A stretch of 64,000 nt of DNA from Roseibium aquae. GTDB taxonomy: Bacteria; Pseudomonadota; Alphaproteobacteria; Rhizobiales; Stappiaceae. The position numbers and the translations under genes were made by a program. The stretch is taken from assembly GCF_008711285.1 (NCBI RefSeq), contig NZ_VXDC01000004.1:1-64000 (forward strand). The letters are read 5' to 3'. The notes under the pieces were generated by a model. The model was not told where the DNA came from, made no database searches, and saw nothing but the letters and a program-made list of their open reading frames with translations. This document shows positions 1-64,000 of the stretch, one piece after another; position 1 is the first letter of the stretch, and every line of letters begins with the position of its first letter.

Positions 1-317
1 GGCACATCGCGGCCGGTAAATGGTCAGCGCAAAAATACATCAACATGGCGCCGCTCTACCAAGAGCAGAACCAAGCACACGGAGCCGTCGCCTGAAAACG
101 AAAGTGCGAAAGATATTTGACACTACCGGCGCTCAAGAACGCTCCCAAGAAGTTGAGTGTCCGGGGGTTGCCTGGCTTCCAGGCGAAAGCCATTTTCAGC
201 CTCTGGTCCGCTGATCTGGATCAGCGGGCGTTTCATCGGAACCGATTTCACGCCCAGAACTGCTCACTTCTTGAGTGGCCGCGCATCTTTGGGGGTTCAA
301 TCAAAGTGTCCGATGCG
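1..317. other. left edge, no supported gene
   Basis: This stretch lies beyond the stop codon of the leftward lipoprotein gene. The short open frames here have no recognisable domain, no convincing ribosome site and overlap one another, so none is called. No tRNA-like cloverleaf or strong terminator hairpin was seen. It probably holds the 3' untranslated end of the leftward operon and the flank of a gene outside the window. Confidence 0.4.
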
Positions 318-710
318 CTAGTCGACGATGCTTTCGCAATAGGTGCGCGCGGCCGCCAGATTGGCGTCGTCAGCTTGAACTTCAATGCGAAGGATCCGGC
401 CATTGGCGCGGGTCAGAATGGCGAGACTGCAATCCTGGCGCGGCGCGGCGGATTTGTCTGCCGTGAGGGTCTTCCGATTGACTGATGACCAGTAATACAC
501 CAGCTCTTTCGGGTCGGATTGGGTGACTGTGAGCGGATCCGTACCGGGCGGAACAGCCTCAAACCCGATCACCTGATCGGGTGGACCATATTTCAGGAAG
601 AAATCAGCAGATGGTTTGCCGATGAAGCGGCTGTCGAGCCGGGGACTGGACGATCCGCCGGCGCATGCAGTGACGGACGCCGCCAGGGCGAGGATGCACA
701 AAATTCGCAT
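318..710 (-). CDS. small lipoprotein, SmpA/BamE-like
   Basis: Predicted 130-residue lipoprotein. The ATG at 710 is chosen because it starts directly with a signal peptide (MRILCILALAASVTAC) that ends in a lipobox VTAC; a longer frame to 797 would put 29 unsuitable residues before it. The mature part has a FIGKPSADFFLKYGPPDQV segment resembling the 'G-x-x-x-xx-fG-P-d' signature of SmpA/OmlA (BamE-type) proteins, followed by a strand-rich C-terminus with two cysteines. It is the last gene of the leftward regulatory operon, 115 bp after the STAS gene, so linkage is plausible but not certain. BamE itself is longer lived in the outer-membrane assembly complex; here I infer only an outer-membrane or periplasm-facing lipoprotein of unknown role. 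Confidence 0.6.
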   Translation of the reverse strand: MRILCILALAASVTACAGGSSSPRLDSRFIGKPSADFFLKYGPPDQVIGFEAVPPGTDPLTVTQSDPKELVYYWSSVNRKTLTADKSAAPRQDCSLAILTRANGRILRIEVQADDANLAAARTYCESIVD

Positions 711-825
711 GGGCCTCGAGGTCTGCACCGTGGTTGACACCTCAGCAGAATGCCATGACGCGCTGTCCCGGTCGACAAGACTGTGCCGCATCGGCAACCT
801 TGACCCCAGAATCGCACCTGATAGG

Positions 826-1164
826 TCAGATGATTTGAAGTTGAAGCGACGGGTGGAGGCGCTGCAGGTTCTTCAGGGATTTCGACTGCCAGGGGATCGA
901 CTTCGAGCCCAGAACCTCAATCGCTATACTCGGCTTCTTGCGGACTTCGATGGTGAATTTCGCTAGCAAGTTGATCCCGGAGCTGTTCAGGAACTCAAGC
1001 CCGGTCAGATCCAGGCAGATCGCTTCCGGGTTCGAATTCAAAACGTCGTTCATCAGGGACAGGATCGGAGCATATGCTTCCGTACCGGACAACCGCATGG
1101 TGCCCTCATAATGAATTTTGGCTCCCTCCACCCAGACACGATAGTCGTTGGTGCTGATTTCCAT
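826..1164 (-). CDS. STAS-domain regulator, slr1659-like
   Basis: A 112-residue single STAS domain of the kind that acts as anti-sigma-antagonist or phospho-switch. The hallmark segment [18 protein letters not shown] carries the expected phosphorylatable serine, and the following [20 protein letters not shown] tail is typical of the cyanobacterial slr1659 group. A GTG at 1200 overlapping the upstream stop (GTGA) is possible, but the ATG at 1164 has a good AAGGA ribosome site and starts at the domain. The gene directly follows the slr1658-like ATPase, the usual partner. Expected cycle: the ATPase phosphorylates the serine, the SpoIIE phosphatase of the same operon removes the phosphate. The downstream target is not visible in the sequence. 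Confidence 0.75.
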
Positions 1165-1196
1165 AATTGTTCCGTTCCTTGAGAAACTTGCGAAAC

Positions 1197-1742
1197 TCAC
1201 GAAAGCGCAAAAGCCGCGACCGTGGTCAGTTGAACCCTTCCATTTGCATGTTCGGCATCAAAACGCCAGCCTAGACGTGCGTCGTAGTCGTTCATGAGCG
1301 TTAAAAGTCCAAGGCCCGATCCACCGGATTCCGGGTCCAGGGCATTTGCTTCGATCCGCTCCAGCAGAAGCTCGCCCGGATCCCGCCCGAGAATGCCATC
1401 CAGATAGGTCCTGAACTTTTGTGCCGCTTCTGCACCGATCACATTTTGGATTCGCGCCTCGAACCGATGGTCTTCCAAAGAGCAGGTGACTTCGATGTCA
1501 CCGGTCTCCCTGAACTTCACGGCGTTTTCCAGAATCTCGTTCAAGATATAGCCGATGCTATGGCGGGCATCGACCATGTCGATTGAGGGGCCGGCGGCCC
1601 GGGCAAAATATTCGCCCAAGAAATCGGAAGTGGTTCCGCAATGATGCCAGCCGATGTCCAGCTTGTCCGCCACAAGAAGAACGCGGTATTGGCGGGCGTG
1701 TTCGCTGTTTTCAAGTTGGGTAAGCCCCAGAGTGTCCGCCAT
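1197..1742 (-). CDS. slr1658-like GHKL ATPase-type switch kinase
   Basis: A 181-residue cytoplasmic protein with a histidine-kinase-like ATPase fold: an N-box ([10 protein letters not shown], about residues 67-77) and a glycine-rich G2-type box ([19 protein letters not shown], about residues 139-157). The N- and C-terminal layout matches the slr1658/SiaB-like (DUF6272-type) regulators rather than classical RsbW. It is only 3 bp from the SpoIIE phosphatase gene and overlaps the STAS gene if its GTG start is used. I infer that it binds and phosphorylates the adjacent slr1659-like STAS protein. A shorter, degenerate relative is encoded at 5317-5832 at the head of the same operon, implying duplication. 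Confidence 0.7.
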
Positions 1743-1745
1743 GGT

Positions 1746-4142
1746 TTACCTGTGCTTTAGAACAACAAGAGTAATATCATCATAAAGTTTATGCGATCCG
1801 ATGTGATCCTTCACATCCCGGATGATCGCAGCTGCAATTTCCTTGGCGCTCTTGTGGCTGTTGGCCCTTGCGCAGTCCGACATTCGATCAAACCCGAAGA
1901 ATTCCCCGTCGGCATTTTCAGCTTCTGTGATCCCATCCGTGTGCAACAGCAGCACATCATCCTGGTTGAAGTCCAGCGTCATGGTTCCCAGGAAGGGTGA
2001 AATATCGGCCTCCAGGCCGACGGGGAAACCTAGATCCACTGTATCGATCCGCTCGACGTCGCCATTGGCGCGGATGAGAAGCACCTCTTCATGCTGGCCC
2101 GACACGGTGACCTTGTTGTCCTCGTAGTCGACAAAGGCGAGCGTCATGTGTTTGTCGGAATCGGTGCGTTCGATGTTCTTGAACATGCTGCGATTGACGA
2201 CATCGAGGAACGCAGCAGGGTCGTCGCCGCCCTTTTCCTGCAGCGCACGGGCCACCGATTGGACCATCAGCATCAGCACACCGCTCTCCAGACCGTGCCC
2301 GGTGACATCGCCGATGCCGATCTTGATCCGGCTGCCATTCTGCAGGACGTCGTAATAGTCACCGCCGACCTCATCGGCCGGTTCCATGAAGGTGGCGATC
2401 TCAACATCTGGAATGTTGTCGAGTTCGGTTGCCTTGGGCAGCACCATCTCCTGAATGCGTTTGGCCACATCGAGTTCCGCCCCAAGCCGCAGGTTTTCCG
2501 TCTGGAGGCGTTTGTTCAGTTCGACGATTTCCCGATTGGCGGTCTCGAGTTTGGCGGTGCGCTCCTCGACCAAGTTTTCCAGATTGTTAGTGTAAAGGCT
2601 CATCTCCTCGGCCATCCGGTTGAAGGCCGTTCCAACCGCCCCGACTTCATCCTTGCTCGGGATCTGGACGCGCACCGAATAGTCCTTGTTCTGGAGCGCG
2701 CGCGCGGCGCCCGCCAGGGCGCTGAGACCCGCAGTGATCCGTCCGGAGATGGCGTAGACAGCGACGAAAACGATTACGAGGCTGATCAAAAGGGCCGCGA
2801 TCTGCCACTGCACGATGTTGCGTGTCGCATCGGAAATCTTTTCCTGCACCTCGCCGAGCGTCTCGTACATTTCCTGTTCGGAAACCAGAAAGCCGAGGGT
2901 CAGGCTCTCCGCGACAATTGTGGAGCCGTTCCACAGGTTGACCGGATCGAGGCGTTTCAAGACCACGATGTAGTTCTGCGGCCCGCCTCCGGCATCGATT
3001 TCGATCGTGTCGATTATGGTGTTCGCATCGGTCGGCAGAAGGAGATTGGAAATGGCGGGATACCGGCTCTGGTTCAAGAAGCGGTTGATGCCGGTAACGC
3101 CCTGGCCGGCGGCATCGACCGAGATCAGGCCGAGCGTTTGGGCGCCGGCATCGCTGACGGCGATGACGTTGCCGGCGGAACTGGTCAAGAAACCGAACCC
3201 AGTATCGGCGATCTGAACGTTCTCCACGAGCTGGCCGAACTGATCAAGGGTCACATCTACGGCCGCCATGCCGGCCACGTCGGTCCGATCCTCGGTCCAA
3301 AGCGGCTGGAAGAAGCTGACGATGAGTGCGCCGGTGATCGCGTCGATATAGGGTTCGGTCGCAACAATGTCCCGGGCCACGGGGCGCGAGGCGGGTTCGC
3401 CGATCCACGCCTGCCAACCCTCATAAACACCGGGAAAGAAGAAATCCCAGAAATTGGCTTCGTTGTGGCCGGGGTAGAGACGGTCAAAGGTCTGCGCCTG
3501 GGTCGTGTAGGGGGTCGTGCGCATGATCGGCGTGTCTTTGGGGCCGACATAATACATTTGGAGCTTGTTGGAGCCGGAGGACATGAGGGCCGGAGCGATC
3601 AGGTTGAACGCGGCGCTGTCGATCACCTCCTCCTCGGCACCTGGAAGCAGGTTCCCCTGATCATCCAGAAGGTACCCCCAGATACTGACCACGGACGGGC
3701 CGGACAGGTTCTGAGCCCAGCCGCCCTGCGGATCGAATGTGATGTTCTGGTCGCCAAGATCCGGATCGCTTTCCACGGCTTCGCCGATGCGGATTTCGGT
3801 TTCAGGGTGATCGATCAGGGACTGGAGCGAGCTGCCCAGCACCTCGACTTCCGAATAGGTCTGATCCAGAAGAAGGTTCGTTCTGAGCGCCGTCGTATCG
3901 ATATAGGTGTTGAGATATTCCTGCGTTGCCTCGGTCAAACCCTGGCTGACGGTCTCTGTCGCATCACGTGACAGGCGCTGAACGTTCCAGATCGCCACGC
4001 CGCCGGCCAGCATGATGTCGAACAGCACCGCCGCTCCGACGACGAGCATGAACTTCGCCCGGAAGCTGTGGCGCGACAGCGGGGTGATTTCTTCCGGCTG
4101 CCGGGTCTCAGAGGACGAAGCGGTTTGCAGCATCTGGCTCAT
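1746..4142 (-). CDS. membrane dCache-HAMP-SpoIIE Ser/Thr phosphatase
   Basis: A 798-residue signal-transducing PP2C phosphatase. A transmembrane helix (about residues 32-54) precedes a large periplasmic double-Cache sensor region (about 60-430), then a second membrane helix (about 438-460), a HAMP segment, a coiled coil (LENLVEERTAKLETANREI) and a SpoIIE-type PP2C catalytic domain (about 565-798). Metal-binding aspartates are visible in GGDYYDV, DVTGHGLESG, HTDGITEAEN and YDDITLVVL. The ATG at 4142 is chosen because it overlaps the upstream TGA (ATGA). It probably dephosphorylates the STAS partner(s) of the operon in response to a periplasmic ligand, like SiaA or RsbU-type proteins. The ligand is unknown. 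Confidence 0.88.
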   Translation of the reverse strand: MSQMLQTASSSETRQPEEITPLSRHSFRAKFMLVVGAAVLFDIMLAGGVAIWNVQRLSRDATETVSQGLTEATQEYLNTYIDTTALRTNLLLDQTYSEVEVLGSSLQSLIDHPETEIRIGEAVESDPDLGDQNITFDPQGGWAQNLSGPSVVSIWGYLLDDQGNLLPGAEEEVIDSAAFNLIAPALMSSGSNKLQMYYVGPKDTPIMRTTPYTTQAQTFDRLYPGHNEANFWDFFFPGVYEGWQAWIGEPASRPVARDIVATEPYIDAITGALIVSFFQPLWTEDRTDVAGMAAVDVTLDQFGQLVENVQIADTGFGFLTSSAGNVIAVSDAGAQTLGLISVDAAGQGVTGINRFLNQSRYPAISNLLLPTDANTIIDTIEIDAGGGPQNYIVVLKRLDPVNLWNGSTIVAESLTLGFLVSEQEMYETLGEVQEKISDATRNIVQWQIAALLISLVIVFVAVYAISGRITAGLSALAGAARALQNKDYSVRVQIPSKDEVGAVGTAFNRMAEEMSLYTNNLENLVEERTAKLETANREIVELNKRLQTENLRLGAELDVAKRIQEMVLPKATELDNIPDVEIATFMEPADEVGGDYYDVLQNGSRIKIGIGDVTGHGLESGVLMLMVQSVARALQEKGGDDPAAFLDVVNRSMFKNIERTDSDKHMTLAFVDYEDNKVTVSGQHEEVLLIRANGDVERIDTVDLGFPVGLEADISPFLGTMTLDFNQDDVLLLHTDGITEAENADGEFFGFDRMSDCARANSHKSAKEIAAAIIRDVKDHIGSHKLYDDITLVVLKHR

Positions 4143-5320
4143 AGTGGTTTGCGTCCCGAGGCCGCCCAAATGGGCCAGCCCGCATATCCTTTCGGATGCA
4201 GGGCGGCGAAGATGTGATCCTGAAAGCCCTTCCGGAATTCGGCTATCTGCTCAGGACTGTCACCGCGCTCGACGGCCATTTGCCCGGCATAGACATCCTC
4301 CCAGGATTGGATGATGTCGGCGAAGTCCTGCGGATTGCCATCAAGGTTCGTGACCATGAAGCTTTCCATGAGAATGTCGTCGAACCCGGCGTCGAGCAGG
4401 TAGCGGCGGCTTTTGGGACCGAGTTCGATGTCCATGTTGAAATGAGCCCAAAGCTTTGCAAGCTCGGTATAGGTTTTCTGGATGCTGTCCGCGCGCGGTT
4501 CGCCCAGGCAATGGGAGTTCTTTTCGTTGGTGATATAGACCCGGCCACCCGGTTTGCAGATCCTGAAGAGTTCGCGAAGGATCAGTTCCGGACGATCGAA
4601 CACCTGCAACGCGTGCCGGCAGGTGACAAAGTCGAATTGATCGTCCTCGAGCAGCATGTCCGACGCGTCGCCGTAGACATAGTCGATCCCCTTGATCCCG
4701 AATTCCGCCGCGACCTCGCGTGCATAGGCAAGGCTGCTTTTGGAATGGTCGAGCGCGACGATCCGGTCCGGCTCGTATTCCTTCTGCATCAGCACGGCGA
4801 AATCACCGATGCCGCAGCAAATATCGGCAACCAGCATGTTGGGCTTCAGGCCGTGCCGGGCCAGCATGGTCTTTTCATGGTGCCAGGTCAGGTTGGTTTG
4901 GGTGCGCAGGATCGGGATGAACCCACCTTCCTCCAGGAAATTCTGACCGGGATAGAAATCGCTGTCGTACTCGCTGACGACAATGGCTGGTGCCTGGTCC
5001 TGCAGCGAGGAAAATTTCTGCGTGGCCCAGCCGACGACGCTGGATGTGGTCACGTGAATGTTCAGGTCGGGACGTTTTGCGACCGTGTCCAGCAGAGTTT
5101 GCGCAAGGGCCTTGAAGGCCACGTTGTTCATCCGCACCAGCCGCCGGACGTTGAGGTAAAGCCGCCCGCGGGCGCGCTGAGCGGCCCCTTTCAACTCATC
5201 GAGGCAGGTCGAAAGCTCCTCGGCACGTTGCGGGCGCAAGGCGCCTTGCACGGCAAATTCCTGGTTGTTTTCATTGAACTGCCAGGAAAAGCCCCGATTT
5301 TGAATCGCCGTGTTGGTCAA
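4139..5320 (-). CDS. STAS-like domain fused to SAM methyltransferase
   Basis: A 393-residue two-domain protein. Residues about 10-125 align by eye with the slr1659-like STAS protein: RRLVRMNNVAFKALAQTLL sits where the partner has [13 protein letters not shown], and VGWATQKFSSLQ matches [12 protein letters not shown]. The phosphorylatable serine is replaced by asparagine (MNNVAF). Residues about 145-330 form a class I methyltransferase with the SAM loop VADICCGIGDFAV, a following acidic LDHSKSS and the QFDFVTCRHALQVF and KPGGRVYI motifs of UbiE-like enzymes. It overlaps both neighbours by four bases. I infer a methyltransferase tethered to the partner-switch complex; the methyl acceptor is unknown. 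The fusion is unusual. Confidence 0.75.
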   Translation of the reverse strand: MTNTAIQNRGFSWQFNENNQEFAVQGALRPQRAEELSTCLDELKGAAQRARGRLYLNVRRLVRMNNVAFKALAQTLLDTVAKRPDLNIHVTTSSVVGWATQKFSSLQDQAPAIVVSEYDSDFYPGQNFLEEGGFIPILRTQTNLTWHHEKTMLARHGLKPNMLVADICCGIGDFAVLMQKEYEPDRIVALDHSKSSLAYAREVAAEFGIKGIDYVYGDASDMLLEDDQFDFVTCRHALQVFDRPELILRELFRICKPGGRVYITNEKNSHCLGEPRADSIQKTYTELAKLWAHFNMDIELGPKSRRYLLDAGFDDILMESFMVTNLDGNPQDFADIIQSWEDVYAGQMAVERGDSPEQIAEFRKGFQDHIFAALHPKGYAGWPIWAASGRKPL

Positions 5321-5832
5321 GACGTCTCGTCCTCGATTTCAAGATCCGCGAGGATGCGGATCCGCTGATTGGTGGGATCTGTTTGGAGGGACAGGCGGGC
5401 ATCGTAATTCAGGGTCAGTTCCAGAATGCCGAGACTTGGATCGAGCCCTTCGGTTTCGAACAGGCACCGGAAATAGGCGTCCCGTGCGTTTGCGGTCTGC
5501 GCCTCGGCGACCGCCGTTTCATAAAACCGGGTAACGGTGTCGCTGCTCGGCATGTCGACCTCAATACGGTCGTGGGACCCTTCGCGGAAAAACCGGCAGA
5601 CCAGCGGCCCGTTGTCACCGTGAACCCGGAAAATGGTTTCCAGTAATTCGTTCAGCGCGGACGAATACAGATTGGCGAAAAGCAGGGAGTCCCGGCGGTT
5701 GCTGCTGACCATCTTCGACACATAGGTGGACATCAGGTCGCAGTTGTCCCAAACCCTTGAAAAATCTTCGATATCGACGTCGAGTTCGAGCATGCAGTTG
5801 GAAACGGGGGAGGTGGTCTGGCTGGCGATCAT
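5317..5832 (-). CDS. degenerate slr1658-like regulator
   Basis: A 171-residue protein that starts the leftward operon. By eye it parallels the functional slr1658-like ATPase at 1197-1742: RRDSLLFANLYSSALNELLE matches [14 protein letters not shown], the central 'F-x-T-x3-Axx...' stretch has the same length, and LELTLNYDARLSL matches [13 protein letters not shown]. The N-box asparagine context is altered (ALNELLETIF) and the glycine-rich GSGLG loop is lost (PSLGIL), so ATP binding is doubtful. It may be a pseudokinase scaffold for the STAS-methyltransferase encoded next, which it overlaps by four bases. An ATG at 5832 is the only long start; the region before it is AT-richer and likely holds the operon promoter. 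Confidence 0.6.
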   Translation of the reverse strand: MIASQTTSPVSNCMLELDVDIEDFSRVWDNCDLMSTYVSKMVSSNRRDSLLFANLYSSALNELLETIFRVHGDNGPLVCRFFREGSHDRIEVDMPSSDTVTRFYETAVAEAQTANARDAYFRCLFETEGLDPSLGILELTLNYDARLSLQTDPTNQRIRILADLEIEDETS

Positions 5833-6322
5833 CGGCTCAAATCCGCCCTGTCGAACCTATTAGCGGCCGGGCAAAAAAAAAGTGTTCCTGGAATTGGCCA
5901 ATCATAATCTTCCCCCTGAGATGCGCTGTGATTTGAGGATCGGGCGCAAACCTTGCGTCATCGCTAATTCATGTATTTAACAGAATGGTGTCATTGGGCT
6001 GGTATGTACTCACAGATTAGACCCGGGCCGATGACCGGTTCCGGAAATCTCCAACAGATTGCGTAATCTTGCGCAAAACTGTGCCGGATGCGCAACTAAC
6101 AAATCCTTAGGATGCCGGGAATAGGCGTCGCTGGTGACCCAAATCTGAATGCCGTCTGGTTCCGTCGCGTTCTTTGAACCAAGGTCAAATCGAAGGATAT
6201 GATCCGCAAATCCGTTTGCTGAAGTAGTCTCGGAATGGAAACTCTGTGAGGGGCGCGCGCAATATTGCCATCGGGATTGTAGTGGCCCGAGCCAAATAAA
6301 AGATCACGGTTAGGACCTGAAA
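5833..6322. promoter_or_regulatory. divergent regulatory region with inverted repeat
   Basis: A 490-bp gap between two divergently transcribed partner-switch operons, AT-richer than its surroundings. It must hold both promoters, though no confident -35/-10 pair was found. An inverted repeat TTGCGCA-13 nt-TGCGCAA lies at 6069-6095, and a further GATTGCGTAATC imperfect palindrome just before it, making a cluster of TTGCG motifs that could be an operator. A run of ten A lies near 5874. No open frame in the gap looks real. Confidence 0.45.
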
Positions 6323-7210
6323 GTGAACACTGAAACGATGACCAGTGAATTGGAAACACTGCGTTCGGTACTTGAAAACCTCCGCGCCGAACACGCCGAT
6401 CTTCAGCTCCTCTACGAAGCCACGATAGAACATGGCGAAGCGGTGGAAGACCAACTGGCCGAAAGCAATATCCGGCTTCAGCTAATGCAGGACCGGCTCA
6501 CCGCCGAACTGAACGATGCCGGGCGCTATGTCCAATCGATTTTGCCCGACCGGCGGATCAAGGATCCGCAGACGGATTGGCTGCTGGTGCCGTCAACGGA
6601 ACTCGGTGGCGATTCGTTCGGTTATCATGACTTGGACCAGGACCATTTTGCAGTCTATCTGATCGACGTTTGCGGGCATGGTGTTGGCGCCGCGCTGCTG
6701 TCGGTCTCGATCATCAACGTGCTGCGGGCGAGCGCGCTTCCCCAAACGGATTTCAAGGACCCGTCAGAGGTCTTGTTCAAATTGAACAATGCCTTTCCGA
6801 TGGAACGTCAGGACAACATGTTCTTCACCATCTGGTACGGGGTTTACCAGCGGTCGGCGCGCCTGCTCCGGTTTGCCTCGGGTGGGCATCCGCCCGCCAT
6901 TCACCTGAAGGCGGATGGCGGATTTCAGATGCTCGGAACACCGGAAGGCATGGTGATCGGGGCCATCGCCGATATGACATTTGAACAGGGCGAGGCCGAG
7001 ATCCGGCCACAGGACCGTTTGCTTGTCCTGAGCGATGGAACATTCGAAATCGATGTGCCGGGGCAGGGGGTGCTGTCGGTCGAGGATCTGGCCAGATACG
7101 CATGTGCGGTGCCGGACGGTGTCACCCCGGCGTTGTTCGAGTGGATCGGCTCGCTTGCACACCAAGCGGCCCTCCCGGACGACTACACCATGGTGGAACT
7201 CCGGTTTTAG
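6323..7210 (+). CDS. soluble SpoIIE-type Ser phosphatase, RsbU-like
   Basis: A 295-residue cytoplasmic protein. An N-terminal coiled coil (about residues 5-70, rich in E/L heptads) is followed by a SpoIIE PP2C domain (about 75-295) with GGDSFGYHDL, LIDVCGHGVGAALLS, LVLSDGTFEID and LPDDYTMVELRF as metal-site motifs. No receiver or membrane segment is present, so input may come through the coiled coil. The GTG at 6323 has AGGA seven bases upstream; the ATG at 6338 is an alternative. It converges with the RsbW-like and RsbV-like genes at 7265-8134 and is their natural phosphatase, giving a second complete partner-switch set. A comparable trio in Rhodobacter capsulatus is RbaV/RbaW/RbaY. Confidence 0.82.
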   Translation: MNTETMTSELETLRSVLENLRAEHADLQLLYEATIEHGEAVEDQLAESNIRLQLMQDRLTAELNDAGRYVQSILPDRRIKDPQTDWLLVPSTELGGDSFGYHDLDQDHFAVYLIDVCGHGVGAALLSVSIINVLRASALPQTDFKDPSEVLFKLNNAFPMERQDNMFFTIWYGVYQRSARLLRFASGGHPPAIHLKADGGFQMLGTPEGMVIGAIADMTFEQGEAEIRPQDRLLVLSDGTFEIDVPGQGVLSVEDLARYACAVPDGVTPALFEWIGSLAHQAALPDDYTMVELRF

Positions 7211-7264
7211 GATCCAAAGGCGGGAAACAGAAGGTGGCTGCGCATGCATGTGTGCCGGTCCGCC

Positions 7265-7714
7265 TTAGGGTGCTTCCGCGCCCGTGTCCCGGCTGGGCAC
7301 CGGCAATCGCACATGGGTCACATTCGTGCCGGTTTGGCGGGTGTTGGTGACCGAATCCGCCAATTGATGAACGAGAAAAAGCCCGAGTCCGCCGATTTCC
7401 CGTTGTTCGGCGGATGCCGTTCCGAACTCCACTTCCCGCGCGATTCCCGCATCAAATGCGATGCCGTGGTCCGTCAGGGTGACGTCGGCATGGCGGGTGT
7501 CCAGCAGGATCTCCAGCCGGATCTGATCCGCCGTGCCGTGCGGATAGCCGTAGCTCACGGTGTTGGTGAACAACTCCTCCACCACCAGGGAAATGGTCCG
7601 GCGCAGATCGTCGCTGGCGCCGGAGCGTTTCGCGAACTGGTCGATGAAGGCGTAAAGGGCCAGAAGGCTGTCGAGCTTGTTTTCGACTGTGATCTGGTCG
7701 CTGCTGATCTGCAT
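7265..7714 (-). CDS. RsbW/SpoIIAB-like anti-sigma kinase
   Basis: A 149-residue GHKL ATPase of the serine-protein-kinase/anti-sigma type. The N-box VVEELFTNTVSYGYP (about residues 44-58), the D-x-G loop LTDHGIAFD (about 80-88) and the G2 box IGGLGLFLVHQLAD (about 106-119) are intact, so ATP binding is expected. It lies 42 bp downstream of the STAS gene on the same strand, the usual V-then-W order. Expected action: bind a target (sigma factor or other effector) when free, and phosphorylate the adjacent STAS protein. No sigma factor gene is present in the window, so the target is either elsewhere or not a sigma factor. Confidence 0.85.
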   Translation of the reverse strand: MQISSDQITVENKLDSLLALYAFIDQFAKRSGASDDLRRTISLVVEELFTNTVSYGYPHGTADQIRLEILLDTRHADVTLTDHGIAFDAGIAREVEFGTASAEQREIGGLGLFLVHQLADSVTNTRQTGTNVTHVRLPVPSRDTGAEAP

Positions 7715-7756
7715 CCCGCCGGATCCGTTCTGCGGCCTACCTGCCGGTTGGAAAAC

Positions 7757-8134
7757 TCATGTCGCGTTTGCCTTAGAGGCGCCGGAATGGACGAGCGCTT
7801 CCGCTTCGCTATCGGCAACGGTGACGATCTTGAGAAACCCGGATATCCGCAAAACCTCAAGCACGGAGGCATTGACGCCGAAGAAGACCAGCTTGTGGCC
7901 TGAGGGCGCCAGTTTCTTTGCGACGATGAGGATGGAGCGCAGGCCGAAGCTGGTGACGTAGTCGACGCCGCCCATGTCCACCAGCAAATGGGCGGGTCCG
8001 TCCGCCAAAGCGCCGTTCAAATGGGCTTCGAAGTCCTTCGCGGACAAGGTTTCCAGTTTTCCAACCGGACAGATGATGCGAATCCCATCTTCGAACCTGT
8101 CGGTGATCGTCAGCAGTGTTGTCTCGGTGGTCAT
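7757..8134 (-). CDS. RsbV/SpoIIAA-like STAS anti-anti-sigma protein
   Basis: A 125-residue STAS protein. The conserved phospho-site region reads VDMGGVDYVTSFGLRSILI, with the serine in T-S-F-G-L-R at the usual place. The ATG at 8134 is favoured because GGATGA lies at suitable spacing; an ATG at 8146 and a GTG at 8164 are in frame. It is the first gene of a leftward pair with the RsbW-like kinase and diverges from tssA across 220 bp. Its position beside tssA makes a link between this switch and the T6SS conceivable, but nothing in the sequence proves it. Confidence 0.82.
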   Translation of the reverse strand: MTTETTLLTITDRFEDGIRIICPVGKLETLSAKDFEAHLNGALADGPAHLLVDMGGVDYVTSFGLRSILIVAKKLAPSGHKLVFFGVNASVLEVLRISGFLKIVTVADSEAEALVHSGASKANAT

Positions 8135-8352
8135 CGTTTCATCCATAAAACTGGCGCGCGGCACCGGTCCGTGTTGGTGTCAAGCCTTGTCGCGGGCATC
8201 GGGTGAAGGAAACATGCCCGGGTCTGGCGCTGTCAATCTCCCAAGTTTGTCGATATCCGAAAGGATGGACCTTTTTGTAATTTTCTTGAAGGCAACGCCA
8301 TGCAAAGCTTGGCTCAATCCAATGGCATATCGGCAATGCGGGGCATCAAGGC

Positions 8353-10068
8353 ATGGCGGACGAAGCGGCGGTTCCTGATCTGGACGATCCGCGCTGTGGT
8401 ATCGGCGAGGCGCCGCTCCCCGACGGAGCCGCGCCGGATGACTTCCGTGACACGGCGCTGTTCGAACAGCTTGAAGGCGAATTCCGCAAGATGGAAGTCG
8501 ACGGTCCATCGGCCGTCAACTGGAAAATGCTGAATGAGAAAACGCTCGACGTTCTGTCAAATCAGTCGAAGGATCTCGTGCTCGCAACTCGCCTCGCCTA
8601 TGGCCTTTACATGGAGGAAGGGTACGGCGGGCTTGCAGTTGGCGCGCGCATCCTCAAGGGCATGTCGGCGTCTCATTGGGAGACCATGATCCCCCCGCTG
8701 CGACGCGAACGCGGACGGGCTGGGGCTTTTGACTGGTTTGCCGAGAAGCTCGCGGTTGTGGTCGAGGCTCATCCGCCGGAAGCCGCTGATCTGACCAAGG
8801 CGCTATGGGCTCACGATGAAATCGCCGGCCTTGACGCGACGCTTGAGCAGAAATTCACGACAGCGTCTGCCGCACTCGGCCCTTTGATCCGGGCCCTCCG
8901 GCCTTTCGCGAAGGAGGCTCGATCGGCGCTTGAGGAAGCGGCCCGCAAAAAGGCAGAGGCCGAAGCAGCCGCGGCGGCCCGGGAAAAGGTGGAAGAGGCA
9001 GCTTCCCAGGCGGCCGAGTCCCAGACCGATGGTCCCCAGACCGCGTCGTCGGACAGCCAGCCGGAACCGGCAGCGTCCGGGGCCGCGGCACCGCCGCCGT
9101 CTCCCGCGCCCCCTGCTCCGGCGTCGGCCGCGCTGATGGCGGCACCGGCGATTGCCGCTGACGGACCGTCCTCAGAAGCGCTTCAATCTCTGTTCAACGC
9201 CGCCTCCAAGATCGCCACGGGCTTGCGGCAGGAGAACCCCGCCGATCCGGGCGCCTATCAATGCAGCCGGTTTGCCCTGTGGGGCCGCATTCGCCAGACG
9301 CCGCCGAACCAGGCAGGAAAGACAGCGCTGCCGCCGCCGCAAAAGACGAGAGTCCAAGAACTGGCCGCCTTGAAGGGCGCGGCAAATCATCAAGGCCTGG
9401 TCCAAAGCGCTGAGGCCGCCTTCGTCTCCGCGCCGTTCTGGCTGGACGCGCAGCGCCAGCTTCACGAGGCCATGACCGCCCTTGGACAGGATTATGAGTC
9501 GGCGCGCCTGGTGGTCGAAGGGGAATTGGCCGCGTTCTTGAAGCGGTGTCCGGGGCTGTTGGATTTGAGCTTCAGCGATGGAACGCCGTTCGCGGACGCA
9601 GCCACCCGCGCGTGGATCGCCGAGACAGTATCGGCCGGCGGCGGCGCGGCGACCCAGGCCCCGGACGGTCTGGAAGGCGCCGTGTCCGAAGCGGCGGCCC
9701 TCATGCAGGCGGGCAAGCTCTTGGAAGGGCTTGGTCTGATGAAGGCGCATGCATCGGCCTGTGCCCAGGAACGGGACTGGTACCGCGCCCAGGTGCGGCA
9801 GGCGGAACTGTGCCTTCGTTTTGAAATCATGGGGCCGTTGTTCGCCCTTTGCGCGCGTTTGCTGGCCATGGCCGAGGAGCGGCAGTTGATGCGCTGGGAG
9901 CCGGATCTGGTGGTTGGGCTATGCAGGGTCTATTGGCAGGCGCTGCAGCACAAGAATGCGCGCCAGTATGTTGCCGACGCAGAGGCCGTAGCTCTGAAGC
10001 ATAAGGTTATGGAAACCATTTCGACATTGGATCTGAGTGCAGCAGCAGAATTGACAGGGAAGAAATAG
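8353..10068 (+). CDS. tssA: T6SS baseplate/sheath-initiation protein TssA
   Basis: A 571-residue TssA. The N-terminal ImpA-type domain (about residues 10-150, including CGIGEAPLPDG and the NWKMLNEKTLDVLSNQSKDL stretch) is followed by an Ala/Glu/Pro-rich linker (about 190-275) and a C-terminal VasJ-like helical domain (about 275-571). TssA primes baseplate assembly and coordinates sheath and tube polymerisation. It opens the rightward T6SS operon, but a 166-bp gap separates it from tssB. The ribosome site before the ATG at 8353 is weak (CAAGG very close), so the start is the least certain part. The linker is low in complexity and probably flexible. Confidence 0.85.
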   Translation: MADEAAVPDLDDPRCGIGEAPLPDGAAPDDFRDTALFEQLEGEFRKMEVDGPSAVNWKMLNEKTLDVLSNQSKDLVLATRLAYGLYMEEGYGGLAVGARILKGMSASHWETMIPPLRRERGRAGAFDWFAEKLAVVVEAHPPEAADLTKALWAHDEIAGLDATLEQKFTTASAALGPLIRALRPFAKEARSALEEAARKKAEAEAAAAAREKVEEAASQAAESQTDGPQTASSDSQPEPAASGAAAPPPSPAPPAPASAALMAAPAIAADGPSSEALQSLFNAASKIATGLRQENPADPGAYQCSRFALWGRIRQTPPNQAGKTALPPPQKTRVQELAALKGAANHQGLVQSAEAAFVSAPFWLDAQRQLHEAMTALGQDYESARLVVEGELAAFLKRCPGLLDLSFSDGTPFADAATRAWIAETVSAGGGAATQAPDGLEGAVSEAAALMQAGKLLEGLGLMKAHASACAQERDWYRAQVRQAELCLRFEIMGPLFALCARLLAMAEERQLMRWEPDLVVGLCRVYWQALQHKNARQYVADAEAVALKHKVMETISTLDLSAAAELTGKK

Positions 10069-10129
10069 CGGTAATTCCGTTCTGTTTGCGAACTGGTTGG
10101 AGAAAGTAAATTTCTGCCGGTTAAAACAA

Positions 10130-10160
10130 TTGACACGAAGCGCACTTAACAAGGCACTAT
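10130..10160 (+). promoter_or_regulatory. possible tssBC promoter
   Basis: In the 166-bp gap between tssA and tssB a perfect -35-like TTGACA occurs at 10130-10135. The best -10 candidate is weak (CACTAT at 10155-10160, spacing 19). The distance to the tssB start codon is about 75 bases. It would give the abundant sheath proteins their own transcription. Low confidence because the -10 is poor. Confidence 0.3.
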
Positions 10161-10234
10161 CGTCTGCACGAAGTGACCGGATGTAACGTTTACGGAATGT
10201 CGGACAGCCTCTGGGCGAGATGTGAGGAGAGCCT

Positions 10235-10756
10235 ATGTCGAAAGAATCTTCGGTTGCCCCCAAGGAGCGGGTCAATATCAAGTACAAGCCCGCGACGGGA
10301 GACGCCAAGGAGGAGGTCGAACTGCCGTTGAAGATGGTGGTTCTGGGCGATTACACACTGCGCCCGGACGATACCCCGGTCGAGGATCGCGAGCTGATCA
10401 ACGTCAACAAGGACAATTTCAATGAGGTGATGAAGAGTCAGAACCTCGCCTTGGATATGTCCACCGACAACAAGCTGGTCGATCAGGTAGAGGGCGAAGA
10501 GCCCGAGAAGATGACCGTATCGATGAAGTTCGAGAGCCTTGCCGATTTCTCACCGGAAGCCGTGGTCAAGCAGACACCGGAGCTGAACAAGCTTCTGGAA
10601 CTGCGCGAGGCTCTGGTGGCCCTCAAAGGCCCGCTGGGCAATGTGCCCGCGTTCCGAAAGGCGATCCAGAATGTGCTTGGCGACGAACAGGCCCGAGACA
10701 AGCTCTTGGCCGAGTTGACCAACGCCACCGGCAAGCCATCCGGGGATGCCAGCTGA
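10235..10756 (+). CDS. tssB: T6SS sheath small subunit TssB
   Basis: A 173-residue TssB (VipA/ImpB). It interlocks with TssC to form the contractile sheath. Family features are the MVVLGDYTLRPDDTPVEDR strand near residues 34-52, the ING/INV-type 'LINVNKDNFNEVM' segment, and the FESLADFSPEAVVKQTPEL motif followed by a C-terminal helix (KLLELREALVALKGPLGN) that contacts ClpV or TssC. The length is normal. A strong GAGGAGA ribosome site precedes the ATG. tssC follows after 98 bp with its own ribosome site. Confidence 0.95.
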   Translation: MSKESSVAPKERVNIKYKPATGDAKEEVELPLKMVVLGDYTLRPDDTPVEDRELINVNKDNFNEVMKSQNLALDMSTDNKLVDQVEGEEPEKMTVSMKFESLADFSPEAVVKQTPELNKLLELREALVALKGPLGNVPAFRKAIQNVLGDEQARDKLLAELTNATGKPSGDAS

Positions 10757-10854
10757 CCGATGCCAACTGACCGGCAGGCGGCGCCGCGCCCCGCGCGCTG
10801 CCATTCTGCCGGAACAGCCGCCATTTGCCGCAACCCTTCGACGGGAGCAATGAA

Positions 10855-12339
10855 ATGTCCAACACCGATACGCAGCAACAGGCTGGGGTCCAGACCGAAG
10901 AACTGGATGCGTCCCTGCTCGACCAAATCCTTCAGGAAACCAAGCTCGCTCCGACCGACGACGGCTACGACGTTGCCCGCAAGGGGGTCGCCGCGTTCAT
11001 CTCCGAACTGTTGAAGCCAACGTCCGGCGAAACACAGGTCAACAGCGCGGCGATCGACATGATGATCACCGAGATCGACAACAAGCTGAGCCAGCAAGTC
11101 GATCAGATTCTCCACCACGAGGATTTCAAGAAACTGGAATCCGCCTGGCGCAGTCTCAAGTTCCTGGTCGACCGCACGGACTTCCGCCAGAACATCAAGC
11201 TGGAGATGATGAATGTCTCCAAGGATGAACTCCTTGAGGATTTCGAGGACAGTCCCGAAGTCGTCAAATCCGGCCTTTACAAGCACATTTACACTGCCGA
11301 GTACGGTCAGTTCGGTGGTCAGCCCGTGGGCGCCGTGGTGATGAACTATGACTTCGGCCCGAGTTCGCCCGACATCAAGCTTGCCCAGTATTGTGCCAGT
11401 GTCGGTGCCATGTCCCATGCTCCGTTCATCGCCGCGGCGTCCCCGGCCATGTTCGGTGTCGATTCTTTCGAGGAAATCCCGAACCTGAAAGACATGGAAT
11501 CGATCTTCGAGGGACCGAAATACGCCAAATGGAATTCGTTCCGCGAATCCGAGGACTCCCGCTACTTCGCCCTCGCCATGCCGCGCTTCATGCTGCGCAC
11601 GCCCTACGGGCCGGAGACCACTCCGGTCAAAGCCTTCAATTACGAGGAGGAATCGGGCAACAGCAGCGACAACTACCTTTGGGGCAACGCGTCGTTCGCG
11701 CTGGCCTCGAAACTCAGTGACAGTTTCGCGAAATACCGTTGGTGCCCGAACATTATCGGCCCACAATCGGGGGGCGCGGTCGAGGACCTGCCGGTCCACA
11801 CCTTCGAGGCGATGGGGCAGCTTCAATCCAAGATCCCAACCGAAGTTCTGGTATCCGACCGGAAGGAATTCGAGCTGGCCGAACAGGGCTTCATCTCGCT
11901 GACCATGCGCAAGGGCAGCGACAACGCGGCCTTCTTTTCGGCGAACTCCGTCCAAAAGCCGAAATTCTTCGGGAACACGGCCGAAGGCAAGGAGGCAGAG
12001 CTCAATTACAAGCTCGGCACGCAGCTCCCCTATATGATGATCATCAACCGTCTGGCCCACTACATCAAAGTGCTGCAGCGGGAAAATATCGGCAGCTGGA
12101 AGGACCGCGGCGAACTGCAGACCGAGCTCAACAACTGGATCCGCCAATATGTGTCGGATCAGGAGAACCCGTCGGCGGATGTCCGCTCGCGCCGGCCGTT
12201 GCGCAAGGCTTCGATCACGGTCTCGGATGTGGAAGGCGAACCCGGCTGGTACAGTGTCAGCATGGCCGTTCAGCCGCACTTCAAGTATATGGGCGCGGAC
12301 TTCACGCTGTCCTTGAAGGGCAAGCTGGACAAGGCCTGA
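10855..12339 (+). CDS. tssC: T6SS sheath large subunit TssC
   Basis: A 494-residue TssC (VipB/ImpC). Typical blocks are visible: VDQILHHEDFKKLESAWRSL (about residues 80-100), FLVDRTDF, the DFGPSSPDIKLAQYCASVGA stretch, the SEDSRYFALAMPRFMLRTPYG block and the C-terminal ENPSADVRSRRPLRKA core-domain motif. The ATG at 10855 is chosen for its GGAG at eight bases; an in-frame ATG ten codons earlier lacks a site. It forms the sheath with TssB, is depolymerised by ClpV and is immediately followed by a terminator-like hairpin, in keeping with higher expression than the baseplate genes. Confidence 0.96.
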   Translation: MSNTDTQQQAGVQTEELDASLLDQILQETKLAPTDDGYDVARKGVAAFISELLKPTSGETQVNSAAIDMMITEIDNKLSQQVDQILHHEDFKKLESAWRSLKFLVDRTDFRQNIKLEMMNVSKDELLEDFEDSPEVVKSGLYKHIYTAEYGQFGGQPVGAVVMNYDFGPSSPDIKLAQYCASVGAMSHAPFIAAASPAMFGVDSFEEIPNLKDMESIFEGPKYAKWNSFRESEDSRYFALAMPRFMLRTPYGPETTPVKAFNYEEESGNSSDNYLWGNASFALASKLSDSFAKYRWCPNIIGPQSGGAVEDLPVHTFEAMGQLQSKIPTEVLVSDRKEFELAEQGFISLTMRKGSDNAAFFSANSVQKPKFFGNTAEGKEAELNYKLGTQLPYMMIINRLAHYIKVLQRENIGSWKDRGELQTELNNWIRQYVSDQENPSADVRSRRPLRKASITVSDVEGEPGWYSVSMAVQPHFKYMGADFTLSLKGKLDKA

Positions 12340-12368
12340 GCCTGATCAGGCCGTAACTCAAATGCACT

Positions 12369-12397
12369 GGGGCGCCACACATGGTGCCCCTTGTTTT
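12369..12397 (+). terminator. terminator-like hairpin between tssC and tssE
   Basis: A 9-bp stem (GGGGCGCCA with TGGTGCCCC, one G-T pair) around a CACA loop is followed directly by TTGTTTT. It sits 30 bp after the tssC stop and only a few bases before the AGGAGG ribosome site of tssE. It probably terminates part of the transcripts, lowering baseplate gene expression relative to tssBC. Confidence 0.7.
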
Positions 12398-12413
12398 GCA
12401 AGGAGGACCAGTC

Positions 12414-12827
12414 GTGCCGGTGAGCCTTTTCCAACGCCTAGAAGAGGACATCACGCTGGGCGACTTCAGGTCCCCCGACGAGGCGCAAAACGCCCTGATG
12501 GACAGCGTCCTTCAGGATTTGCGCGTCTTGTTGAATTCGATGGCCGGCTGTTGTGAGATCCGGCCCGACTATGGGCTTGCGGATTTCAACTCCGTTTTCC
12601 AAAGTCATCGAGACACGGCGCAGGAGCTGTGCCGTGACATAGAACGTCAGATCCGTGTGTTCGAGCCACGCCTGAAAAACCCAAGGGTTCGCGCCGTGGA
12701 CGATCCGGACCGGCCTCTTGAGTTCGTGTTCAGTGTCGAGGCCCAACTCGAATATGCGGGGCGTTCCGTTCGGGTCCGGATCGATTCGGTATTGGACAGC
12801 AGCGGGCAGATGCGCGTCACCGCCTAA
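12414..12827 (+). CDS. tssE: T6SS baseplate protein TssE (gp25-like)
   Basis: A 137-residue gp25-like wedge protein of the T6SS baseplate. The conserved N-terminal SLFQRLEED, the central CEIRPDYGLADFN motif and a C-terminal beta-rich part (FVFSVEAQLEY) are present. The GTG at 12414 is chosen because AGGAGG lies seven bases upstream; an ATG at 12381 would fall inside the terminator hairpin and is rejected. It is followed after 21 bp by tssF, its baseplate partner. Confidence 0.92.
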   Translation: MPVSLFQRLEEDITLGDFRSPDEAQNALMDSVLQDLRVLLNSMAGCCEIRPDYGLADFNSVFQSHRDTAQELCRDIERQIRVFEPRLKNPRVRAVDDPDRPLEFVFSVEAQLEYAGRSVRVRIDSVLDSSGQMRVTA

Positions 12828-12848
12828 TGGGAAGGAGCCCTCTCGGGC

Positions 12849-14591
12849 ATGTCGGTCAATTCCTACTATCGGGATGAACTGAGTTACCTCAAGGAGATGG
12901 GGGCCGTATTCGCACGGGCCAACCCGCGCCTGTCGAAGTTTCTCGCCGACGATCCGATGGATCCGGATGTCGAGCGGTTGATGGAGGGCTTTGCGTTTCT
13001 GGTCGGGCGTCTGCGCCAGCGGCTGGATGCGGAAATGCCGGAAGTTGTGCAGAGCTTGCTCAAATTGATCTGGCCGCATTATCTCAGGCCCATCGCGCCG
13101 ATCACGACGGTGAAGTTCAAGCATGCGACCGGCGTCAGCGAATTGGCGATCAAGGTGCCGAAGGGCACGCAGGTCCAGACCGCGGTCGTCGATGGACAGG
13201 CCGTGCCGTTCCGCACGACCATGGACCTGGTGGTCCTGCCCTTCGAGGTGAAGGACCTCAAATTCGAGAACCGGAAGGAAAGCGCGCAGCTCGATATCGG
13301 GTTTTCCAAGTCGGCGGGGGCCGGACTTCAGGCGTTGGAGGCGGGGCCGCTTGTGCTCTATCTCGGCGGCCAGGCGGATGGCACGACCTCCCGGCAGCTT
13401 TTCCTGGCCCTGATGGAGCGCTTGCGCTCGGTTCAGATCGTTCCGAATGGGCAGGAGCCGATCGAAGCCGATGTCACGATAGAGCCGGTTGGCTTTCAAG
13501 CCGCCGAGGCGACGCTTCCCTATCCGCCGGGCGCCTTCGAGGGGTTCCGGATCATGCAGGAGTATTTCGCCTGCCCGGAAAAGTTCATGTATGTGCGGGT
13601 GGCCGGGCTGCAGAAATACGCCTCCATCCAGTCCGACGGTTTCCGGCTGGTGTTCAATTTCAAGCAGGCTCTGGCGGATGTGACCCGGATCATGCCCTAC
13701 CAGATCCAGACCAACACAACCCCGGCAATCAATCTGTTTGAGGCCGAGGGGCAGGCCTTGATGGTCGAGCACGACCGAACCGAGTATCCTGTCCGTCCGG
13801 TCGGCGGTCCCCACATGCGCAGCGTTCATGAGGTGATTGCGGCGACCGGGTGGGTCCAGGGGTCGAACAAGCGCGTCACCTATGACCGGTTCGAGTCCTT
13901 CAGCCACGACGCCGCTGGCCATGACAAGCTGTACTTTCGCACCAGCATCCGTCCGTCGGTGCTCGGCAGCGGGGTGGAACACTATATCTCGTTCCTGACG
14001 CGTATGAACCAGACCGGAGTTCCACCCACCGAGACCATTTCCCTCTCTCTTTTGTGTTCAAATGGCCCGCATGTGTCGAACTTCGGTGTCGGCGCGGTCA
14101 ATCAGCCGACTTCCAGCACGCCGGCCAAACTTGTCTTTTCGAACATCACGCGCATTCAGGGCGAGGTGCCGCCGCCGCTGGACGACCGCGTTCTTTGGAC
14201 CTTGATCGCAAATCTGTCGCGCAACTACGCCTCGCTCATCGATGTCGATGCCTTGCGCACCGTGATCGGCGCCTATGACTTCCGGGCGTTGGTTGACAAG
14301 CAATCCGCGCTTCAGCGCGATCAGCTCTTGCAGAGTTTTCAGAGCTTTCAGCGCAAGGGGGTCGACATATTCCGCAATGGACGCCCCGTGCGTGCCTATG
14401 AACTCGTTCTGCGCTTGGCGGAAAGCGCCATGGGTGGAGAGGCGGAAATGTATCTTTTCGGTTCGGTTCTGGACCGATTCTTGAAATCCTATGCGAGCAT
14501 CAACAGCCTTCACCGCCTGACCCTTGTCGGGACGGATGCGAACGCGACCCTGAAATGGGCCCCGAAAGAGGGGAGCGCTGCGCATCTATGA
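12849..14591 (+). CDS. tssF: T6SS baseplate protein TssF
   Basis: A 580-residue TssF (ImpG/VasA). The N-terminus YYRDELSYLKEMGAVFARANP and the DPDVERLMEGFAFLVGRLRQRLD block are diagnostic, as are WPHYLRPIAP and the VPKGTQV strand. TssF with TssG forms the wedge arms around TssE and TssK. Length is normal. The gene overlaps tssG by four bases (ATGA), so translation is coupled. Confidence 0.95.
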   Translation: MSVNSYYRDELSYLKEMGAVFARANPRLSKFLADDPMDPDVERLMEGFAFLVGRLRQRLDAEMPEVVQSLLKLIWPHYLRPIAPITTVKFKHATGVSELAIKVPKGTQVQTAVVDGQAVPFRTTMDLVVLPFEVKDLKFENRKESAQLDIGFSKSAGAGLQALEAGPLVLYLGGQADGTTSRQLFLALMERLRSVQIVPNGQEPIEADVTIEPVGFQAAEATLPYPPGAFEGFRIMQEYFACPEKFMYVRVAGLQKYASIQSDGFRLVFNFKQALADVTRIMPYQIQTNTTPAINLFEAEGQALMVEHDRTEYPVRPVGGPHMRSVHEVIAATGWVQGSNKRVTYDRFESFSHDAAGHDKLYFRTSIRPSVLGSGVEHYISFLTRMNQTGVPPTETISLSLLCSNGPHVSNFGVGAVNQPTSSTPAKLVFSNITRIQGEVPPPLDDRVLWTLIANLSRNYASLIDVDALRTVIGAYDFRALVDKQSALQRDQLLQSFQSFQRKGVDIFRNGRPVRAYELVLRLAESAMGGEAEMYLFGSVLDRFLKSYASINSLHRLTLVGTDANATLKWAPKEGSAAHL

Positions 14592-15691
14592 CGGTTCAGG
14601 GTCAACCCGAAACACTTGAGGACGTGGACCGGGCCGCCTCGATGGCCCTGTCGCATCATCTGGCGCAAAGTCAGTTTTTCCAGATGGTCCATCTGATCGG
14701 GTTGATCCATGCGGATTTGAGCCAGATGGGCCCCGGACACGACCCTGCGGGGGAGCCTGTCCGGTTCCGCGCGACCCGCTCCTTGAGCTTCGGGCGCAGC
14801 GATGTGTCCCAGGTTGTGTATGACGCGGGTGCGAACCGGTTTGAGATCCGCGTTAATTTCATGGGGCTGTATGGTCCGGCGTCGCCGATGCCGCCCTATC
14901 TGACCGAGCGGATCATCGAGAGGGACGAGGCGCCATCCTCGCTCGAAGACCTGCTGGACATTTTCAACCATCGGCTCATCACGCTGCTCTACCGCATATG
15001 GGAGCGCTCCCGCCACCACATCCGCTACCGGGCAGACGGCCTCGACCCGACCTCGAAGTGTTTCCTGGCGCTGTGCGGGTTTCCCATCGAGGACCGGGCG
15101 CGCATCGGATCGGTGTCGCGTTCCGCGCTGTTGCCTTATGCGGGGTTGATGTCGCTCTATTCGAATTCGGCCGCCGCGGTTTCGTCCATGTTGTCCGGGT
15201 TTTTCGGGATTCTGTGCGAAATACTCGAATATGCGCCGCGAAAGGTTCTCCTGGATGCGGACTCGCGTATAGCCTTGGGTGTGTCGAACACACGGCTTGG
15301 GCGCGACATGATTTTGGGAGAGAGCGTGGAGGACGACCTTGGGAAGTTCACTGTGCGTCTCGGCCCCGACCGGTTCGAGACGGTAGCCCCATTCTTCCCG
15401 GGTGGACGCAGACACCATGAGATCGGCGAATTGCTCGCAATGGTCGTGAGCGATCCGCTCGACTGGGATGTGGAATACAAGATCGAGCGCGATACGATTT
15501 CTCCGGCCGTTCTTGGCGGTGCAAGGCTTGGGGTCTCTTGCTGGATGGGGTCGGAGCAGGGCGACTATCTCGAGACGCCGATCCGCCTTGCCCCCTTTCA
15601 CTCAGCCGGCGCCGATGCCGGATTGGAGCAGGGGGCTCCGCCCGAGAGGGAACGGACCGGACGCACGAACCAATTGGAGGCCTTCACGTGA
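14588..15691 (+). CDS. tssG: T6SS baseplate protein TssG
   Basis: A 367-residue TssG (ImpH/VasB). Family features are the N-terminal FFQMVHLI region, VRFRATRSLSFGRSDV, VNFMGLYGPASPMPPYLTE (the conserved GL-G-x-SP-LP box) and the FNHRLITLLYRIWERSRH block. The ATG at 14588 is used because it overlaps the tssF stop; the frame extends upstream only 11 more codons. It complexes with TssF in the baseplate wedge. Its stop codon overlaps the GTG of the FHA protein gene. Confidence 0.93.
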   Translation: MTVQGQPETLEDVDRAASMALSHHLAQSQFFQMVHLIGLIHADLSQMGPGHDPAGEPVRFRATRSLSFGRSDVSQVVYDAGANRFEIRVNFMGLYGPASPMPPYLTERIIERDEAPSSLEDLLDIFNHRLITLLYRIWERSRHHIRYRADGLDPTSKCFLALCGFPIEDRARIGSVSRSALLPYAGLMSLYSNSAAAVSSMLSGFFGILCEILEYAPRKVLLDADSRIALGVSNTRLGRDMILGESVEDDLGKFTVRLGPDRFETVAPFFPGGRRHHEIGELLAMVVSDPLDWDVEYKIERDTISPAVLGGARLGVSCWMGSEQGDYLETPIRLAPFHSAGADAGLEQGAPPERERTGRTNQLEAFT

Positions 15692-17886
15692 GCGCCGAAC
15701 TCACCTTGACGTGCGCCGCAGTTGGCAGTCAGCACGTGTTCGGTCCGTCCGGTGGCACGTTCGGGCGCTCGAAACGCTGCGACTGGGTCTTGCCGGATCC
15801 CTCCCGCACCCTGTCGTCTTTGCACGGGCGCATTATCTGCCAGAACGGGACCTTCATGCTGGTGGACGAGAGCACGAACGGAACCTTTATGGCAGGTTCA
15901 CCGACACCGGTCGGCCGCGGTCAGGCCATGGTGCTGATGGATGGATCTGTGTTTATTGCAGGACCTTACGAGTTTGTGGCCAAGGTGACGCGCAGCGGGA
16001 TTGGTGCGGCCAATCCTCTGTCTCAGCCGGGCGGTGTGCCCCTGCCGCCTCAGTCGCGGCCAGACCCTCAGTCGCAGGGTCAGCCGGCGCTGGGGCCCAT
16101 GGTGGATCCGTTGCAGGCGCTTGGCTCGACAACGCCAACCGCGCACGGTCCACGCCCCGAGGACCAGCTGTTGTCGCGGCAGTCGCCATATGGCGTGCCG
16201 ACCCGCGGGGCGCCGTCTCTCGATCCGCTCGATTATTTGGGCGGCGGACCGGCGCCCGCGAGCCCGCCGCCAGCCCAGGAAACCATCCCGCCCGGGTTCT
16301 ACCAGCCCCCCGCACCGGCACAAACGCCAAGTTTACAACCGGCGCCCGGACACCCGGCAAATGCGCCTGCCGCCCAACCCGCGGCCGGTCCCGGTGCTTG
16401 GCCGGCGGTCAACCCCGGACAAGCGGGCCCGTTCTCCACGGACGCGGCGCCTTACGGGACGCGGCCCGCACCCCAGATCCCGGATGGGGCAATGCTTTTG
16501 CCGGGGCAGGGACCCACGCCGCCGGTGGTTGCGCAGTCCCAGCTGTCAATCATGGCGTCCCCGGCCCAGCACTCGAATTCCCCTATGGCTTCCGGACAGC
16601 CCAACAATCCCGCAGCAAATCCTGCTGCGGCCAGTATTCCGGAAGATTTTTGGGCGTCTTTGACCGGAAGCCCGGCACCGGGGTCCGCGGGGGCGCATCC
16701 TGGAGGCAAGCCGTCGCGACCTGGCGCCTCCCATCCGGCCGCCTCCCATCCGGCCGGTGAGGCCGGGTCTTTCGGTCCGCAGGCCCCGGCACAACCGCCA
16801 CAACCGGAACAACCTGCACCTGCAGGACAACCTTCGTCAGCGGCAAACATCCCGGCTCCAGGACAACACGGGTCCGGTGGGCTGGCGGGTCCTGGTGCGG
16901 GGCCTGCGCCCATGACTGGTCATCCGCCGGGCATTTCGATGCCGGTTCCCCCGTTGCCTTCCATGCCTGCCCCAGCCGGGCCGTTACCTCCCGGGCCAGG
17001 GACGGCGGGCGGGTTGTCCCATCTCGACGCTCTCAAGGCGCGCCGCGAACAGCGCGAGGCCGCTCTGGACGCCAAGGCGAGGGGAGACGGCGCGCCCATT
17101 TCGCCAGCCCCTGTTTCGCCAGCCCCTGTTTCGCCGCGGTCCATGCCGCCGGTTCCAGCTTCACCGCCCGCCCCGCCGATCGGAGCACCTTCGCTCGGCG
17201 GCGGCCGGAGTGATCCCGCGGCACAGCGCGCCACACGGGCAACCGGTCAGGCTCAGGCGGCGCCTGCGGGCGTCTTGCCGCAGGACGCCATGGTGTTGCA
17301 GGCTCTGTTGACCGGTCTCGGGTTTCCCGACGCGGATCTGGAAGCCCATCAGGCGGAAAAACTGGCCAGCGACGCGGGAAAAACCGTGCGCGAGATGGCC
17401 TCGGGAATGATCGCGCTGCTGGCGGCCCGAAAGATCATGAAATCCGAATTCCGGATGGACGAGACGCGGATCGAGCCGAAGGAAAACAACGCGTTCAAAC
17501 AGTTCAAAGTGGCCGAACTTGCGCTCGACGAAATGCTGCTGCGGCAGAACGAAGGATATCTTCCTCCCGACCAGGCGGCGCGGCAGGCATTTCAGGACCT
17601 GCAGGATCAGACCATGATCACGGTTGCCGCCATGCAACGGGCCCTGCGGCTTCTGTTCGACCGGATGTCTCCGGACAATCTGGCGCGCGCGGCGGACGAT
17701 GATGGGGCGATGCGCCTGTTTGGCGGGCGGCGCGACAAGTGGGATCAGACGAAACAGTCCTACGAGCGGTTCAGGTCCGATTTTGACGCGATCATGCGCC
17801 AGATCATCATTGAGGCTTTCACGCAGGTGCAGGAAGAGACCGCGCGCCAGCGATCCAAGGACTATTGGGGGAACAAGAAAAAATGA
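15688..17886 (+). CDS. tagH: T6SS FHA-domain protein TagH/Fha
   Basis: A 732-residue scaffold. The N-terminal FHA domain (about residues 15-95) shows GGTFGRSKRCDWVLPDP, LSSLHGRI and STNGTF, the phospho-Thr binding residues. A long Pro/Gly/Ala/Gln linker (about 110-525) contains short repeats such as two tandem SPAPV units. The last 200 residues are the T6SS-associated FHA C-terminal domain (PQDAMVLQALLTGLGFPDADLE onward). The GTG at 15688 has GGAGG seven bases upstream and overlaps the tssG stop. In this family the FHA domain binds phosphothreonine made by PpkA and triggers secretion. The linker is longer than in most relatives. Confidence 0.9.
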   Translation: MSAELTLTCAAVGSQHVFGPSGGTFGRSKRCDWVLPDPSRTLSSLHGRIICQNGTFMLVDESTNGTFMAGSPTPVGRGQAMVLMDGSVFIAGPYEFVAKVTRSGIGAANPLSQPGGVPLPPQSRPDPQSQGQPALGPMVDPLQALGSTTPTAHGPRPEDQLLSRQSPYGVPTRGAPSLDPLDYLGGGPAPASPPPAQETIPPGFYQPPAPAQTPSLQPAPGHPANAPAAQPAAGPGAWPAVNPGQAGPFSTDAAPYGTRPAPQIPDGAMLLPGQGPTPPVVAQSQLSIMASPAQHSNSPMASGQPNNPAANPAAASIPEDFWASLTGSPAPGSAGAHPGGKPSRPGASHPAASHPAGEAGSFGPQAPAQPPQPEQPAPAGQPSSAANIPAPGQHGSGGLAGPGAGPAPMTGHPPGISMPVPPLPSMPAPAGPLPPGPGTAGGLSHLDALKARREQREAALDAKARGDGAPISPAPVSPAPVSPRSMPPVPASPPAPPIGAPSLGGGRSDPAAQRATRATGQAQAAPAGVLPQDAMVLQALLTGLGFPDADLEAHQAEKLASDAGKTVREMASGMIALLAARKIMKSEFRMDETRIEPKENNAFKQFKVAELALDEMLLRQNEGYLPPDQAARQAFQDLQDQTMITVAAMQRALRLLFDRMSPDNLARAADDDGAMRLFGGRRDKWDQTKQSYERFRSDFDAIMRQIIIEAFTQVQEETARQRSKDYWGNKKK

Positions 17887-18374
17887 AACTGACACGCCGC
17901 TACATGTGTCATGGTTTGCTCATGCTGCCGGCAGCCGGTCTGATCGGATGCTCGCGTGTGCCGCCTCCGACACCGGTGGAGGTGCAGCTTCAGGCCGACG
18001 AGAATGTGAACCCGAACGAGAATGGTGATCCGGCGCCGGTTGTGGTGCGGGTCTATGAACTCAAGGGCATGAGCGCGTTCAACAACGGCGAGTTTTTCGA
18101 TTTTGCCGATGACGATACCAAGCTGCTCGGCGGCGATCTCATCGGCAAGCAGGAATACGAGCTGACACCGGGTCAGACCAAGGAATACGACCGCAGCGTT
18201 TCAAGCGAGGCGACCCATATCGGCGTGGTCGCCGCTTTCCGTGACATACAATCCGCGCAATGGCGGGATTCCATTGAACTCGATGCGGAGAAGAAAAATG
18301 AGTTTGTCATATACGTGACAAGTCTTGCGGTTCGTATCCAGAAGTTGCGTCGCCGCCGCCTGGGTGTCTTCTAG
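17883..18374 (+). CDS. tssJ: T6SS outer-membrane lipoprotein TssJ
   Basis: A 163-residue lipoprotein. A signal peptide with basic start (MKLTRRYMC) ends in the lipobox LIGC at about residue 23. The mature part is a transthyretin-like fold with the family's ADENVNPNENGDPAPVVVRV strand and the VYELKGMSAFNNGEFFDF segment. TssJ anchors TssM to the outer membrane. The ATG at 17883 overlaps the fha stop (ATGA). A 128-bp gap follows before tssK. Confidence 0.92.
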   Translation: MKLTRRYMCHGLLMLPAAGLIGCSRVPPPTPVEVQLQADENVNPNENGDPAPVVVRVYELKGMSAFNNGEFFDFADDDTKLLGGDLIGKQEYELTPGQTKEYDRSVSSEATHIGVVAAFRDIQSAQWRDSIELDAEKKNEFVIYVTSLAVRIQKLRRRRLGVF

Positions 18375-18407
18375 ATGAGTAGTCCGTGTGTATCTGCTGA
18401 ATCGAAA

Positions 18408-18435
18408 TTGCGAACATTTCCGTTTTTCAGATACT
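18408..18435 (+). promoter_or_regulatory. weak candidate promoter upstream of tssK
   Basis: The tssJ-tssK gap (18375-18502) is AT-richer than the genes around it. TTGCGA at 18408-18413 and GATACT at 18430-18435 are separated by 16 bp and each match four of six consensus bases. It could be an internal promoter for tssKLM. Evidence is limited to this match. Confidence 0.2.
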
Positions 18436-18502
18436 TAACCTTGAGGCACATTACGCTTATGACGAATCGACGTTTCAAAGGTCACGGGGCGGGGGTTACC
18501 CA

Positions 18503-19837
18503 TTGAACGCGAGCGGAAAACCGCTTTGGTTGGAGGGCATGTTCCTCAGGCCTCAGCACCTTCAGCAGCATGACCGCTGGGTCGAGACCAGCCTCGAGCA
18601 GAGGGTCAAGAACCTGTCCCCCTTCACCTGGGGCGTGCGGCGGCTGGAATTCGATCCGGACGCCATGCAGATCGGACAGCTCCGGGTTGCGCAGCTCGAT
18701 GCCATTCTCCCGGACGGTACGGTGTTTTCGACAGCCCAGGACCATCGGGTCGCGACTGCCCGGGAAGTCCGGCCCGAGCACCAGGGCAAGAAAGTCTATC
18801 TGTCCGTCCCGTTGCATTCCGCCGGAAACGTGGATGTATCTGTGGAGGGATCCGCCCATCATCGCTACGGCCGCTCCGAAACCGAGATTGTCAATTCAAG
18901 CGAGGCTGACCGTCCCACGGCGGTGATCGCGGTCGGTCAGCTAACCGGGCGCCTTGTGCTGGAGGGCGAGAGCCTGGACGAGGCAACCTACATTGCGCTC
19001 GGCGAAATCGAAGCCGTCGATGCCCAAGGGTCGATCCAGTTGGCCGGAACTTTCATTCCTCCGGTGCTTTATGTCGGCACAAGCCGCCGGATCATCAATC
19101 ATCTGGAAGAGGTGCGCAGCCTGCTGCGCAAGCGGGCCGAGATCCTGGCATCCAATGCTTCCGGTGAAGGAACCAGTTCCCGCGCCGGGCTTCTGGACCT
19201 GATGATGCTGGGTGCGGTAAACCGCTATGAGGTGCTCCTCACGCACATGATCACCTGTGGTCTTCATGCGCCGGAACAGGTCTACAGGGAGCTTTTGGCG
19301 CTGGCCGGCGAGATTGCGACCTATGGCACGGACAGCCGCCGTCCGCCGGAACTTCCCGTCTATGATCACCGGGATTTGCGGGCCACTTTTCAGCACCTCC
19401 TTGCCGTACTGCGCGACATGCTCAGCTTCGTCGTCGAACAGAACGCCGTCAGCATCCCGCTGACCAAACGGGACTATGGCGTTTGGTTGGGCGACACGTC
19501 CGACAAGATGGTGTTTGAGAACCGGGAATTCGTGCTCATCGCCCACGCCAATGTCAGCCTGGAGGTGCTGCGAACGCAAATGCCCATCCAGATCAAGATC
19601 GGGCCGGTCGAAAAGATCCGGGAGCTTGTCAATCTCCAACTGCCGGGCGTCGGGATCACGCCCCTGTCCGTGGCCCCGCGCCAAATCCCGTACATCCAGA
19701 ACGCCGTGTATTTCTCGCTGGATGTGAGCAATGAACTGTGGCCCCAGTTCCAGACCTCCGCCGCGTTTGCCCTGCACCTGAGCGGGGATTATCCGGGCTT
19801 GGGCTTGGAACTGTGGGCCATCCAGAAGGGGCAGTAG
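18503..19837 (+). CDS. tssK: T6SS baseplate-membrane adaptor TssK
   Basis: A 444-residue TssK (ImpJ/VasE). The N-terminal WLEGMFLRPQHLQQHDRW motif is diagnostic, followed by the shoulder domain and the receptor-binding-like head. TssK trimers link the TssFG wedges to TssL/TssM. The TTG at 18503 places nine residues before the motif, matching family length; a GGGG-rich stretch serves as ribosome site. No ATG fits before the motif. tssL follows after 10 bp. Confidence 0.94.
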   Translation: MNASGKPLWLEGMFLRPQHLQQHDRWVETSLEQRVKNLSPFTWGVRRLEFDPDAMQIGQLRVAQLDAILPDGTVFSTAQDHRVATAREVRPEHQGKKVYLSVPLHSAGNVDVSVEGSAHHRYGRSETEIVNSSEADRPTAVIAVGQLTGRLVLEGESLDEATYIALGEIEAVDAQGSIQLAGTFIPPVLYVGTSRRIINHLEEVRSLLRKRAEILASNASGEGTSSRAGLLDLMMLGAVNRYEVLLTHMITCGLHAPEQVYRELLALAGEIATYGTDSRRPPELPVYDHRDLRATFQHLLAVLRDMLSFVVEQNAVSIPLTKRDYGVWLGDTSDKMVFENREFVLIAHANVSLEVLRTQMPIQIKIGPVEKIRELVNLQLPGVGITPLSVAPRQIPYIQNAVYFSLDVSNELWPQFQTSAAFALHLSGDYPGLGLELWAIQKGQ

Positions 19838-19847
19838 CGAAAGGCTC

Positions 19848-20759
19848 ATGACCGACGACGACCTGGAGCATCCGACCGTCGCCCGCCGCCTGAGCCCGCG
19901 CGCGCGCACCACGTTGGGCGCCGGCGCGGCGCCCCAGGCGGACATAGAGGATGAACCGACCGTCGCCTTCGTCACGACGCCCGATCCGGCCCAAGCCGGG
20001 GCTGCACCGGCGCGGGAGGCCTTGCAGCCGGCCAACACATTCCAGGAAACCACGACGGTCCTGCGGCAACTTGAGCCGATCCCCGAACGGGCTCTCGTTC
20101 GCGCGGCGGCCCCGCTTCTGCTCTTGATCGCGCAGTTGCGCAACGCCATCGAACAGGCAGATGTCCGGGCCCTCCGGCAGAACGTGGTTGCGGATATCGA
20201 TCGGTTCGAACAACTCGCCCAGAAACTGGGAGTGGAAGCCGGCGATATCATTGCCGCTCGCTATGTTCTGTGTTCGACGCTGGACGAGACCGTCTTGATG
20301 ACGCCCTGGGGCAGCCGCAGCGAATGGAGCTCCAACAGCTTGCTGAACCAGTTTCATAACGAAACCTGGGGCGGCGAAAAGGTGTTTTCCATCCTGGAAA
20401 GGATCATGGCGGATCCAGCGAAGAAACTGCCTTTGCTGTTGCTGGTTCAAGCCTGCCTCAATCTCGGTTTTGAAGGCCGGTTCCGTGTTCTGGAAGGCGG
20501 GCGCGACCGGCTCGAGGACCTGAGGAGCGACCTGTCCCGCACCATCCGGCGCTACAGCAGGGTCAAGCCGGACCAACCCTTGTCCGAGATCAGGGAGGGC
20601 TACAAGCGCGGCAAGGCCGTTCACTCCTATCCGCCGATCTGGCTGGTGGCGCTGATCGGAGTGGCCGCGATCATCGTGGTGCGCGCCTATTCGGACTTCA
20701 TGTTGGATGGGGAACTTGTGCCGGCCCTGGCCGACATCGAATCCCTTGAGGTGAAGTAG
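19848..20759 (+). CDS. tssL: T6SS inner-membrane protein TssL (DotU/IcmH-like)
   Basis: A 303-residue TssL. The cytoplasmic hook domain (about residues 65-255) contains RYVLCSTLDETVLMTPWG, NQFHNETWGGEKVF and LGFEGRFRVLEGGRDRLE, all typical of DotU. One membrane helix lies at about 268-287. There is no C-terminal peptidoglycan-binding extension. The N-terminal tail (1-60) is disordered and carries two copies of an acidic-x-PTVA motif, with Thr10 and Thr38, resembling FHA-binding phosphosites; Agrobacterium TssL is known to be phosphorylated on an N-terminal threonine by PpkA. Confidence 0.94.
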   Translation: MTDDDLEHPTVARRLSPRARTTLGAGAAPQADIEDEPTVAFVTTPDPAQAGAAPAREALQPANTFQETTTVLRQLEPIPERALVRAAAPLLLLIAQLRNAIEQADVRALRQNVVADIDRFEQLAQKLGVEAGDIIAARYVLCSTLDETVLMTPWGSRSEWSSNSLLNQFHNETWGGEKVFSILERIMADPAKKLPLLLLVQACLNLGFEGRFRVLEGGRDRLEDLRSDLSRTIRRYSRVKPDQPLSEIREGYKRGKAVHSYPPIWLVALIGVAAIIVVRAYSDFMLDGELVPALADIESLEVK

Positions 20760-20767
20760 GACGCGCC

Positions 20768-23700
20768 ATGTTGAGAACCTACTTCGCCAGCTTGCTCAGA
20801 CCTGCCAGCCTGCTCATTTTCTTTTTCCTCTGCCTCCTGGCGGCGGCCGTCTATTTCTTTGGCGGGTCGCTGTCTGTCGCCGGGGTAACACCGCTGCAGG
20901 AAAGCCAGGTGCGGATCGCCGTCATCATCGGCATTTTCGTGCTGTTTTTTCTGCTGACGTTTCTCCGCCACTGGCTGGCACGGCGGGCGAACGCCAAGCT
21001 GATCAACTCCATGCTTGCCAATGACGAGTTGGTCGCCATGGGGCCGGACCGGTCTGCCGACGAGGTGGAATTGATCCGCGAGCGCTTCGAGGCTGCGCTC
21101 AAGAAGCTGCGCGACAATCCGCTGGACGGAAATAAGAAACGGAATTTCCTGTTCGAGCTGCCCTGGTACATCATCATCGGCCCGCCCGGCACCGGCAAGA
21201 CCACGATCTTGCGCAACTCAGGCCTGGAGTTTCCGCTCGCCGAGGACGGGCAGGATGCGATTCAGGGGATTGGCGGCACGCGCAATTGCGATTGGTGGAT
21301 TTCGAACGACGCGGTCCTGATCGATACTGCAGGCCGCTACACCACCCAGGACGTCAATCAGGGCATCGATTCGGCCGCTTGGAACGGCTTTTTGGAGTTG
21401 CTTCTGAAGTTCCGCCGGCGCAGGCCCGTCAATGGTGTCGTGCTGGCCATCAGCATCGCGGATGTGGCCATGACCAGCGAGAGCGAACGCGCCCGTCAGG
21501 CAGACATCCTGCGGCAGAGGCTGCGCGAATTGCACCGTGCGTTCGGCATGCGCCTGCCGGTCTATGTGATGTTTACCAAGTGCGACCTTGTGGCCGGTTT
21601 CGATGAATATTTCGATCCCTTGAAGGAAAAGGACAGGGAACAGGTCTGGGGCGTCACATTCCCTTATGACGAGAAGCAGGTCACCGTGGGGCCGGCCTTC
21701 GAAAGCGGCTTCATCGATCTTGTCGGACGTTTGGAAAAGCAGTTGCCTGACCTAATGGCAGCCGAACGCAACAACAGCCGCCGCTGCCGGATTTACGGCT
21801 TTCCCCACGAGTTCGGCAGTCTCGCGCCGGTGCTGCGAAGTTTCCTGTCCGACGTGTTCCGGGTCAGCCGGTATGAAGCGCAACCGCTTCTGCGGGGGGT
21901 GTATTTCACCTCCGGCACTCAGGAAGGTACGCCTTTCGATCGGCTTTTGGGAGCCATGGGCCGAAGCTTCTCGATCGCTCCGGCACAACAGCTGCCGCTC
22001 AGCGGTCAGGGGAAAGCCTTTTTCATCAAGGACATGCTTCAGAACATCATGTTCGCGGAGCAGAACCTGGTTGGCAAGAACACGCGTCTGGAGCGGCGGC
22101 TGGCCGCGCTCTATGCGGGCGGCGTTGCTGGAATTGCCGCGCTTGTGCTTGGTCTGTCGCTCTATTGGCTCGCCGGCCTCAATCACGCCGATCAAACGGC
22201 AGACCAAGTGGAGCAATTGGCTCAGACGCTGAGAACCGAGCAGCAATCGGCGGATCAGAACCGGTCCCTGATCAACATTCTACCGACCTTGAACGCCGCA
22301 AAGGCGCTGCGCGACGACGTGATCGATCAGGAAAACTGGCTGACGGTGACGCCCATCAGCATCGAGTCCAGGTCGACCCTTCTGCCCGCCGCGCAAAAAA
22401 CCTACGAGTCCTACCTGACCGGCTATCTGTTGCCGGCCATCACCTCGCGCCTGGCTGCCCAGATTCAGTTGGTGTCGACCGCCCCGGACAGCAACAGCAG
22501 CTTGCTTCGCGATCAGCTGGAGACCTATCTCATGCTGACGACGGGTGAAAATTTCAATGCCGGCAAAGTCCAGGACGCCCTCAAATCCCAGAACGAGGCC
22601 GCGTTCATTCTGAATCCGGAAAACCGGAACAACATGCAGGCGCACATGGATGCTCTCCTGGCCCTGCTTCCCGTCCGGACGGCGGCGAACATTCCCATCG
22701 TTGACGCGGCCCGCAGCCGGATCCAGCGCGTGCCTCAGGCGACGGACATCTACAACCGGATGGTGCGCGATGCGGCCCAGCGCTTCCGCCTGGCGCCGAT
22801 CGACATGGCCCGGACGGTCGGTTCGGGCGCCCTGTATATCGACACGGCTGTCGGCGGCGGCCGTTCGATCATTCCTGGATTTTACACTAAGGACGGCTTC
22901 TACAATTTCTTCCTTGCGCGCCTGCCCGAATATATCCGCTCGTCCACCGGATCCGATTGGGTGATGGGCAGTGGCGGCATGGCGGACAGCACGTACAAGA
23001 CGCTTGCGAACCAAATCGTCAAAATGTACACCGACGACTACATCAAGACATGGCGCGAGGGCGTGGCCTATATCCGCCTTGTCGAAATCGGGTCCCTGGG
23101 CCGCGCGCAGATTGTCCTTCAGGAATTGTCCAGCCCGGATTCGCCCCTGACCAATGTGCTCGGGGTCTTGCGCACCAACACCCAGCTTCCTTTGCCAGGG
23201 TCCAGCGCCGATCAGGCGGCAAGCGCGGCAGCGGGCGCCGCACCTCCGGCAGCGTCCGGCGCGGTGAGCGGTTTGGTAGATTCGGCCAGCGAAGCCGCAC
23301 AGAAGGCGGCCGTTCAGACTGCATTCGGGGATGCGCCCTGGCCGGGGCTTGCCATCGAGGACGCGTTCCGCCCGCTGAACACTCTGGTGGATCCCACCAA
23401 TGGACAGGCGGCGCTGGACAAGGTTCAGCAACTGTTTGGCGACCTTTACGGAAATGTGTCCGGCGTGGTCACGGCCCCCGATCCGGGCAAGGCGGCTTTT
23501 GACTTCGTGAAGGGCAGGGCCCAGTCGCCCCGCAACGACTCGTTCACCAGCCTGCGCTCCGAGGCGGCGATCAAGCCGGAACCGGTGCGCTCGCTCGTGC
23601 TCTCGATCGTCAACCGGACCTGGGAGCTGCTCAATCGCACCACCTATGTCTACATCAACGACCGCTGGCAGGATGAGGTGGTCCCCGTTTGCAACGACAT

Positions 23701-24349
23701 CATGGCCGGGCGCTATCCGTTCGTACCGGATGCCAAGGAAGATGTGAGCCTGCAGGATTTCACCGATCTGCTTGGGCCGGCTGGCGTGATCGACAAGTTC
23801 TTCAAGGACTTCATGGAACCCTTCGTGGTGGTGCGGGGGCGCCAGTTTACCGAGGTCCAGACCCATGGCAGCGGTCTGGGCATCTCCAACGAAGCGCTGT
23901 CCCAACTGTCCAGGGCGCAGACGATCCGGGATGCCTTCTTCAGCGACGGCGGCACGAGCCCGCAAGCGAAGTTCACGGTCATTCCGACCTTTCTCGATCC
24001 CAAGGCCCTGAGGTCCACATTCAAGATCGATGACGACCAGATCGTCTATCGGCATGGGCCGGAGCGGGCGAAGGACTTCACCTGGCCGAGCCAGTTCGAG
24101 GGAAGCACCGCTCAGGTCACCATCACCTTGCTCGACAACAAGAGGAAAACCCTCGAGGAGTCGGGCACGTGGGCGATCTTCCGCGTTCTTTCGGCCTCCG
24201 GATTGTCATCCGTTATCGGCCGGGACCGGTTCGAGTTCTCGATTGAATTGGAAAGCGCGCTGGCAACCTACCGGCTGACGGCGGGAAGCGTCGTCAATCC
24301 GTTCAATCTGGGGCTCTATTCCTCGTTCCGGTGTCCGCCGTCACTTTAG
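20768..24349 (+). CDS. tssM: T6SS membrane-complex protein TssM (IcmF)
   Basis: A 1193-residue IcmF-like protein of normal length. Two membrane helices near the N-terminus (about residues 8-30 and 46-68) and a third at about 446-468 place the ATPase-like domain in the cytoplasm and the C-terminal two thirds in the periplasm. The Walker A motif GPPGTGKTT (about 138-146) and a DTAGRY Walker B-type motif are intact. The periplasmic part includes an Ala/Gly-rich insertion (about 815-845) and the C-terminal domain that docks TssJ. It starts 9 bp after tssL. Confidence 0.95.
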   Translation: MLRTYFASLLRPASLLIFFFLCLLAAAVYFFGGSLSVAGVTPLQESQVRIAVIIGIFVLFFLLTFLRHWLARRANAKLINSMLANDELVAMGPDRSADEVELIRERFEAALKKLRDNPLDGNKKRNFLFELPWYIIIGPPGTGKTTILRNSGLEFPLAEDGQDAIQGIGGTRNCDWWISNDAVLIDTAGRYTTQDVNQGIDSAAWNGFLELLLKFRRRRPVNGVVLAISIADVAMTSESERARQADILRQRLRELHRAFGMRLPVYVMFTKCDLVAGFDEYFDPLKEKDREQVWGVTFPYDEKQVTVGPAFESGFIDLVGRLEKQLPDLMAAERNNSRRCRIYGFPHEFGSLAPVLRSFLSDVFRVSRYEAQPLLRGVYFTSGTQEGTPFDRLLGAMGRSFSIAPAQQLPLSGQGKAFFIKDMLQNIMFAEQNLVGKNTRLERRLAALYAGGVAGIAALVLGLSLYWLAGLNHADQTADQVEQLAQTLRTEQQSADQNRSLINILPTLNAAKALRDDVIDQENWLTVTPISIESRSTLLPAAQKTYESYLTGYLLPAITSRLAAQIQLVSTAPDSNSSLLRDQLETYLMLTTGENFNAGKVQDALKSQNEAAFILNPENRNNMQAHMDALLALLPVRTAANIPIVDAARSRIQRVPQATDIYNRMVRDAAQRFRLAPIDMARTVGSGALYIDTAVGGGRSIIPGFYTKDGFYNFFLARLPEYIRSSTGSDWVMGSGGMADSTYKTLANQIVKMYTDDYIKTWREGVAYIRLVEIGSLGRAQIVLQELSSPDSPLTNVLGVLRTNTQLPLPGSSADQAASAAAGAAPPAASGAVSGLVDSASEAAQKAAVQTAFGDAPWPGLAIEDAFRPLNTLVDPTNGQAALDKVQQLFGDLYGNVSGVVTAPDPGKAAFDFVKGRAQSPRNDSFTSLRSEAAIKPEPVRSLVLSIVNRTWELLNRTTYVYINDRWQDEVVPVCNDIMAGRYPFVPDAKEDVSLQDFTDLLGPAGVIDKFFKDFMEPFVVVRGRQFTEVQTHGSGLGISNEALSQLSRAQTIRDAFFSDGGTSPQAKFTVIPTFLDPKALRSTFKIDDDQIVYRHGPERAKDFTWPSQFEGSTAQVTITLLDNKRKTLEESGTWAIFRVLSASGLSSVIGRDRFEFSIELESALATYRLTAGSVVNPFNLGLYSSFRCPPSL

Positions 24350-24422
24350 AGGCCCAGCCCGCGATTGGCGGCTTTGCTGCCTTTGGGGCCAAACAAACGT
24401 CGTTGCAAGAAGGGGCCGGGCC

Positions 24423-25175
24423 ATGCGCGTTTGCGGATATTTCGGAAAACGGCCTGGGGATCGCGATTTTCTGTTCGATGGCTTGCCGGCACGGGTCGCG
24501 GACCGATGGGCGGCCATGCTCTCCGGCTGGCTCCAGGCCGCGCAGGCGAGGGACCCGGAGAACTGGCAGCGGCACTATTACGGGGCGCCGATCTGGCGCT
24601 TCGCGCTGGCGCCGGGGCATTTGAACGATCAGATCTGGGTCGGGGTGATTGCCGCCTCGGCAGATGCCTTTGGCCGGAGTTTCCCGCTTTCCGTGCTGAT
24701 TTCCGCGGAAAAGGCGGGGTTGCCGGATTATCTGACCGGCCCGGTGGATCAGCTGATGGATCGGATCGAACGGCAGCTTCTGTCCTTTCTCGACGGTGGC
24801 TTGGGCCGTGCGGAGATGTTGAAGGACCTTGAGCGCGTGTCGGATGAACTGCGCCGGGCCCTGGACGTGCCACCGAAAGAGCACCTTGTCATGCTTCCGT
24901 CGCTCAGGCCTGAGGAGTTCGCCATCGCCCTTCCGGTTGCCGAACTGCAGGCCAATCCGGAGCGCCCGGGCGCAATGGTGCAATGGCCGGCGCAAACCCG
25001 GCGGCGCGAGGAACCGGACCCGTGCTACTGGTGGCACGAGGGCACGGAGACGAGACCTGCGGAACTATGCATTTCGGCGGGACTTCCATCGGGGAGCCCG
25101 ACTTCTGCGTTTTTCCTGGGGGATTGGACGGGGGCTGGGTGGCGAGCCCGTGTGCATGACAGCGGGATGGAGTAA
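24423..25175 (+). CDS. tagF: T6SS post-translational regulator TagF
   Basis: A 250-residue TagF. The N-terminal YFGKRPGDRDFLFDGLP motif corresponds to the family's 'GxxGKLPxxGDF'. Later blocks IWRFALAPGHLNDQIWVGV and DAFGRSFPLSVLI also fit. TagF represses T6SS firing independently of, or through sequestering, Fha. In several rhizobia it is fused to PppA; here they are separate, with 23 bp or more between them. It begins 73 bp after tssM with a purine-rich leader. Confidence 0.9.
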   Translation: MRVCGYFGKRPGDRDFLFDGLPARVADRWAAMLSGWLQAAQARDPENWQRHYYGAPIWRFALAPGHLNDQIWVGVIAASADAFGRSFPLSVLISAEKAGLPDYLTGPVDQLMDRIERQLLSFLDGGLGRAEMLKDLERVSDELRRALDVPPKEHLVMLPSLRPEEFAIALPVAELQANPERPGAMVQWPAQTRRREEPDPCYWWHEGTETRPAELCISAGLPSGSPTSAFFLGDWTGAGWRARVHDSGME

Positions 25176-25198
25176 CCTAAGGCACGTTCGATCGCAGC

Positions 25199-25921
25199 TT
25201 GAGCCCCGACCATCGAGACATCCAGTTGGAAAACGCAAGACCGAGCACCAATGCCGTGACCATTCGCGCCGAAGCCGTGACGCATCGCGGGCCACGGCAT
25301 GCGCAGAATGAGGATTCGTTTTTCTCCAGTCCGGAAACGGGCCTTTTCGCTGTCGCCGACGGCATGGGGGGGCACCGGGACGGACATTTGGCCAGTGCGG
25401 CGGTGATCGAAGAAATCGCGGGCCTGCGGCAGTATCCACTGGCCCAGGCTTTCGGCCACAAAGTGGCGGCCGTAGACGCGGCCATTCACCGGGCGAACGA
25501 GCGCTTGTACCGCGCCTATCTCGACCAGCCCGAGCTTGGCATCACCGGAACCACGGTTGTCAGTCTCGTGCTGTGCGGCGATCTGGCCACCTGCCTGTGG
25601 TCGGGTGACAGCCGGCTTTACCTGTTTCGCGCCGATCATCTGTTCCTGTTGTCAGAGGACCATACCGACAACGTCGGCCGGCTCACCAATGCGATCGGGG
25701 CCGATGCGGATCCCGGGCTGGAACAGCGGACCATCGAGGTACTACGCGGCGACACGTTCGTTCTGTGCACCGACGGTTTGTTCAAGGGCATAACCGAAAC
25801 GGAACTGGCCGACTGTCTGGCGGATTGGTCGGACGGGGCCGCGGACCGCTTGCTGTTCAAGGCGATCGATGGCGGCTCGCGCGACGACATCACTTTCATC
25901 ATTGCCCAGGTGGCCGGGTGA
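25199..25921 (+). CDS. pppA: T6SS PP2C phosphatase PppA
   Basis: A PP2C (Stp1-like) phosphatase of up to 240 residues. Motifs are THRGPRHAQNEDSFF, FAVADGMGGHRDGHLAS (metal-binding Asp), LWSGDSRLYLFR, FVLCTDGLFKGI and SRDDITFIIAQV. It removes the phosphate put on threonine by PpkA, switching the T6SS off. The start is uncertain: TTG at 25199 gives the longest frame, with TTG at 25226 and GTG at 25256 as alternatives nearer the domain; none has a strong ribosome site. It overlaps ppkA by one base (TGATG). Confidence 0.9.
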   Translation: MSPDHRDIQLENARPSTNAVTIRAEAVTHRGPRHAQNEDSFFSSPETGLFAVADGMGGHRDGHLASAAVIEEIAGLRQYPLAQAFGHKVAAVDAAIHRANERLYRAYLDQPELGITGTTVVSLVLCGDLATCLWSGDSRLYLFRADHLFLLSEDHTDNVGRLTNAIGADADPGLEQRTIEVLRGDTFVLCTDGLFKGITETELADCLADWSDGAADRLLFKAIDGGSRDDITFIIAQVAG

Positions 25922-26910
25922 TGAGCGGCCTGTCCAGCCTTCAAGCGAGCAAGATCTATACGCTGGGCGGCGAAACCCCGCCGCCATTCGAGGGGGCACC
26001 GGCCCCCGGATGGGTCCTGAAAAGCCGGTTTTTGCTGCTCAAGGAAATCGGGAAGGGCGGTCAATCGCGGGTCTTCAAGGCGCTTGATCTGGTCGCCTGG
26101 AAGGCCGGGCTCTCCACCGGTACCGTCGCGATCAAACTGATGGTTGCCGACGAGGAGGGGGTCGAGCCGGATTTCATCGCGCTCATGCACCGGGAAGCGC
26201 GACGCCTGCGTGATCTCGTTCATCCCAACATCGTTCGCGTCTACGACATGGACCGTGTGGGGCAGGTTCACTTCATGGTCATGGAGTATCTGCAAGGACA
26301 GCCGCTGTCCCGGCTGATCCGGGACGCTCCGGACAGGATCCTGCCGGCCCCGATGGTCAAGCGTTTGATCACCGATGTCGGCGAGGCTCTTCATTTTGCG
26401 CACGCGCAAGGCATCGTTCACGCCGACATCAAGCCGGGAAACATCTTCGTCCAGGACAACGGCGTGATCAAACTGATTGATTTCAATATCGCATGTCCCA
26501 TCGCCCGGTCCATCCGCCAGGATGAAGAGGACACCTTGCGGATCCTGATCCGTATCGGCGCGATCACACCGCAATATGCCTCGCCCCAGAGACTGCAGGG
26601 CGCGGAGCCGTGCGAGGCGGATGATGTGTTTTCATTCGCCTTGCTCATATATCTGACACTGGCCGGGCTGCGTCCCTTTGGACCCAAGAACGCGCTTGAG
26701 GCGATGGAGGCCGGTGTTCGCCCGAAGCCAATCGACGGTTTGCCCAAGCTGCAATGGGACTGTCTAGCGCAGGGACTGGCCTTTGACGATGCGGACCGGA
26801 CGTCCTCCATCGGGGCCTTTGTCGAGGCATTCCTGCGCGGCGGCCCGCCCGGGGGACAGAGATGGGTTTGGCCGCGGCTGCCATGGGCGGCCACGGACGC
26901 CCGGGAATAG
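25921..26910 (+). CDS. ppkA: T6SS Ser/Thr kinase PpkA
   Basis: A 330-residue Hanks-type kinase without membrane or periplasmic sensor parts, shorter than the Pseudomonas PpkA. The glycine loop GKGGQSRVFKA (about residues 41-51), the lysine in VAIKLMV (about 69-72), the catalytic HADIKPGNIF (about 166-175) and LIDFNIA (about 186-192) are seen. Two positions deviate: HRD is HAD and DFG is DFN, which may slow or retune catalysis. It likely phosphorylates TssL, Fha or both. The ATG at 25921 overlaps the pppA stop. It converges with a leftward operon 32 bp away. Confidence 0.88.
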   Translation: MSGLSSLQASKIYTLGGETPPPFEGAPAPGWVLKSRFLLLKEIGKGGQSRVFKALDLVAWKAGLSTGTVAIKLMVADEEGVEPDFIALMHREARRLRDLVHPNIVRVYDMDRVGQVHFMVMEYLQGQPLSRLIRDAPDRILPAPMVKRLITDVGEALHFAHAQGIVHADIKPGNIFVQDNGVIKLIDFNIACPIARSIRQDEEDTLRILIRIGAITPQYASPQRLQGAEPCEADDVFSFALLIYLTLAGLRPFGPKNALEAMEAGVRPKPIDGLPKLQWDCLAQGLAFDDADRTSSIGAFVEAFLRGGPPGGQRWVWPRLPWAATDARE

Positions 26911-26942
26911 GCTCGCAAAGGGTGGCCGATTCCAAGCACGGG

Positions 26943-28682
26943 CTACAATCCGATGAAGAACCCGAATTCCTTCGTTGTGGATCCGCCCTGCGCCACATGG
27001 GCGTCCACGGCCAGACCATCCGCCCCGGTTTCGTCCGTTTCATGGTGCACGCGAAACGAGACCCCGCCGCCGAGCGAGGCGCACAGGTCGGCGAGGGCAT
27101 CGGCCAGGGCCGTCGCGCTGGAGTCCGGGTTGTCCCGGTCTGGAGGCGCCGCCACGAAGGCCAGTTGAAGCACCGTGTTGAGCCGGGCAAGCGTGAGGGC
27201 ATGATTGAGGCTTCCACGGCCATCCTCTTCGCCGGCGGACACGCTTTTCAGAACGGGAGCCGCGCGGAAGAACACATTTGCGCGGTTGGCTTGTCCCTCC
27301 AGGCAGCAGATCCCTGCCGAGGCAAGGCTCTCGGCCGTCCCCGGCGCGAGATGTGCGCGTCCAATGCTGGCGACCACGCCTTTTGAGTGCGGGTGTTCCA
27401 GAAGTTCCAGATTGTCGAACGAAAACCGAACTCCGGTCGGCAAGAGGGGCCATTGATGGCTTGCCTGTCCGGCAAGGACCGCCAGAAGGCCAATCCAGGC
27501 TGCGGGAGCGAAAAGCGCGGGAAAGCCGTCTTCTGCCGACCGCACACAGGCATCGTTCCAGACCAAGGCCAGATGGCCGCCCGCCGTCTCCTGGCGCAAT
27601 CCGCGATAGGCGGCGAACGCCTCACCCTCGAGGGTCTGATGGGGGGCGTCCATCGCCGCTAGGGCTCCAGCAGGAACGCCCGAAAAATCGGGCTCCAGAC
27701 TTGTCAGGGCGCAGGTGGCGTTTTCCTCCGCAAGGCGCGTGATGGTTTTGATCAGGCCAGCAGAAGGACCCGTCAGGTCCACCGGGTTGGCGAACAGAAC
27801 AAGGTCGAACGCCGCATCCGCGAACGGGCCGTCCGGATCGCTCAGCCGGTCATGCGCCGCCTCTGAGCCGGCCGTCCGGTCGAGTTGATAGAAGAAAAGC
27901 CGGACCTGCGACGTCTCCGGCAGGTTGCTCAGCAAGATCTTCAAGCCCTGCCAGTTTCCATAGACGGTCTTGAAACGCGGCTGATCCAAGAACAGACCCG
28001 CCTGATGGATCAGGGCCGCTTCCAGCGTGCTAGACCGGTCTCCGCTATGCCTGGGCGCGGCGGGCGAGGAGGTGGCGGTGGACGCGATATACGCATTCAG
28101 AAGGTTTTTTGCGGCATTTTGATCGGGGCCCTTTTCCGTCGATTGCGCCGGGGGGTCGACCATGGAAAAAAGCCGGTCGAGATCGTCATCTCCGCTATCT
28201 GGCGGTGCGGGGTTGCCAGAAGGCAAGGGGGGCGAGCCGGCCGGGGATTGGTGGACCGGGACGCCGGGGGCAGGCGTGTCCCCTGCCGCTGCGCCGATCC
28301 GGTCGAACCGCGTGTCGGTCCGCAAATTGCCTGACCGGTCGGCGGCCCGCGCATCGGCGGCAAAGGACATGGTCTTCAACAGGTGCGCGGGACGCAGGTC
28401 GCGCGGCTGGGTGAGGCGCAGCGTTTCCGACAGATGCACCGGCATGGACCCAAGATGGTTTTCGGCCTCGATCGTCAGTTCCGGAGCAAGACGCGCCATC
28501 AACTCGGACAAATCAAGGCCGCTGATCTCGCACAAGCCGGTTTCGGGCGATGCCAGGTCTCCAATAATCAGCACACGGTAGGGCGGCGGCGGGAGGACAG
28601 CCCGGGCGGGGGCGGTGCCGTCGCCTAGTCCCACGGTAAAGGACTTGATGCCAGAAGCCTTTGGATCCTGCTCGTCAACCAT
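26943..28682 (-). CDS. TssB/TssC-like fused sheath homologue
   Basis: A 579-residue protein. The N-terminal part (about residues 28-115) resembles TssB: PYRVLIIGDLASPETGLCEI parallels the LGDYTL strand, and LTQPRDLRPAHLLKTM parallels FSPEAVVKQ. After a linker rich in Pro/Ser/Asp (about 115-190) the rest resembles a divergent TssC: LIHQAGLFLDQPRFKTVYGNWQGLKILLSNL matches the 'ILHHEDFKKLESAWRSLKFLVD' region. Conserved arginines of the TssC core motif are not evident at the C-terminus. It is the last gene of the spike operon. I infer an accessory sheath or cap component; it could also be a non-polymerising decoy. Confidence 0.65.
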   Translation of the reverse strand: MVDEQDPKASGIKSFTVGLGDGTAPARAVLPPPPYRVLIIGDLASPETGLCEISGLDLSELMARLAPELTIEAENHLGSMPVHLSETLRLTQPRDLRPAHLLKTMSFAADARAADRSGNLRTDTRFDRIGAAAGDTPAPGVPVHQSPAGSPPLPSGNPAPPDSGDDDLDRLFSMVDPPAQSTEKGPDQNAAKNLLNAYIASTATSSPAAPRHSGDRSSTLEAALIHQAGLFLDQPRFKTVYGNWQGLKILLSNLPETSQVRLFFYQLDRTAGSEAAHDRLSDPDGPFADAAFDLVLFANPVDLTGPSAGLIKTITRLAEENATCALTSLEPDFSGVPAGALAAMDAPHQTLEGEAFAAYRGLRQETAGGHLALVWNDACVRSAEDGFPALFAPAAWIGLLAVLAGQASHQWPLLPTGVRFSFDNLELLEHPHSKGVVASIGRAHLAPGTAESLASAGICCLEGQANRANVFFRAAPVLKSVSAGEEDGRGSLNHALTLARLNTVLQLAFVAAPPDRDNPDSSATALADALADLCASLGGGVSFRVHHETDETGADGLAVDAHVAQGGSTTKEFGFFIGL

Positions 28683-28688
28683 GCCTGA

Positions 28689-29042
28689 CTACCCCCTGAC
28701 GTTCACCCGGGTGGGCGTTGCCTCGATGGCCAAAAAGGCGAGCGACGCCTGATCGATCACCACCCGTCCGTCCACCGAATACCCGGCCGACCGCTCCGCA
28801 ACATGTCCCGAAACGGCAAAGACGATACGCGGCCGTCCGTTTGACTGGTCGACACCGACCGGCGCAAGGGTCAGGTCGAGGGTCAGCGGCTCGCCATTGC
28901 TCATAGTCTCTGTGGTTTTGCCAAGAGCACGCGGTCCGTTGCCGCCCTCAAGATAGACCTTGGGCGCCCGGTTGCGCAGATAGTCATAGATGCAGGCCCG
29001 CAACGGATCCGGTTCACGTGTAGCAGGTTTCCAGTTGGCCAT
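28689..29042 (-). CDS. hypothetical protein in T6SS spike operon
   Basis: A 117-residue soluble protein that I do not recognise. It has an N-terminal helix (PDPLRACIYDYLRNRAPKVY) and then strand-rich sequence with paired LTLDLTLAPV and PRIVFAVSGHVAERSAGY segments, compatible with a small beta-sandwich. There is no signal peptide, membrane helix or catalytic motif. A good AAGGA ribosome site precedes the ATG. It is packed between the TPR gene (9 bp) and the TssB/C-like gene (6 bp), so it is co-expressed with them and may be their structural partner. Confidence 0.65.
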   Translation of the reverse strand: MANWKPATREPDPLRACIYDYLRNRAPKVYLEGGNGPRALGKTTETMSNGEPLTLDLTLAPVGVDQSNGRPRIVFAVSGHVAERSAGYSVDGRVVIDQASLAFLAIEATPTRVNVRG

Positions 29043-29051
29043 GGCGTGTCC

Positions 29052-30944
29052 TTAGCTGGGGCGGTTCTTGCCGCCGGAGGCGAGCAGGTTGAGGGCCGCG
29101 GTCCGGATTTGCGGAACAAGGTCCGGCATGAGCGTCGCCAAGCGGCCATTTTGCGGCGCGCCGACCGGCACGATGCTGGGATACCACAGGCAGTGGCCGT
29201 CCCGGTCCGCCCAATACCACGGACGGTCAAAGGCAAGGACCACCACGCCGGGCGTTTGAAGAGCGCCCGCGGCATGGAGCGCAAGGGTGTCCGGCCCAAT
29301 GACGCAGTCGAGACAGGCCGACAGCGCAGCCAGATCATGCAGGCTGCTAAAGTGCTTGCCGCCGTCCAGAATGCCCGTTCTCCCGTTCAACTGGTGGCGG
29401 GTGTCGTCCCAATTGACCGCCACCAGTGTGCCGCCCAGATCGGTGAGAGCCGGCATCAGTGTGTCCAGGGTGATCTTCGTCGGATCACCGTCCCATGCCA
29501 CGCCAATCCAGGGCTTCGGGTAATCCGCCAAGGCTGTCCGCCAGCGCCCAATCCGGCCGGGATCGGCTTCAAGATAGGGCACAGGCGCTGAGACCTCGCC
29601 CCGGACCGCGGCCGGAAGCGCGGTGAACTGGGACACCGGAAAACTGGGTTTGGGGTCGCCGGGCCTGGGGTCGGTGGTCGGGACATCGTTGGCGATAAAG
29701 CTCTGGAACCCGAACAGGTCAATCAGCTGGCCCAGCGCCGCCGGTCCGACGATATGAGCGGTCTTTTGCGGGCTGAACACCCTGGCGAACCGGATCAGCG
29801 TCATCAGTTCAAGGTTCGAGGTCGCCGGGTCGATCACAAAGGCGGCTTCTTCAAGCCTGGCTTTCAGCCGGCCCGGGTCCTGAATGTCTTCGGGCGGAAT
29901 CCGCAGGGCTTGGGCAATGACCGGTCCGTCAAGCGTTGCACCGGCCGCATCGACCTGCCCCGTTGCTAGCAGACTGTTGCGCATCAACGCCATGGCTTGG
30001 CTGCGCAGGGCCGGGCCGAGTGTTTGCGCGCTCGAAAACAGCGGCGCGAGCAGTTTCAAGGCCTGCGCCGGATGGCCCGCCAGACGGTAGGCGGTCGCCA
30101 GCGCCAGTGTGGCCATTGCGGCATCGGGTATACGCTTGGCGATGGGCATGAAAGCCCGAAGGGCCTCCGCCGCTTCGTTCCGCCCGGCCATGATCTTGAT
30201 ATAGAGGAGCCAGCCGTCGACCGACTCGGGAAACAGCAGGGTCGCCCGTTTCGCCAGCCGCAGCGCTTCGCTCGTCTGTCCGACCTCTTCGCAATTTGCC
30301 GCCAGCCCAAGCAGGTAGGTCGGGTTGTTGGGCCCGGCCAGATGCGCCTTCTCGAAGAACGGCGTGGCCTTGGCGTGATCGCAAAGCCGGGTCAGAAGAT
30401 CGGCGACAAAGGCATTTGCATTGGCCTGACCCGGCGCGGTGCGGACAGCGTCCTGGGCCACTTCGAGAGCCGGGCCCAGCAGACCGTAGCCGGCATAAAG
30501 GCGCGCAATCGCAAGCAGCACATCCGTGTTCGCGGGGAGGTGATTGCGCAGCGTCGTGAGAAGTACCTCGGCCTCCGGGATCTGACCGGACGCGGCGAGG
30601 AACTCCGCTTTCATCATGACCGCGTCAGGGTACGCCTCATCAAGGGCAAGCGCCCGGTCGACGAACCGTTCCGCGTCTTCCGTCTTGCCGCTCAGCATCA
30701 TGACCTTGGCACACAGGGTCAAAAAGCGGGGATCTTGCATGGTCCTGGACGTCGCGCGGCCCATGCGCTCGCGAGCCCCGTCCAGATCTCCTTCCAGAAG
30801 CCGCTGCTCCAAAAGGTGGCAGAGGGCCTCCGGATGCCCCGGCGCGATGTCGAGAATCCCTTCATAGAGGATCGTGGCGTTGTCGTGCCGGCCGGCTTTC
30901 GCGTGATCCCGCGCGGCGGTGAGGCGATCATCTACCAGAAGCAT
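29052..30944 (-). CDS. TPR protein with glycosyltransferase-9-like domain
   Basis: A 630-residue cytoplasmic protein. Residues about 5-330 are tandem TPR helices (for example AKAGRHDNATILYEGILDIAPGHPEAL). The C-terminal part (about 440-630) resembles the nucleotide-sugar-binding half of TPR-linked glycosyltransferases: IGVAWDGDPTKITLDTLMP, then LAALSACLDCVIGPDTLALHAAGAL and WYWADRDGHCLWYPS. No separate acceptor domain is obvious. Its place in the T6SS spike operon suggests that it modifies, chaperones or is itself cargo, but it has no export signature I can recognise. The DUF3540 gene lies 46 bp upstream. Confidence 0.7.
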   Translation of the reverse strand: MLLVDDRLTAARDHAKAGRHDNATILYEGILDIAPGHPEALCHLLEQRLLEGDLDGARERMGRATSRTMQDPRFLTLCAKVMMLSGKTEDAERFVDRALALDEAYPDAVMMKAEFLAASGQIPEAEVLLTTLRNHLPANTDVLLAIARLYAGYGLLGPALEVAQDAVRTAPGQANANAFVADLLTRLCDHAKATPFFEKAHLAGPNNPTYLLGLAANCEEVGQTSEALRLAKRATLLFPESVDGWLLYIKIMAGRNEAAEALRAFMPIAKRIPDAAMATLALATAYRLAGHPAQALKLLAPLFSSAQTLGPALRSQAMALMRNSLLATGQVDAAGATLDGPVIAQALRIPPEDIQDPGRLKARLEEAAFVIDPATSNLELMTLIRFARVFSPQKTAHIVGPAALGQLIDLFGFQSFIANDVPTTDPRPGDPKPSFPVSQFTALPAAVRGEVSAPVPYLEADPGRIGRWRTALADYPKPWIGVAWDGDPTKITLDTLMPALTDLGGTLVAVNWDDTRHQLNGRTGILDGGKHFSSLHDLAALSACLDCVIGPDTLALHAAGALQTPGVVVLAFDRPWYWADRDGHCLWYPSIVPVGAPQNGRLATLMPDLVPQIRTAALNLLASGGKNRPS

Positions 30945-30990
30945 CTAACGCACTGTCCTTAAGCAATTTCGTTTTTCACGGCTCCCTGCA

Positions 30991-31626
30991 TCATCCTACG
31001 CTGACCCGCTTGGCATCAAGGCGGACATCTTCCTTGGCTGTGACCATCGAGATGTCGCTGGTCTGCGTTGCAACGCTGTCGATGTTTTGAACGAGAATAC
31101 CGGCTTGCAGCGTGTCCGTTTCCTTGATGGCGCTGGTTCGTGTTGCCGCATTGGTGTTGATCGTGCGCGCCGAAACAAACTTGTCGACGGTTGTTTCCAG
31201 CGTTTTGGTGAAGGTCTGAATAAGCTGTTTTCCGGTTTTGGTCAGCGTTTCGGAAATGAGGCTCAGGCGCCGGGCCGTCACGGTCACCTCCGGTGCGGCA
31301 AGGTCCAATTGCCTGGCCGCCTTTAACGCCACATGGCTGGCACCGGAGACGGAGAGGGTCGCTTTGCCATCACCGCCGCGCGTGAGGACAGACAGCACGT
31401 AGGCTTCGTGCGGGGCCCGATAGAGCAGAACCGTATCGCCGATGTCCGGTTGCAGCAGGCATCCGGCCGCCTGCGCCGCATGGCACGTTTCGTCGGTGTC
31501 GAGCCGAACGAGCATCTGCGACCCGGTCACAAGGGCGGTGACCGTGCCGGTTCTCAGGTCGGGGACCTCGCTGGGTCGATCCTCGGCGGTTACGGGCACG
31601 TTCAACTTTTGCGGAAAAGGCGTCAA
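30991..31626 (-). CDS. DUF3540 T6SS-associated protein
   Basis: A 211-residue protein of the DUF3540 type, often found beside VgrG and DUF2169 genes. The N-terminal half has an OB-like beta region (TGTVTALVTGSQMLVRLDTD; DIGDTVLLYRAP), and the C-terminal half a regular alternating V/T/S pattern ending in QTSDISMVTAKEDVRLDAKR, like the rising beta-prism of phage and VgrG spikes. The TTG at 31626 is supported by GGAGAG at five to six bases. It may build or cap the spike. Role inferred from context. Confidence 0.7.
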   Translation of the reverse strand: MTPFPQKLNVPVTAEDRPSEVPDLRTGTVTALVTGSQMLVRLDTDETCHAAQAAGCLLQPDIGDTVLLYRAPHEAYVLSVLTRGGDGKATLSVSGASHVALKAARQLDLAAPEVTVTARRLSLISETLTKTGKQLIQTFTKTLETTVDKFVSARTINTNAATRTSAIKETDTLQAGILVQNIDSVATQTSDISMVTAKEDVRLDAKRVSVG

Positions 31627-31684
31627 CGGTTCTCTCCGGTATCTCGATCCGCGGCGCGGGCGGTTGGCGAGCCGCGCACCGGTG

Positions 31685-32761
31685 TCAGACCTGGGCGGTG
31701 CTTGCGATCTTGGCTTCCCAGAAGGCGATCATGGCTTTGACGTTTCCCGTCTCCGCGGCGACCGCATTGGTGTTCGCGACAGTTGCCTGTGTCTGGGCGG
31801 CAACCGCTTCCGTGCGGGCCGTGGTGGCTGTGGTGTCGACCTGGACAGCGGATGAATAGTTGCTGATGGCGTTCGTTTCGATCTTGCCCTTCTTGAATTC
31901 GGTCTTGAAGGCGCAGAAGTCGATTTTCCAGTATCCGATATCGGTCTTGATGCCGTACAGCGTGATTTTTGAGACAGGCGCGATTTCGACAGCCCCCGCC
32001 AGCAGAACGGCGATCGACGCACCCACATGGGTTGTGAGCTTGAAACCGAAAAAATAAGTATAGCTCGCGCCCAGATGGAGCGTATCGGTCCGGCTCCAGA
32101 CCTCCTTGTACGAACTGGCGTGATAGATCGAATAGGAGGCGGCTTCGTAATACTTGCGAGATACGCTGTTGACGATCGTGTATTCTTCGCCTCGGACGTC
32201 TCGCGTATAGGCTTTTGCCGTGATGTTGACCTTGCCGCGCTTGGTGTTGTCAGTCGCGTTGCCGGCGATAATGTCGATATTCTGGTTATCGCCGGACTTG
32301 AGCTTGATGGTGCTGTTGGTGCTTTCGATACCGATCTCGCCCGCCGCGTTGATGAAAAGCTTTTCACCCGCTTTGACCAGCACGCGCCCGTCGCACGCCA
32401 GAAGAATGCCCTTTCCGCCGCCGGCGGCATTGGTGTAGATGCCGGTCCCGCTTTCGGCGGCCAGATGCTGGGCCGGATAGTAGCTGGAGTGGGTGTTGCC
32501 GGTGTAGGCGGCTTGTTCCATGTCCGAGTATTCGCCCAGGCGGATGAAGCCCCCAAGGCCGGTGTCGTCGCTGAAAGATGTGTTGTCGCCGCCCAGTGTC
32601 TTCGGAACGTAGAAATAGGTATAGGCCGTCTGGTAATGCGTCCCGGTATCGGCATCGACAAGGGCGTCGCGGGAGGTGCTGCGCTGCAAATCGTTGATGT
32701 CGTCTCCCAGGTCCGAAACGGTATTTGCCAGTTGATCGAGCTGCTGCTGTGTCGTCGACAT
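31685..32761 (-). CDS. VgrG-tail-like spike protein
   Basis: A 358-residue protein. An N-terminal coiled coil (QQQLDQLANTVSDLGDDIND) is followed by a middle region with beta-helix-like repeats (VKAGEKLFINAAGEIGIEST, KLKSGDNQNIDIIAG, GKVNITAKAY), the signature of VgrG/gp5 C-terminal needles, then a hydrophobic glycine-rich patch (GASIAVLLAGAVEIAP) and a Thr/Ala-rich helical end. The ATG at 32761 has AGGAGA at the right spacing; a TTG at 32800 overlaps the VgrG stop but is less likely. Because the VgrG next door ends before its needle, this protein may supply it. No toxin motif was recognised. Confidence 0.65.
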   Translation of the reverse strand: MSTTQQQLDQLANTVSDLGDDINDLQRSTSRDALVDADTGTHYQTAYTYFYVPKTLGGDNTSFSDDTGLGGFIRLGEYSDMEQAAYTGNTHSSYYPAQHLAAESGTGIYTNAAGGGKGILLACDGRVLVKAGEKLFINAAGEIGIESTNSTIKLKSGDNQNIDIIAGNATDNTKRGKVNITAKAYTRDVRGEEYTIVNSVSRKYYEAASYSIYHASSYKEVWSRTDTLHLGASYTYFFGFKLTTHVGASIAVLLAGAVEIAPVSKITLYGIKTDIGYWKIDFCAFKTEFKKGKIETNAISNYSSAVQVDTTATTARTEAVAAQTQATVANTNAVAAETGNVKAMIAFWEAKIASTAQV

Positions 32762-32796
32762 GGTGCTCTCCTGCGTGAGGATATCTCGTTTCGGGT

Positions 32797-34326
32797 TCAA
32801 GCCGATCCGTCGCTGATCTGCATGATGATACCGGAGGCCGTTCGCGTCCGGTGGGCTACATTCTGATTGGTCGCCGTGACCGGGTTCGTCTGTTCGCTAT
32901 TCGATACCGCGCCCATGATGGCCGGGCGGTCCGGATCCCCTTCGAGGAAGGCAATCAGCACTTCCGTCCCCACCAGAAGGGTTGAATGGGACCCATAGCC
33001 GTCGCCACCGCCGTAAGGTTCCATCTTTCGGACCGTGTGGCTGGCCCGTCCCTTGGACAGACCGCTTTCATCCGACAGGAATTTCACCCGGTACCTGCCC
33101 ATGGAATCGAGTTCGGCCCGTTTGCCGTCGGATTCCCCGTCGATGATCGCGATCATGTATCCGGATACGATTGGTTTCGGTGTGTCCAGTGCCGGCCGGT
33201 AACCCACATCGAACGGAACGCAGACAAAGCTGTTGCGGTAGGGTTCGGGCGACATGTCCGAGGAGCTGAAGCCGAGCGGCGTGCTCTCGATACAATGATG
33301 GTTGACTTCGACCACGGTATAGATCCCGTCGAAATCGCGGATCGGATGATCCTTCAACTCGAAGAAAATGCCCGGCCGAAGATTGGGCACATTGCTTTCA
33401 CCGCGGAAAGTCAGCCGCTCGCAGGTCAGCCGCTCCGCGCGGCGTTTGGCGATAAAGTGCCCCTCGGCGGTCGTCGGGTAATTCTCGCCGTAGCGGGTCA
33501 TCACTCCCTGGCTTTGAAAACCGGTGTTTTCACTGACGGCGAGCGAGACCTTGGGCGTTTCGGGGTTGTACTCGCGTAGCGCCACCGTGCCGCTTTTGGT
33601 GCTGTAGGTGCAGTTGAAGGACCAAAGACCGAGTTCACCGGTCCCCAGAACCTGTTGCTTGCTGCGGTACGGGAGCTTTTCGCTGACCACCTTGCCGGAC
33701 AGTTTCTTGAAGTGCTCCTTGCGGTCCCCGAAAACAACCTTTTCCTGCCCGGAGGAATGATCGAAGGAAAAGAAGATGCCGAAGCGCTCGCACATGCGGC
33801 TGAGAAAATCGAAATCGGTTTCCCGGTACTGCATGACGAAATCCAGCTTGGGATAGTCGCTGCTGCTGGCCAGCATGTCGTGCACGATCTGCCGCGGGAC
33901 CCGGTCGGAACTCGTGCTGGACGAGGCCTTGTTGGCGTCGCTCAATTCGCCGGCGATGATTTCAACCACCGTCAGATCCTTGTCTGTGCCATAGACCTGA
34001 TCTTGCGCGCTGTGGCGCAGCAGGGCGAGTTCCGGCTCAACGGTGACCCGGTAGCAGAATTCCCGCGAGGGTGTAGGGTCGAGGCTTTCGGCGCGTCCGA
34101 TAACGCCGATCACTTGCGTGCTTTCATCGCCGACCTCGATATCGATCGTCGCCGATTTCGCGATCATGTCCTCGAGGTTCAGAATGTCCTTGCTGAGAAA
34201 GCTCACGTCGAAGCGGTAAGCTTTTCCGAGCGCCTCATGGCCGCGCAGGGCTTCCACATGCACGTCGTTCTTGGACTTGCCGGGGAGGGTCAGGAAAAGA
34301 CGGTTCTGCGGGACGACGGTATTCAT
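32797..34326 (-). CDS. vgrG: T6SS spike protein VgrG (TssI)
   Basis: A 509-residue VgrG with the gp27-like base (about residues 1-370: RGHEALGKAYRFDVSFLS, YRETDFDFLSRMCERFGI, GENYPTTAEGHFIAKRRAERL) and gp5-like OB domain (about 380-480: DSMGRYRVKFLSDE, GSHSTLLVGTEVLIAFLEGDPDRPAIMG). It stops shortly after the NQNVAHRTRTASGIIMQ segment, before the usual beta-helix needle. No C-terminal effector domain. The ATG has GGAG at eight bases. It lies between the PAAR-like and spike-tail genes. Confidence 0.95.
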   Translation of the reverse strand: MNTVVPQNRLFLTLPGKSKNDVHVEALRGHEALGKAYRFDVSFLSKDILNLEDMIAKSATIDIEVGDESTQVIGVIGRAESLDPTPSREFCYRVTVEPELALLRHSAQDQVYGTDKDLTVVEIIAGELSDANKASSSTSSDRVPRQIVHDMLASSSDYPKLDFVMQYRETDFDFLSRMCERFGIFFSFDHSSGQEKVVFGDRKEHFKKLSGKVVSEKLPYRSKQQVLGTGELGLWSFNCTYSTKSGTVALREYNPETPKVSLAVSENTGFQSQGVMTRYGENYPTTAEGHFIAKRRAERLTCERLTFRGESNVPNLRPGIFFELKDHPIRDFDGIYTVVEVNHHCIESTPLGFSSSDMSPEPYRNSFVCVPFDVGYRPALDTPKPIVSGYMIAIIDGESDGKRAELDSMGRYRVKFLSDESGLSKGRASHTVRKMEPYGGGDGYGSHSTLLVGTEVLIAFLEGDPDRPAIMGAVSNSEQTNPVTATNQNVAHRTRTASGIIMQISDGSA

Positions 34327-34354
34327 CTGGATGTCTCCAATTCGTCCATCGGGC

Positions 34355-34759
34355 CTAAAGGCTAGGGTTTAAAAATCGGATTTGGGACGGCACCAGCGTC
34401 ATGCCGACAGAGTTCGGGCTCACGCCGTTTTGCATGGTCGGGTCCATCAGCGCGCGTGTTGCCGGCATGCATTGCAAGAACAGCTTGGTCGATCCCTTCA
34501 CATTTCGGCTGTTGGAGCACACCATGCCGGACGCGACCCCGGGGCCTGGCCCGCTGACCGTCACCGGTGCGAGATTGGTCATGTTGTGCGCGGGCATGCA
34601 CATGATGAGAGACCGGAAACAGGTCGGGATCTCGGTCATCCGGAACCCCATGGAAAAAAGAGGGATGGGGATCGGCCCGACCGGCGTGGCTTGCAGGTAG
34701 ACGTCGGGGACAGAAAAATCCATTCCCGGAATGGGCCCTTGCGAGTTGACGAACGGCAT
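34355..34759 (-). CDS. PAAR-like spike-tip protein (DUF4150)
   Basis: A 134-residue DUF4150-type PAAR-like protein. Features are PDVYLQATPVGPIPIPLFSMGF, the repeated cysteines and glycine/proline turns (SGPGPGVASGMVCSNSRNVKG) and the C-terminal NSVGMTLVPSQIRFLN. It would cap the VgrG spike, as PAAR does. There is no C-terminal toxin extension, unlike many DUF4150 effectors. The ATG at 34759 overlaps the stop of the pentapeptide gene (TGATG); a longer frame to 35200 would run antisense-like through that gene and is rejected. Confidence 0.85.
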   Translation of the reverse strand: MPFVNSQGPIPGMDFSVPDVYLQATPVGPIPIPLFSMGFRMTEIPTCFRSLIMCMPAHNMTNLAPVTVSGPGPGVASGMVCSNSRNVKGSTKLFLQCMPATRALMDPTMQNGVSPNSVGMTLVPSQIRFLNPSL

Positions 34760-35880
34760 CAGTAGATCCCTCCACCGGGTGTTGCTTCGCCATCCAGCCG
34801 GACGTGTTCCGGCTTGTAGAGCTCGGCGATCGCGCGGTCTTGATCGGTCTCGATGCGCGAACCCGAGGTTCCCAACATCACCGTTTGATTCACCTGCGCG
34901 GCATGCAGTTTGGTGTTGAAGAAGGCGCTTGCCGACAAGGACGCGGCGGACAGATCGGCGTGGGAAAAGTCCGCCTGCTGAAGATTGCATTGCTCCAGCA
35001 GGACCGCGCGGCAGTCGGCCTCCTGAAAAACGGCGGAATACAGATTGGAGCCGTTCAGCCGTGCGCCGGACAGGCTCGCCCCTGCAAAATTTGCCATCGG
35101 CAGGCGGCTCGCGCTCATGTCCACGCCGTCCAGCTTGCTTTTCACGAATGCGGTTGAGTTTCCGGACACGCCCCGAAGGCTCGCACCGGAGAAGTCGCAT
35201 TCGGCGAAGACCGAGGCATCCAGAAGCGCTCCGTCCAGATTGGTGGTCTGGAACTGGCCCTTGTGAAAGGTGCAGTGCTGCCAGCTTTGCCCGGACAGAT
35301 CCATGCCGGAGAGGTTGGCATCCGCGAAAAGGGCGATGTCGATATGCGCGCCCGACAGGTCGGCGCTCCGCAGATCGGCCTCGGTCAGCATGAAGTTGGA
35401 CAAAACGCTGTTTTCCAGCCGGATATTGTCGATCTGGCAGGACAACGCCACGGTCCGGTAGAACGCGGATTGAGAAAAATCAGTATCCTGAAGGTTGGCC
35501 TTTGCGAAGGAGACCTCCGAAAACTGCGTTCTGGAGAAACTGCCTTTCGAGGCATCGCTCGATACAAGCTGGAACCGTTCCAGCATGGTGTCCGACAGGT
35601 CCACCGATTGCAAATTGCAGTCGACGATTTGCGCTTCGCGCAAGGTGGCGCCACCAAGGCGGACATTGGCCATGTTGCAGGAAACCAACTGCGCACCGGT
35701 GAGATTTACCCGCTCGAAACTGCAGGCGGACAGGTCGCAGGAAATGAACCGGATTTTGGTCAGGTCGCGTGCGGACAGATCGAGCCCGGATGCGTCGCGT
35801 TCGATGATCGGCTGCTCATGTTCCCAAAACGCGAGCACGTCTTCCAGCGAGATCGGGATTTTGGGCGGCCGGTCAAGCAT
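34759..35880 (-). CDS. pentapeptide-repeat protein
   Basis: A 373-residue protein made almost wholly of pentapeptide repeats (A[D/N]LxX), for example LTGAQLVSCNMANVRLGGAT and SLSGARLNGSNLYSAVFQEA, which fold into a right-handed quadrilateral beta-helix. A short N-terminal helix (LEDVLAFWEHEQP) precedes it. The ATG at 35880 is chosen because it overlaps the upstream stop by eight bases; a GTG-type extension to 35979 would overlap far into the neighbour. Repeat content matches the tail of the upstream giant protein, suggesting duplication. Role in T6SS loading or as cargo is inferred from position. Confidence 0.85.
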   Translation of the reverse strand: MLDRPPKIPISLEDVLAFWEHEQPIIERDASGLDLSARDLTKIRFISCDLSACSFERVNLTGAQLVSCNMANVRLGGATLREAQIVDCNLQSVDLSDTMLERFQLVSSDASKGSFSRTQFSEVSFAKANLQDTDFSQSAFYRTVALSCQIDNIRLENSVLSNFMLTEADLRSADLSGAHIDIALFADANLSGMDLSGQSWQHCTFHKGQFQTTNLDGALLDASVFAECDFSGASLRGVSGNSTAFVKSKLDGVDMSASRLPMANFAGASLSGARLNGSNLYSAVFQEADCRAVLLEQCNLQQADFSHADLSAASLSASAFFNTKLHAAQVNQTVMLGTSGSRIETDQDRAIAELYKPEHVRLDGEATPGGGIY

Positions 35881-38800
35881 GGGTTGGCTGCTCCAACAGG
35901 GTAAGTGCGAGGTTCGCGCCGGTGAAATCGCAACTGGCGAGTTTGGCCTCCAGGAGATTGGCGGCGTAGAGATTGGCATTGCGCATGGAGCAGCGGCGCA
36001 AATCGGTTTGCGTCAGGGACGCTCCGTACAGATGCGCACCGAAGAAATCGCTGTCGCGCAGCACCGACTTCCCGAACAGGGTGTTGTGAAACGATCCCAG
36101 GCGGAAATCGGTAGCCTCCAGCTGGCAGGTATTGAAGAAGACGGAATTGCATCTGGCGCGCAAGAAGCAGCTTTCCGCCATTTGGGCCGTGTTCCAGGAG
36201 CTGTCTTGCGCGGAAATTTCGGAAAAGTCGCTCGCGGTCAGGTCGCTATTGCCCATGAACCCCACCGACAGCATTCTCGCGCCGGCAAAAGTGCTGCCCG
36301 GCGCTTGAATTTCCGTGAACCCGATGCGTTCCAGGTCGCTTTGGGCGAAATTCGCCGATCCGAGCGAAACCGTGACGAAAACGGCCCGCTCGACCCGGCT
36401 TGCGCGCATGGACAGATCCAGAGCGCTGCCGGAAATCAACTGAAGATCGCGGATTTCACTTTCCGTGAAGGCGGTCCGGTCGAGAGTGCATTCGATGAAA
36501 CGGACCATGCTCAGGACCGCTCCGGTCGCTTTGGTCCCACTGAAATCCGATCGTATGACCACAAGGTCGTCGAGGGTGGCGCGGTCCAGATTGGCCTCCA
36601 GCATCCGGACCCCGCTCAAATTGGCCTTGCTCAGGTCCGCATCCGACAGATTGGCCTTGTCCAGACACGCACCGGTAAACACGGCACCGGACAGGTTGGT
36701 CCGGGCAAAATTCGCCCCGGTCAGGTCGCATTGTTCGAAGAAGGTGTCTCGCAGGTCGCACCCGGAGAAGTCGATCCCCTGCAATTGGGCTCCAGCCAGG
36801 TCGGCGCCCTTGAACGTGTGACCTTTCGCCCGCTCGTCGCGGACGAACGCGCCGAGCCTGTCAGGAACGCCCTCCGGCAGCGCCTCCATCGGGAAAATCG
36901 CGGCGGGTGACTGCTGCCGGGCGACTTTCAGGCTTTCCGCGATCTGGGTCTCCGCCTCGTCGAAGCGGATGCGGCCGTCGTCCATGGTTTTCCGGGCAGC
37001 TTGCGATGGAGAGAGGCCTTCAAGATCGGCTTTGCCCGCTGTTTCGATTTCTCCGATCACGCCCATCAGGTCGCCCAGGACATCGGCCCCGTCGTCCCGT
37101 GTCACAAACGGCATGTTCATGTCCCGAAGCGCTGCTTCGAGCTGATCCGCCAGTTCCTTTGTCTTGGCCTTGCTCTCCTCGCTGACCAGCGGATCGTCAG
37201 TCAGGATGCCGGCCCGGGTGAGGGTTTCGGGGGACCCGCCGTCCGGGCCGACAGCGGGCTCGGCGCGTCCGGCCTCGCCAACGAGCGCGGCGAATGTGTC
37301 GTTCATTGCGCCGGGCGGCCGTTCCGGCCCCTTGTCAATCTGGTCGATCGCGGACAGATCGAGAACGTTGAGCGTCTGGCGGGCATCATGCAGGATCGAC
37401 CCCTCCGGCAGTCCCAGCGCCCGCGCGACTGCCTTCCGGTAATGGGTCTCAATGACGTCAGGCCCTTCGCTGGAGCCGTTGTCAAGGTCGTCGAACGCCG
37501 ATTGCAAGGCGGCCTTGAGATGGTCGACGGCCTCAGGGTTGCCGATTTCTTCGGCGGGAGGAAACGTCGCGCCGGTTTTCGCCTGGTCCAGGCCCCGGCT
37601 TGCCGCCTCCAGAGCGTCCTTGACGGACGGGTCCAGCTCGATATCGGCATAACGCGCAAGATGCGCGTCATCGACGATCTCGCGGCTGACATCGCCCGAC
37701 ATCATCCCGGCAGGTAGGGAAGCGACAATGGCACGCCGCTGCAATTCAGCCTGGGCAAGCTCCCGGTTTTGCCGTTCGGTCAAAGCGTCCTGGAGAACCT
37801 TCATATCCTCGAGCAGCTCGGCCAGATCGAGGTCTCCGTTTTCGATTTCCTCGGCCGTGGGAATGCCGACCAGCGGAATATCGTCGATCACACTGTCGTC
37901 GGGCGGGGGAAGGAGATTGGCGGGCAGCCCCTGGTCTTCCAGGGTCTTGCGCAACCCCCAGTTCTGATTGGCGAGGAACCGGTCGCGGTCCGCCTTCGCC
38001 TTTTCAAGCTTTGCCTTACGCCGTGCACTGATTTCGGCCGCATCCCGCTCCGGCATCAACTGAAAATCCGCCAAGGCATACTTGTGCGCCTCGTCCTTGG
38101 AGGTGCGCCTGGCGTAAACATCGGCATAGTAGGATGGGTCGCGCGGCGGCGCGCCGGCATCTTCCAGAGCGACCATGACCGCGCTGATGTCTTCAGCGAA
38201 CCGGTCTTGCCCCCGGACCAGAGCCCGGAAGGTCATGGTGGCCTTTTCGACGTTCGGAAACAGCGTGATCGTGTCGCAGCGCATCTGCGTTTCGATCAGC
38301 GCGTTCTCGGCCAGGTTGAAGTAAAAGCAGCGCCCGCGCAGGCGCGGTATCGTACCTCCGACGGCGGGCGCGCCGCACGACATGCCGCTGACGCTAAAGG
38401 TCTCGCCGCCCTGGAAAAACGCGTCCAGGCGCTGGTCTTCGGGCGCTTCGCAGTGATAGAGCGGATTGAAGTCGTCCGGTTTGCATGGCGACACCGACTT
38501 GATCCACGCTTCATCATAGGTGCCCAGATAGGTTAGGCGCCGCGCGTCATCCGCTGGCAGCGGTCCGAAATGGGCCGGGGCCGGGCAATCATCCACCGAT
38601 CTGATCAAGGCGCGGGGATCTTCAATGTTCGGCAGCGGCGCATCATAGCCCGCGTCGACGAGCGCGCGCGCACCGTGACCCTTGCCGCGCCGGTTGGCCG
38701 CATAATTCTGGCCGCCAAAGGCCTGAACGTCTCCGATCGGCATTTTCAGAAAGGGAACAGGCCGGGACATTTCGATGCCACGGTCGGTCAAGCGCCAGAC

Positions 38801-39166
38801 CCTGTCGCCAAACACCGCCAGGGACTTGGTCAACGCGCCAAAGCGGAGCGTCACCTGCGTCGCTTCCACCGGAGTGTCGGATGGCGACAGCGCGCACCCG
38901 GCGACCAGCACCTCAGCTTTCGGTTTGAGCTGTCCCTTGTCGAAAACGGCACCGTTGGGCAATTGTTCGGCAACCATCGGCCAAAGCGCTTGTTCCGTCA
39001 AAAGACGCCCGGGTTCGGCGAGATCAAACAGCACGTGCGCGCTCACGGTGGTGTGCGCGCCTCCGCGCACCGGTTCGGTCACGTAGGCAGCGGACACACG
39101 TGTGGGTTTGACGATGGCCGGCACTTGGTTCCTCCGTTGACGACGCGGCGCTTGCACCGGTCCCAT
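35873..39166 (-). CDS. DUF2169-pentapeptide giant, T6SS adaptor/cargo
   Basis: A 1097-residue protein. The N-terminal DUF2169 domain (about residues 15-330; VKPTRVSAAYVTEPVRGGAH, VPFLKMPIGDVQAFGGQNYA, LAENALIETQMRCDTITLFP) is the T6SS adaptor family that loads DUF4150/PAAR-type cargo onto VgrG. A mixed helical middle (about 330-770) follows, then about 320 residues of pentapeptide repeats (LAGAQLQGIDFSGCDLRDTF onward). The ATG at 39166 has AGGTGA at about six bases; a GTG at 39184 is an alternative. It leads the spike operon. Chaperone with built-in beta-helix, or a large cargo, are both possible. Confidence 0.82.
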   Translation of the reverse strand: MGPVQAPRRQRRNQVPAIVKPTRVSAAYVTEPVRGGAHTTVSAHVLFDLAEPGRLLTEQALWPMVAEQLPNGAVFDKGQLKPKAEVLVAGCALSPSDTPVEATQVTLRFGALTKSLAVFGDRVWRLTDRGIEMSRPVPFLKMPIGDVQAFGGQNYAANRRGKGHGARALVDAGYDAPLPNIEDPRALIRSVDDCPAPAHFGPLPADDARRLTYLGTYDEAWIKSVSPCKPDDFNPLYHCEAPEDQRLDAFFQGGETFSVSGMSCGAPAVGGTIPRLRGRCFYFNLAENALIETQMRCDTITLFPNVEKATMTFRALVRGQDRFAEDISAVMVALEDAGAPPRDPSYYADVYARRTSKDEAHKYALADFQLMPERDAAEISARRKAKLEKAKADRDRFLANQNWGLRKTLEDQGLPANLLPPPDDSVIDDIPLVGIPTAEEIENGDLDLAELLEDMKVLQDALTERQNRELAQAELQRRAIVASLPAGMMSGDVSREIVDDAHLARYADIELDPSVKDALEAASRGLDQAKTGATFPPAEEIGNPEAVDHLKAALQSAFDDLDNGSSEGPDVIETHYRKAVARALGLPEGSILHDARQTLNVLDLSAIDQIDKGPERPPGAMNDTFAALVGEAGRAEPAVGPDGGSPETLTRAGILTDDPLVSEESKAKTKELADQLEAALRDMNMPFVTRDDGADVLGDLMGVIGEIETAGKADLEGLSPSQAARKTMDDGRIRFDEAETQIAESLKVARQQSPAAIFPMEALPEGVPDRLGAFVRDERAKGHTFKGADLAGAQLQGIDFSGCDLRDTFFEQCDLTGANFARTNLSGAVFTGACLDKANLSDADLSKANLSGVRMLEANLDRATLDDLVVIRSDFSGTKATGAVLSMVRFIECTLDRTAFTESEIRDLQLISGSALDLSMRASRVERAVFVTVSLGSANFAQSDLERIGFTEIQAPGSTFAGARMLSVGFMGNSDLTASDFSEISAQDSSWNTAQMAESCFLRARCNSVFFNTCQLEATDFRLGSFHNTLFGKSVLRDSDFFGAHLYGASLTQTDLRRCSMRNANLYAANLLEAKLASCDFTGANLALTLLEQPTHA

Positions 39167-39184
39167 CAGGGTCACCTGTCTCAC

Positions 39185-39564
39185 AAGTATATGTCAGACA
39201 CGCGTCCCTGCCGCCGACCAGGGCATGACCAGATGACGATGCTCCCGATCCTGCGGCTTGCCAGCGCTCAAGGTGCGGGACCCGGTCATGACGGTCAATT
39301 CCTATTTCTGTTCACACTGTCAGTTTCCGCAAGCCTCCGGTATTTTGAAAAACCCCGGAAATCCGCCGTATTTTGCCGCGGCTGCGGGCGGCGAGGCACG
39401 TGTGTCCGGTTCCGGAAGCCGCCAGCAGGCCGCTTTTGCGCGAGAATATCTGCGCGCTTTCTCCGGTATTGTGCAGTTTCCTGCACAGCGTCATATTTTA
39501 ACGATTAGGGGCATGTCTTGGTTAGGGAATTGAATCTAAAGGAATATTCATGTAGAAACGTGTT
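39185..39564. promoter_or_regulatory. divergent region with candidate activator site
   Basis: About 460 bp separate the leftward spike operon from hcp. A perfect inverted repeat TGTGCAG-TTTC-CTGCACA lies at 39470-39487. It is centred about 112 bp upstream of the expected start of the sigma-54 promoter of hcp, where an enhancer-binding protein would sit. A 91-codon open frame (39258-39533, plus strand) looks spurious. No promoter for the leftward operon was found with confidence. Confidence 0.5.
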
Positions 39565-39579
39565 TGGCACGGCGCTTGC
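39565..39579 (+). promoter_or_regulatory. sigma-54 (-24/-12) promoter of hcp
   Basis: TGGCACGGCGCTTGC matches the RpoN consensus TGGCAC-N5-TTGC at every conserved base. It lies 70 bp before the hcp ATG, giving a start near 39591 and a leader of about 59 bases. A sigma-54 activator with a GAFTGA loop is encoded 3.6 kb downstream. Confidence 0.85.
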
Positions 39580-39592
39580 GTTGAGGGGGTAT

Positions 39593-39614
39593 GCTGGCAA
39601 CGGCCGTTGGCAGC
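39593..39614 (+). repeat. near-perfect palindrome in hcp leader
   Basis: GCTGGCAACGG followed directly by CCGTTGGCAGC pairs at ten of eleven positions. It begins at or within a few bases of the predicted start of the hcp transcript. It may be an operator or a 5' stabilising stem. Confidence 0.55.
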
Positions 39615-39649
39615 GCAGGGTTTCAAACCACTGAGAACGGGAGCATCCC

Positions 39650-40162
39650 ATGCCAAACATCGCATATGTATCCATCAAAGGCGCTACCCAGGGCGACATT
39701 ACCTCGGGTGCCGGCACCGCCGATTCCATTGGCAACAGCTGGCAGGAAGGTCATGAAGACCAGGCTTTGGTCTACAAGTTCGAGTGCAACGCGCTCGTCC
39801 CGCGTGACCCGAACTCGGGAACGGCCATGGGAACGCGCAGACACCAGCCTTCCAGCTTCATCAAGCCGCTCGACAAGTCCAGCCCGCTGTTGTGGCAGGC
39901 ATTGTCCACTGGCGAAAACCTGGAAATCGAGGTGCATTTCTGGCGCACCGCGACCACCGGTCAGCAAGAGCACTATTTCACGATCAAATACACCGATGCG
40001 GTTCTGGTGGAGGGTCGGACCCTGCTCCCGGATGTGAACGACGACAGCAATTCTTCCCGCGGTGATCTCGACCAGTTCTCGTTCTCCTACCGCAAGGTGG
40101 AGTGGACCCACGAGAAAGCGGGCACTTCGGCATCCGACGACTGGCGGGCTCCGGTGACCTGA
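39650..40162 (+). CDS. hcp: T6SS inner-tube protein Hcp (TssD)
   Basis: A 170-residue Hcp. Typical segments are AYVSIKGATQGDI, the RDPNSGTAMGTRRHQPSSFIKPLDKSSPLL loop, LEIEVHFWRTATTGQQEHYFTI and FSFSYRKVEWTHE. It stacks as hexamers to form the tube inside the sheath and carries small effectors. GGGAG lies seven bases before the ATG. The gene stands alone: a sigma-54 promoter in front and a rho-independent terminator behind allow strong, separate expression. Confidence 0.96.
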   Translation: MPNIAYVSIKGATQGDITSGAGTADSIGNSWQEGHEDQALVYKFECNALVPRDPNSGTAMGTRRHQPSSFIKPLDKSSPLLWQALSTGENLEIEVHFWRTATTGQQEHYFTIKYTDAVLVEGRTLLPDVNDDSNSSRGDLDQFSFSYRKVEWTHEKAGTSASDDWRAPVT

Positions 40163-40198
40163 TGTCCCGGCCGGGACCACAATCTGTGTAAAGTGGAT

Positions 40199-40223
40199 GG
40201 CCGCCCCTTTCGGGCGGCCTTTC
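40199..40223 (+). terminator. rho-independent terminator of hcp
   Basis: A perfect 8-bp stem, GGCCGCCC with GGGCGGCC, around a CTTTC loop is followed by TTTCCC. It lies 37 bp after the hcp stop and separates hcp from clpV. Confidence 0.8.
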
Positions 40224-40367
40224 CCATGCGTCACCATGAAGCGTTAACGACTTTCCAAGATTGTCATCGATGGATGATTCTGCGATCGGAAAAATCGAAG
40301 AACGCCTGTCACACATAGCGAGTACCTGAACACCAGACTTTTCATCAAAAAGGGATTGGACAGAGCC

Positions 40368-43118
40368 GTGCTTGACCTAGACCTGCGCCGCCTTATCGGA
40401 CGCCTTAATGCCTATTCACGCCGGTCCCTCGAAGCTGCGGCCGGGCTAGCGGTCACCCGGGGGCATTACGAAGTCACCATCGAGCATCTGCTTCATGTGT
40501 TCGCGGAAGACAGTCAGCACGACGTGCAGAGTGCCTGCCGGCAGTTCGAGGTCGATCCTGCCAGTTTCAAGAAGGAGCTGCATGCGGTTCTGGAGGGCAT
40601 GAAGCGCGGCAATCAGGGCCGTCCTGTTTTTGCACCGCTCTTGATCGAGTGGGTTTCCGATGCCTGGCTGATCAGTTCGGTTGAGTTCGATCTGGATCAG
40701 GTGAGGTCCGCAACGCTGTTCGGTGCAGCGCTCGCGCAGCCCAACCGGTATGCCGATACCCGATGGCTCGATGTTTTCGATGGCCTGACCTTCGCCCGGT
40801 TCAAGACCGAGTTCGCGAACATTCTCGAAGGGTCGGAGGAGACAACCTCCGGGACCGGACGCGGCCATGCGGCGCCCAGCGAGGGAAAAGGGGCGGTCGC
40901 GCCGGGAATGAGCCCGGACAGCGCGCTTGCCCGGTTCTGCACGAATTTCACCCAATTGGGGCGCGAGGGCAAAATTGACCAGGTCTTCTGCCGTGACCGC
41001 GAAATCCAGCAGATGATCGACGTCCTGGGGCGCCGCCGCAAGAACAACCCGATCTGCGTCGGGGAGCCGGGCGTCGGCAAGACAGCTGTTGTCGAGGGGC
41101 TGGCCCGCAAGATTGCCGAAGGCGATGTCCCGGACATGCTCAAGGATGTCGAACTGATCGGGCTCGACCTTGGCATGCTGCAAGCCGGCGCCGGGGTGAA
41201 GGGCGAGTTCGAGAACCGCCTCAAGGGGATCATCGACGAGGTGAAGAGCTCGGCCAAACCGATCATTCTATTCATTGACGAGGCGCACATGCTGATTGGG
41301 GCCGGCGGTTCAGCCGGCGGTGCGGATGCGGCCAATCTGTTGAAGCCGCCCTTGGCGCGCGGCGAATTGCGAACGGTCGCAGCCACGACCTGGAGTGAAT
41401 ACAAGAAGTATTTCGAGAAGGATCCCGCGCTGGAGCGCCGCTTTCAGCTGATCAAGCTGGACGAGCCCAGCCCGGACCAGGCCATCACCATCATGCGCGG
41501 TCTGCGCGGGGCATATGAGAAGAACCACGGTGTCTATATCCGGGACAACGCGGTCGTGGCGGCAGCGAAGCTTTCGGCCCGATATATTTCCGGGCGCCAG
41601 CTTCCGGACAAGGCGGTCGATGTGCTGGATACTGCCAGTGCCCGCGTCAAGCTGTCCTTGTCGTCAAAGCCGTTTCTGATCGAGTTGAAGGAAAAGCAGC
41701 TCGGCGAACTGAAACGCGAGCGCGATGCGCTGATGCGCGATTTTCAGGCGGATTTCGTCTCCGGAGACGAGGCCCTCGGCGAAGTTGACGGCAAGATTGC
41801 CGCAGAGGAGGCCGAGATCGCCGATCTCACACAGCGTTGGGGCCAGGAGAAGGCTTTGGTCGACGAGATCTTGAAGATCCGACACGATCTCGGGCTGAGC
41901 CTGGAAGAGGTCGCCGGTGAGATCGCCGAAACGAATGACAACGCGCAACCGGACCAGGTGGCTGCGAATGACAGCGCCGATCCTGACACAGCTTTCGAAG
42001 CTGGCGAGGCGAGCCCGGAAGCGGATCCCGAGGCGATGAAGGTCCGCTACGCGGAACTCGCCCGTGCCCTGAAAGATGTTCAGGCCGGCGATCCCTTGGT
42101 CTCCTTCGAGGTGACGGAAGACGAAATCGGACAGGTGATCGCCGACTGGACGGGGGTTCCGCTTGGCCGGATGGTTCAAGACGAGGCGGAATCCATCCTT
42201 TCCCTGTCGGAAAACCTCAAGGCGCGGGTGATCGGCCAGGACCATGCGATCCAGTCGATCGATGAAGCCCTGCGCACCGCCAAGGCCGGTGTTCAGAACC
42301 CGGATGCGCCCATGGGGGTTTTCCTCTTTGTCGGCCCGTCCGGCGTCGGAAAAACGGAACTGGCAACGGCGATCGCCGATCAATTGTTCGGCGGCGAACG
42401 GTTTCTCGTGTCAATCAACATGTCCGAATTTCAGGAAAAGCACACCGTATCGAAACTCGTGGGCTCGCCGCCGGGCTATGTCGGCTATGGTGAGGGCGGC
42501 GTGCTGACGGAAGCCGTCCGGCAGCGTCCCTATTCCGTCGTGCTTCTGGATGAGGTCGAGAAGGCCGATCTGGAGGTGATGAACCTGTTTTATCAGGTCT
42601 TCGACAAGGGCGTTCTGGCCGATGGCGAAGGCCGCCAGATCGATTTCAAGAACACCATCGTCGTCCTGACCAGCAATCTCGCGACCGATGTCCTGACCGA
42701 AATGGGAACCTTACCCCAAAAGCCGTCGGTCGATGAATTGACCGCGGCGATCCGGCCCATCCTGAGCGCGCATTTCAAGCCGGCGCTTCTGGCGCGCATG
42801 CAGATCGTGCCGTTCTATCCGCTGATCGGCGAGCCGCTGGCCAAGATCGTCCGGCTCAAGCTGAACAAGGTCGGCAAACGGCTTTCGGATAACCAGAAGA
42901 TGACCCTGGATTACTCACAGGCCGTGGTCGATACGATTGCGGCACGCTGCACCGAGGTCGAGACCGGCGCCCGGAACATCGATCACATCGTGAACCGCAC
43001 CATCTTGCCGCAGCTTTCGACTGAGCTTCTGACCCGACTGGGGGCGCAGGAGGCCGAATTCACCAAGGCCATGATCGATGTCGGTGCCGATGGACAGTTC
43101 ACCTATACGCTGAGCTAA
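40368..43118 (+). CDS. clpV: T6SS sheath-disassembly ATPase ClpV (TssH)
   Basis: A 916-residue AAA+ unfoldase that recycles contracted TssBC sheath. The Clp N-domain (about residues 5-155) is followed by AAA1 with Walker A GEPGVGKTAV (about 231-240) and LFIDEAHMLIG, a middle coiled domain, and AAA2 with GPSGVGKTEL (about 655-664) and VVLLDEVEKAD. An acidic low-complexity insertion (about 523-557) interrupts the end of the middle region. The GTG at 40368 is preferred: GGA sits seven bases before it, whereas the TTG at 40356 has a site only two bases away. It probably forms its own unit after the hcp terminator. Confidence 0.95.
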   Translation: MLDLDLRRLIGRLNAYSRRSLEAAAGLAVTRGHYEVTIEHLLHVFAEDSQHDVQSACRQFEVDPASFKKELHAVLEGMKRGNQGRPVFAPLLIEWVSDAWLISSVEFDLDQVRSATLFGAALAQPNRYADTRWLDVFDGLTFARFKTEFANILEGSEETTSGTGRGHAAPSEGKGAVAPGMSPDSALARFCTNFTQLGREGKIDQVFCRDREIQQMIDVLGRRRKNNPICVGEPGVGKTAVVEGLARKIAEGDVPDMLKDVELIGLDLGMLQAGAGVKGEFENRLKGIIDEVKSSAKPIILFIDEAHMLIGAGGSAGGADAANLLKPPLARGELRTVAATTWSEYKKYFEKDPALERRFQLIKLDEPSPDQAITIMRGLRGAYEKNHGVYIRDNAVVAAAKLSARYISGRQLPDKAVDVLDTASARVKLSLSSKPFLIELKEKQLGELKRERDALMRDFQADFVSGDEALGEVDGKIAAEEAEIADLTQRWGQEKALVDEILKIRHDLGLSLEEVAGEIAETNDNAQPDQVAANDSADPDTAFEAGEASPEADPEAMKVRYAELARALKDVQAGDPLVSFEVTEDEIGQVIADWTGVPLGRMVQDEAESILSLSENLKARVIGQDHAIQSIDEALRTAKAGVQNPDAPMGVFLFVGPSGVGKTELATAIADQLFGGERFLVSINMSEFQEKHTVSKLVGSPPGYVGYGEGGVLTEAVRQRPYSVVLLDEVEKADLEVMNLFYQVFDKGVLADGEGRQIDFKNTIVVLTSNLATDVLTEMGTLPQKPSVDELTAAIRPILSAHFKPALLARMQIVPFYPLIGEPLAKIVRLKLNKVGKRLSDNQKMTLDYSQAVVDTIAARCTEVETGARNIDHIVNRTILPQLSTELLTRLGAQEAEFTKAMIDVGADGQFTYTLS

Positions 43119-43121
43119 GGA

Positions 43122-43142
43122 CCGCATGATTCACACATGCGG
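43122..43142 (+). repeat. stem-loop after clpV
   Basis: CCGCATG and CATGCGG pair as a 7-bp stem with a seven-base loop directly after the clpV stop. No T-run follows, so it is at best a weak terminator or processing stem. The 91-bp gap to the next gene is otherwise AT-rich and may hold the activator's promoter. Confidence 0.4.
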
Positions 43143-43209
43143 ATGGAGGAGACAATAACGGCTTGGTTTCCTTCATTCCTTTTTCTTGAACTAGATATGG
43201 TGGTTATCA

Positions 43210-44820
<1,611 letters not shown>

Positions 44821-44839
44821 AGGCGCCTTGAGGACCTCC

Positions 44840-44879
44840 TGACCGGATTGACCCGCCTCGCGGTCATTCAAGCCGGTCA
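44840..44879 (+). terminator. nested stem-loop after the activator gene
   Basis: Two nested inverted repeats, TGACCGG...CCGGTCA outside and TGACC...GGTCA inside, span 44840-44879, followed by AAGGATTTTC. They lie 19 bp after the stop of the activator. This looks like an imperfect terminator, or an operator for the kinase gene that follows. Confidence 0.4.
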
Positions 44880-44926
44880 AGGATTTTCAAGCACTTCAAG
44901 ATGAGCGAGCAACTTTTCCGGTCAGA

Positions 44927-46552
44927 TTGGAGCGTGCCGCTTCAGTCTGGCCGGGAACTGCACGAGCGGGGACAACAAAGCTGAGACTGCCCGGACTGAA
45001 ATCGCGATCCCGCGCGTCGGAGGAACAGCCGTATGGCACGGCGGCCAGCCTGCAAGCCTTTCTGGGTGGCCGTCTGCCTTATGACGATCTCCTGCGGGGA
45101 TTGAAGGAAAGCGCGTCGCAGTCCGCGGAAGCGGTTCGCGAGATCCACGCGGCGCTTTCGGAAGCCGTGGAACTGGGCCGCTTGCCGCGCGATCTCGAAC
45201 TGATCATCAAGACACAGCTTCCAAAACCCGATCCGGTGGATGCAGATGCCGCTGGTGCTATGGCCGGGGCCAGAGCGGGAGCCGGTGAGGGAAACGCGCC
45301 CGGGCCGGTGGGACGCCCCGAAAACATGGCTTCTACTGAGAGCGGGGCCGAAGATGATGATCTGGACGCGCCGACCGTGCCGCATGCCGTTGTGGGCACC
45401 TCGTCCTTGCCGCATCCGGGTGCCGGGGCGCCGGGGCGCTCCTATCTTCCCCCCTTGCCGTATCTCACCACACCGCCCGCATTGGCCGGCGATGAGATGC
45501 GGGCCAAGGTCGATGAGGTCGTCCTGGGCTCCCTGGTCGGTGACTACAAGGGCTTCCGCAAGGCTCGGGAAACAGGGGAACTGCCGGTCCGGAGCGCAGA
45601 AAAGCCCGAGAAAGTCGATCAGTTCCTGACCGGTTTCAAAAGCGCCCGCTTTCGCTCCGATGCCCGCCGGGCGGCCTCGGGCCGGTCCCGCGGCGCGGCC
45701 AGTGTCGAGGATTTCGACGGCGGCGGGCAGCCGCGCGCCACAGTCGGCTCGATCCTGCGCAACCGGTTCATCCTGGACGAGGAGATCGGCCGGGGCGGGA
45801 TGGGCGTTGTCTATTCCGCCGTCGACCGGCGCCGGCTCGAGGCCGGGCATGACCAGCCCTATGTGGCCATCAAACTGCTCAGCGATGCCTTTCGCTCCAA
45901 CGCGGATGCGCTTCGCCTGATGGAAGCCGAAGCCCGCAAGGCACAGTCGCTGGCCCATCCGAACGTCACCAGCGTGTATGATTTCGACCGGGACGGCGGA
46001 GAGGCCTTCATCGTCATGGAACTGCTGCAGGGCAAGGTGCTCGATCGCCGCCTGGCGGAACGCGTCGGCCAGGCCCTGCCGGGCGAGGAAGCCCGGCGGA
46101 TCCTGCGGGAGTTGTGTTCCGGCCTGGCCTACGCGCACAGCCGCGGCGTCATCCATTCCGACTTGAAGCCAGGCAACATCTATGTGTTGCCGGACGGCAG
46201 CGTCAAATTGCTGGATTTCGGGCTTGCCGCGGCAGCCAAGGCGGCCGACGGCGCGCAGGATCTGGCCGGTGCCCTGACAACCTCCTATGCCAGCCCTGAA
46301 ATGTTCGAAGGCGCGCCGCGCGACCCGCGGGACGACATTTTCGCCCTTGGGTGCCTGGCCTATCAGATGCTGTCGGGCCGTCATCCCTTTGCCATGCGGC
46401 CGGCCAATGAGGTGGCCGCGTCCGGGGAGCGGCTCAGGCCGCTCGACCGCACCGATCCTCGCCTCTGGGAGGCGATCCGGCGCGCCTTGAGCTTCGGGCG
46501 GGACCAGCGGCTTGGAAGCGTCGCCGAATTCCAGGCGGCACTCCCGGGCTGA
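44927..46552 (+). CDS. second T6SS-linked Ser/Thr kinase
   Basis: About 541 residues. The C-terminal half is a Hanks-type kinase with GRGGMGVVYSA (about residues 286-296), VAIKLL (about 314-319), SDLKPGNIYV (catalytic HRD is HSD, about 409) and an intact DFG (about 430). The N-terminal half has a helical segment (LQAFLGGRLPYDDLLRGLK) and an acidic, disordered linker with DDDLDAPTVP (Thr150), like the TssL tail motif. No membrane helix. The TTG at 44927 has no good ribosome site; the true start may be further in. It converges with the MinD-like gene. Confidence 0.8.
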   Translation: MERAASVWPGTARAGTTKLRLPGLKSRSRASEEQPYGTAASLQAFLGGRLPYDDLLRGLKESASQSAEAVREIHAALSEAVELGRLPRDLELIIKTQLPKPDPVDADAAGAMAGARAGAGEGNAPGPVGRPENMASTESGAEDDDLDAPTVPHAVVGTSSLPHPGAGAPGRSYLPPLPYLTTPPALAGDEMRAKVDEVVLGSLVGDYKGFRKARETGELPVRSAEKPEKVDQFLTGFKSARFRSDARRAASGRSRGAASVEDFDGGGQPRATVGSILRNRFILDEEIGRGGMGVVYSAVDRRRLEAGHDQPYVAIKLLSDAFRSNADALRLMEAEARKAQSLAHPNVTSVYDFDRDGGEAFIVMELLQGKVLDRRLAERVGQALPGEEARRILRELCSGLAYAHSRGVIHSDLKPGNIYVLPDGSVKLLDFGLAAAAKAADGAQDLAGALTTSYASPEMFEGAPRDPRDDIFALGCLAYQMLSGRHPFAMRPANEVAASGERLRPLDRTDPRLWEAIRRALSFGRDQRLGSVAEFQAALPG

Positions 46553-46588
46553 CGGCGGCCCGGCCGCTGGACGGCGGGCGCCGCGGCG

Positions 46589-47362
46589 TCACGCGATCAG
46601 GTCGACAATACCCTCGATGGACCGCGTGAAGGGGTGATCGGGTTCCAGTGTCCGGATCAGGCCGGTGCTGCCGATCTGGATCAGATCGGTGGTCAGCGGC
46701 AGGACAGCGGCCACCGGGGTCCGGTAGTTCGAGAAGATGCGCTGGGAAAGGTCCTGGAAGTCGAATGTTTCCAGCGCCTTGTTCACAACAAGATAGAGTT
46801 GGGGAACCTCGAGCTTGCGGGCCAGCTCCAGGGTGACGGCGGTGCCCTGATAGTCCTGGATATCTGGGCGGAGGATCAACAGCAAAGTGTCCGAAATGGC
46901 GATGGACAACAAGGTTTCCTCGTTCACCCCTGGATGCGTGTCGATCAGCAGGTAATCAAGCTCAAGACCCTCGCACAGTTCCAGAAAGCCGCGATTGAGA
47001 TCTTCGACATCGTATTTTTCCTTCAGGATCCGGGCGATTTCACCGGTCTTGATGGAGGATGGCACGAGGAAGACCTTGCCGCTCTCGGGCAAAACCGCGT
47101 TGCCGTTGGCATCGACCACGCCCGGCGACACGTCGATCGCCGTATCAGTGATCTTGCAGTGGCCCCACAGGTAGTTGTTCAAGGTGTTGACGACCGGTTG
47201 CAGATCCACTTTGAACAGGGTGTGGATGCCCGGCGACTGAATGTCGGTATCGACGATACAAACCCGGCGGCCTTGCAAGGCAAGGGATGCCGCAAGGTTC
47301 GCGGTCACGTTCGATTTGCCCGTTCCGCCACGATAGGAGTGGGTGGAGATGATCTTGGTCAC
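46589..47362 (-). CDS. MinD/ParA-like ATPase
   Basis: A 257-residue deviant-Walker ATPase. The P-loop YRGGTGKSNVTANLA (about residues 10-24), CIVDTDIQSPG and YLLIDTHPGVNEETLLS motifs are complete, so ATP-dependent dimerisation is expected. No C-terminal amphipathic membrane helix like that of MinD is obvious. These proteins position cargo on membrane or nucleoid. It follows the coiled-coil gene by 26 bp, so the two probably work together. Its place beside the kinase and T6SS suggests a role in placing or counting secretion machines, which is inference. Confidence 0.82.
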   Translation of the reverse strand: MTKIISTHSYRGGTGKSNVTANLAASLALQGRRVCIVDTDIQSPGIHTLFKVDLQPVVNTLNNYLWGHCKITDTAIDVSPGVVDANGNAVLPESGKVFLVPSSIKTGEIARILKEKYDVEDLNRGFLELCEGLELDYLLIDTHPGVNEETLLSIAISDTLLLILRPDIQDYQGTAVTLELARKLEVPQLYLVVNKALETFDFQDLSQRIFSNYRTPVAAVLPLTTDLIQIGSTGLIRTLEPDHPFTRSIEGIVDLIA

Positions 47363-47388
47363 GGAAGCTCCTGGCAGCTTGGCCCCGG

Positions 47389-47799
47389 TCAGGAGGACTT
47401 GAAGCGGGATCTGAGTTGCTTGGCGCGCGATTGAAGCGATTTGAAATAATCGGATTCCGCCACCTTCTGAACTTCCATTTGCGCCTCGGTTTCGTCATAG
47501 GCGACCTCGAACTTGTCGAGGCGAGTCTTCAGTTCGGCGTTTTCCTTGCGCAGCTTCGCCTCGGCGATTTCCAACTGACGTTTGGTCTCGCTGAGATCGG
47601 AAATGAGCTGGCTGGAATGGAATTCCCGGGCTTCGACCTGCACCACCATGCCGGCGAAACTTTCGGCAAGGGCCCGGATCTCGCCCGGCACGGCCTCATT
47701 GGTGATGACCTCATACAGGTCGTCGATGTCGTCGAAGCGTCCGTTCGCTATGGCTTCGCAGGTTTTCGCCAGGCTGGCGAGAGCGGCTTCCATGGTCAT
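47389..47799 (-). CDS. coiled-coil partner of the MinD-like ATPase
   Basis: A 136-residue protein. A short N-terminal helical head (ALASLAKTCEAIANGRFDDIDDLYE) is followed by a long coiled coil (LISDLSETKRQLEIAEAKLRKEN; LKTRLDKFEVAYDETEAQ) and a basic C-terminus. No signal or membrane helix. The ATG at 47799 has GGAA at six bases; the frame opens upstream to 47844 without a better site. Family not recognised. Its arrangement ahead of a ParA-type ATPase is that of an activator or cargo adaptor. Confidence 0.65.
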   Translation of the reverse strand: MTMEAALASLAKTCEAIANGRFDDIDDLYEVITNEAVPGEIRALAESFAGMVVQVEAREFHSSQLISDLSETKRQLEIAEAKLRKENAELKTRLDKFEVAYDETEAQMEVQKVAESDYFKSLQSRAKQLRSRFKSS

Positions 47800-47986
47800 G
47801 GGCGTTCCGATGGGGTGTGCGGATCTGCTTTGTGCTTTGCGCATTCTTACAGGAACGCGGCGCGGTTCAAAAGGGGGTTGGCCCTGTGCCCGGCGTCTAC
47901 CACCCCGGCTGGGGGTCTGGATCAGCTTGATGTCAGAACGGCCGGCAGGCGGGCCTTGCGGTTTTCGGCCGTCATGTCCGGAGGCC

Positions 47987-49024
47987 TCAGGGTGTCTGCC
48001 GCTGGACCATCGCGTTCTCCCATTCCTCCAGAAACGCCCGCTTGTTGAGCGGGTCGAGATAGATCATGAGGGCAGGGCCCAGGCGGATCGGGCCAAAGCC
48101 GGGGCTCGTCGTTTCCGGTGTGTGATCGAGCAGGGGGAGCGCCCAGGAGCCGGGCCGATTGCCTTGACCGGCGGCGATCAGGCCATCGACAAAAGCTCCG
48201 GCGGCCGCAATGTTCTGTGCCGTTGCAGGAATGATCGCCGTGCGCAGGATCACGTTGGAAAAGTCCTGCATGCGCAGGATCTGGACGCGGCCCGAGGTTT
48301 CGTTCGCCGCCTGTTCGGCGGCATAGCTGCCCAGCACGTTGTATGCCAGGGCAAGCTGACCGTTTGCCACGTCCTCGATCATTTGTCCCGAACAGCAATA
48401 AAGACGCGGCGCCAAACGTCCCAGCACCTCCGACAAACGCCAATAGGCGTCGGTCGATCGGGCTTCCTGGGTGGCGAAAAGATAGCCGAGGCCGCTGTCG
48501 CGCACATCATAGGTGCCGATCGCCCCCTTGAAGCGGTCTGGATTGTCCCGCAACACAGAGATCACCTCCTGGCGGGTTTCGGGGATCGGAAGACCCTGGA
48601 AGCGTTCCGCCGAAATGACGACGACTGCCGGCTCCGCCGTGAAGGCGAAGATCTGATCCCGCCAGCGGGCCCAATCGGGCAGGCTGGCTGTTTGCGCGGA
48701 GCGGTAGCTCTTGGCAAGGCCGTCATTGACCAACTGGAATTGCAGGTCCATGGCCGAGGAGATCGCGACGTCCACATTTGCCCCATCGCGGATGGCCCTG
48801 TGAAGTTCCCCGGAGGAGACGACCGAGTATTCGATGCTGATCTGGGGGTTTCTTGCATGAAAGCTGGCCAGAAAGGGGCTGAACAAGGCCAGGTCGCCCG
48901 TTGACAGGATCCGCAAAACGCGTTCGCCCGTCCCCTCCAGGCGCTTGTATTCCTCGACGTCGAGGCTGCTGGCCGTGCCCGTCCACACGGTTACAATCAG
49001 GCCGATAAGATAAGCGAGACGCAT
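47987..49024 (-). CDS. periplasmic binding protein of the TctDE operon
   Basis: A 345-residue extracellular solute-binding protein with a Sec signal (MRLAYLIGLIVTVWTGTASS). Binding-protein motifs include VLRILSTGDLALFSPFLASF and VDVAISSAMDLQFQLV, in the style of the Fe3+/phosphoglycerate type (AfuA/PgtC). It overlaps the sensor kinase gene by 28 bp and is thus translationally linked to it. No transporter partner is encoded beside it, so a sensing role, presenting a ligand to the kinase as PgtC does, is more likely than transport. This is inference from context. Confidence 0.78.
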   Translation of the reverse strand: MRLAYLIGLIVTVWTGTASSLDVEEYKRLEGTGERVLRILSTGDLALFSPFLASFHARNPQISIEYSVVSSGELHRAIRDGANVDVAISSAMDLQFQLVNDGLAKSYRSAQTASLPDWARWRDQIFAFTAEPAVVVISAERFQGLPIPETRQEVISVLRDNPDRFKGAIGTYDVRDSGLGYLFATQEARSTDAYWRLSEVLGRLAPRLYCCSGQMIEDVANGQLALAYNVLGSYAAEQAANETSGRVQILRMQDFSNVILRTAIIPATAQNIAAAGAFVDGLIAAGQGNRPGSWALPLLDHTPETTSPGFGPIRLGPALMIYLDPLNKRAFLEEWENAMVQRQTP

Positions 49025-50373
49025 GCCCCTTGTCCTTCCGGGCCCTTGCCCAGTTCGAGCCGGCCACCATGCGCCTGTATGGCGGCCTCGGCAATGGTCA
49101 ACCCAAGGCCAGAGCCGACAATACCCTCCACATTGCAGCCGCGCCGGAAGCGTTCAGTCAGGTGTTCAACCGCGCCGTTGCCCAAGCCCGGCCCCTGGTC
49201 GGTCACGCTAACGCGGACTGTCTCCACATCCTTCAGGACACGCACAGTCACGGTCGTGTCGTCCGGTGAATACTTGATGGCGTTGTCGAGAATGTTGCGC
49301 AAGGCATTGTCGATCAGGATCGGGTCTCCCCTGACGATGGCCCGCTGTGTCTCGATCCGAAGCGCGATGTCCCGCATGGCGGCGGTCGGCTCCAGCGCGT
49401 GCGCGCATTGCCGGGCGACCTCGCCCAGATCGACCGGATCCCGTGCCAAAGCTTCGGCCCGATAGACAACGGTCGCGTGATCGAGCAATTGACCTGCCGA
49501 GCGCGAGCTTTCATCGACCGCCCTGATCATCTGCCGGAGCCGCTGCCGTTCGGCATCTCCGGTGGTCGCCCGCAGAAGGATCTCAGCCTGGACCCGCACT
49601 GTCGCAAGCGGTGTGCGCACCCGGTGCGCGGCTTCCGCGATGAAATCCTCCGATCGACGGATGGATTGCCCCAGTCTTACCATGAGCCTGTTCAACGCAT
49701 CGAGCAAGGGCGCAAGTTCGGCTGGCGCCTTGTGGTGCAGCGGGCTCAAGTCGGCTGGACCGCGCCGGGCAACGTCGGCCGTGATGGTCTTCAACGGCCT
49801 GAGTGAGGCCCGTGCCACAAGGGAGGTGAGGCCGGCGGCCACGAGAAAGAACGCGATGGACAAACCGGCGGCGTGGCGTGACAGATCGGAAGTGATCGCG
49901 CCGATCCCGTATCTGGTCTGGGCGACGGTAACCGTTACGGGAACCGGACTGTTGCCGGCTTGAACGAACCGCGTGAGGGAGGCCATCCGGATGTCTTCCC
50001 CCAGATAGGACCCGGTGGCGAACCTGACGCGTCCGGGACCCTGGTCCGGTCCGTATCCGGAGGGCACCTGCAGGTCGGCGTAGCCGGTCAGCAAGCGGGA
50101 GCCGGCCACGACCTTGTAGAACACCCGGTCCTGGCTGATCGCGCCTAGCATCGAAAAGGCGGAATAAGGCAGCTCGAGGCGCACTTCGCCCTGTTCGGTC
50201 CGCAGGGTTTCGGCGATGGTCGTGACCGAGGCCGAAAGGACGTTGTCCTGGGTCCGTTCCGCCGCCTGCCGGGCAAGCCCGGTCACCATGCTCCAGGACA
50301 AGACCGACAGCAGGGCAGCCACTCCCGCCAGCAAGAGCGTCAGTTTCCGGCCGAGCGACGTGGTCGCAATCAT
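48997..50373 (-). CDS. tctE: sensor histidine kinase, TctE-like
   Basis: A 458-residue membrane kinase. Two membrane helices (about residues 10-30 and 165-188) enclose a periplasmic TctE-type sensor domain (about 31-164). The phospho-acceptor box EAAHRVRTPLATVRVQAE (about 245-262), N-box ILDNAIKYSP and the G boxes DQGPGLG and GSGLGLTIAEA are intact. It overlaps the response-regulator gene by four bases (ATGA). In the Tct system it senses a tricarboxylate and drives tctCBA transcription, which here starts on the opposite strand. Confidence 0.9.
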   Translation of the reverse strand: MIATTSLGRKLTLLLAGVAALLSVLSWSMVTGLARQAAERTQDNVLSASVTTIAETLRTEQGEVRLELPYSAFSMLGAISQDRVFYKVVAGSRLLTGYADLQVPSGYGPDQGPGRVRFATGSYLGEDIRMASLTRFVQAGNSPVPVTVTVAQTRYGIGAITSDLSRHAAGLSIAFFLVAAGLTSLVARASLRPLKTITADVARRGPADLSPLHHKAPAELAPLLDALNRLMVRLGQSIRRSEDFIAEAAHRVRTPLATVRVQAEILLRATTGDAERQRLRQMIRAVDESSRSAGQLLDHATVVYRAEALARDPVDLGEVARQCAHALEPTAAMRDIALRIETQRAIVRGDPILIDNALRNILDNAIKYSPDDTTVTVRVLKDVETVRVSVTDQGPGLGNGAVEHLTERFRRGCNVEGIVGSGLGLTIAEAAIQAHGGRLELGKGPEGQGACVSLILSA

Positions 50374-51038
50374 GGCGACTGCGCCTCGATCCGGTAGCCA
50401 AGGCCGCGGACCGTTTCGATCTGAAAGCCCATGCCCTCGATGCGCTTGCGCAGCCTGCCGATATAGACCTCGATGGCGTTTTCGGTCACCGCCGAATCGA
50501 AGGTGAAAAGACGGTCCATCAACTGCCCCTTCGACAGGATCTGTCCCGGGTTCAAGGCGAAGACCTCGAGCAGACGGCTTTCCCGGCTTCTCAGGTCCAC
50601 CTTCGTCTCACCCCGCCGCAAGGTACCGGACAGGGGATCGAAGAGCGCCGGCCCCAGGGCTATCTCGTTCTTGGCGGACCCGCCGCGCCTGCGCAGCACA
50701 GCCCGGCACCGGGCTTCCAGTTCGGAGAAATCGAACGGCTTTGTAATGTAGTCGTCCGCGCCCTGGTCCAGCGCGCCAACCCGGTCGGAAACCTGGCTGC
50801 GCGCCGTCAGCATGATCACCGGCACGTCCAAGCGCTTGCGGCTTTGGGCCAGAAATTCCCGGCCATCCCCGTCCGGTAGCATAACGTCCAGAAGAATGAG
50901 GTCGTAGTCCGCCGCGGCCAGACAGTCTTTGGCCGCCTCAAGGCTCGCCGCATGATCAACCGCGTGCCCATCCATGGCAAGCCGCCGCAACACCGCCTCG
51001 GCGAGTTCCTGATTGTCTTCAACCAGAAGATAGCGCAA
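50370..51038 (-). CDS. tctD: OmpR-family response regulator, TctD-like
   Basis: A 222-residue response regulator. The receiver (about residues 1-115) has the acidic pocket VEDN, phospho-Asp in LLDVMLPDGDG and the Lys in TKPFD; the winged-helix DNA-binding domain (about 125-218) ends in NAIEVYIGRLRKRIE and VRGLGYRI. A TTG at 51038 is the only start before the receiver. It diverges from tctC over 117 bp that contains a tandem TGTCAG repeat, its likely binding site. Confidence 0.92.
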   Translation of the reverse strand: MRYLLVEDNQELAEAVLRRLAMDGHAVDHAASLEAAKDCLAAADYDLILLDVMLPDGDGREFLAQSRKRLDVPVIMLTARSQVSDRVGALDQGADDYITKPFDFSELEARCRAVLRRRGGSAKNEIALGPALFDPLSGTLRRGETKVDLRSRESRLLEVFALNPGQILSKGQLMDRLFTFDSAVTENAIEVYIGRLRKRIEGMGFQIETVRGLGYRIEAQSP

Positions 51039-51080
51039 CCCGCCCTCCCAACAAAAGGTGCGCCCGCATTCGCCGGACTG

Positions 51081-51097
51081 TGTCAGGTTTATGTCAG
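51081..51097 (+). promoter_or_regulatory. tandem TGTCAG repeat, probable TctD operator
   Basis: TGTCAG occurs at 51081-51086 and again at 51092-51097, an 11-bp period, in the gap between the divergent tctD and tctC genes. OmpR-type regulators bind such head-to-tail half-sites as dimers. The tctC start codon is 59 bases downstream. Confidence 0.6.
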
Positions 51098-51155
51098 CTT
51101 ACTGTGGCGATGATAAGCGGCTGTCTAAATTAAAAAGTCAATTGGGAGGACTTTC

Positions 51156-52142
51156 ATGACACTTTTGAGCTGGACTCGGCGCGGGTTCATCGCCGCAGCG
51201 GCGGCTACCATGGTAATGGGCGGTGCAGCCCAGGCCCAAAGCGAGCAGATCCTCGAACAGCTTCATTTCATCGTCCCCGGCGGCGCTGGCGGCGGTTGGG
51301 ACGGGACGGCGCGCGGAACCGGCGAGGCCTTAACCAATTCCGGACTTGTCGGGTCCGCAAGTTACGAGAACATGTCCGGTGGCGGCGGCGGCGTGGCGAT
51401 CGCCTACATGATCGAGAATGCGGATAGCCTGGACAACACCTTGATGGTGAACTCCACCCCCATTGTGATCCGCTCGCTGACCGGGGTGTTCCCGCAAAGC
51501 TTCCGCGACCTGACGCTCGTTGCCGGAACCATCGGCGATTATGCCGCGCTGGTCGTGCCGGCCGACAGCCCGATCGAGAACATGGAGCAACTGCTTGCGG
51601 CCTATGAAGAGCAGGGCAGTGGTTTTGCTGTCGGCGGCGGATCGGTCCCCGGTGGGATGGACCATCTGGTCGCGGCCAAGGTCATGCAGGCGGCCGGGAA
51701 AGACCCGATCGCGGTGAACTACATTCCGTATGACGCGGGCGGCAAGGCCATGGCCGGCTTGCTCTCCGGTGAAATCGACGCCCTGTCCACCGGTTTCTCC
51801 GAAGCCATTGCACTCGCGGACCAGGGGGAAGTCCGGATCCTGGGCGTGACCGCGCCCGAGCGTGTTCCATCCTACGACAGCGCTCCGACATTCGCGGAGC
51901 AGGGGATCGATGCCACCTTCATCAACTGGCGCGGGTTCTTCGCGGCGCCGGGGACCTCCGACGAGCGGGTAGCCCAGTATATCGCGGCGCTCGAAGCGAT
52001 GTATGAAACGGAAGCTTGGGAAGAAGTCCGGTCCCGCAACGGATGGGTCAACATCTGGAACCCGGGCAGCGACTTCCGGACCTTCCTGGAAGAGCAGGAA
52101 AAGGAAATCGGCGACCTGATGCGGACGCTCGGGTTCCTTTAA
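51156..52142 (+). CDS. tctC: tricarboxylate-binding protein TctC
   Basis: A 328-residue periplasmic binding protein of the tripartite tricarboxylate transporter. The signal peptide begins with a twin-arginine motif (WTRRGFIAAAA) and ends at AQA-QS. Family blocks are LHFIVPGGAGGGWDGTARG, SGGGGGVAIAYM and AYEEQGSGFAVGGGSVPGGMDHL. GGGAGG sits seven bases before the ATG. It delivers substrate to TctAB. Two hairpins follow the stop codon, which should raise its expression over tctBA. Confidence 0.94.
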   Translation: MTLLSWTRRGFIAAAAATMVMGGAAQAQSEQILEQLHFIVPGGAGGGWDGTARGTGEALTNSGLVGSASYENMSGGGGGVAIAYMIENADSLDNTLMVNSTPIVIRSLTGVFPQSFRDLTLVAGTIGDYAALVVPADSPIENMEQLLAAYEEQGSGFAVGGGSVPGGMDHLVAAKVMQAAGKDPIAVNYIPYDAGGKAMAGLLSGEIDALSTGFSEAIALADQGEVRILGVTAPERVPSYDSAPTFAEQGIDATFINWRGFFAAPGTSDERVAQYIAALEAMYETEAWEEVRSRNGWVNIWNPGSDFRTFLEEQEKEIGDLMRTLGFL

Positions 52143-52148
52143 GGCGTG

Positions 52149-52169
52149 AGCCCCCACGGGGCTTTGTTT
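52149..52169 (+). terminator. attenuating hairpin after tctC
   Basis: AGCCCC and GGGGCT form a 6-bp stem with a CAC loop, followed by TTGTTT. It sits just after the tctC stop and likely ends part of the transcripts before tctBA. Confidence 0.6.
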
Positions 52170-52191
52170 CGGCGGTACCGCCGATCCGATT

Positions 52192-52223
52192 GCCCGGGCC
52201 GCGAAAGGATGCGCGGCCCGGGC
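52192..52223 (+). repeat. very strong GC hairpin between tctC and tctB
   Basis: A perfect 12-bp all-GC stem (GCCCGGGCCGCG with CGCGGCCCGGGC) around an eight-base loop. It has no T-run on this strand and probably protects the 3' end of tctC mRNA. Confidence 0.7.
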
Positions 52224-52258
52224 CACATTCAAAAAAAACAAAGGGGAGGGGGACCGCC

Positions 52259-52753
52259 ATGGCGCTCGATCGCTGGATTGCGCTGGTCTTCGTGACGTTC
52301 TGTTGTGCCTATGGCTACTTGGCCTTTGCGACAATGGACCAGCTGCTGCCACCATTCATGCAACGGAACCCGGTCTGGCCCTCGACCTTTCCGAAGGTTT
52401 TGGCCATCCTGGGCGTTATTGTCGGTCTGGTTGTTCTGTTCGGGCTGGAAAAGCCGGACAGCCAATCCGAACCGTCCGCGACCGATATCAACTACCGGCG
52501 GCTTCACGAGTACAAACTTGGCCAGGCCCTCATGCTGCTCGGGCTGATGGCGCTTTACGCCCTCTCGCTTCGGCCTATGGGCTTCCTCCTGTCGACGACG
52601 GTTTTCCTGATGGCCGGCAGTGCGATCCTCGGCGAACGCCGCTGGGTGATCATGTTCGCGGTGTCCGCCGTTGCGGCCGGGTCCGTCTGGTACCTCGTTC
52701 AGCAGGTGCTTGGGATTTTCCTACGCCCGCTGCCGTTCTTCCTTGGAGGCTGA
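52259..52753 (+). CDS. tctB: small membrane subunit TctB
   Basis: A 164-residue four-helix membrane protein (helices near residues 7-27, 41-60, 87-106 and 120-142). The first helix is followed by PFMQRNPVWPSTFPKVL, usual for TctB. A GGGGAGGGGG leader gives a strong ribosome site for the ATG at 52259. Its stop is 3 bp before tctA. It forms the membrane part of the carrier with TctA. Confidence 0.9.
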   Translation: MALDRWIALVFVTFCCAYGYLAFATMDQLLPPFMQRNPVWPSTFPKVLAILGVIVGLVVLFGLEKPDSQSEPSATDINYRRLHEYKLGQALMLLGLMALYALSLRPMGFLLSTTVFLMAGSAILGERRWVIMFAVSAVAAGSVWYLVQQVLGIFLRPLPFFLGG

Positions 52754-52756
52754 GCC

Positions 52757-54280
52757 ATGCTTGAAGGTATCTTGATCGGCCTGTCCGCGGCCTTTTCCAT
52801 TCAAAACATTCTGGTCGTTATCGCTGGGTGCCTGATTGGCACTTTCGTCGGCATGCTTCCCGGCCTTGGACCGATGTCGATCATCGCGATCATGATCCCG
52901 GTGGCGATCACGCTCGGAGATCCGGCCGCGGCCCTCATCTTGCTCGCCGGTGTCTATTACGGCGCGATCTTCGGGGGGTCGACGTCCTCGATCCTGCTGA
53001 ACGCGCCCGGTGTTGCCGGAACGGTCGCGACGTCGTTCGACGGCTATCCGATGGCCCGCAAGGGGCAGGCCGGCAAAGCCTTGACCATTGCGGCCGTCGC
53101 CAGTTTTTCCGGGGGCGTGATCGGTGCGATCCTGTTGATGGTTTTCGCGCCCGCCCTGTCGTCGGTTGCGCTCCTGTTCCACTCGGCGGAGTATTTTGCG
53201 CTGATGGTGGTCGGCCTGTCCGCCATCGCCGCGTTCGCCGGCACCGGCCAGGTGGCCAAGGCGCTGATGATGACGGTTCTGGGTCTCATCCTGGCGACCG
53301 TGGGCGAGGGTGCCCTGTTCAACATGCCGCGCTTCACCCTCGGCATGATGGATCTGCAATCGGGAATCTCGTTCATCACACTTGCCATGGCCATGTTTGC
53401 CTTGCCCGAAGCGCTCTTCCTTGTGTTGAATCCGGCGCGCGGATCGGCCGCGCAGAGCGGCGGCGCTGGCAAGATCACCGGTTTGCGTTTCTCCAGGGCT
53501 GAAGCGAAGGCGATGGCCCCGGTGATTGGGCGGCAGTCGGTGCAGGGGTTTTTCATCGGCGTTCTGCCGGGTGCGGGCGCAACCATTGCCTCGTTTCTCG
53601 GCTATGCCGTGGAACGGAACATCGCCAAGGGCGAGGATCAGGCGGAGTTCGGGAAAGGCTCGGTCAAGGGCCTCGCCGCGCCGGAAACAGCCAACAACGC
53701 GGCCTGCACGGGTTCGTTCGTCCCGCTCCTGACGCTCGGCATTCCCGGGTCGGGAACGACCGCCATCCTGCTCGGGGCCCTGATCGCGCTCAACGTGACG
53801 CCGGGGCCGCGCCTGATGACCGATACCCCGGAGGTTTTCTGGACCGTGATCATTTCGATGTTCATCGGGAACCTGGTGTTGCTGGTGCTCAATCTGCCCC
53901 TGATCCCCTATATCGCGAAAGTGTTGGCGATCCCGCGGAACTATCTGATCCCGTTCATTCTCTTCTTCACCTTGATGGGCGCCTATATCGGGCAGAACAA
54001 CGCGACAGAACTCCTTATTCTGGTCGGGTTCGGCGTGGTCGCGACAATCCTCAGATTCGCGGATTATCCCTTGGCACCGCTTTTGATCGGGTTCATCCTC
54101 GGAACAATGCTCGAAGACAATTTCGCCCGTTCCATGCAACTCTACCAGGGGCTTGATTTCATTATCGAGCGGCCGATGACCCTCGCGCTGCTGGTTCTTG
54201 CGGCACTTCTGGTTCTGCTGCCGAGCTATCGCGCCCGGCGGGCCCGGAAGCGGGCCGAAGGGGTGGCCGATGGGGACTGA
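52757..54280 (+). CDS. tctA: large membrane subunit TctA
   Basis: A 507-residue, about 12-helix membrane protein. Diagnostic motifs are GMLPGLGPMSIIAIM, YYGAIFGGSTSSILLNAPG and GVLPGAGATIASFLGY, the two pseudo-symmetric GxLPGxG loops. GGAGG lies before the ATG. It overlaps the CoA-transferase gene by 11 bp, a clue that imported substrate is next joined to CoA. Confidence 0.95.
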   Translation: MLEGILIGLSAAFSIQNILVVIAGCLIGTFVGMLPGLGPMSIIAIMIPVAITLGDPAAALILLAGVYYGAIFGGSTSSILLNAPGVAGTVATSFDGYPMARKGQAGKALTIAAVASFSGGVIGAILLMVFAPALSSVALLFHSAEYFALMVVGLSAIAAFAGTGQVAKALMMTVLGLILATVGEGALFNMPRFTLGMMDLQSGISFITLAMAMFALPEALFLVLNPARGSAAQSGGAGKITGLRFSRAEAKAMAPVIGRQSVQGFFIGVLPGAGATIASFLGYAVERNIAKGEDQAEFGKGSVKGLAAPETANNAACTGSFVPLLTLGIPGSGTTAILLGALIALNVTPGPRLMTDTPEVFWTVIISMFIGNLVLLVLNLPLIPYIAKVLAIPRNYLIPFILFFTLMGAYIGQNNATELLILVGFGVVATILRFADYPLAPLLIGFILGTMLEDNFARSMQLYQGLDFIIERPMTLALLVLAALLVLLPSYRARRARKRAEGVADGD

Positions 54281-55496
54281 GCCGCAAGAGCGGCCGGGCG
54301 CGGGCACCCGTCCCCTTGCGGGGATCCGCGTCCTGGATCTGACGAACGTTCTGGCCGGGCCCTTCGCCTGTCATCAGCTTGCGCATCTTGGTGCGGAAGT
54401 GATCAAGGTCGAGACGGTCGGGCGGGGGGATCTGGCCCGCAATCTGGGGTCGGACCCCGAACTCTCCCGCAAAGGCATGGGGATCAGTTTTCTGGCCCAG
54501 AACGCCGGCAAGAAATCGATCACACTCAACTTGAAGGATCCCCGAGGCAAGGACGTTCTGAAGCGGCTGGTCCGGCAGGCGGATGTTCTGGTCGAAAATT
54601 TCCGGCCGGGCGTGATGGATCGGTTGGAACTGGGCTATGAGCGCCTGCGTTCGGAGGCGCCTCACCTGATTTATTGTGCGATATCCGGGTTCGGCCAGGA
54701 TGGGCCTTGGGCCCACCGTCCGGCCTATGATCAGATTGTGCAAGGCGCTTCCGGCGTCATGTCGATCACTGGCGATGCCGGGTCCGCGCCTTTGCGGGTC
54801 GGCTATCCGCTCGCCGACACGGTGGGCGGCTTGACGGCGGCCATGGCGATCTGCGCGGCCTTGAACGCGGGCAAGCGCGGCGCATTCATCGATGTGTCCA
54901 TGCTGGAGTCCGTTCTGGCAACCATGGGCTGGGTCGTCTCCAATTACTTGATCGGCGGGCAAACCCCGCAGCCACAAGGCAATGAAAATCCGACATCGGC
55001 GCCCTCCGGCACCTTTCAATGCGCCGATGCGCCGATCAATATCGCCGCGAACAAGGATGAACAATGGGTTGTTCTTGCCCGTCATCTGGACCGGGCCGAC
55101 CTGATCGACAATCCCGATTTCGCAACCCGGGAAGACCGGAAGACGAACAGGCTGCGTCTCAAGGCGGAATTGGAAACCGCCTTGACCCGCCGGCCGGCGC
55201 GCGATTGGGCCAGGGAACTCAACAGGCTGGGGGTTCCGGCGGGCGCGGTGTTGAGCGTTCCGGAGGTGCTCTCCCATCCTCAGGTGGTCGGCCGGAATTT
55301 TCTGGGTCATTTCGAAGAAACGGGGGACGTCGGCCGGCCCATCGATGTGGTGCGCATTGGCGCTATGATCGGCGGCGAGCGGCCTTCGGTGGACACAGCG
55401 CCGCCGTCTCTGGGCGCGCATACCGACGAGATCCTGGAACAGCTTGGATATTGCGCGTCCGAAATCGGGGCGTTGCGGGCGGAGGGCGTCATTTGA
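54270..55496 (+). CDS. CaiB/BaiF-family (class III) CoA-transferase
   Basis: A 408-residue class III CoA-transferase. The N-terminal GIRVLDLTNVLAGPFACHQLA and LGAEVIKVE, NAGKKSITLNLK, and LVENFRPGVMDRLGL-like blocks fit the family. The catalytic Asp is in PLADTVGGLTAAM (about residue 183). The ATG at 54270 overlaps tctA; the frame opens earlier but without a better site. It transfers CoA between carboxylic acids. With Tct transport before it and a citryl-CoA-lyase-like gene overlapping after it, the acceptor is probably a citrate-like acid; donor unknown. Confidence 0.9.
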   Translation: MGTEPQERPGAGTRPLAGIRVLDLTNVLAGPFACHQLAHLGAEVIKVETVGRGDLARNLGSDPELSRKGMGISFLAQNAGKKSITLNLKDPRGKDVLKRLVRQADVLVENFRPGVMDRLELGYERLRSEAPHLIYCAISGFGQDGPWAHRPAYDQIVQGASGVMSITGDAGSAPLRVGYPLADTVGGLTAAMAICAALNAGKRGAFIDVSMLESVLATMGWVVSNYLIGGQTPQPQGNENPTSAPSGTFQCADAPINIAANKDEQWVVLARHLDRADLIDNPDFATREDRKTNRLRLKAELETALTRRPARDWARELNRLGVPAGAVLSVPEVLSHPQVVGRNFLGHFEETGDVGRPIDVVRIGAMIGGERPSVDTAPPSLGAHTDEILEQLGYCASEIGALRAEGVI

Positions 55497-56272
55497 GCGG
55501 AACAAACGACGTTTCGGACTGGTGGCGGACATCGATCATCGACATGGAGCCGGGCAGGATCTCCTTGCGCGGCCATGCCGTTCAGGACCTGATTGGAACG
55601 ACGGGATTTGCCGAGATGATCTGGTTGATGGTGACCGGAGACAGGATTTCCGGCCCGCGCGCCAAACTCTTCGAGGCGGCTTTGGTCGCGGCGGTCGACC
55701 ACGGACCGCAAGCTCCGTCCATCGCAGCGGCGCGGATGGCTGCGACTTGCGGCATCGGGCTCCAGTCCGCCATGGCGACAGGTTTGAACATGCTGGGCGA
55801 CGTCCACGGAGGGGCGGGCGAACAGGCGGTCGAGCTTTATCGCCGGATCGATGGCGCAGGGCACGATGGGCTTGTCGCCACATTGGACGCCTGGCGGCAG
55901 CATCATGGAAAATTTGTCCCCGGCTTCGGGCACCGGTTCCACAAACCGGTCGATCCGCGCGCGCCGCGATTGCTGGCCCTGGTAGGGGAAGCGGCCGGGC
56001 AGGGGGCTGTCTCCGGACGGTTCGCGGAAATAGGCCGGGCCATCGAAAGCCGATTGGCCGAGGAACGGGGAAAGCCGGTTCCCATGAATATCGACGGCGC
56101 GACTGCGGTGATCTATGCCGAACTGGGGTGCCCGGCCCCTTTGGCCCGCGGTTTCTTCGGCCTGTCCCGGTCTGTCGGGATCCTCGCCCATGCCTGGGAA
56201 CAAACCGAGCAGGGCGGGCGGAACAAGGGGCCAACCCCGCCCGGATACCGTTGGACCTATGACGGCGGCTAG
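55493..56272 (+). CDS. citryl-CoA lyase-like, citrate-synthase family
   Basis: A 259-residue protein, much shorter than citrate synthase (about 430) and of the size of bacterial citryl-CoA lyases. It starts with WWRTSIIDMEPGRISLRGH. All three catalytic positions are visible: His in DVHGGAGE, His in GFGHRFHKPVDPRA and Asp in PMNIDGATAV. The TTG at 55493 overlaps the CoA-transferase stop (TTGA), and no ATG fits before the first motif. I infer cleavage of a citryl-CoA-like thioester into acetyl-CoA and a 2-oxoacid. Confidence 0.82.
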   Translation: MSGTNDVSDWWRTSIIDMEPGRISLRGHAVQDLIGTTGFAEMIWLMVTGDRISGPRAKLFEAALVAAVDHGPQAPSIAAARMAATCGIGLQSAMATGLNMLGDVHGGAGEQAVELYRRIDGAGHDGLVATLDAWRQHHGKFVPGFGHRFHKPVDPRAPRLLALVGEAAGQGAVSGRFAEIGRAIESRLAEERGKPVPMNIDGATAVIYAELGCPAPLARGFFGLSRSVGILAHAWEQTEQGGRNKGPTPPGYRWTYDGG

Positions 56273-57302
56273 GATCACGCTCCAGGAGAGCGTGCCGACC
56301 CTTTTGATCGGGGCGGGCGGAGCGCTGCTGTTCTGGCTCATCGGCTTTCCCGCCGCGATCCTGACAGGTCCGGCGGCGGCCGTGTCCTTGGCCTCGGTTC
56401 TGGGGTTTCGCAGCCATATTCCCGGCCGGGTGCGGGACGCGGTCTTTCTGGTGATCGGGGTCTCGATCGGCAGCACGGTCACGCCGGAAGTGATCGAAAC
56501 TGCGCTGGCCTGGCCCCTGTCGCTTGGCGTGTTCATGATCACGCTGGTGGTGACGATCCTTGTGGTCCGGGTCATGTTGCGCCGGGTGTTCGCCTTTGAT
56601 CCCATGACGGCCCTGTTGTGTGCGGCGCCTGGGCATTTGAGCTATGTGATGGGGCTGTCCGTCGACATGAAGGTCGATGTCACCCGCGTTGCCCTCGTGC
56701 AGTCCGTTCGTGTCTTGCTGTTGACCCTTCTGGTGCCGGTCATCCTCGTCTTCTGGGGAGCGGAGGGGACCGCGTATATGCGGACCTATGGCATGATCGG
56801 GGTCGGACCGGCCGTCGCCGTTTTCGGTCTGGCGTTGGTTCTTGGGCTTGTGTTCAAGCGCCTGTCCGTGCCCGCGCCGCTTCTGCTGGGAGCGATGACC
56901 GTCTCGGCTATTGGCCATGGCTCGGATCTGACCCCCGGTTCATTGCCGGACTGGCTCACCGTCGCTGCCTTTGTGGTGATGGGCAGTCTGATCGGGACCC
57001 GGTTTCGCGGGCTCACCCGAGCCCAGCTGTTCGGGGCTCTGGGCGCCGGGGTCGCGACCACGCTGGTCGCCTGTTTATTGGCGGCGGCCGGCGCCTTGAT
57101 CGCGGGCCGTATTGTCGATATGCCGCCTGCGGCCTTGTTGCTGGCCTTTGCCCCCGGAGGCGTGGAGGTCATGGCGGCACTGGCCGTGGAGACCGGGCTT
57201 GAACCGGCTTTTGTCGCTGCCTGTCACGTTTTCCGCCTGGCTCTTCTGAGTATTCTGCTGCCGCTTTTCCTGGTGGATCTGAAACGGCGGCGCCGGCCTT
57301 GA
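56259..57302 (+). CDS. AbrB-family membrane protein
   Basis: A 347-residue membrane protein with about ten helices in two similar halves, for example LIGAGGALLFWLIGFPAAILTGP and LGAMTVSAIGHGSDLTPGSLPDW. This is the 'AbrB' (ammonia monooxygenase/AbrB) transporter-like family, unrelated to the AbrB DNA-binding regulator. The ATG at 56259 lies inside the end of the lyase gene (14-bp overlap). Substrate unknown; the family often stands next to tricarboxylate or amino-acid genes. Confidence 0.82.
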   Translation: MTAARITLQESVPTLLIGAGGALLFWLIGFPAAILTGPAAAVSLASVLGFRSHIPGRVRDAVFLVIGVSIGSTVTPEVIETALAWPLSLGVFMITLVVTILVVRVMLRRVFAFDPMTALLCAAPGHLSYVMGLSVDMKVDVTRVALVQSVRVLLLTLLVPVILVFWGAEGTAYMRTYGMIGVGPAVAVFGLALVLGLVFKRLSVPAPLLLGAMTVSAIGHGSDLTPGSLPDWLTVAAFVVMGSLIGTRFRGLTRAQLFGALGAGVATTLVACLLAAAGALIAGRIVDMPPAALLLAFAPGGVEVMAALAVETGLEPAFVAACHVFRLALLSILLPLFLVDLKRRRRP

Positions 57303-57441
57303 GTTACGGATGGGCCGAACAGGCGAAACACTATTTCGAATTTATGTATTAACACCTATTCATAATTGCGTTAGTTCTGCTTTTGGGCACATATTATATC
57401 CGGGCCAGGAGGGGTCCGTTAAAAAATGCCCGGGAGGAAAC
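57303..57441 (+). promoter_or_regulatory. AT-rich promoter region of the TRAP operon
   Basis: This 139-bp gap is clearly AT-richer than its surroundings, with TTGCGT near 57366 and a TATTATAT stretch near 57393. Spacing is too long for a canonical pair, so I only mark the region as the likely promoter of dctP. GGGAGGAAA at its end is the ribosome site. Confidence 0.4.
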
Positions 57442-58491
57442 ATGACTATTCGTAGAATCGCGCTTGCCGTGACGGCAAGCCTTGCCATGACGGCGTCGTC
57501 CGGCGCTCAAGAAGTATTCGAAATGACATCCGCATTTGGCCGCAATCTCCCGATCCTGGGGACCGGCGCGGTCAAATTCGCGGAAAAGATCAATGCCATC
57601 TCCGAAGAAGTGGAGTTCGAGCAATTCGATCCGGGCGAGTTGGTTCCGGCCCTTGAAGCGCTCGATGCCGTCTCCAACGGATCCGTGGACGCCGCTTATA
57701 CGACGGCCGGCTATTGGCAAGGCAAACTGCCGGCCGCCGCGCTCTTTTCAGCCGTTCCGTTCGGACCCGAGACCGGCGAGATTCTAGGTTGGATGATGTA
57801 TGATGACGGACGGGAACTCTATCAGCGTCTGTATGATGAAGGCGGGTTCAACGTCCATGTTATCCCGTGCGGTGTCACCGCGCCGGAAACCTCCGGCTGG
57901 TTCAAGAACGAAATCAACACCGTTGAGGATCTTCAGGGTCTGAACATGCGGTTCTTCGGCCTTGGAGCCGAGGTCATGCAACGGCTCGGCGTGTCGACAA
58001 GCCTTCTGGCAGGCGGCGACATTTTCCCGGCGCTTGAGCGTGGCGCGATTGATGCGACGGAGTTTTCCATGCCGGTCGTGGATGCGCGTCTCGGTTTTTA
58101 CAATATCGCCAAGTACAACTACTTCCCCGGTTGGCACCAGCCGGCCACGATCTACGAATTGCTGATCAACAAGGACCGGTGGAACGATCTTTCCGAACGC
58201 GCCCAGATGCAGATCGAGATCGCCTGCATGGCCAACCTGACGGACAACTATGCCGAGGGCGAAGCCACCAACTATGCCGCCATGGTGGATAACGTTCAGA
58301 ACAACGGCGTCACGATCAAGCAATGGTCGCCGGAAGTGCTGAACAAGCTGGAAGAGACCTGGACCGAAGTGGCCCTGGAACTGGCCGCTGAAGATGCATT
58401 CTTCAAAGAGGTTTGGGACGACCTTCAGGAATATCGCGCCAACTACAAGGTATGGGGCGATAACATCTATCTGCCGCGCCCGCGGAATTAA
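57442..58491 (+). CDS. dctP: TRAP substrate-binding protein DctP
   Basis: A 349-residue periplasmic binding protein. The signal peptide (MTIRRIALAVTASLAMTASSGA) is cleaved before QE. Family features: NMRFFGLGAEVMQRLGVSTS with the ligand-binding Arg, and GGDIFPALERGAIDATEFSMP, closest to the mannitol/oxoacid (TakP-like) group. The ATG at 57442 has a GGGAGGAAA site. A strong hairpin follows and will favour its expression over the membrane subunits. Ligand likely a carboxylate. Confidence 0.93.
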   Translation: MTIRRIALAVTASLAMTASSGAQEVFEMTSAFGRNLPILGTGAVKFAEKINAISEEVEFEQFDPGELVPALEALDAVSNGSVDAAYTTAGYWQGKLPAAALFSAVPFGPETGEILGWMMYDDGRELYQRLYDEGGFNVHVIPCGVTAPETSGWFKNEINTVEDLQGLNMRFFGLGAEVMQRLGVSTSLLAGGDIFPALERGAIDATEFSMPVVDARLGFYNIAKYNYFPGWHQPATIYELLINKDRWNDLSERAQMQIEIACMANLTDNYAEGEATNYAAMVDNVQNNGVTIKQWSPEVLNKLEETWTEVALELAAEDAFFKEVWDDLQEYRANYKVWGDNIYLPRPRN

Positions 58492-58538
58492 CCGACAGCC
58501 ATAGTAGGGTCCGGCATTGCCGGGCCATTGACTCTGGC

Positions 58539-58560
58539 GCCGGGGCGTTTTCGCCCCGGC
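58539..58560 (+). terminator. attenuating hairpin between dctP and dctQ
   Basis: A perfect 9-bp stem, GCCGGGGCG with CGCCCCGGC, around a TTTT loop, located 47 bp after dctP. The T-run after it is short (TGTT), so partial termination or 3'-end protection is likely. Confidence 0.6.
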
Positions 58561-58611
58561 TGTTCGCGGGGCGCCGTCTGGCGTCCCGTTTCATGGGCCA
58601 GGGGAGCCACG

Positions 58612-59427
58612 ATGGATAAGCCCGAAGAAGTCATTTCGCCCGACGGCAGCGTCGCGATCACCGACCCCGGTGCAGTTGGACGGCAGGAACACAACAGCGG
58701 TGACCGGCTTGTGGTGCGGATCTCCAACGTGGTCGCGTGGATCTTTCCGATCCTGATGCTCGCCATCTGCGCCCAGGTGGTGTTGCGCAGTGCGGGGATG
58801 AACCAGGCCTGGCTGGATGACTTCCAGTGGTGGCTCTATGGCGTGGCTGTTCTGGTCGGGATCGCCTATGCCGTGACCACCGATAGCCATGTCCGGGTCG
58901 ATATCCTGTTCGAGCATTTTTCGCAGGAAAAGAAACTCCGGACGAATATCTTTGCCTTGATGTGGCTGTTTCTGCCGTTTGTGATCCTGTGCTGGGACGT
59001 GACGTTTCACTATGCCATGACCTCGATCGAGGCCGACGAAGGGTCTGACAGCCCGAACGGGCTGCACAATCTTTGGATACTGAAAAGCTTGATGAACGTG
59101 TCCTTCATTCTGATCGGGATCGCAACCTGGGCGATCTACCTGCGTTTTCTTTCCAAATTGACCCGCCCGGTGCTTTGGAAACAGCTTCTCTACGCGTTTC
59201 CCTCCACGATGTTTCTGGTCAATCTCGCCGTCTACTATGCAATCTGGTGGGGGGTATGGCTGACAAGCCCTGCCGGCACGGACGTCCGGGAAGTCGGGCG
59301 CCACGTGTTGTTCGACGAGGTCGAACTGGGGAACTACGACATCAAGTACACGATCATGATCACGTTGATCGCGACCCTGGCCGTCATCGTGGCGACCCGG
59401 GCTTTTGACCGCAAGCGGACCGCGTGA
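58612..59427 (+). CDS. dctQ: TRAP small membrane subunit DctQ
   Basis: A 271-residue, larger than usual small subunit. Four main helices (about residues 38-58, 73-95, 115-137, 160-180) and a late fifth/sixth (about 195-215 and 245-263) are seen; DDFQWWLYGVAVLVGIAYA and HVRVDILFE are DctQ motifs. The extra C-terminal helices fit the mannitol/chloroaromatic group. The ATG at 58612 has GGGGAG upstream. dctM follows after 10 bp. Confidence 0.9.
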   Translation: MDKPEEVISPDGSVAITDPGAVGRQEHNSGDRLVVRISNVVAWIFPILMLAICAQVVLRSAGMNQAWLDDFQWWLYGVAVLVGIAYAVTTDSHVRVDILFEHFSQEKKLRTNIFALMWLFLPFVILCWDVTFHYAMTSIEADEGSDSPNGLHNLWILKSLMNVSFILIGIATWAIYLRFLSKLTRPVLWKQLLYAFPSTMFLVNLAVYYAIWWGVWLTSPAGTDVREVGRHVLFDEVELGNYDIKYTIMITLIATLAVIVATRAFDRKRTA

Positions 59428-59437
59428 GGATTGAGCA

Positions 59438-60880
59438 ATGTTGGGATTTGTCGGTCAATACCTCACCATGAACGAAATCGCCGTGATGGCGATGTTCGCG
59501 ACCTTCATCTGGATGCTGTTCCGCGGCATTCCTGTTGCCATGGCCCTGGTGGGCGTGAGCCTCGTCTTCGTTTTGTTGGCGGAGTTTCTGCTCGATCCGA
59601 ACCGGTCGTTCTTCCGTGGCATCATCGAGTTTGACCGCACCGGGATCAACTACCAACGTCTGCAGGCGCTGTCGGGCCGGCTGTTCGGCAACATCGTCAA
59701 GAACCCGGTTCTGGTTGCGTTGCCCATGTTCATTTTCATGGGATTGATGCTGGATCAGTCGGGTGTTGCGCAGCGGATGATGCACGCCATGCAAAAGCTG
59801 TTCGGCGGGCTGCGCGGCGGATTGTCCCTGACCGTGCTGCTGATCGGCATCATCCTGGCGGCCTCGACCGGCGTGATCGGCGCATCCGTCACCCTCTTGG
59901 GCGTGATGGCCCTGCCGGCGATGATGAAGCAGAACTATTCCAAACCGATTGCGACGGGAACGATCGCGTCGGCGGGTACGCTGGGGATCCTCATCCCGCC
60001 ATCCATCATGCTGGTCATCATGTCGGACCAGCTGGCCATCAGCCTCGGCGATCTGTTCATGGGCGCGCTGTTTCCGGGCCTCATCCTTGGTGCGCTTTAT
60101 ATCGTCTTCATCATCATCTACGGCCTGATCAATCCAAAGGCGATGCCCGCGCCTGAAAAGGCCGAGGAAATCACGTGGCAGGACATCCGTGATGTCTTGC
60201 TCGCCGTTGTCCCGCCGCTGTTGCTGATCCTGCTTGTGCTTGGATCGATCTTCGCCGGGTTCGCAACGCCCACCGAAGCCTCAGGCCTCGGCGCGCTGGG
60301 GGCAACTCTGCTCGCCTTGGCAAACGGCCGGTTGAACCTCAAGGTCTTGGCGGATGTCAGCCGCTCCACCTTGAACACAGCCGGGTATATCGTCGGGATC
60401 TTTCTGGCCGCCAACTTCTTCGCGTTTGTCCTGCGGCGCTATGGCGGCGACGAGATCGTGCAAAACCTCGTTTTGTCCGTGTTCGAAGATCCCTACATGA
60501 CGGTTGCCTTCATCCTGTTCATCGTGTTCCTGCTGGGTTTTCTCCTCGACTGGATCGAGATCACGATCATTATCATGCCGCTCATGCTGCCGATCATCCT
60601 GGCCCTTGAACTGGCCATTCCCGGCTTCGATCAGGTGCGGGACCCGTCGGTGGTATGGTTTGCCATCCTGGTCGCGGTGACGCTGCAAACGTCGTTTCTC
60701 ACGCCCCCGGTCGGGTTTGCGTTGTTCTATCTCAAGGGTGTTTGCCCGCCGGGCGTGACGCTTGGGCATATCTATCGGGGCGTTGTGCCTTTCGTCATGC
60801 TGCAGTTGCTGGGGCTGCTGATTGTCTTCCAGTTTCCCGCGTTGACGACATGGCTGCCGTCAGTCGCCTATGGCAATTAG
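59438..60880 (+). CDS. dctM: TRAP large membrane subunit DctM
   Basis: A 480-residue, about 12-helix permease. Motifs GIPVAMALVGVSLVF, NPVLVALPMFIFMG, GASVTLLGVMALPAMMK and GTIASAGTLGILIPPSIMLVI are diagnostic. It is a sodium-driven carrier with DctPQ. TGAGGA precedes the ATG. An amidase gene follows after only 9 bp, suggesting that the imported compound or a relative is an amide. Confidence 0.94.
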   Translation: MLGFVGQYLTMNEIAVMAMFATFIWMLFRGIPVAMALVGVSLVFVLLAEFLLDPNRSFFRGIIEFDRTGINYQRLQALSGRLFGNIVKNPVLVALPMFIFMGLMLDQSGVAQRMMHAMQKLFGGLRGGLSLTVLLIGIILAASTGVIGASVTLLGVMALPAMMKQNYSKPIATGTIASAGTLGILIPPSIMLVIMSDQLAISLGDLFMGALFPGLILGALYIVFIIIYGLINPKAMPAPEKAEEITWQDIRDVLLAVVPPLLLILLVLGSIFAGFATPTEASGLGALGATLLALANGRLNLKVLADVSRSTLNTAGYIVGIFLAANFFAFVLRRYGGDEIVQNLVLSVFEDPYMTVAFILFIVFLLGFLLDWIEITIIIMPLMLPIILALELAIPGFDQVRDPSVVWFAILVAVTLQTSFLTPPVGFALFYLKGVCPPGVTLGHIYRGVVPFVMLQLLGLLIVFQFPALTTWLPSVAYGN

Positions 60881-60889
60881 CGGGGAAGC

Positions 60890-62215
60890 ATGAGCGCAGA
60901 CATATTGACTTTGAGCGCGATTGAGTTGAGAGACCGGCTCGCCGCAGGACAACTCACCGCACAGGCTGTGACCCGGGCCTGCATCGCCCGGGTCGAGGCC
61001 CGCGACCCGGAGGTCCGCGCCTTTTCGTGGTTCGATCCGCAAGCGGCGCTCGCCCAGGCCGAGCGGCTTGATGCCCTGAAGGCGTCCGGTGCACCGCTTG
61101 GACCGCTGCACGGCCTGCCGGTCGGGGTGAAGGACATCATCGATACCGAAGGAATTCCGACAGAGAACGGATGCCCGGTGGATGCCGGACGCGTCCCGGT
61201 CCGCGACGCGGCGGTCGTCCGGCGGCTAAAGCGTGCTGGCGCTGTCATGTTCGGCAAGACAGTCACAACCGAACTCGCCTTTCTGCACCCCAACGTCACC
61301 CGCAATCCGAACAATCTGGACCATACACCCGGCGGCTCGTCGTCGGGGTCGGCCGCCGCGGTTGCCGATGGCATGGTGCCGCTTGCCATTGGAACGCAGA
61401 CGGGTGGATCGGTGATCCGCCCGGCCTCCTTTTGCGGCATTACCGGCTACAAGCCGTCTTTCGGCGCGATCTGCAAAGAGGGAGTGCTCGTGCAGTCCCA
61501 CAGTCTCGACACGCTCGGGACCTTCGCGCGCGATCCGGCCGGTGCGGCGCTCCTGGCGGATGTTCTGTTCGATCCTACGGAAGGCGAGGGCGGGGAAGCG
61601 GGCTGCCGGCTGGAAACGGCGGCTTCCAGCCCGTCGGACCGGGCTCCGGTTCTCGGTTTCGTGAAGCTACCGGGATGGGAGCGGGCCGATTCGGCGCTGC
61701 ATGGCGCGTTTGACGCGCTTGTTGAAAGAATTGGTGGCCAGGTGGTCCATTTGTCCCTGCCTGACGTGTTCGGCGATGCTGCGGCACATCGCGCGGTGAT
61801 CAATGCGGCCGAAATGGGATACCACCTCAAGCGCTATCTTGACGAGGGGGCGGCGCATCTCGGTCTTGCGACCCGCACCGCCATTGCCGAGGGGCTCGAA
61901 GTGCCGGCAGTAGATTACCTCGCGGCCAAGGCCATTCAGGCCAAGATGCCAGAGGCGCTCGTGCCGCTGTTTGCCCAGTGTGACGCCATTTTGTGCCCTG
62001 CCGCACCGGGACCTGCACCGGTGAGCCTGACCTCGACCGGCGATTCAATCTTCAACGGTCTGTGGACCATGGCTGGCACGCCCGCGATCACTTTGCCGCT
62101 GCTGAAAGCGGAAAACGGCTTGCCCATGGGCGTTCAACTCGTTGGGGCGGTTGGCCGCGATGCGGACCTGTTGGCGGCTGCGGGCTGGCTTTGGTCGAAG
62201 CTGAAGACCGGTTGA
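60890..62215 (+). CDS. amidase, amidase-signature family
   Basis: A 441-residue cytoplasmic hydrolase. The Ser-cisSer-Lys triad is visible: Lys in PVGVKDIIDT (about residue 82), cis-Ser in HTPGGSSSGSAAAVADG (about 156) and nucleophilic Ser in GTQTGGSVIRPASFCG (about 180). It lies 9 bp after dctM and is surely co-transcribed. It hydrolyses a carboxamide to acid and ammonia; the substrate is unknown. GGGGAAG precedes the ATG. Confidence 0.9.
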   Translation: MSADILTLSAIELRDRLAAGQLTAQAVTRACIARVEARDPEVRAFSWFDPQAALAQAERLDALKASGAPLGPLHGLPVGVKDIIDTEGIPTENGCPVDAGRVPVRDAAVVRRLKRAGAVMFGKTVTTELAFLHPNVTRNPNNLDHTPGGSSSGSAAAVADGMVPLAIGTQTGGSVIRPASFCGITGYKPSFGAICKEGVLVQSHSLDTLGTFARDPAGAALLADVLFDPTEGEGGEAGCRLETAASSPSDRAPVLGFVKLPGWERADSALHGAFDALVERIGGQVVHLSLPDVFGDAAAHRAVINAAEMGYHLKRYLDEGAAHLGLATRTAIAEGLEVPAVDYLAAKAIQAKMPEALVPLFAQCDAILCPAAPGPAPVSLTSTGDSIFNGLWTMAGTPAITLPLLKAENGLPMGVQLVGAVGRDADLLAAAGWLWSKLKTG

Positions 62216-62386
62216 CGGGCGTGGGAGCCCGCTAGTTAGCCCGCCGCGCGCGCCACGCGCTTTTCCTGGTTCCTCTTTGCAAAACAGCGCACAAGGCTTA
62301 TGTCATCGGTATTCTACGATGTAACGGGTGCGCGTCCTGCCGCGTTCGCCCCTTCTGCCCACTATATTTCCAGGAGAATTCCGCTC

Positions 62387-63253
62387 ATGAGCGAGACCTC
62401 GTACACGCCGCCGAAAGTCTGGACCTGGGAACAGCCGAGCGGCGGCCAGTTCGCCAGCATCAACCGCCCGGTCTCCGGCGCCACCCATGAAAAGGACCTG
62501 CCTGTCGGACAGCATCCGCTGCAGCTCTACTCCCTGGCCACCCCTAATGGCGTGAAGGTCACGGTGATGCTTGAGGAGTTGCTCGAGCGCGGTTTCGAGG
62601 GTGCCGAGTATGATGCCTGGTTGATCCGGATACAGGAAGGCGACCAGTTTTCGAGCGGCTTTGTTGGGGCCAATCCGAATTCGAAAATTCCAGTTCTTGT
62701 CGATCGCAGCGGCGAAAAGCCGGTCCGGGTGTTCGAATCCGCGTCCATCCTGTTGCATCTGGCTGAAAAATTCGGGGTTTTTCTGGCCAATGGCGGGCCT
62801 GCGCGGACCGAGACGCTGAACTGGCTGTTCTGGCAAATGGGCTCGGCACCCTATGTTGGCGGCGGCTTTGGGCATTTCTATGCCTATGCACCCGAAAAGT
62901 TCCAGTATCCGATTGATCGGTTCACGATGGAAACCAAACGCCAGCTTGACGTGTTGGACAAAACGTTGGCCGAACGCCCCTTCATAGCCGGTGATGAATA
63001 CACCATTGCCGATATGGCGATTTGGCCCTGGTACGGCGGTCTTGTGCTCGGGCGTCTTTACAACGCGGCCGAGTTCCTGTCCGTCCAGGATTACACGCAT
63101 GTCATGGCCTGGGCCGAAAAGATCGATGCCCGTCCGGCGGTTATTCGCGGTCGAAAGGTCAACAAAACCTGGGGTGAAGAGCACGAGCAGGTGCCCGAGC
63201 GCCACAGCGCTTCCGACCTTGATTCCGCGCTGTCCGTGGCCAAGGCGGGCTGA
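62387..63253 (+). CDS. yghU: glutathione S-transferase, YghU (Nu) class
   Basis: A 288-residue GST. The N-terminal extension (PPKVWTWEQPSGGQFASINRPVSGATHEKDL) and the LYSLATPNGVKVTVMLEEL catalytic start, followed by SKIPVLVD and FESASILLHLAE, are typical of YghU, which reduces organic peroxides and disulphides with bound glutathione. The ATG at 62387 has AGGAGAA; an upstream in-frame start at 62300 is rejected. It is 171 bp after the amidase and may be separate. Confidence 0.92.
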   Translation: MSETSYTPPKVWTWEQPSGGQFASINRPVSGATHEKDLPVGQHPLQLYSLATPNGVKVTVMLEELLERGFEGAEYDAWLIRIQEGDQFSSGFVGANPNSKIPVLVDRSGEKPVRVFESASILLHLAEKFGVFLANGGPARTETLNWLFWQMGSAPYVGGGFGHFYAYAPEKFQYPIDRFTMETKRQLDVLDKTLAERPFIAGDEYTIADMAIWPWYGGLVLGRLYNAAEFLSVQDYTHVMAWAEKIDARPAVIRGRKVNKTWGEEHEQVPERHSASDLDSALSVAKAG

Positions 63254-63649
63254 TAATCCTGGCGCGGCCGTGGTCGCCGCTGCCGCGCGGTCCTTTGACG
63301 GGAGCGGTGGCAGGTTCGGCGACTGGCGCGGGGGCTGGTTCGGTGGTTGGCGCGTTGCCTGCGGCGCGCCCCGTTCCGCCTGTATCCGTGTCCGGCCCAT
63401 GCGCTGACAGGGCAAGGCCACAAAAACCCGTGGGTATCGAACACTTTACCCGGCAAAACCTATGGTGAGCGAGCCGTCTCGGGTATCGTGAAGGGCAGTC
63501 TTCAACGGGCTGTCGGGCCGGACCGGTGCATGTGCGTTCTTATGCACCGAAGGGTTGGGCGGGTCCAGTGTCGCTGCATCCTCAGCCTCCGGCTGGAGCG
63601 TAACGCCCCGCGCCTTCGAGGGGCTCCGGCATCAAGTCCACGGCGGGCC
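63254..63649. other. intergenic region with inverted repeat
   Basis: No convincing gene. It starts GC-rich with GGTTGGCGCG-like repeats near 63330 and holds an inverted repeat CGGTGCAT-10 nt-ATGCACCG at 63524-63549, which could be a terminator-like stem or operator for the next gene. No clear promoter hexamers were seen. Confidence 0.45.
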
Positions 63650-64000
63650 ATGAAATCGATTGCGATCATACCAGCGCGCGGCGGCAGTGTTCGGGTTCCG
63701 GGCAAGAATCTGGCGCTGTTCAGCGGCAAACCGGCGCTGGCTATCGTGTTGGAAACCGTTCGGCTCTCAGGTGTTTTCGAGAGCGTTCTTGTCAGCAGTG
63801 ACGATGCCGAAATCCTGGATGCCGCCCGCAGGACCGGGGCCGAGCCGGTCACCCGCCCAGCGCATCTGGCGGATAACATCACGCCTATCCTGCCTGTGGT
63901 CCAGCATGCTTTGGAAGCCTGGAAGGGGAATGCCGATGCCGTGTGCATGGTGGTGCCCACCGCAGTGTTCATCGAGCAACGGGACCTGATCCGTGCGGGC
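63650..64000 (+). CDS. CMP-sugar synthetase (NeuA/PseF-like), cut by window
   Basis: The first 117 codons of an open frame that runs off the right edge. It starts SIAIIPARGGSVRVPGKNL, the nucleotide-binding signature of acylneuraminate/pseudaminate cytidylyltransferases, followed by FESVLVSSDDAEILDAAR and VVQHALEAW. These enzymes activate nonulosonic acids with CTP for cell-surface glycans. In the usual ARGGSKRIPGKN motif the residue after GGS is Lys; here it is Val. The reading frame was found by hand. It marks the start of a probable surface-sugar locus beyond the window. Confidence 0.8.
   Translation, partial: MKSIAIIPARGGSVRVPGKNLALFSGKPALAIVLETVRLSGVFESVLVSSDDAEILDAARRTGAEPVTRPAHLADNITPILPVVQHALEAWKGNADAVCMVVPTAVFIEQRDLIRAG

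Follow-up and report, generated by a model that had tools for sequence, protein, structure and literature searches.

What role might a second pair of switch genes serve when it has lost its catalytic residues and yet is kept beside an intact pair? This question is raised by five genes (A to E) on contig NZ_VXDC01000004.1, all of which lie on the minus strand of the 64,000-nucleotide stretch of DNA that was analysed (the window), to which all coordinates given here refer. The genes and their parts, together with a divergent neighbour (F), are as follows.

826..1164, minus strand: gene E, slr1659-type STAS switch protein with a phospho-acceptor Ser-Ser (S61, S62)
1197..1742, minus strand: gene D, intact slr1658-type GHKL kinase-like protein
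1746..4142, minus strand: gene C, putative membrane sensor phosphatase (dCache-like, HAMP and SpoIIE/PP2C domains)
4139..5320, minus strand: gene B, fusion of an slr1659-like N-terminal domain without the phospho-serine and a class I SAM methyltransferase
4976..5284, minus strand: pseudo-STAS part of B, about residues 13-115 (the hhalign alignment to E covers residues 18-115 of B)
4139..4846, minus strand: methyltransferase part of B, starting near residue 159 as judged from the top Pfam and PDB-sequence matches, whose first residues are 158-166
5317..5832, minus strand: gene A, slr1658-like pseudokinase in which the N-box Asn and the Gly loop are both lost
6323..7210, plus strand: gene F, soluble coiled coil (judged by eye) and SpoIIE phosphatase, divergent from A to E

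An intact pair and a neighbouring phosphatase

The TTG start codon of B overlaps the stop codon of A, and the ATG of C overlaps the stop codon of B. The start codon of E is ATG, with a longer alternative that begins at a GTG at position 1200 (ORF check). From this gene spacing we infer that A to E form a single transcript. The original prediction placed two slr1658-like/slr1659-like pairs on either side of one phosphatase, and ORF positions, NCBIfam matches and hhalign comparisons agree on this layout.

Related loci were collected for comparison. A genome scan found 276 stretches that encode a relative of B, the best 80 of which were examined. In total, 112 loci (some genomes being represented twice) were reduced to 82 with a threshold of 98.5% identity applied to the final 350 residues of B. 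D and E were counted in 77 of these, the other five loci being incomplete.

D and E are members of the slr1658 and slr1659 families by curated cut-off. D reaches 161.4 bits against slr1658_superfam (NF047703) and E reaches 148.3 bits against slr1659_superfam (NF047705), where the NCBIfam cut-off is 100 in each case. Two motifs, which we take to be the N-box and Gly loop of GHKL kinases, were used to judge D and A. Both are present in D, as expected of a GHKL kinase: the N-box Asn occurs in 77 of 77 D proteins and SGLG in 75 of 77, the window included in each count. The Ser-Ser of E is likewise retained in 77 of 77 proteins. The pair at 1197-1742 and 826-1164 had been called intact, and these scores and motifs bear this out. 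A PDB sequence search aligned S61 of E with S58 of an anti-sigma F factor antagonist (1th8_B), although this match is weak (E 0.29), and gave only chance-level matches for D, led by a flavoprotein (E 0.047) and then a histidine kinase (E 0.088).

The phosphatase between the pairs was described earlier as a dCache-HAMP-SpoIIE protein. Its SpoIIE domain (131.3 bits, 5.3e-38, Pfam) and HAMP domain (43.6 bits, 3.7e-11) are above their cut-offs, whereas the dCache match falls below its own (34.3 versus 45 bits, 2.4e-8). The motifs GGDYYDV, GDVTGHG, LLHTDGITEA and YDDITLVV are present. With D, E and C, genes for a kinase-like protein, a serine-bearing STAS protein and a PP2C phosphatase lie side by side, which is the gene content by which we recognise a partner-switching system.

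A pseudokinase and a pseudo-STAS methyltransferase

By profile comparison, A is a relative of the slr1658 superfamily rather than a member by curated cut-off, since its 52.9 bits (E 3e-14) lie below the threshold of 100 and far above chance. The family model is matched by 70 of 70 A proteins at E <= 0.001 (best 3e-24), and hhalign aligns A with D at a probability of 96.3% (E 1.6e-9), which argues against an unrelated fold for the product of 5317-5832. In a control search with slr1658, matches below the cut-off were found in 2 of 14 named genomes, and such proteins from Pseudomonadota outside the operon reach 37 bits, less than the score of A. The front of B behaves similarly. Residues 5-113 match slr1659_superfam with 34.6 bits (E 1.8e-8), below the cut-off of 100 and far above chance; 71 of 71 B proteins match at E <= 0.001 (best 2.6e-12), and hhalign to E gives a probability of 87.6% (E 3.5e-6). 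The STAS-like N-terminus predicted for 4139-5320 is therefore detected with both the family model and E. Chance similarity of A and B to these families was rejected on the strength of the 70 of 70 and 71 of 71 matches.

The residues expected of a working kinase and phospho-acceptor are nearly absent from this pair, as had been proposed. The N-box Asn is kept in 0 of 82 A proteins, and a string resembling the Gly loop occurs in just one (L054); the window protein lacks both and so does not score as a GHKL kinase. Where E carries the first Ser of its Ser-Ser, B has Asn in 79, Met in 2 and Ser in 1 (L120) of 82 proteins. Thr occupies the position after the phospho site in 23 of 82, and some B proteins (that of L120 and those 23) may be phosphorylated.

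Other features of A are maintained. Asn61, Glu62 and Glu65 are found in 82 of 82 proteins. Glu62 is presumably the catalytic-base-like residue, and its retention in every A protein is not required of a plain pseudokinase. Values of dN/dS for A range from 0.02 to 0.35 in 14 of the 15 pairs that were run, the remaining pair being saturated, and indicate purifying selection. The possibility that A and B are decayed pseudogenes was rejected because dN/dS is well under 1. One of the 15 pairs (L086/L079) gave 1.44 for the front of B, perhaps through a local frame error. Mean pairwise identity increases from A (47%) to D (55%), E (67%) and the methyltransferase (79%); the variability of A also fits a loosely constrained accessory.

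Public records label A as 'ubiquinone biosynthesis methyltransferase UbiE'. This label is misleading as judged from profile searches, in which the window A protein matched none of the methyltransferase models in Pfam and NCBIfam; a PDB sequence search with A likewise gave no match. The methyltransferase of the operon instead resides in B, where residues 166-263 match Methyltransf_11 (7.4e-19, 68.6 bits, cut-off 21.2); the original prediction made no mention of this domain. The string ADICCGIGDF, which we take to be the SAM motif, is kept across the 82 loci except for I/V exchanges in four and a C/S exchange in one. With a score above the cut-off and a retained motif, B has the features of a class I SAM methyltransferase, and this domain is apparently working. 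It is also the best conserved part of B (79% mean pairwise identity versus 54% for the STAS part), and three methyltransferase families in PHROGs match B. Assignment of B to UbiE/MenG was rejected (65.4 bits versus cut-offs of 158.35 for TIGR01934 and 216 for NF001244).

The two pairs were originally attributed to a gene-pair duplication. Their homology stands, and duplication in place is neither supported nor rejected. In trees built from 30 of the 82 loci, A forms one clade (support 100/99), as does the N-terminal part of B (100/100), and trees that join either of them with its operon partner, to the exclusion of the other relatives, are neither preferred nor rejected (p-AU 0.31 for A and 0.30 for B). 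E and the N-terminal part of B from the same genome share about 17% identity. An older split, or import of the second pair, would fit as well.

Conservation of the five-gene block

In the gene-order search that had been proposed, C was flagged in every one of 112 loci and 107 of them showed the order A-B-D-E; once near-copies were removed, this order stood in 77 of 82. The exceptions are the same five incomplete loci. The module thus occurs in at least 82 non-redundant loci, with the model symbiont Sinorhizobium meliloti, which is readily handled in the laboratory, among the hosts, and its order is kept over seven NCBI families. This five-gene block is common to root-nodule and related bacteria.

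A and D also travel together. Of 61 related genomes, the 23 with A are also the 23 with D, and among 385 Alphaproteobacteria both genes are found in an identical set of 4, where one additional weak and partial D match was seen. Among 398 genomes of Pseudomonadota, seven have an slr1658 protein above the cut-off, and six of these, including that of the window, have A and B beside D. The seventh (L165) encodes D, E and a SpoIIE protein without A or B, and therefore A-B looks like an add-on. The two canonical slr1658/slr1659 pairs that we examined (L165 and L176) both lack A and B.

Many copies of A reside on large plasmids (119 records), and the genus counts for A and D on plasmids are similar in Sinorhizobium (80 versus 78) and Rhizobium (23 versus 24), whereas Kovacikia has D only. 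Nevertheless, the operon is unlikely to be phage or mobile cargo, given the order kept in seven families and the lack of a match for E in a phage collection at E 1e-5. A single weak match of E in PHROGs (3.7e-4) has no assigned function.

A possible output arm and its alternatives

We propose that A to E form a partner-switching operon in which the A-B pseudo-pair is the output arm and gates the methyltransferase, a reading to which we give close to an even chance. As the domain families suggest, the periplasmic dCache-like domain of C would sense a signal and relay it through HAMP to the SpoIIE phosphatase domain, which would dephosphorylate E at Ser61 (or Ser62). The reverse reaction would fall to D, a GHKL kinase with remote similarity to SiaB. 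Paralogy and gene coupling further suggest that A, lacking the ATP residues, could bind the STAS-like front of B and hold the methyltransferase in one state. Unphosphorylated E might then compete for A, or otherwise free B, such that the sensor sets methyltransferase activity. The C-D-E core of the model is based on homology, and the A-B step is the part that we infer. The motifs retained in D, E and C, the SAM motif of B and the purifying selection on A are consistent with this model, as are the homology between the two pairs, the kept gene order, the co-occurrence of A and D and the 4-base overlap of A and B. In its most explicit form, the pseudokinase A and the phospho-serine-less fusion B would swap partners with D and E, and a membrane sensor would thereby control methylation post-translationally; this is a tentative proposal that falls somewhat short of even chances.

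D, rather than A, might be the gatekeeper. Since B has lost its phospho-serine, it could permanently compete with E for binding to D, with A stabilizing B or serving as its subunit and the methyltransferase still being the output. Loss of the phospho site is expected of a fixed kinase binder, and the front of B shares an invariant Trp with E (W98 of B versus W92 of E). However, A lies beside B in 112 of 112 loci, with a 4-base overlap in 65 of 82 (longest-ORF starts), and A, as a relative of D, could itself bind B. We regard this arrangement as unlikely.

It is quite unlikely that the pairs function separately, with A as a fixed subunit of B, D-E-C controlling another target such as a GGDEF-EAL protein, and the operon linking only their expression. 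In 45 of 82 loci a GGDEF-EAL gene on the same strand does precede the operon (median gap 108 bases), and in S. meliloti both of its domains are above Pfam cut-offs. In Pseudomonas aeruginosa, SiaC activates the diguanylate cyclase SiaD, according to the accessible text of PMC8457831. However, in 37 of 82 loci, among them that of the window, the upstream flank (about 10 kb at most, and no more than 4 kb in several) showed no GGDEF-EAL gene, and A to E are nonetheless retained wherever the sequence allows. A second phosphatase is encoded upstream in 29 of the 82 loci, and in 14 of these, including the window, a T6SS gene lies next to it. In the window this is F (SpoIIE domain, 1.5e-38), a possible second input to the switch whose membership is uncertain.

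The original prediction regarded the second pair as a catalytically inert scaffold. On such a view, the pair would do no more than tether or titrate the switch, and its methyltransferase domain would be incidental. The loss of kinase and phospho-site residues agrees with this view, but 'inert' does not suit a protein whose best conserved part is a methyltransferase with its SAM motif kept; the term output arm appears to fit A-B better, and we consider the scaffold very improbable. Least probable of all is service, together with a second switch (F-G-H), to the type VI secretion (T6SS) cluster that adjoins the operon in the window (TssA to TagF). TssA does recur upstream of the operon in 14 loci, that of the window among them, but was not found in the other 68 of the 82 upstream flanks examined, 45 of which have GGDEF-EAL instead.

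The proposed output arm can be set beside several known systems. The closest in composition is SiaA-SiaB-SiaC-SiaD of P. aeruginosa, which likewise combines a PP2C phosphatase, a kinase and a switch protein resembling anti-sigma-factor antagonists, and in which SiaB consumes ATP when SiaC is present, as stated in the accessible portions of PMC7647112 and PMC8457831. Profile comparison indicates a distant relationship between slr1658 proteins and the SiaB family. However, SiaA, although the best NCBIfam match of C, gives 143.3 bits against a cut-off of 700, the SiaB model gives 16.5 against 85, and SiaC has no match among ten window proteins scanned, which places the operon outside SiaABCD. Its five genes also differ in lacking a cyclase and in including a pseudo-pair and a methyltransferase. 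In Synechocystis, disruption of slr1658 is linked both to poor recovery from iron limitation and to pgr5 over-expression, and the accessible part of that account is silent on an A-B-C-D-E layout (PMC7555055).

The same kinase/STAS/phosphatase logic underlies SpoIIAB-SpoIIAA-SpoIIE and RsbW-RsbV-RsbU of Bacillus, as outlined in the available text of PMC11418112 and PMC8256260. S58 of SpoIIAA is the residue that aligns, in a weak match, with S61 of E. Unlike in those switches, the putative output here is an enzyme, and no sigma factor gene was found among the annotated neighbours in seven annotated loci. The partner switches named in the accessible text of PMC8256260 and PMC8457831 act on sigma factors, on cyclic-di-GMP enzymes or on targets yet to be identified.

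S. meliloti, which holds an A-E operon, also has a partner switch for mixed-linkage glucan, which reportedly (Baena et al.) is tied to c-di-GMP. That switch is not known to include a methyltransferase; it is compared with A-E here by description. Its components presumably carry other Bgr names in addition to BgrV. The latter is named in the accessible part of PMC8457831.

Our literature search, which covered titles and abstract openings, returned, among the papers listed, no partner switch whose output is a methyltransferase. Queries combining partner switching, methyltransferase and STAS in Alphaproteobacteria gave no match, nor did the DUF6272 and NCBIfam family names or SMb20447-20452, which we take to be the S. 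meliloti locus tags for the operon. If the model is true, a partner switch would act directly on a methyltransferase, through a pseudo-pair whose members are related to the components of the switch itself, and the operon would show a way in which a dead copy can be retained as an output.

Operon layout and homology of the two pairs

The operon and its neighbours are arranged as follows, with the five operon genes given in transcription order.

5832-5317, minus strand: A, slr1658-like pseudokinase, first gene
5320-4139, minus strand: B, slr1659-like front (B-N) followed by a class I methyltransferase, second gene
4142-1746, minus strand: C, sensor phosphatase, third gene
1742-1197, minus strand: D, slr1658-type GHKL kinase-like protein, fourth gene
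1164-826, minus strand: E, slr1659-type STAS protein with Ser-Ser, last gene
6323-8134: second switch set between operon and type VI secretion system (T6SS), F (soluble SpoIIE), G (HATPase_c_2) and H (STAS)
8353-25175: type VI secretion cluster starting beside the operon, with TssA, sheath large subunit, TssF, TagH, TssK, TssL, TssM and TagF

The TTG start of B overlaps the stop of A, and the ATG start of C overlaps the stop of B; A and B overlap by 4 bases in 65 of 82 non-redundant loci. D and E exceed the NCBIfam cut-offs for the slr1658 and slr1659 superfamilies, respectively, and A (E 3e-14) and the front of B (E 1.8e-8) match the same models below cut-off. The original prediction of two slr1658/slr1659-like pairs is borne out by profile-profile comparison (hhalign), which gave 96.3% probability for A with D (E 1.6e-9) and 87.6% for B with E (E 3.5e-6). 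At E <= 0.001, all 70 A proteins scanned matched slr1658_superfam and all 71 B proteins matched slr1659_superfam. A profile of A detected D of the window's genome (E 2.5e-4); the D profile detected A in 13 of 61 related genomes, so that A fell short of E 0.001 in the other 10 having both genes. Applied as a control to 14 named genomes, the slr1658 model gave matches below cut-off in 2; it scored two SiaB-family proteins at 38 and 31 bits, versus 52.9 for A. Judged by sequence, A/B-N and D/E are homologous pairs.

Of the membrane dCache-HAMP-SpoIIE phosphatase predicted between the pairs, HAMP and SpoIIE are matched in C, whose top NCBIfam match is SiaA, and the dCache match is only sub-threshold. 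PDB sequence matches of B are diverse methyltransferases (best 3mgg), and B retains the SAM motif ADICCGIGDF. Public plasmid records label gene A itself 'ubiquinone biosynthesis methyltransferase UbiE' (L025 8974-9489, L026 11986-12504, L027 11956-12474 and L182 4880-5386). The window's A has no match among methyltransferase models, and the label may have leaked from neighbouring B.

Residues lost and kept

Motifs were counted over the 82 loci, five of which are too short for D and E (n=77). The loss of the ATP loop and phospho-serine proposed for the second pair recurs across these loci. The N-box Asn is present in 77/77 D and 0/82 A, where the position holds V (40), T (31), A (5), I (3), L (2) or M (1). 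SGLG occurs in 75/77 D; a single A of 82 (L054) carries a Gly-loop-like string, GPGLG, either a remnant or chance. Asn61, Glu62 and Glu65 of A are invariant (82/82). The Ser-Ser of E is found in 77/77, and B has N (79), M (2) or S (1) at the first position and V (25), T (23), A (20), I (8), L (5) or M (1) at the second. E S61 aligns to S58 of chain 1th8_B in a weak match (E 0.29), and S58 is given as the SpoIIAA phosphorylation site in PMC11418112.

Conservation and origin of the pairs

Loci came from related genomes, plasmids, named genomes (best 80 of 276 relatives) and a class-level search. The gene order sought elsewhere was recovered: A-B-D-E stands in 107 of 112 loci with near-copies counted (77 of 82 without), the remaining five ending too early, and C was flagged in 112/112, partial where the locus is cut. 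For three of the five cut loci, D lies ~4 kb further along the same contig. A and D have an identical distribution over 61 related genomes, both being present in 23; among 385 Alphaproteobacteria, A was found in 4, and D in those 4 as well, with one further match that is weak and partial. Seven of 398 Pseudomonadota exceed the slr1658 cut-off: six (the window's own genome included) belong to the window's taxonomic order and have A and B beside D, and the seventh has D-E alone. Within the window's genus the operon is patchy: of the 36 other genomes searched, 15 have neither A nor D.

Purifying selection acts on A (dN/dS 0.02-0.35 across 14 computable pairs). The front of B gave 1.44 between close loci L079 and L086, perhaps through a local frame error in one.

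A (support 100/99) and B-N (100/100) are each monophyletic. Constraining A with D against other relatives cost 2.85 log units (p 0.31) in a tree with unsettled bootstrap and long branches meeting; constraining B-N with E cost 1.32 log units (p 0.30) on an alignment of few columns. These values neither favour nor reject either grouping. Because all loci that are not cut short, drawn from seven NCBI families, have both copies, the A/D and B-N/E split is older than their spread, and plasmid copies make spread of the operon by transfer possible. The two D-E pairs without A/B that were inspected accompany a binding protein and SpoIIE phosphatase (L165) or a sulfate permease (L176, Kovacikia).

Upstream neighbours and predicted mechanism

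Upstream flanks of the 82 loci reach ~10 kb at most; a nearby contig end shortens some of them, down to one base in L099. In 45 loci the flank has a GGDEF-EAL gene on the same strand, and in 14 it has phosphatase F with TssA, the window's arrangement. F without TssA occurs in 15, in three of which it lies ~2.5 kb off with another gene intervening; no GGDEF-EAL, F or TssA was found in the flanks of 8. Since five of those 15 (L063, L070, L085, L087 and L090) showed no G/H-like gene in the locus, F may act on E, a possible target.

In S. meliloti, the GGDEF-EAL protein (L026 10217-11911) is directly upstream of the operon; the literature searched linked no such protein to the switch. Strain ml47 carries the operon on pSymB, downstream of a GGDEF-EAL gene and 3-5 kb from AraC-type regulator and UDP-glucuronate decarboxylase genes, presumably cuxR and uxs1 of a c-di-GMP-controlled polysaccharide. 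In Rhizobium sp. CC-CFT758, bcsA is ~2 kb downstream.

The literature searched, outside which many subscription papers lie, held no account of the A-E operon and no methyltransferase as partner-switch output. Predicted from its genes, the operon would work like SpoIIA/Rsb switches and like SiaABCD, although the Sia cut-offs tested were not reached. Homology, residues, order, co-occurrence and selection are what was observed. By analogy with their families, D would phosphorylate E and C would reverse it. Beyond these family roles, A is predicted to bind B, with an exchange involving E.
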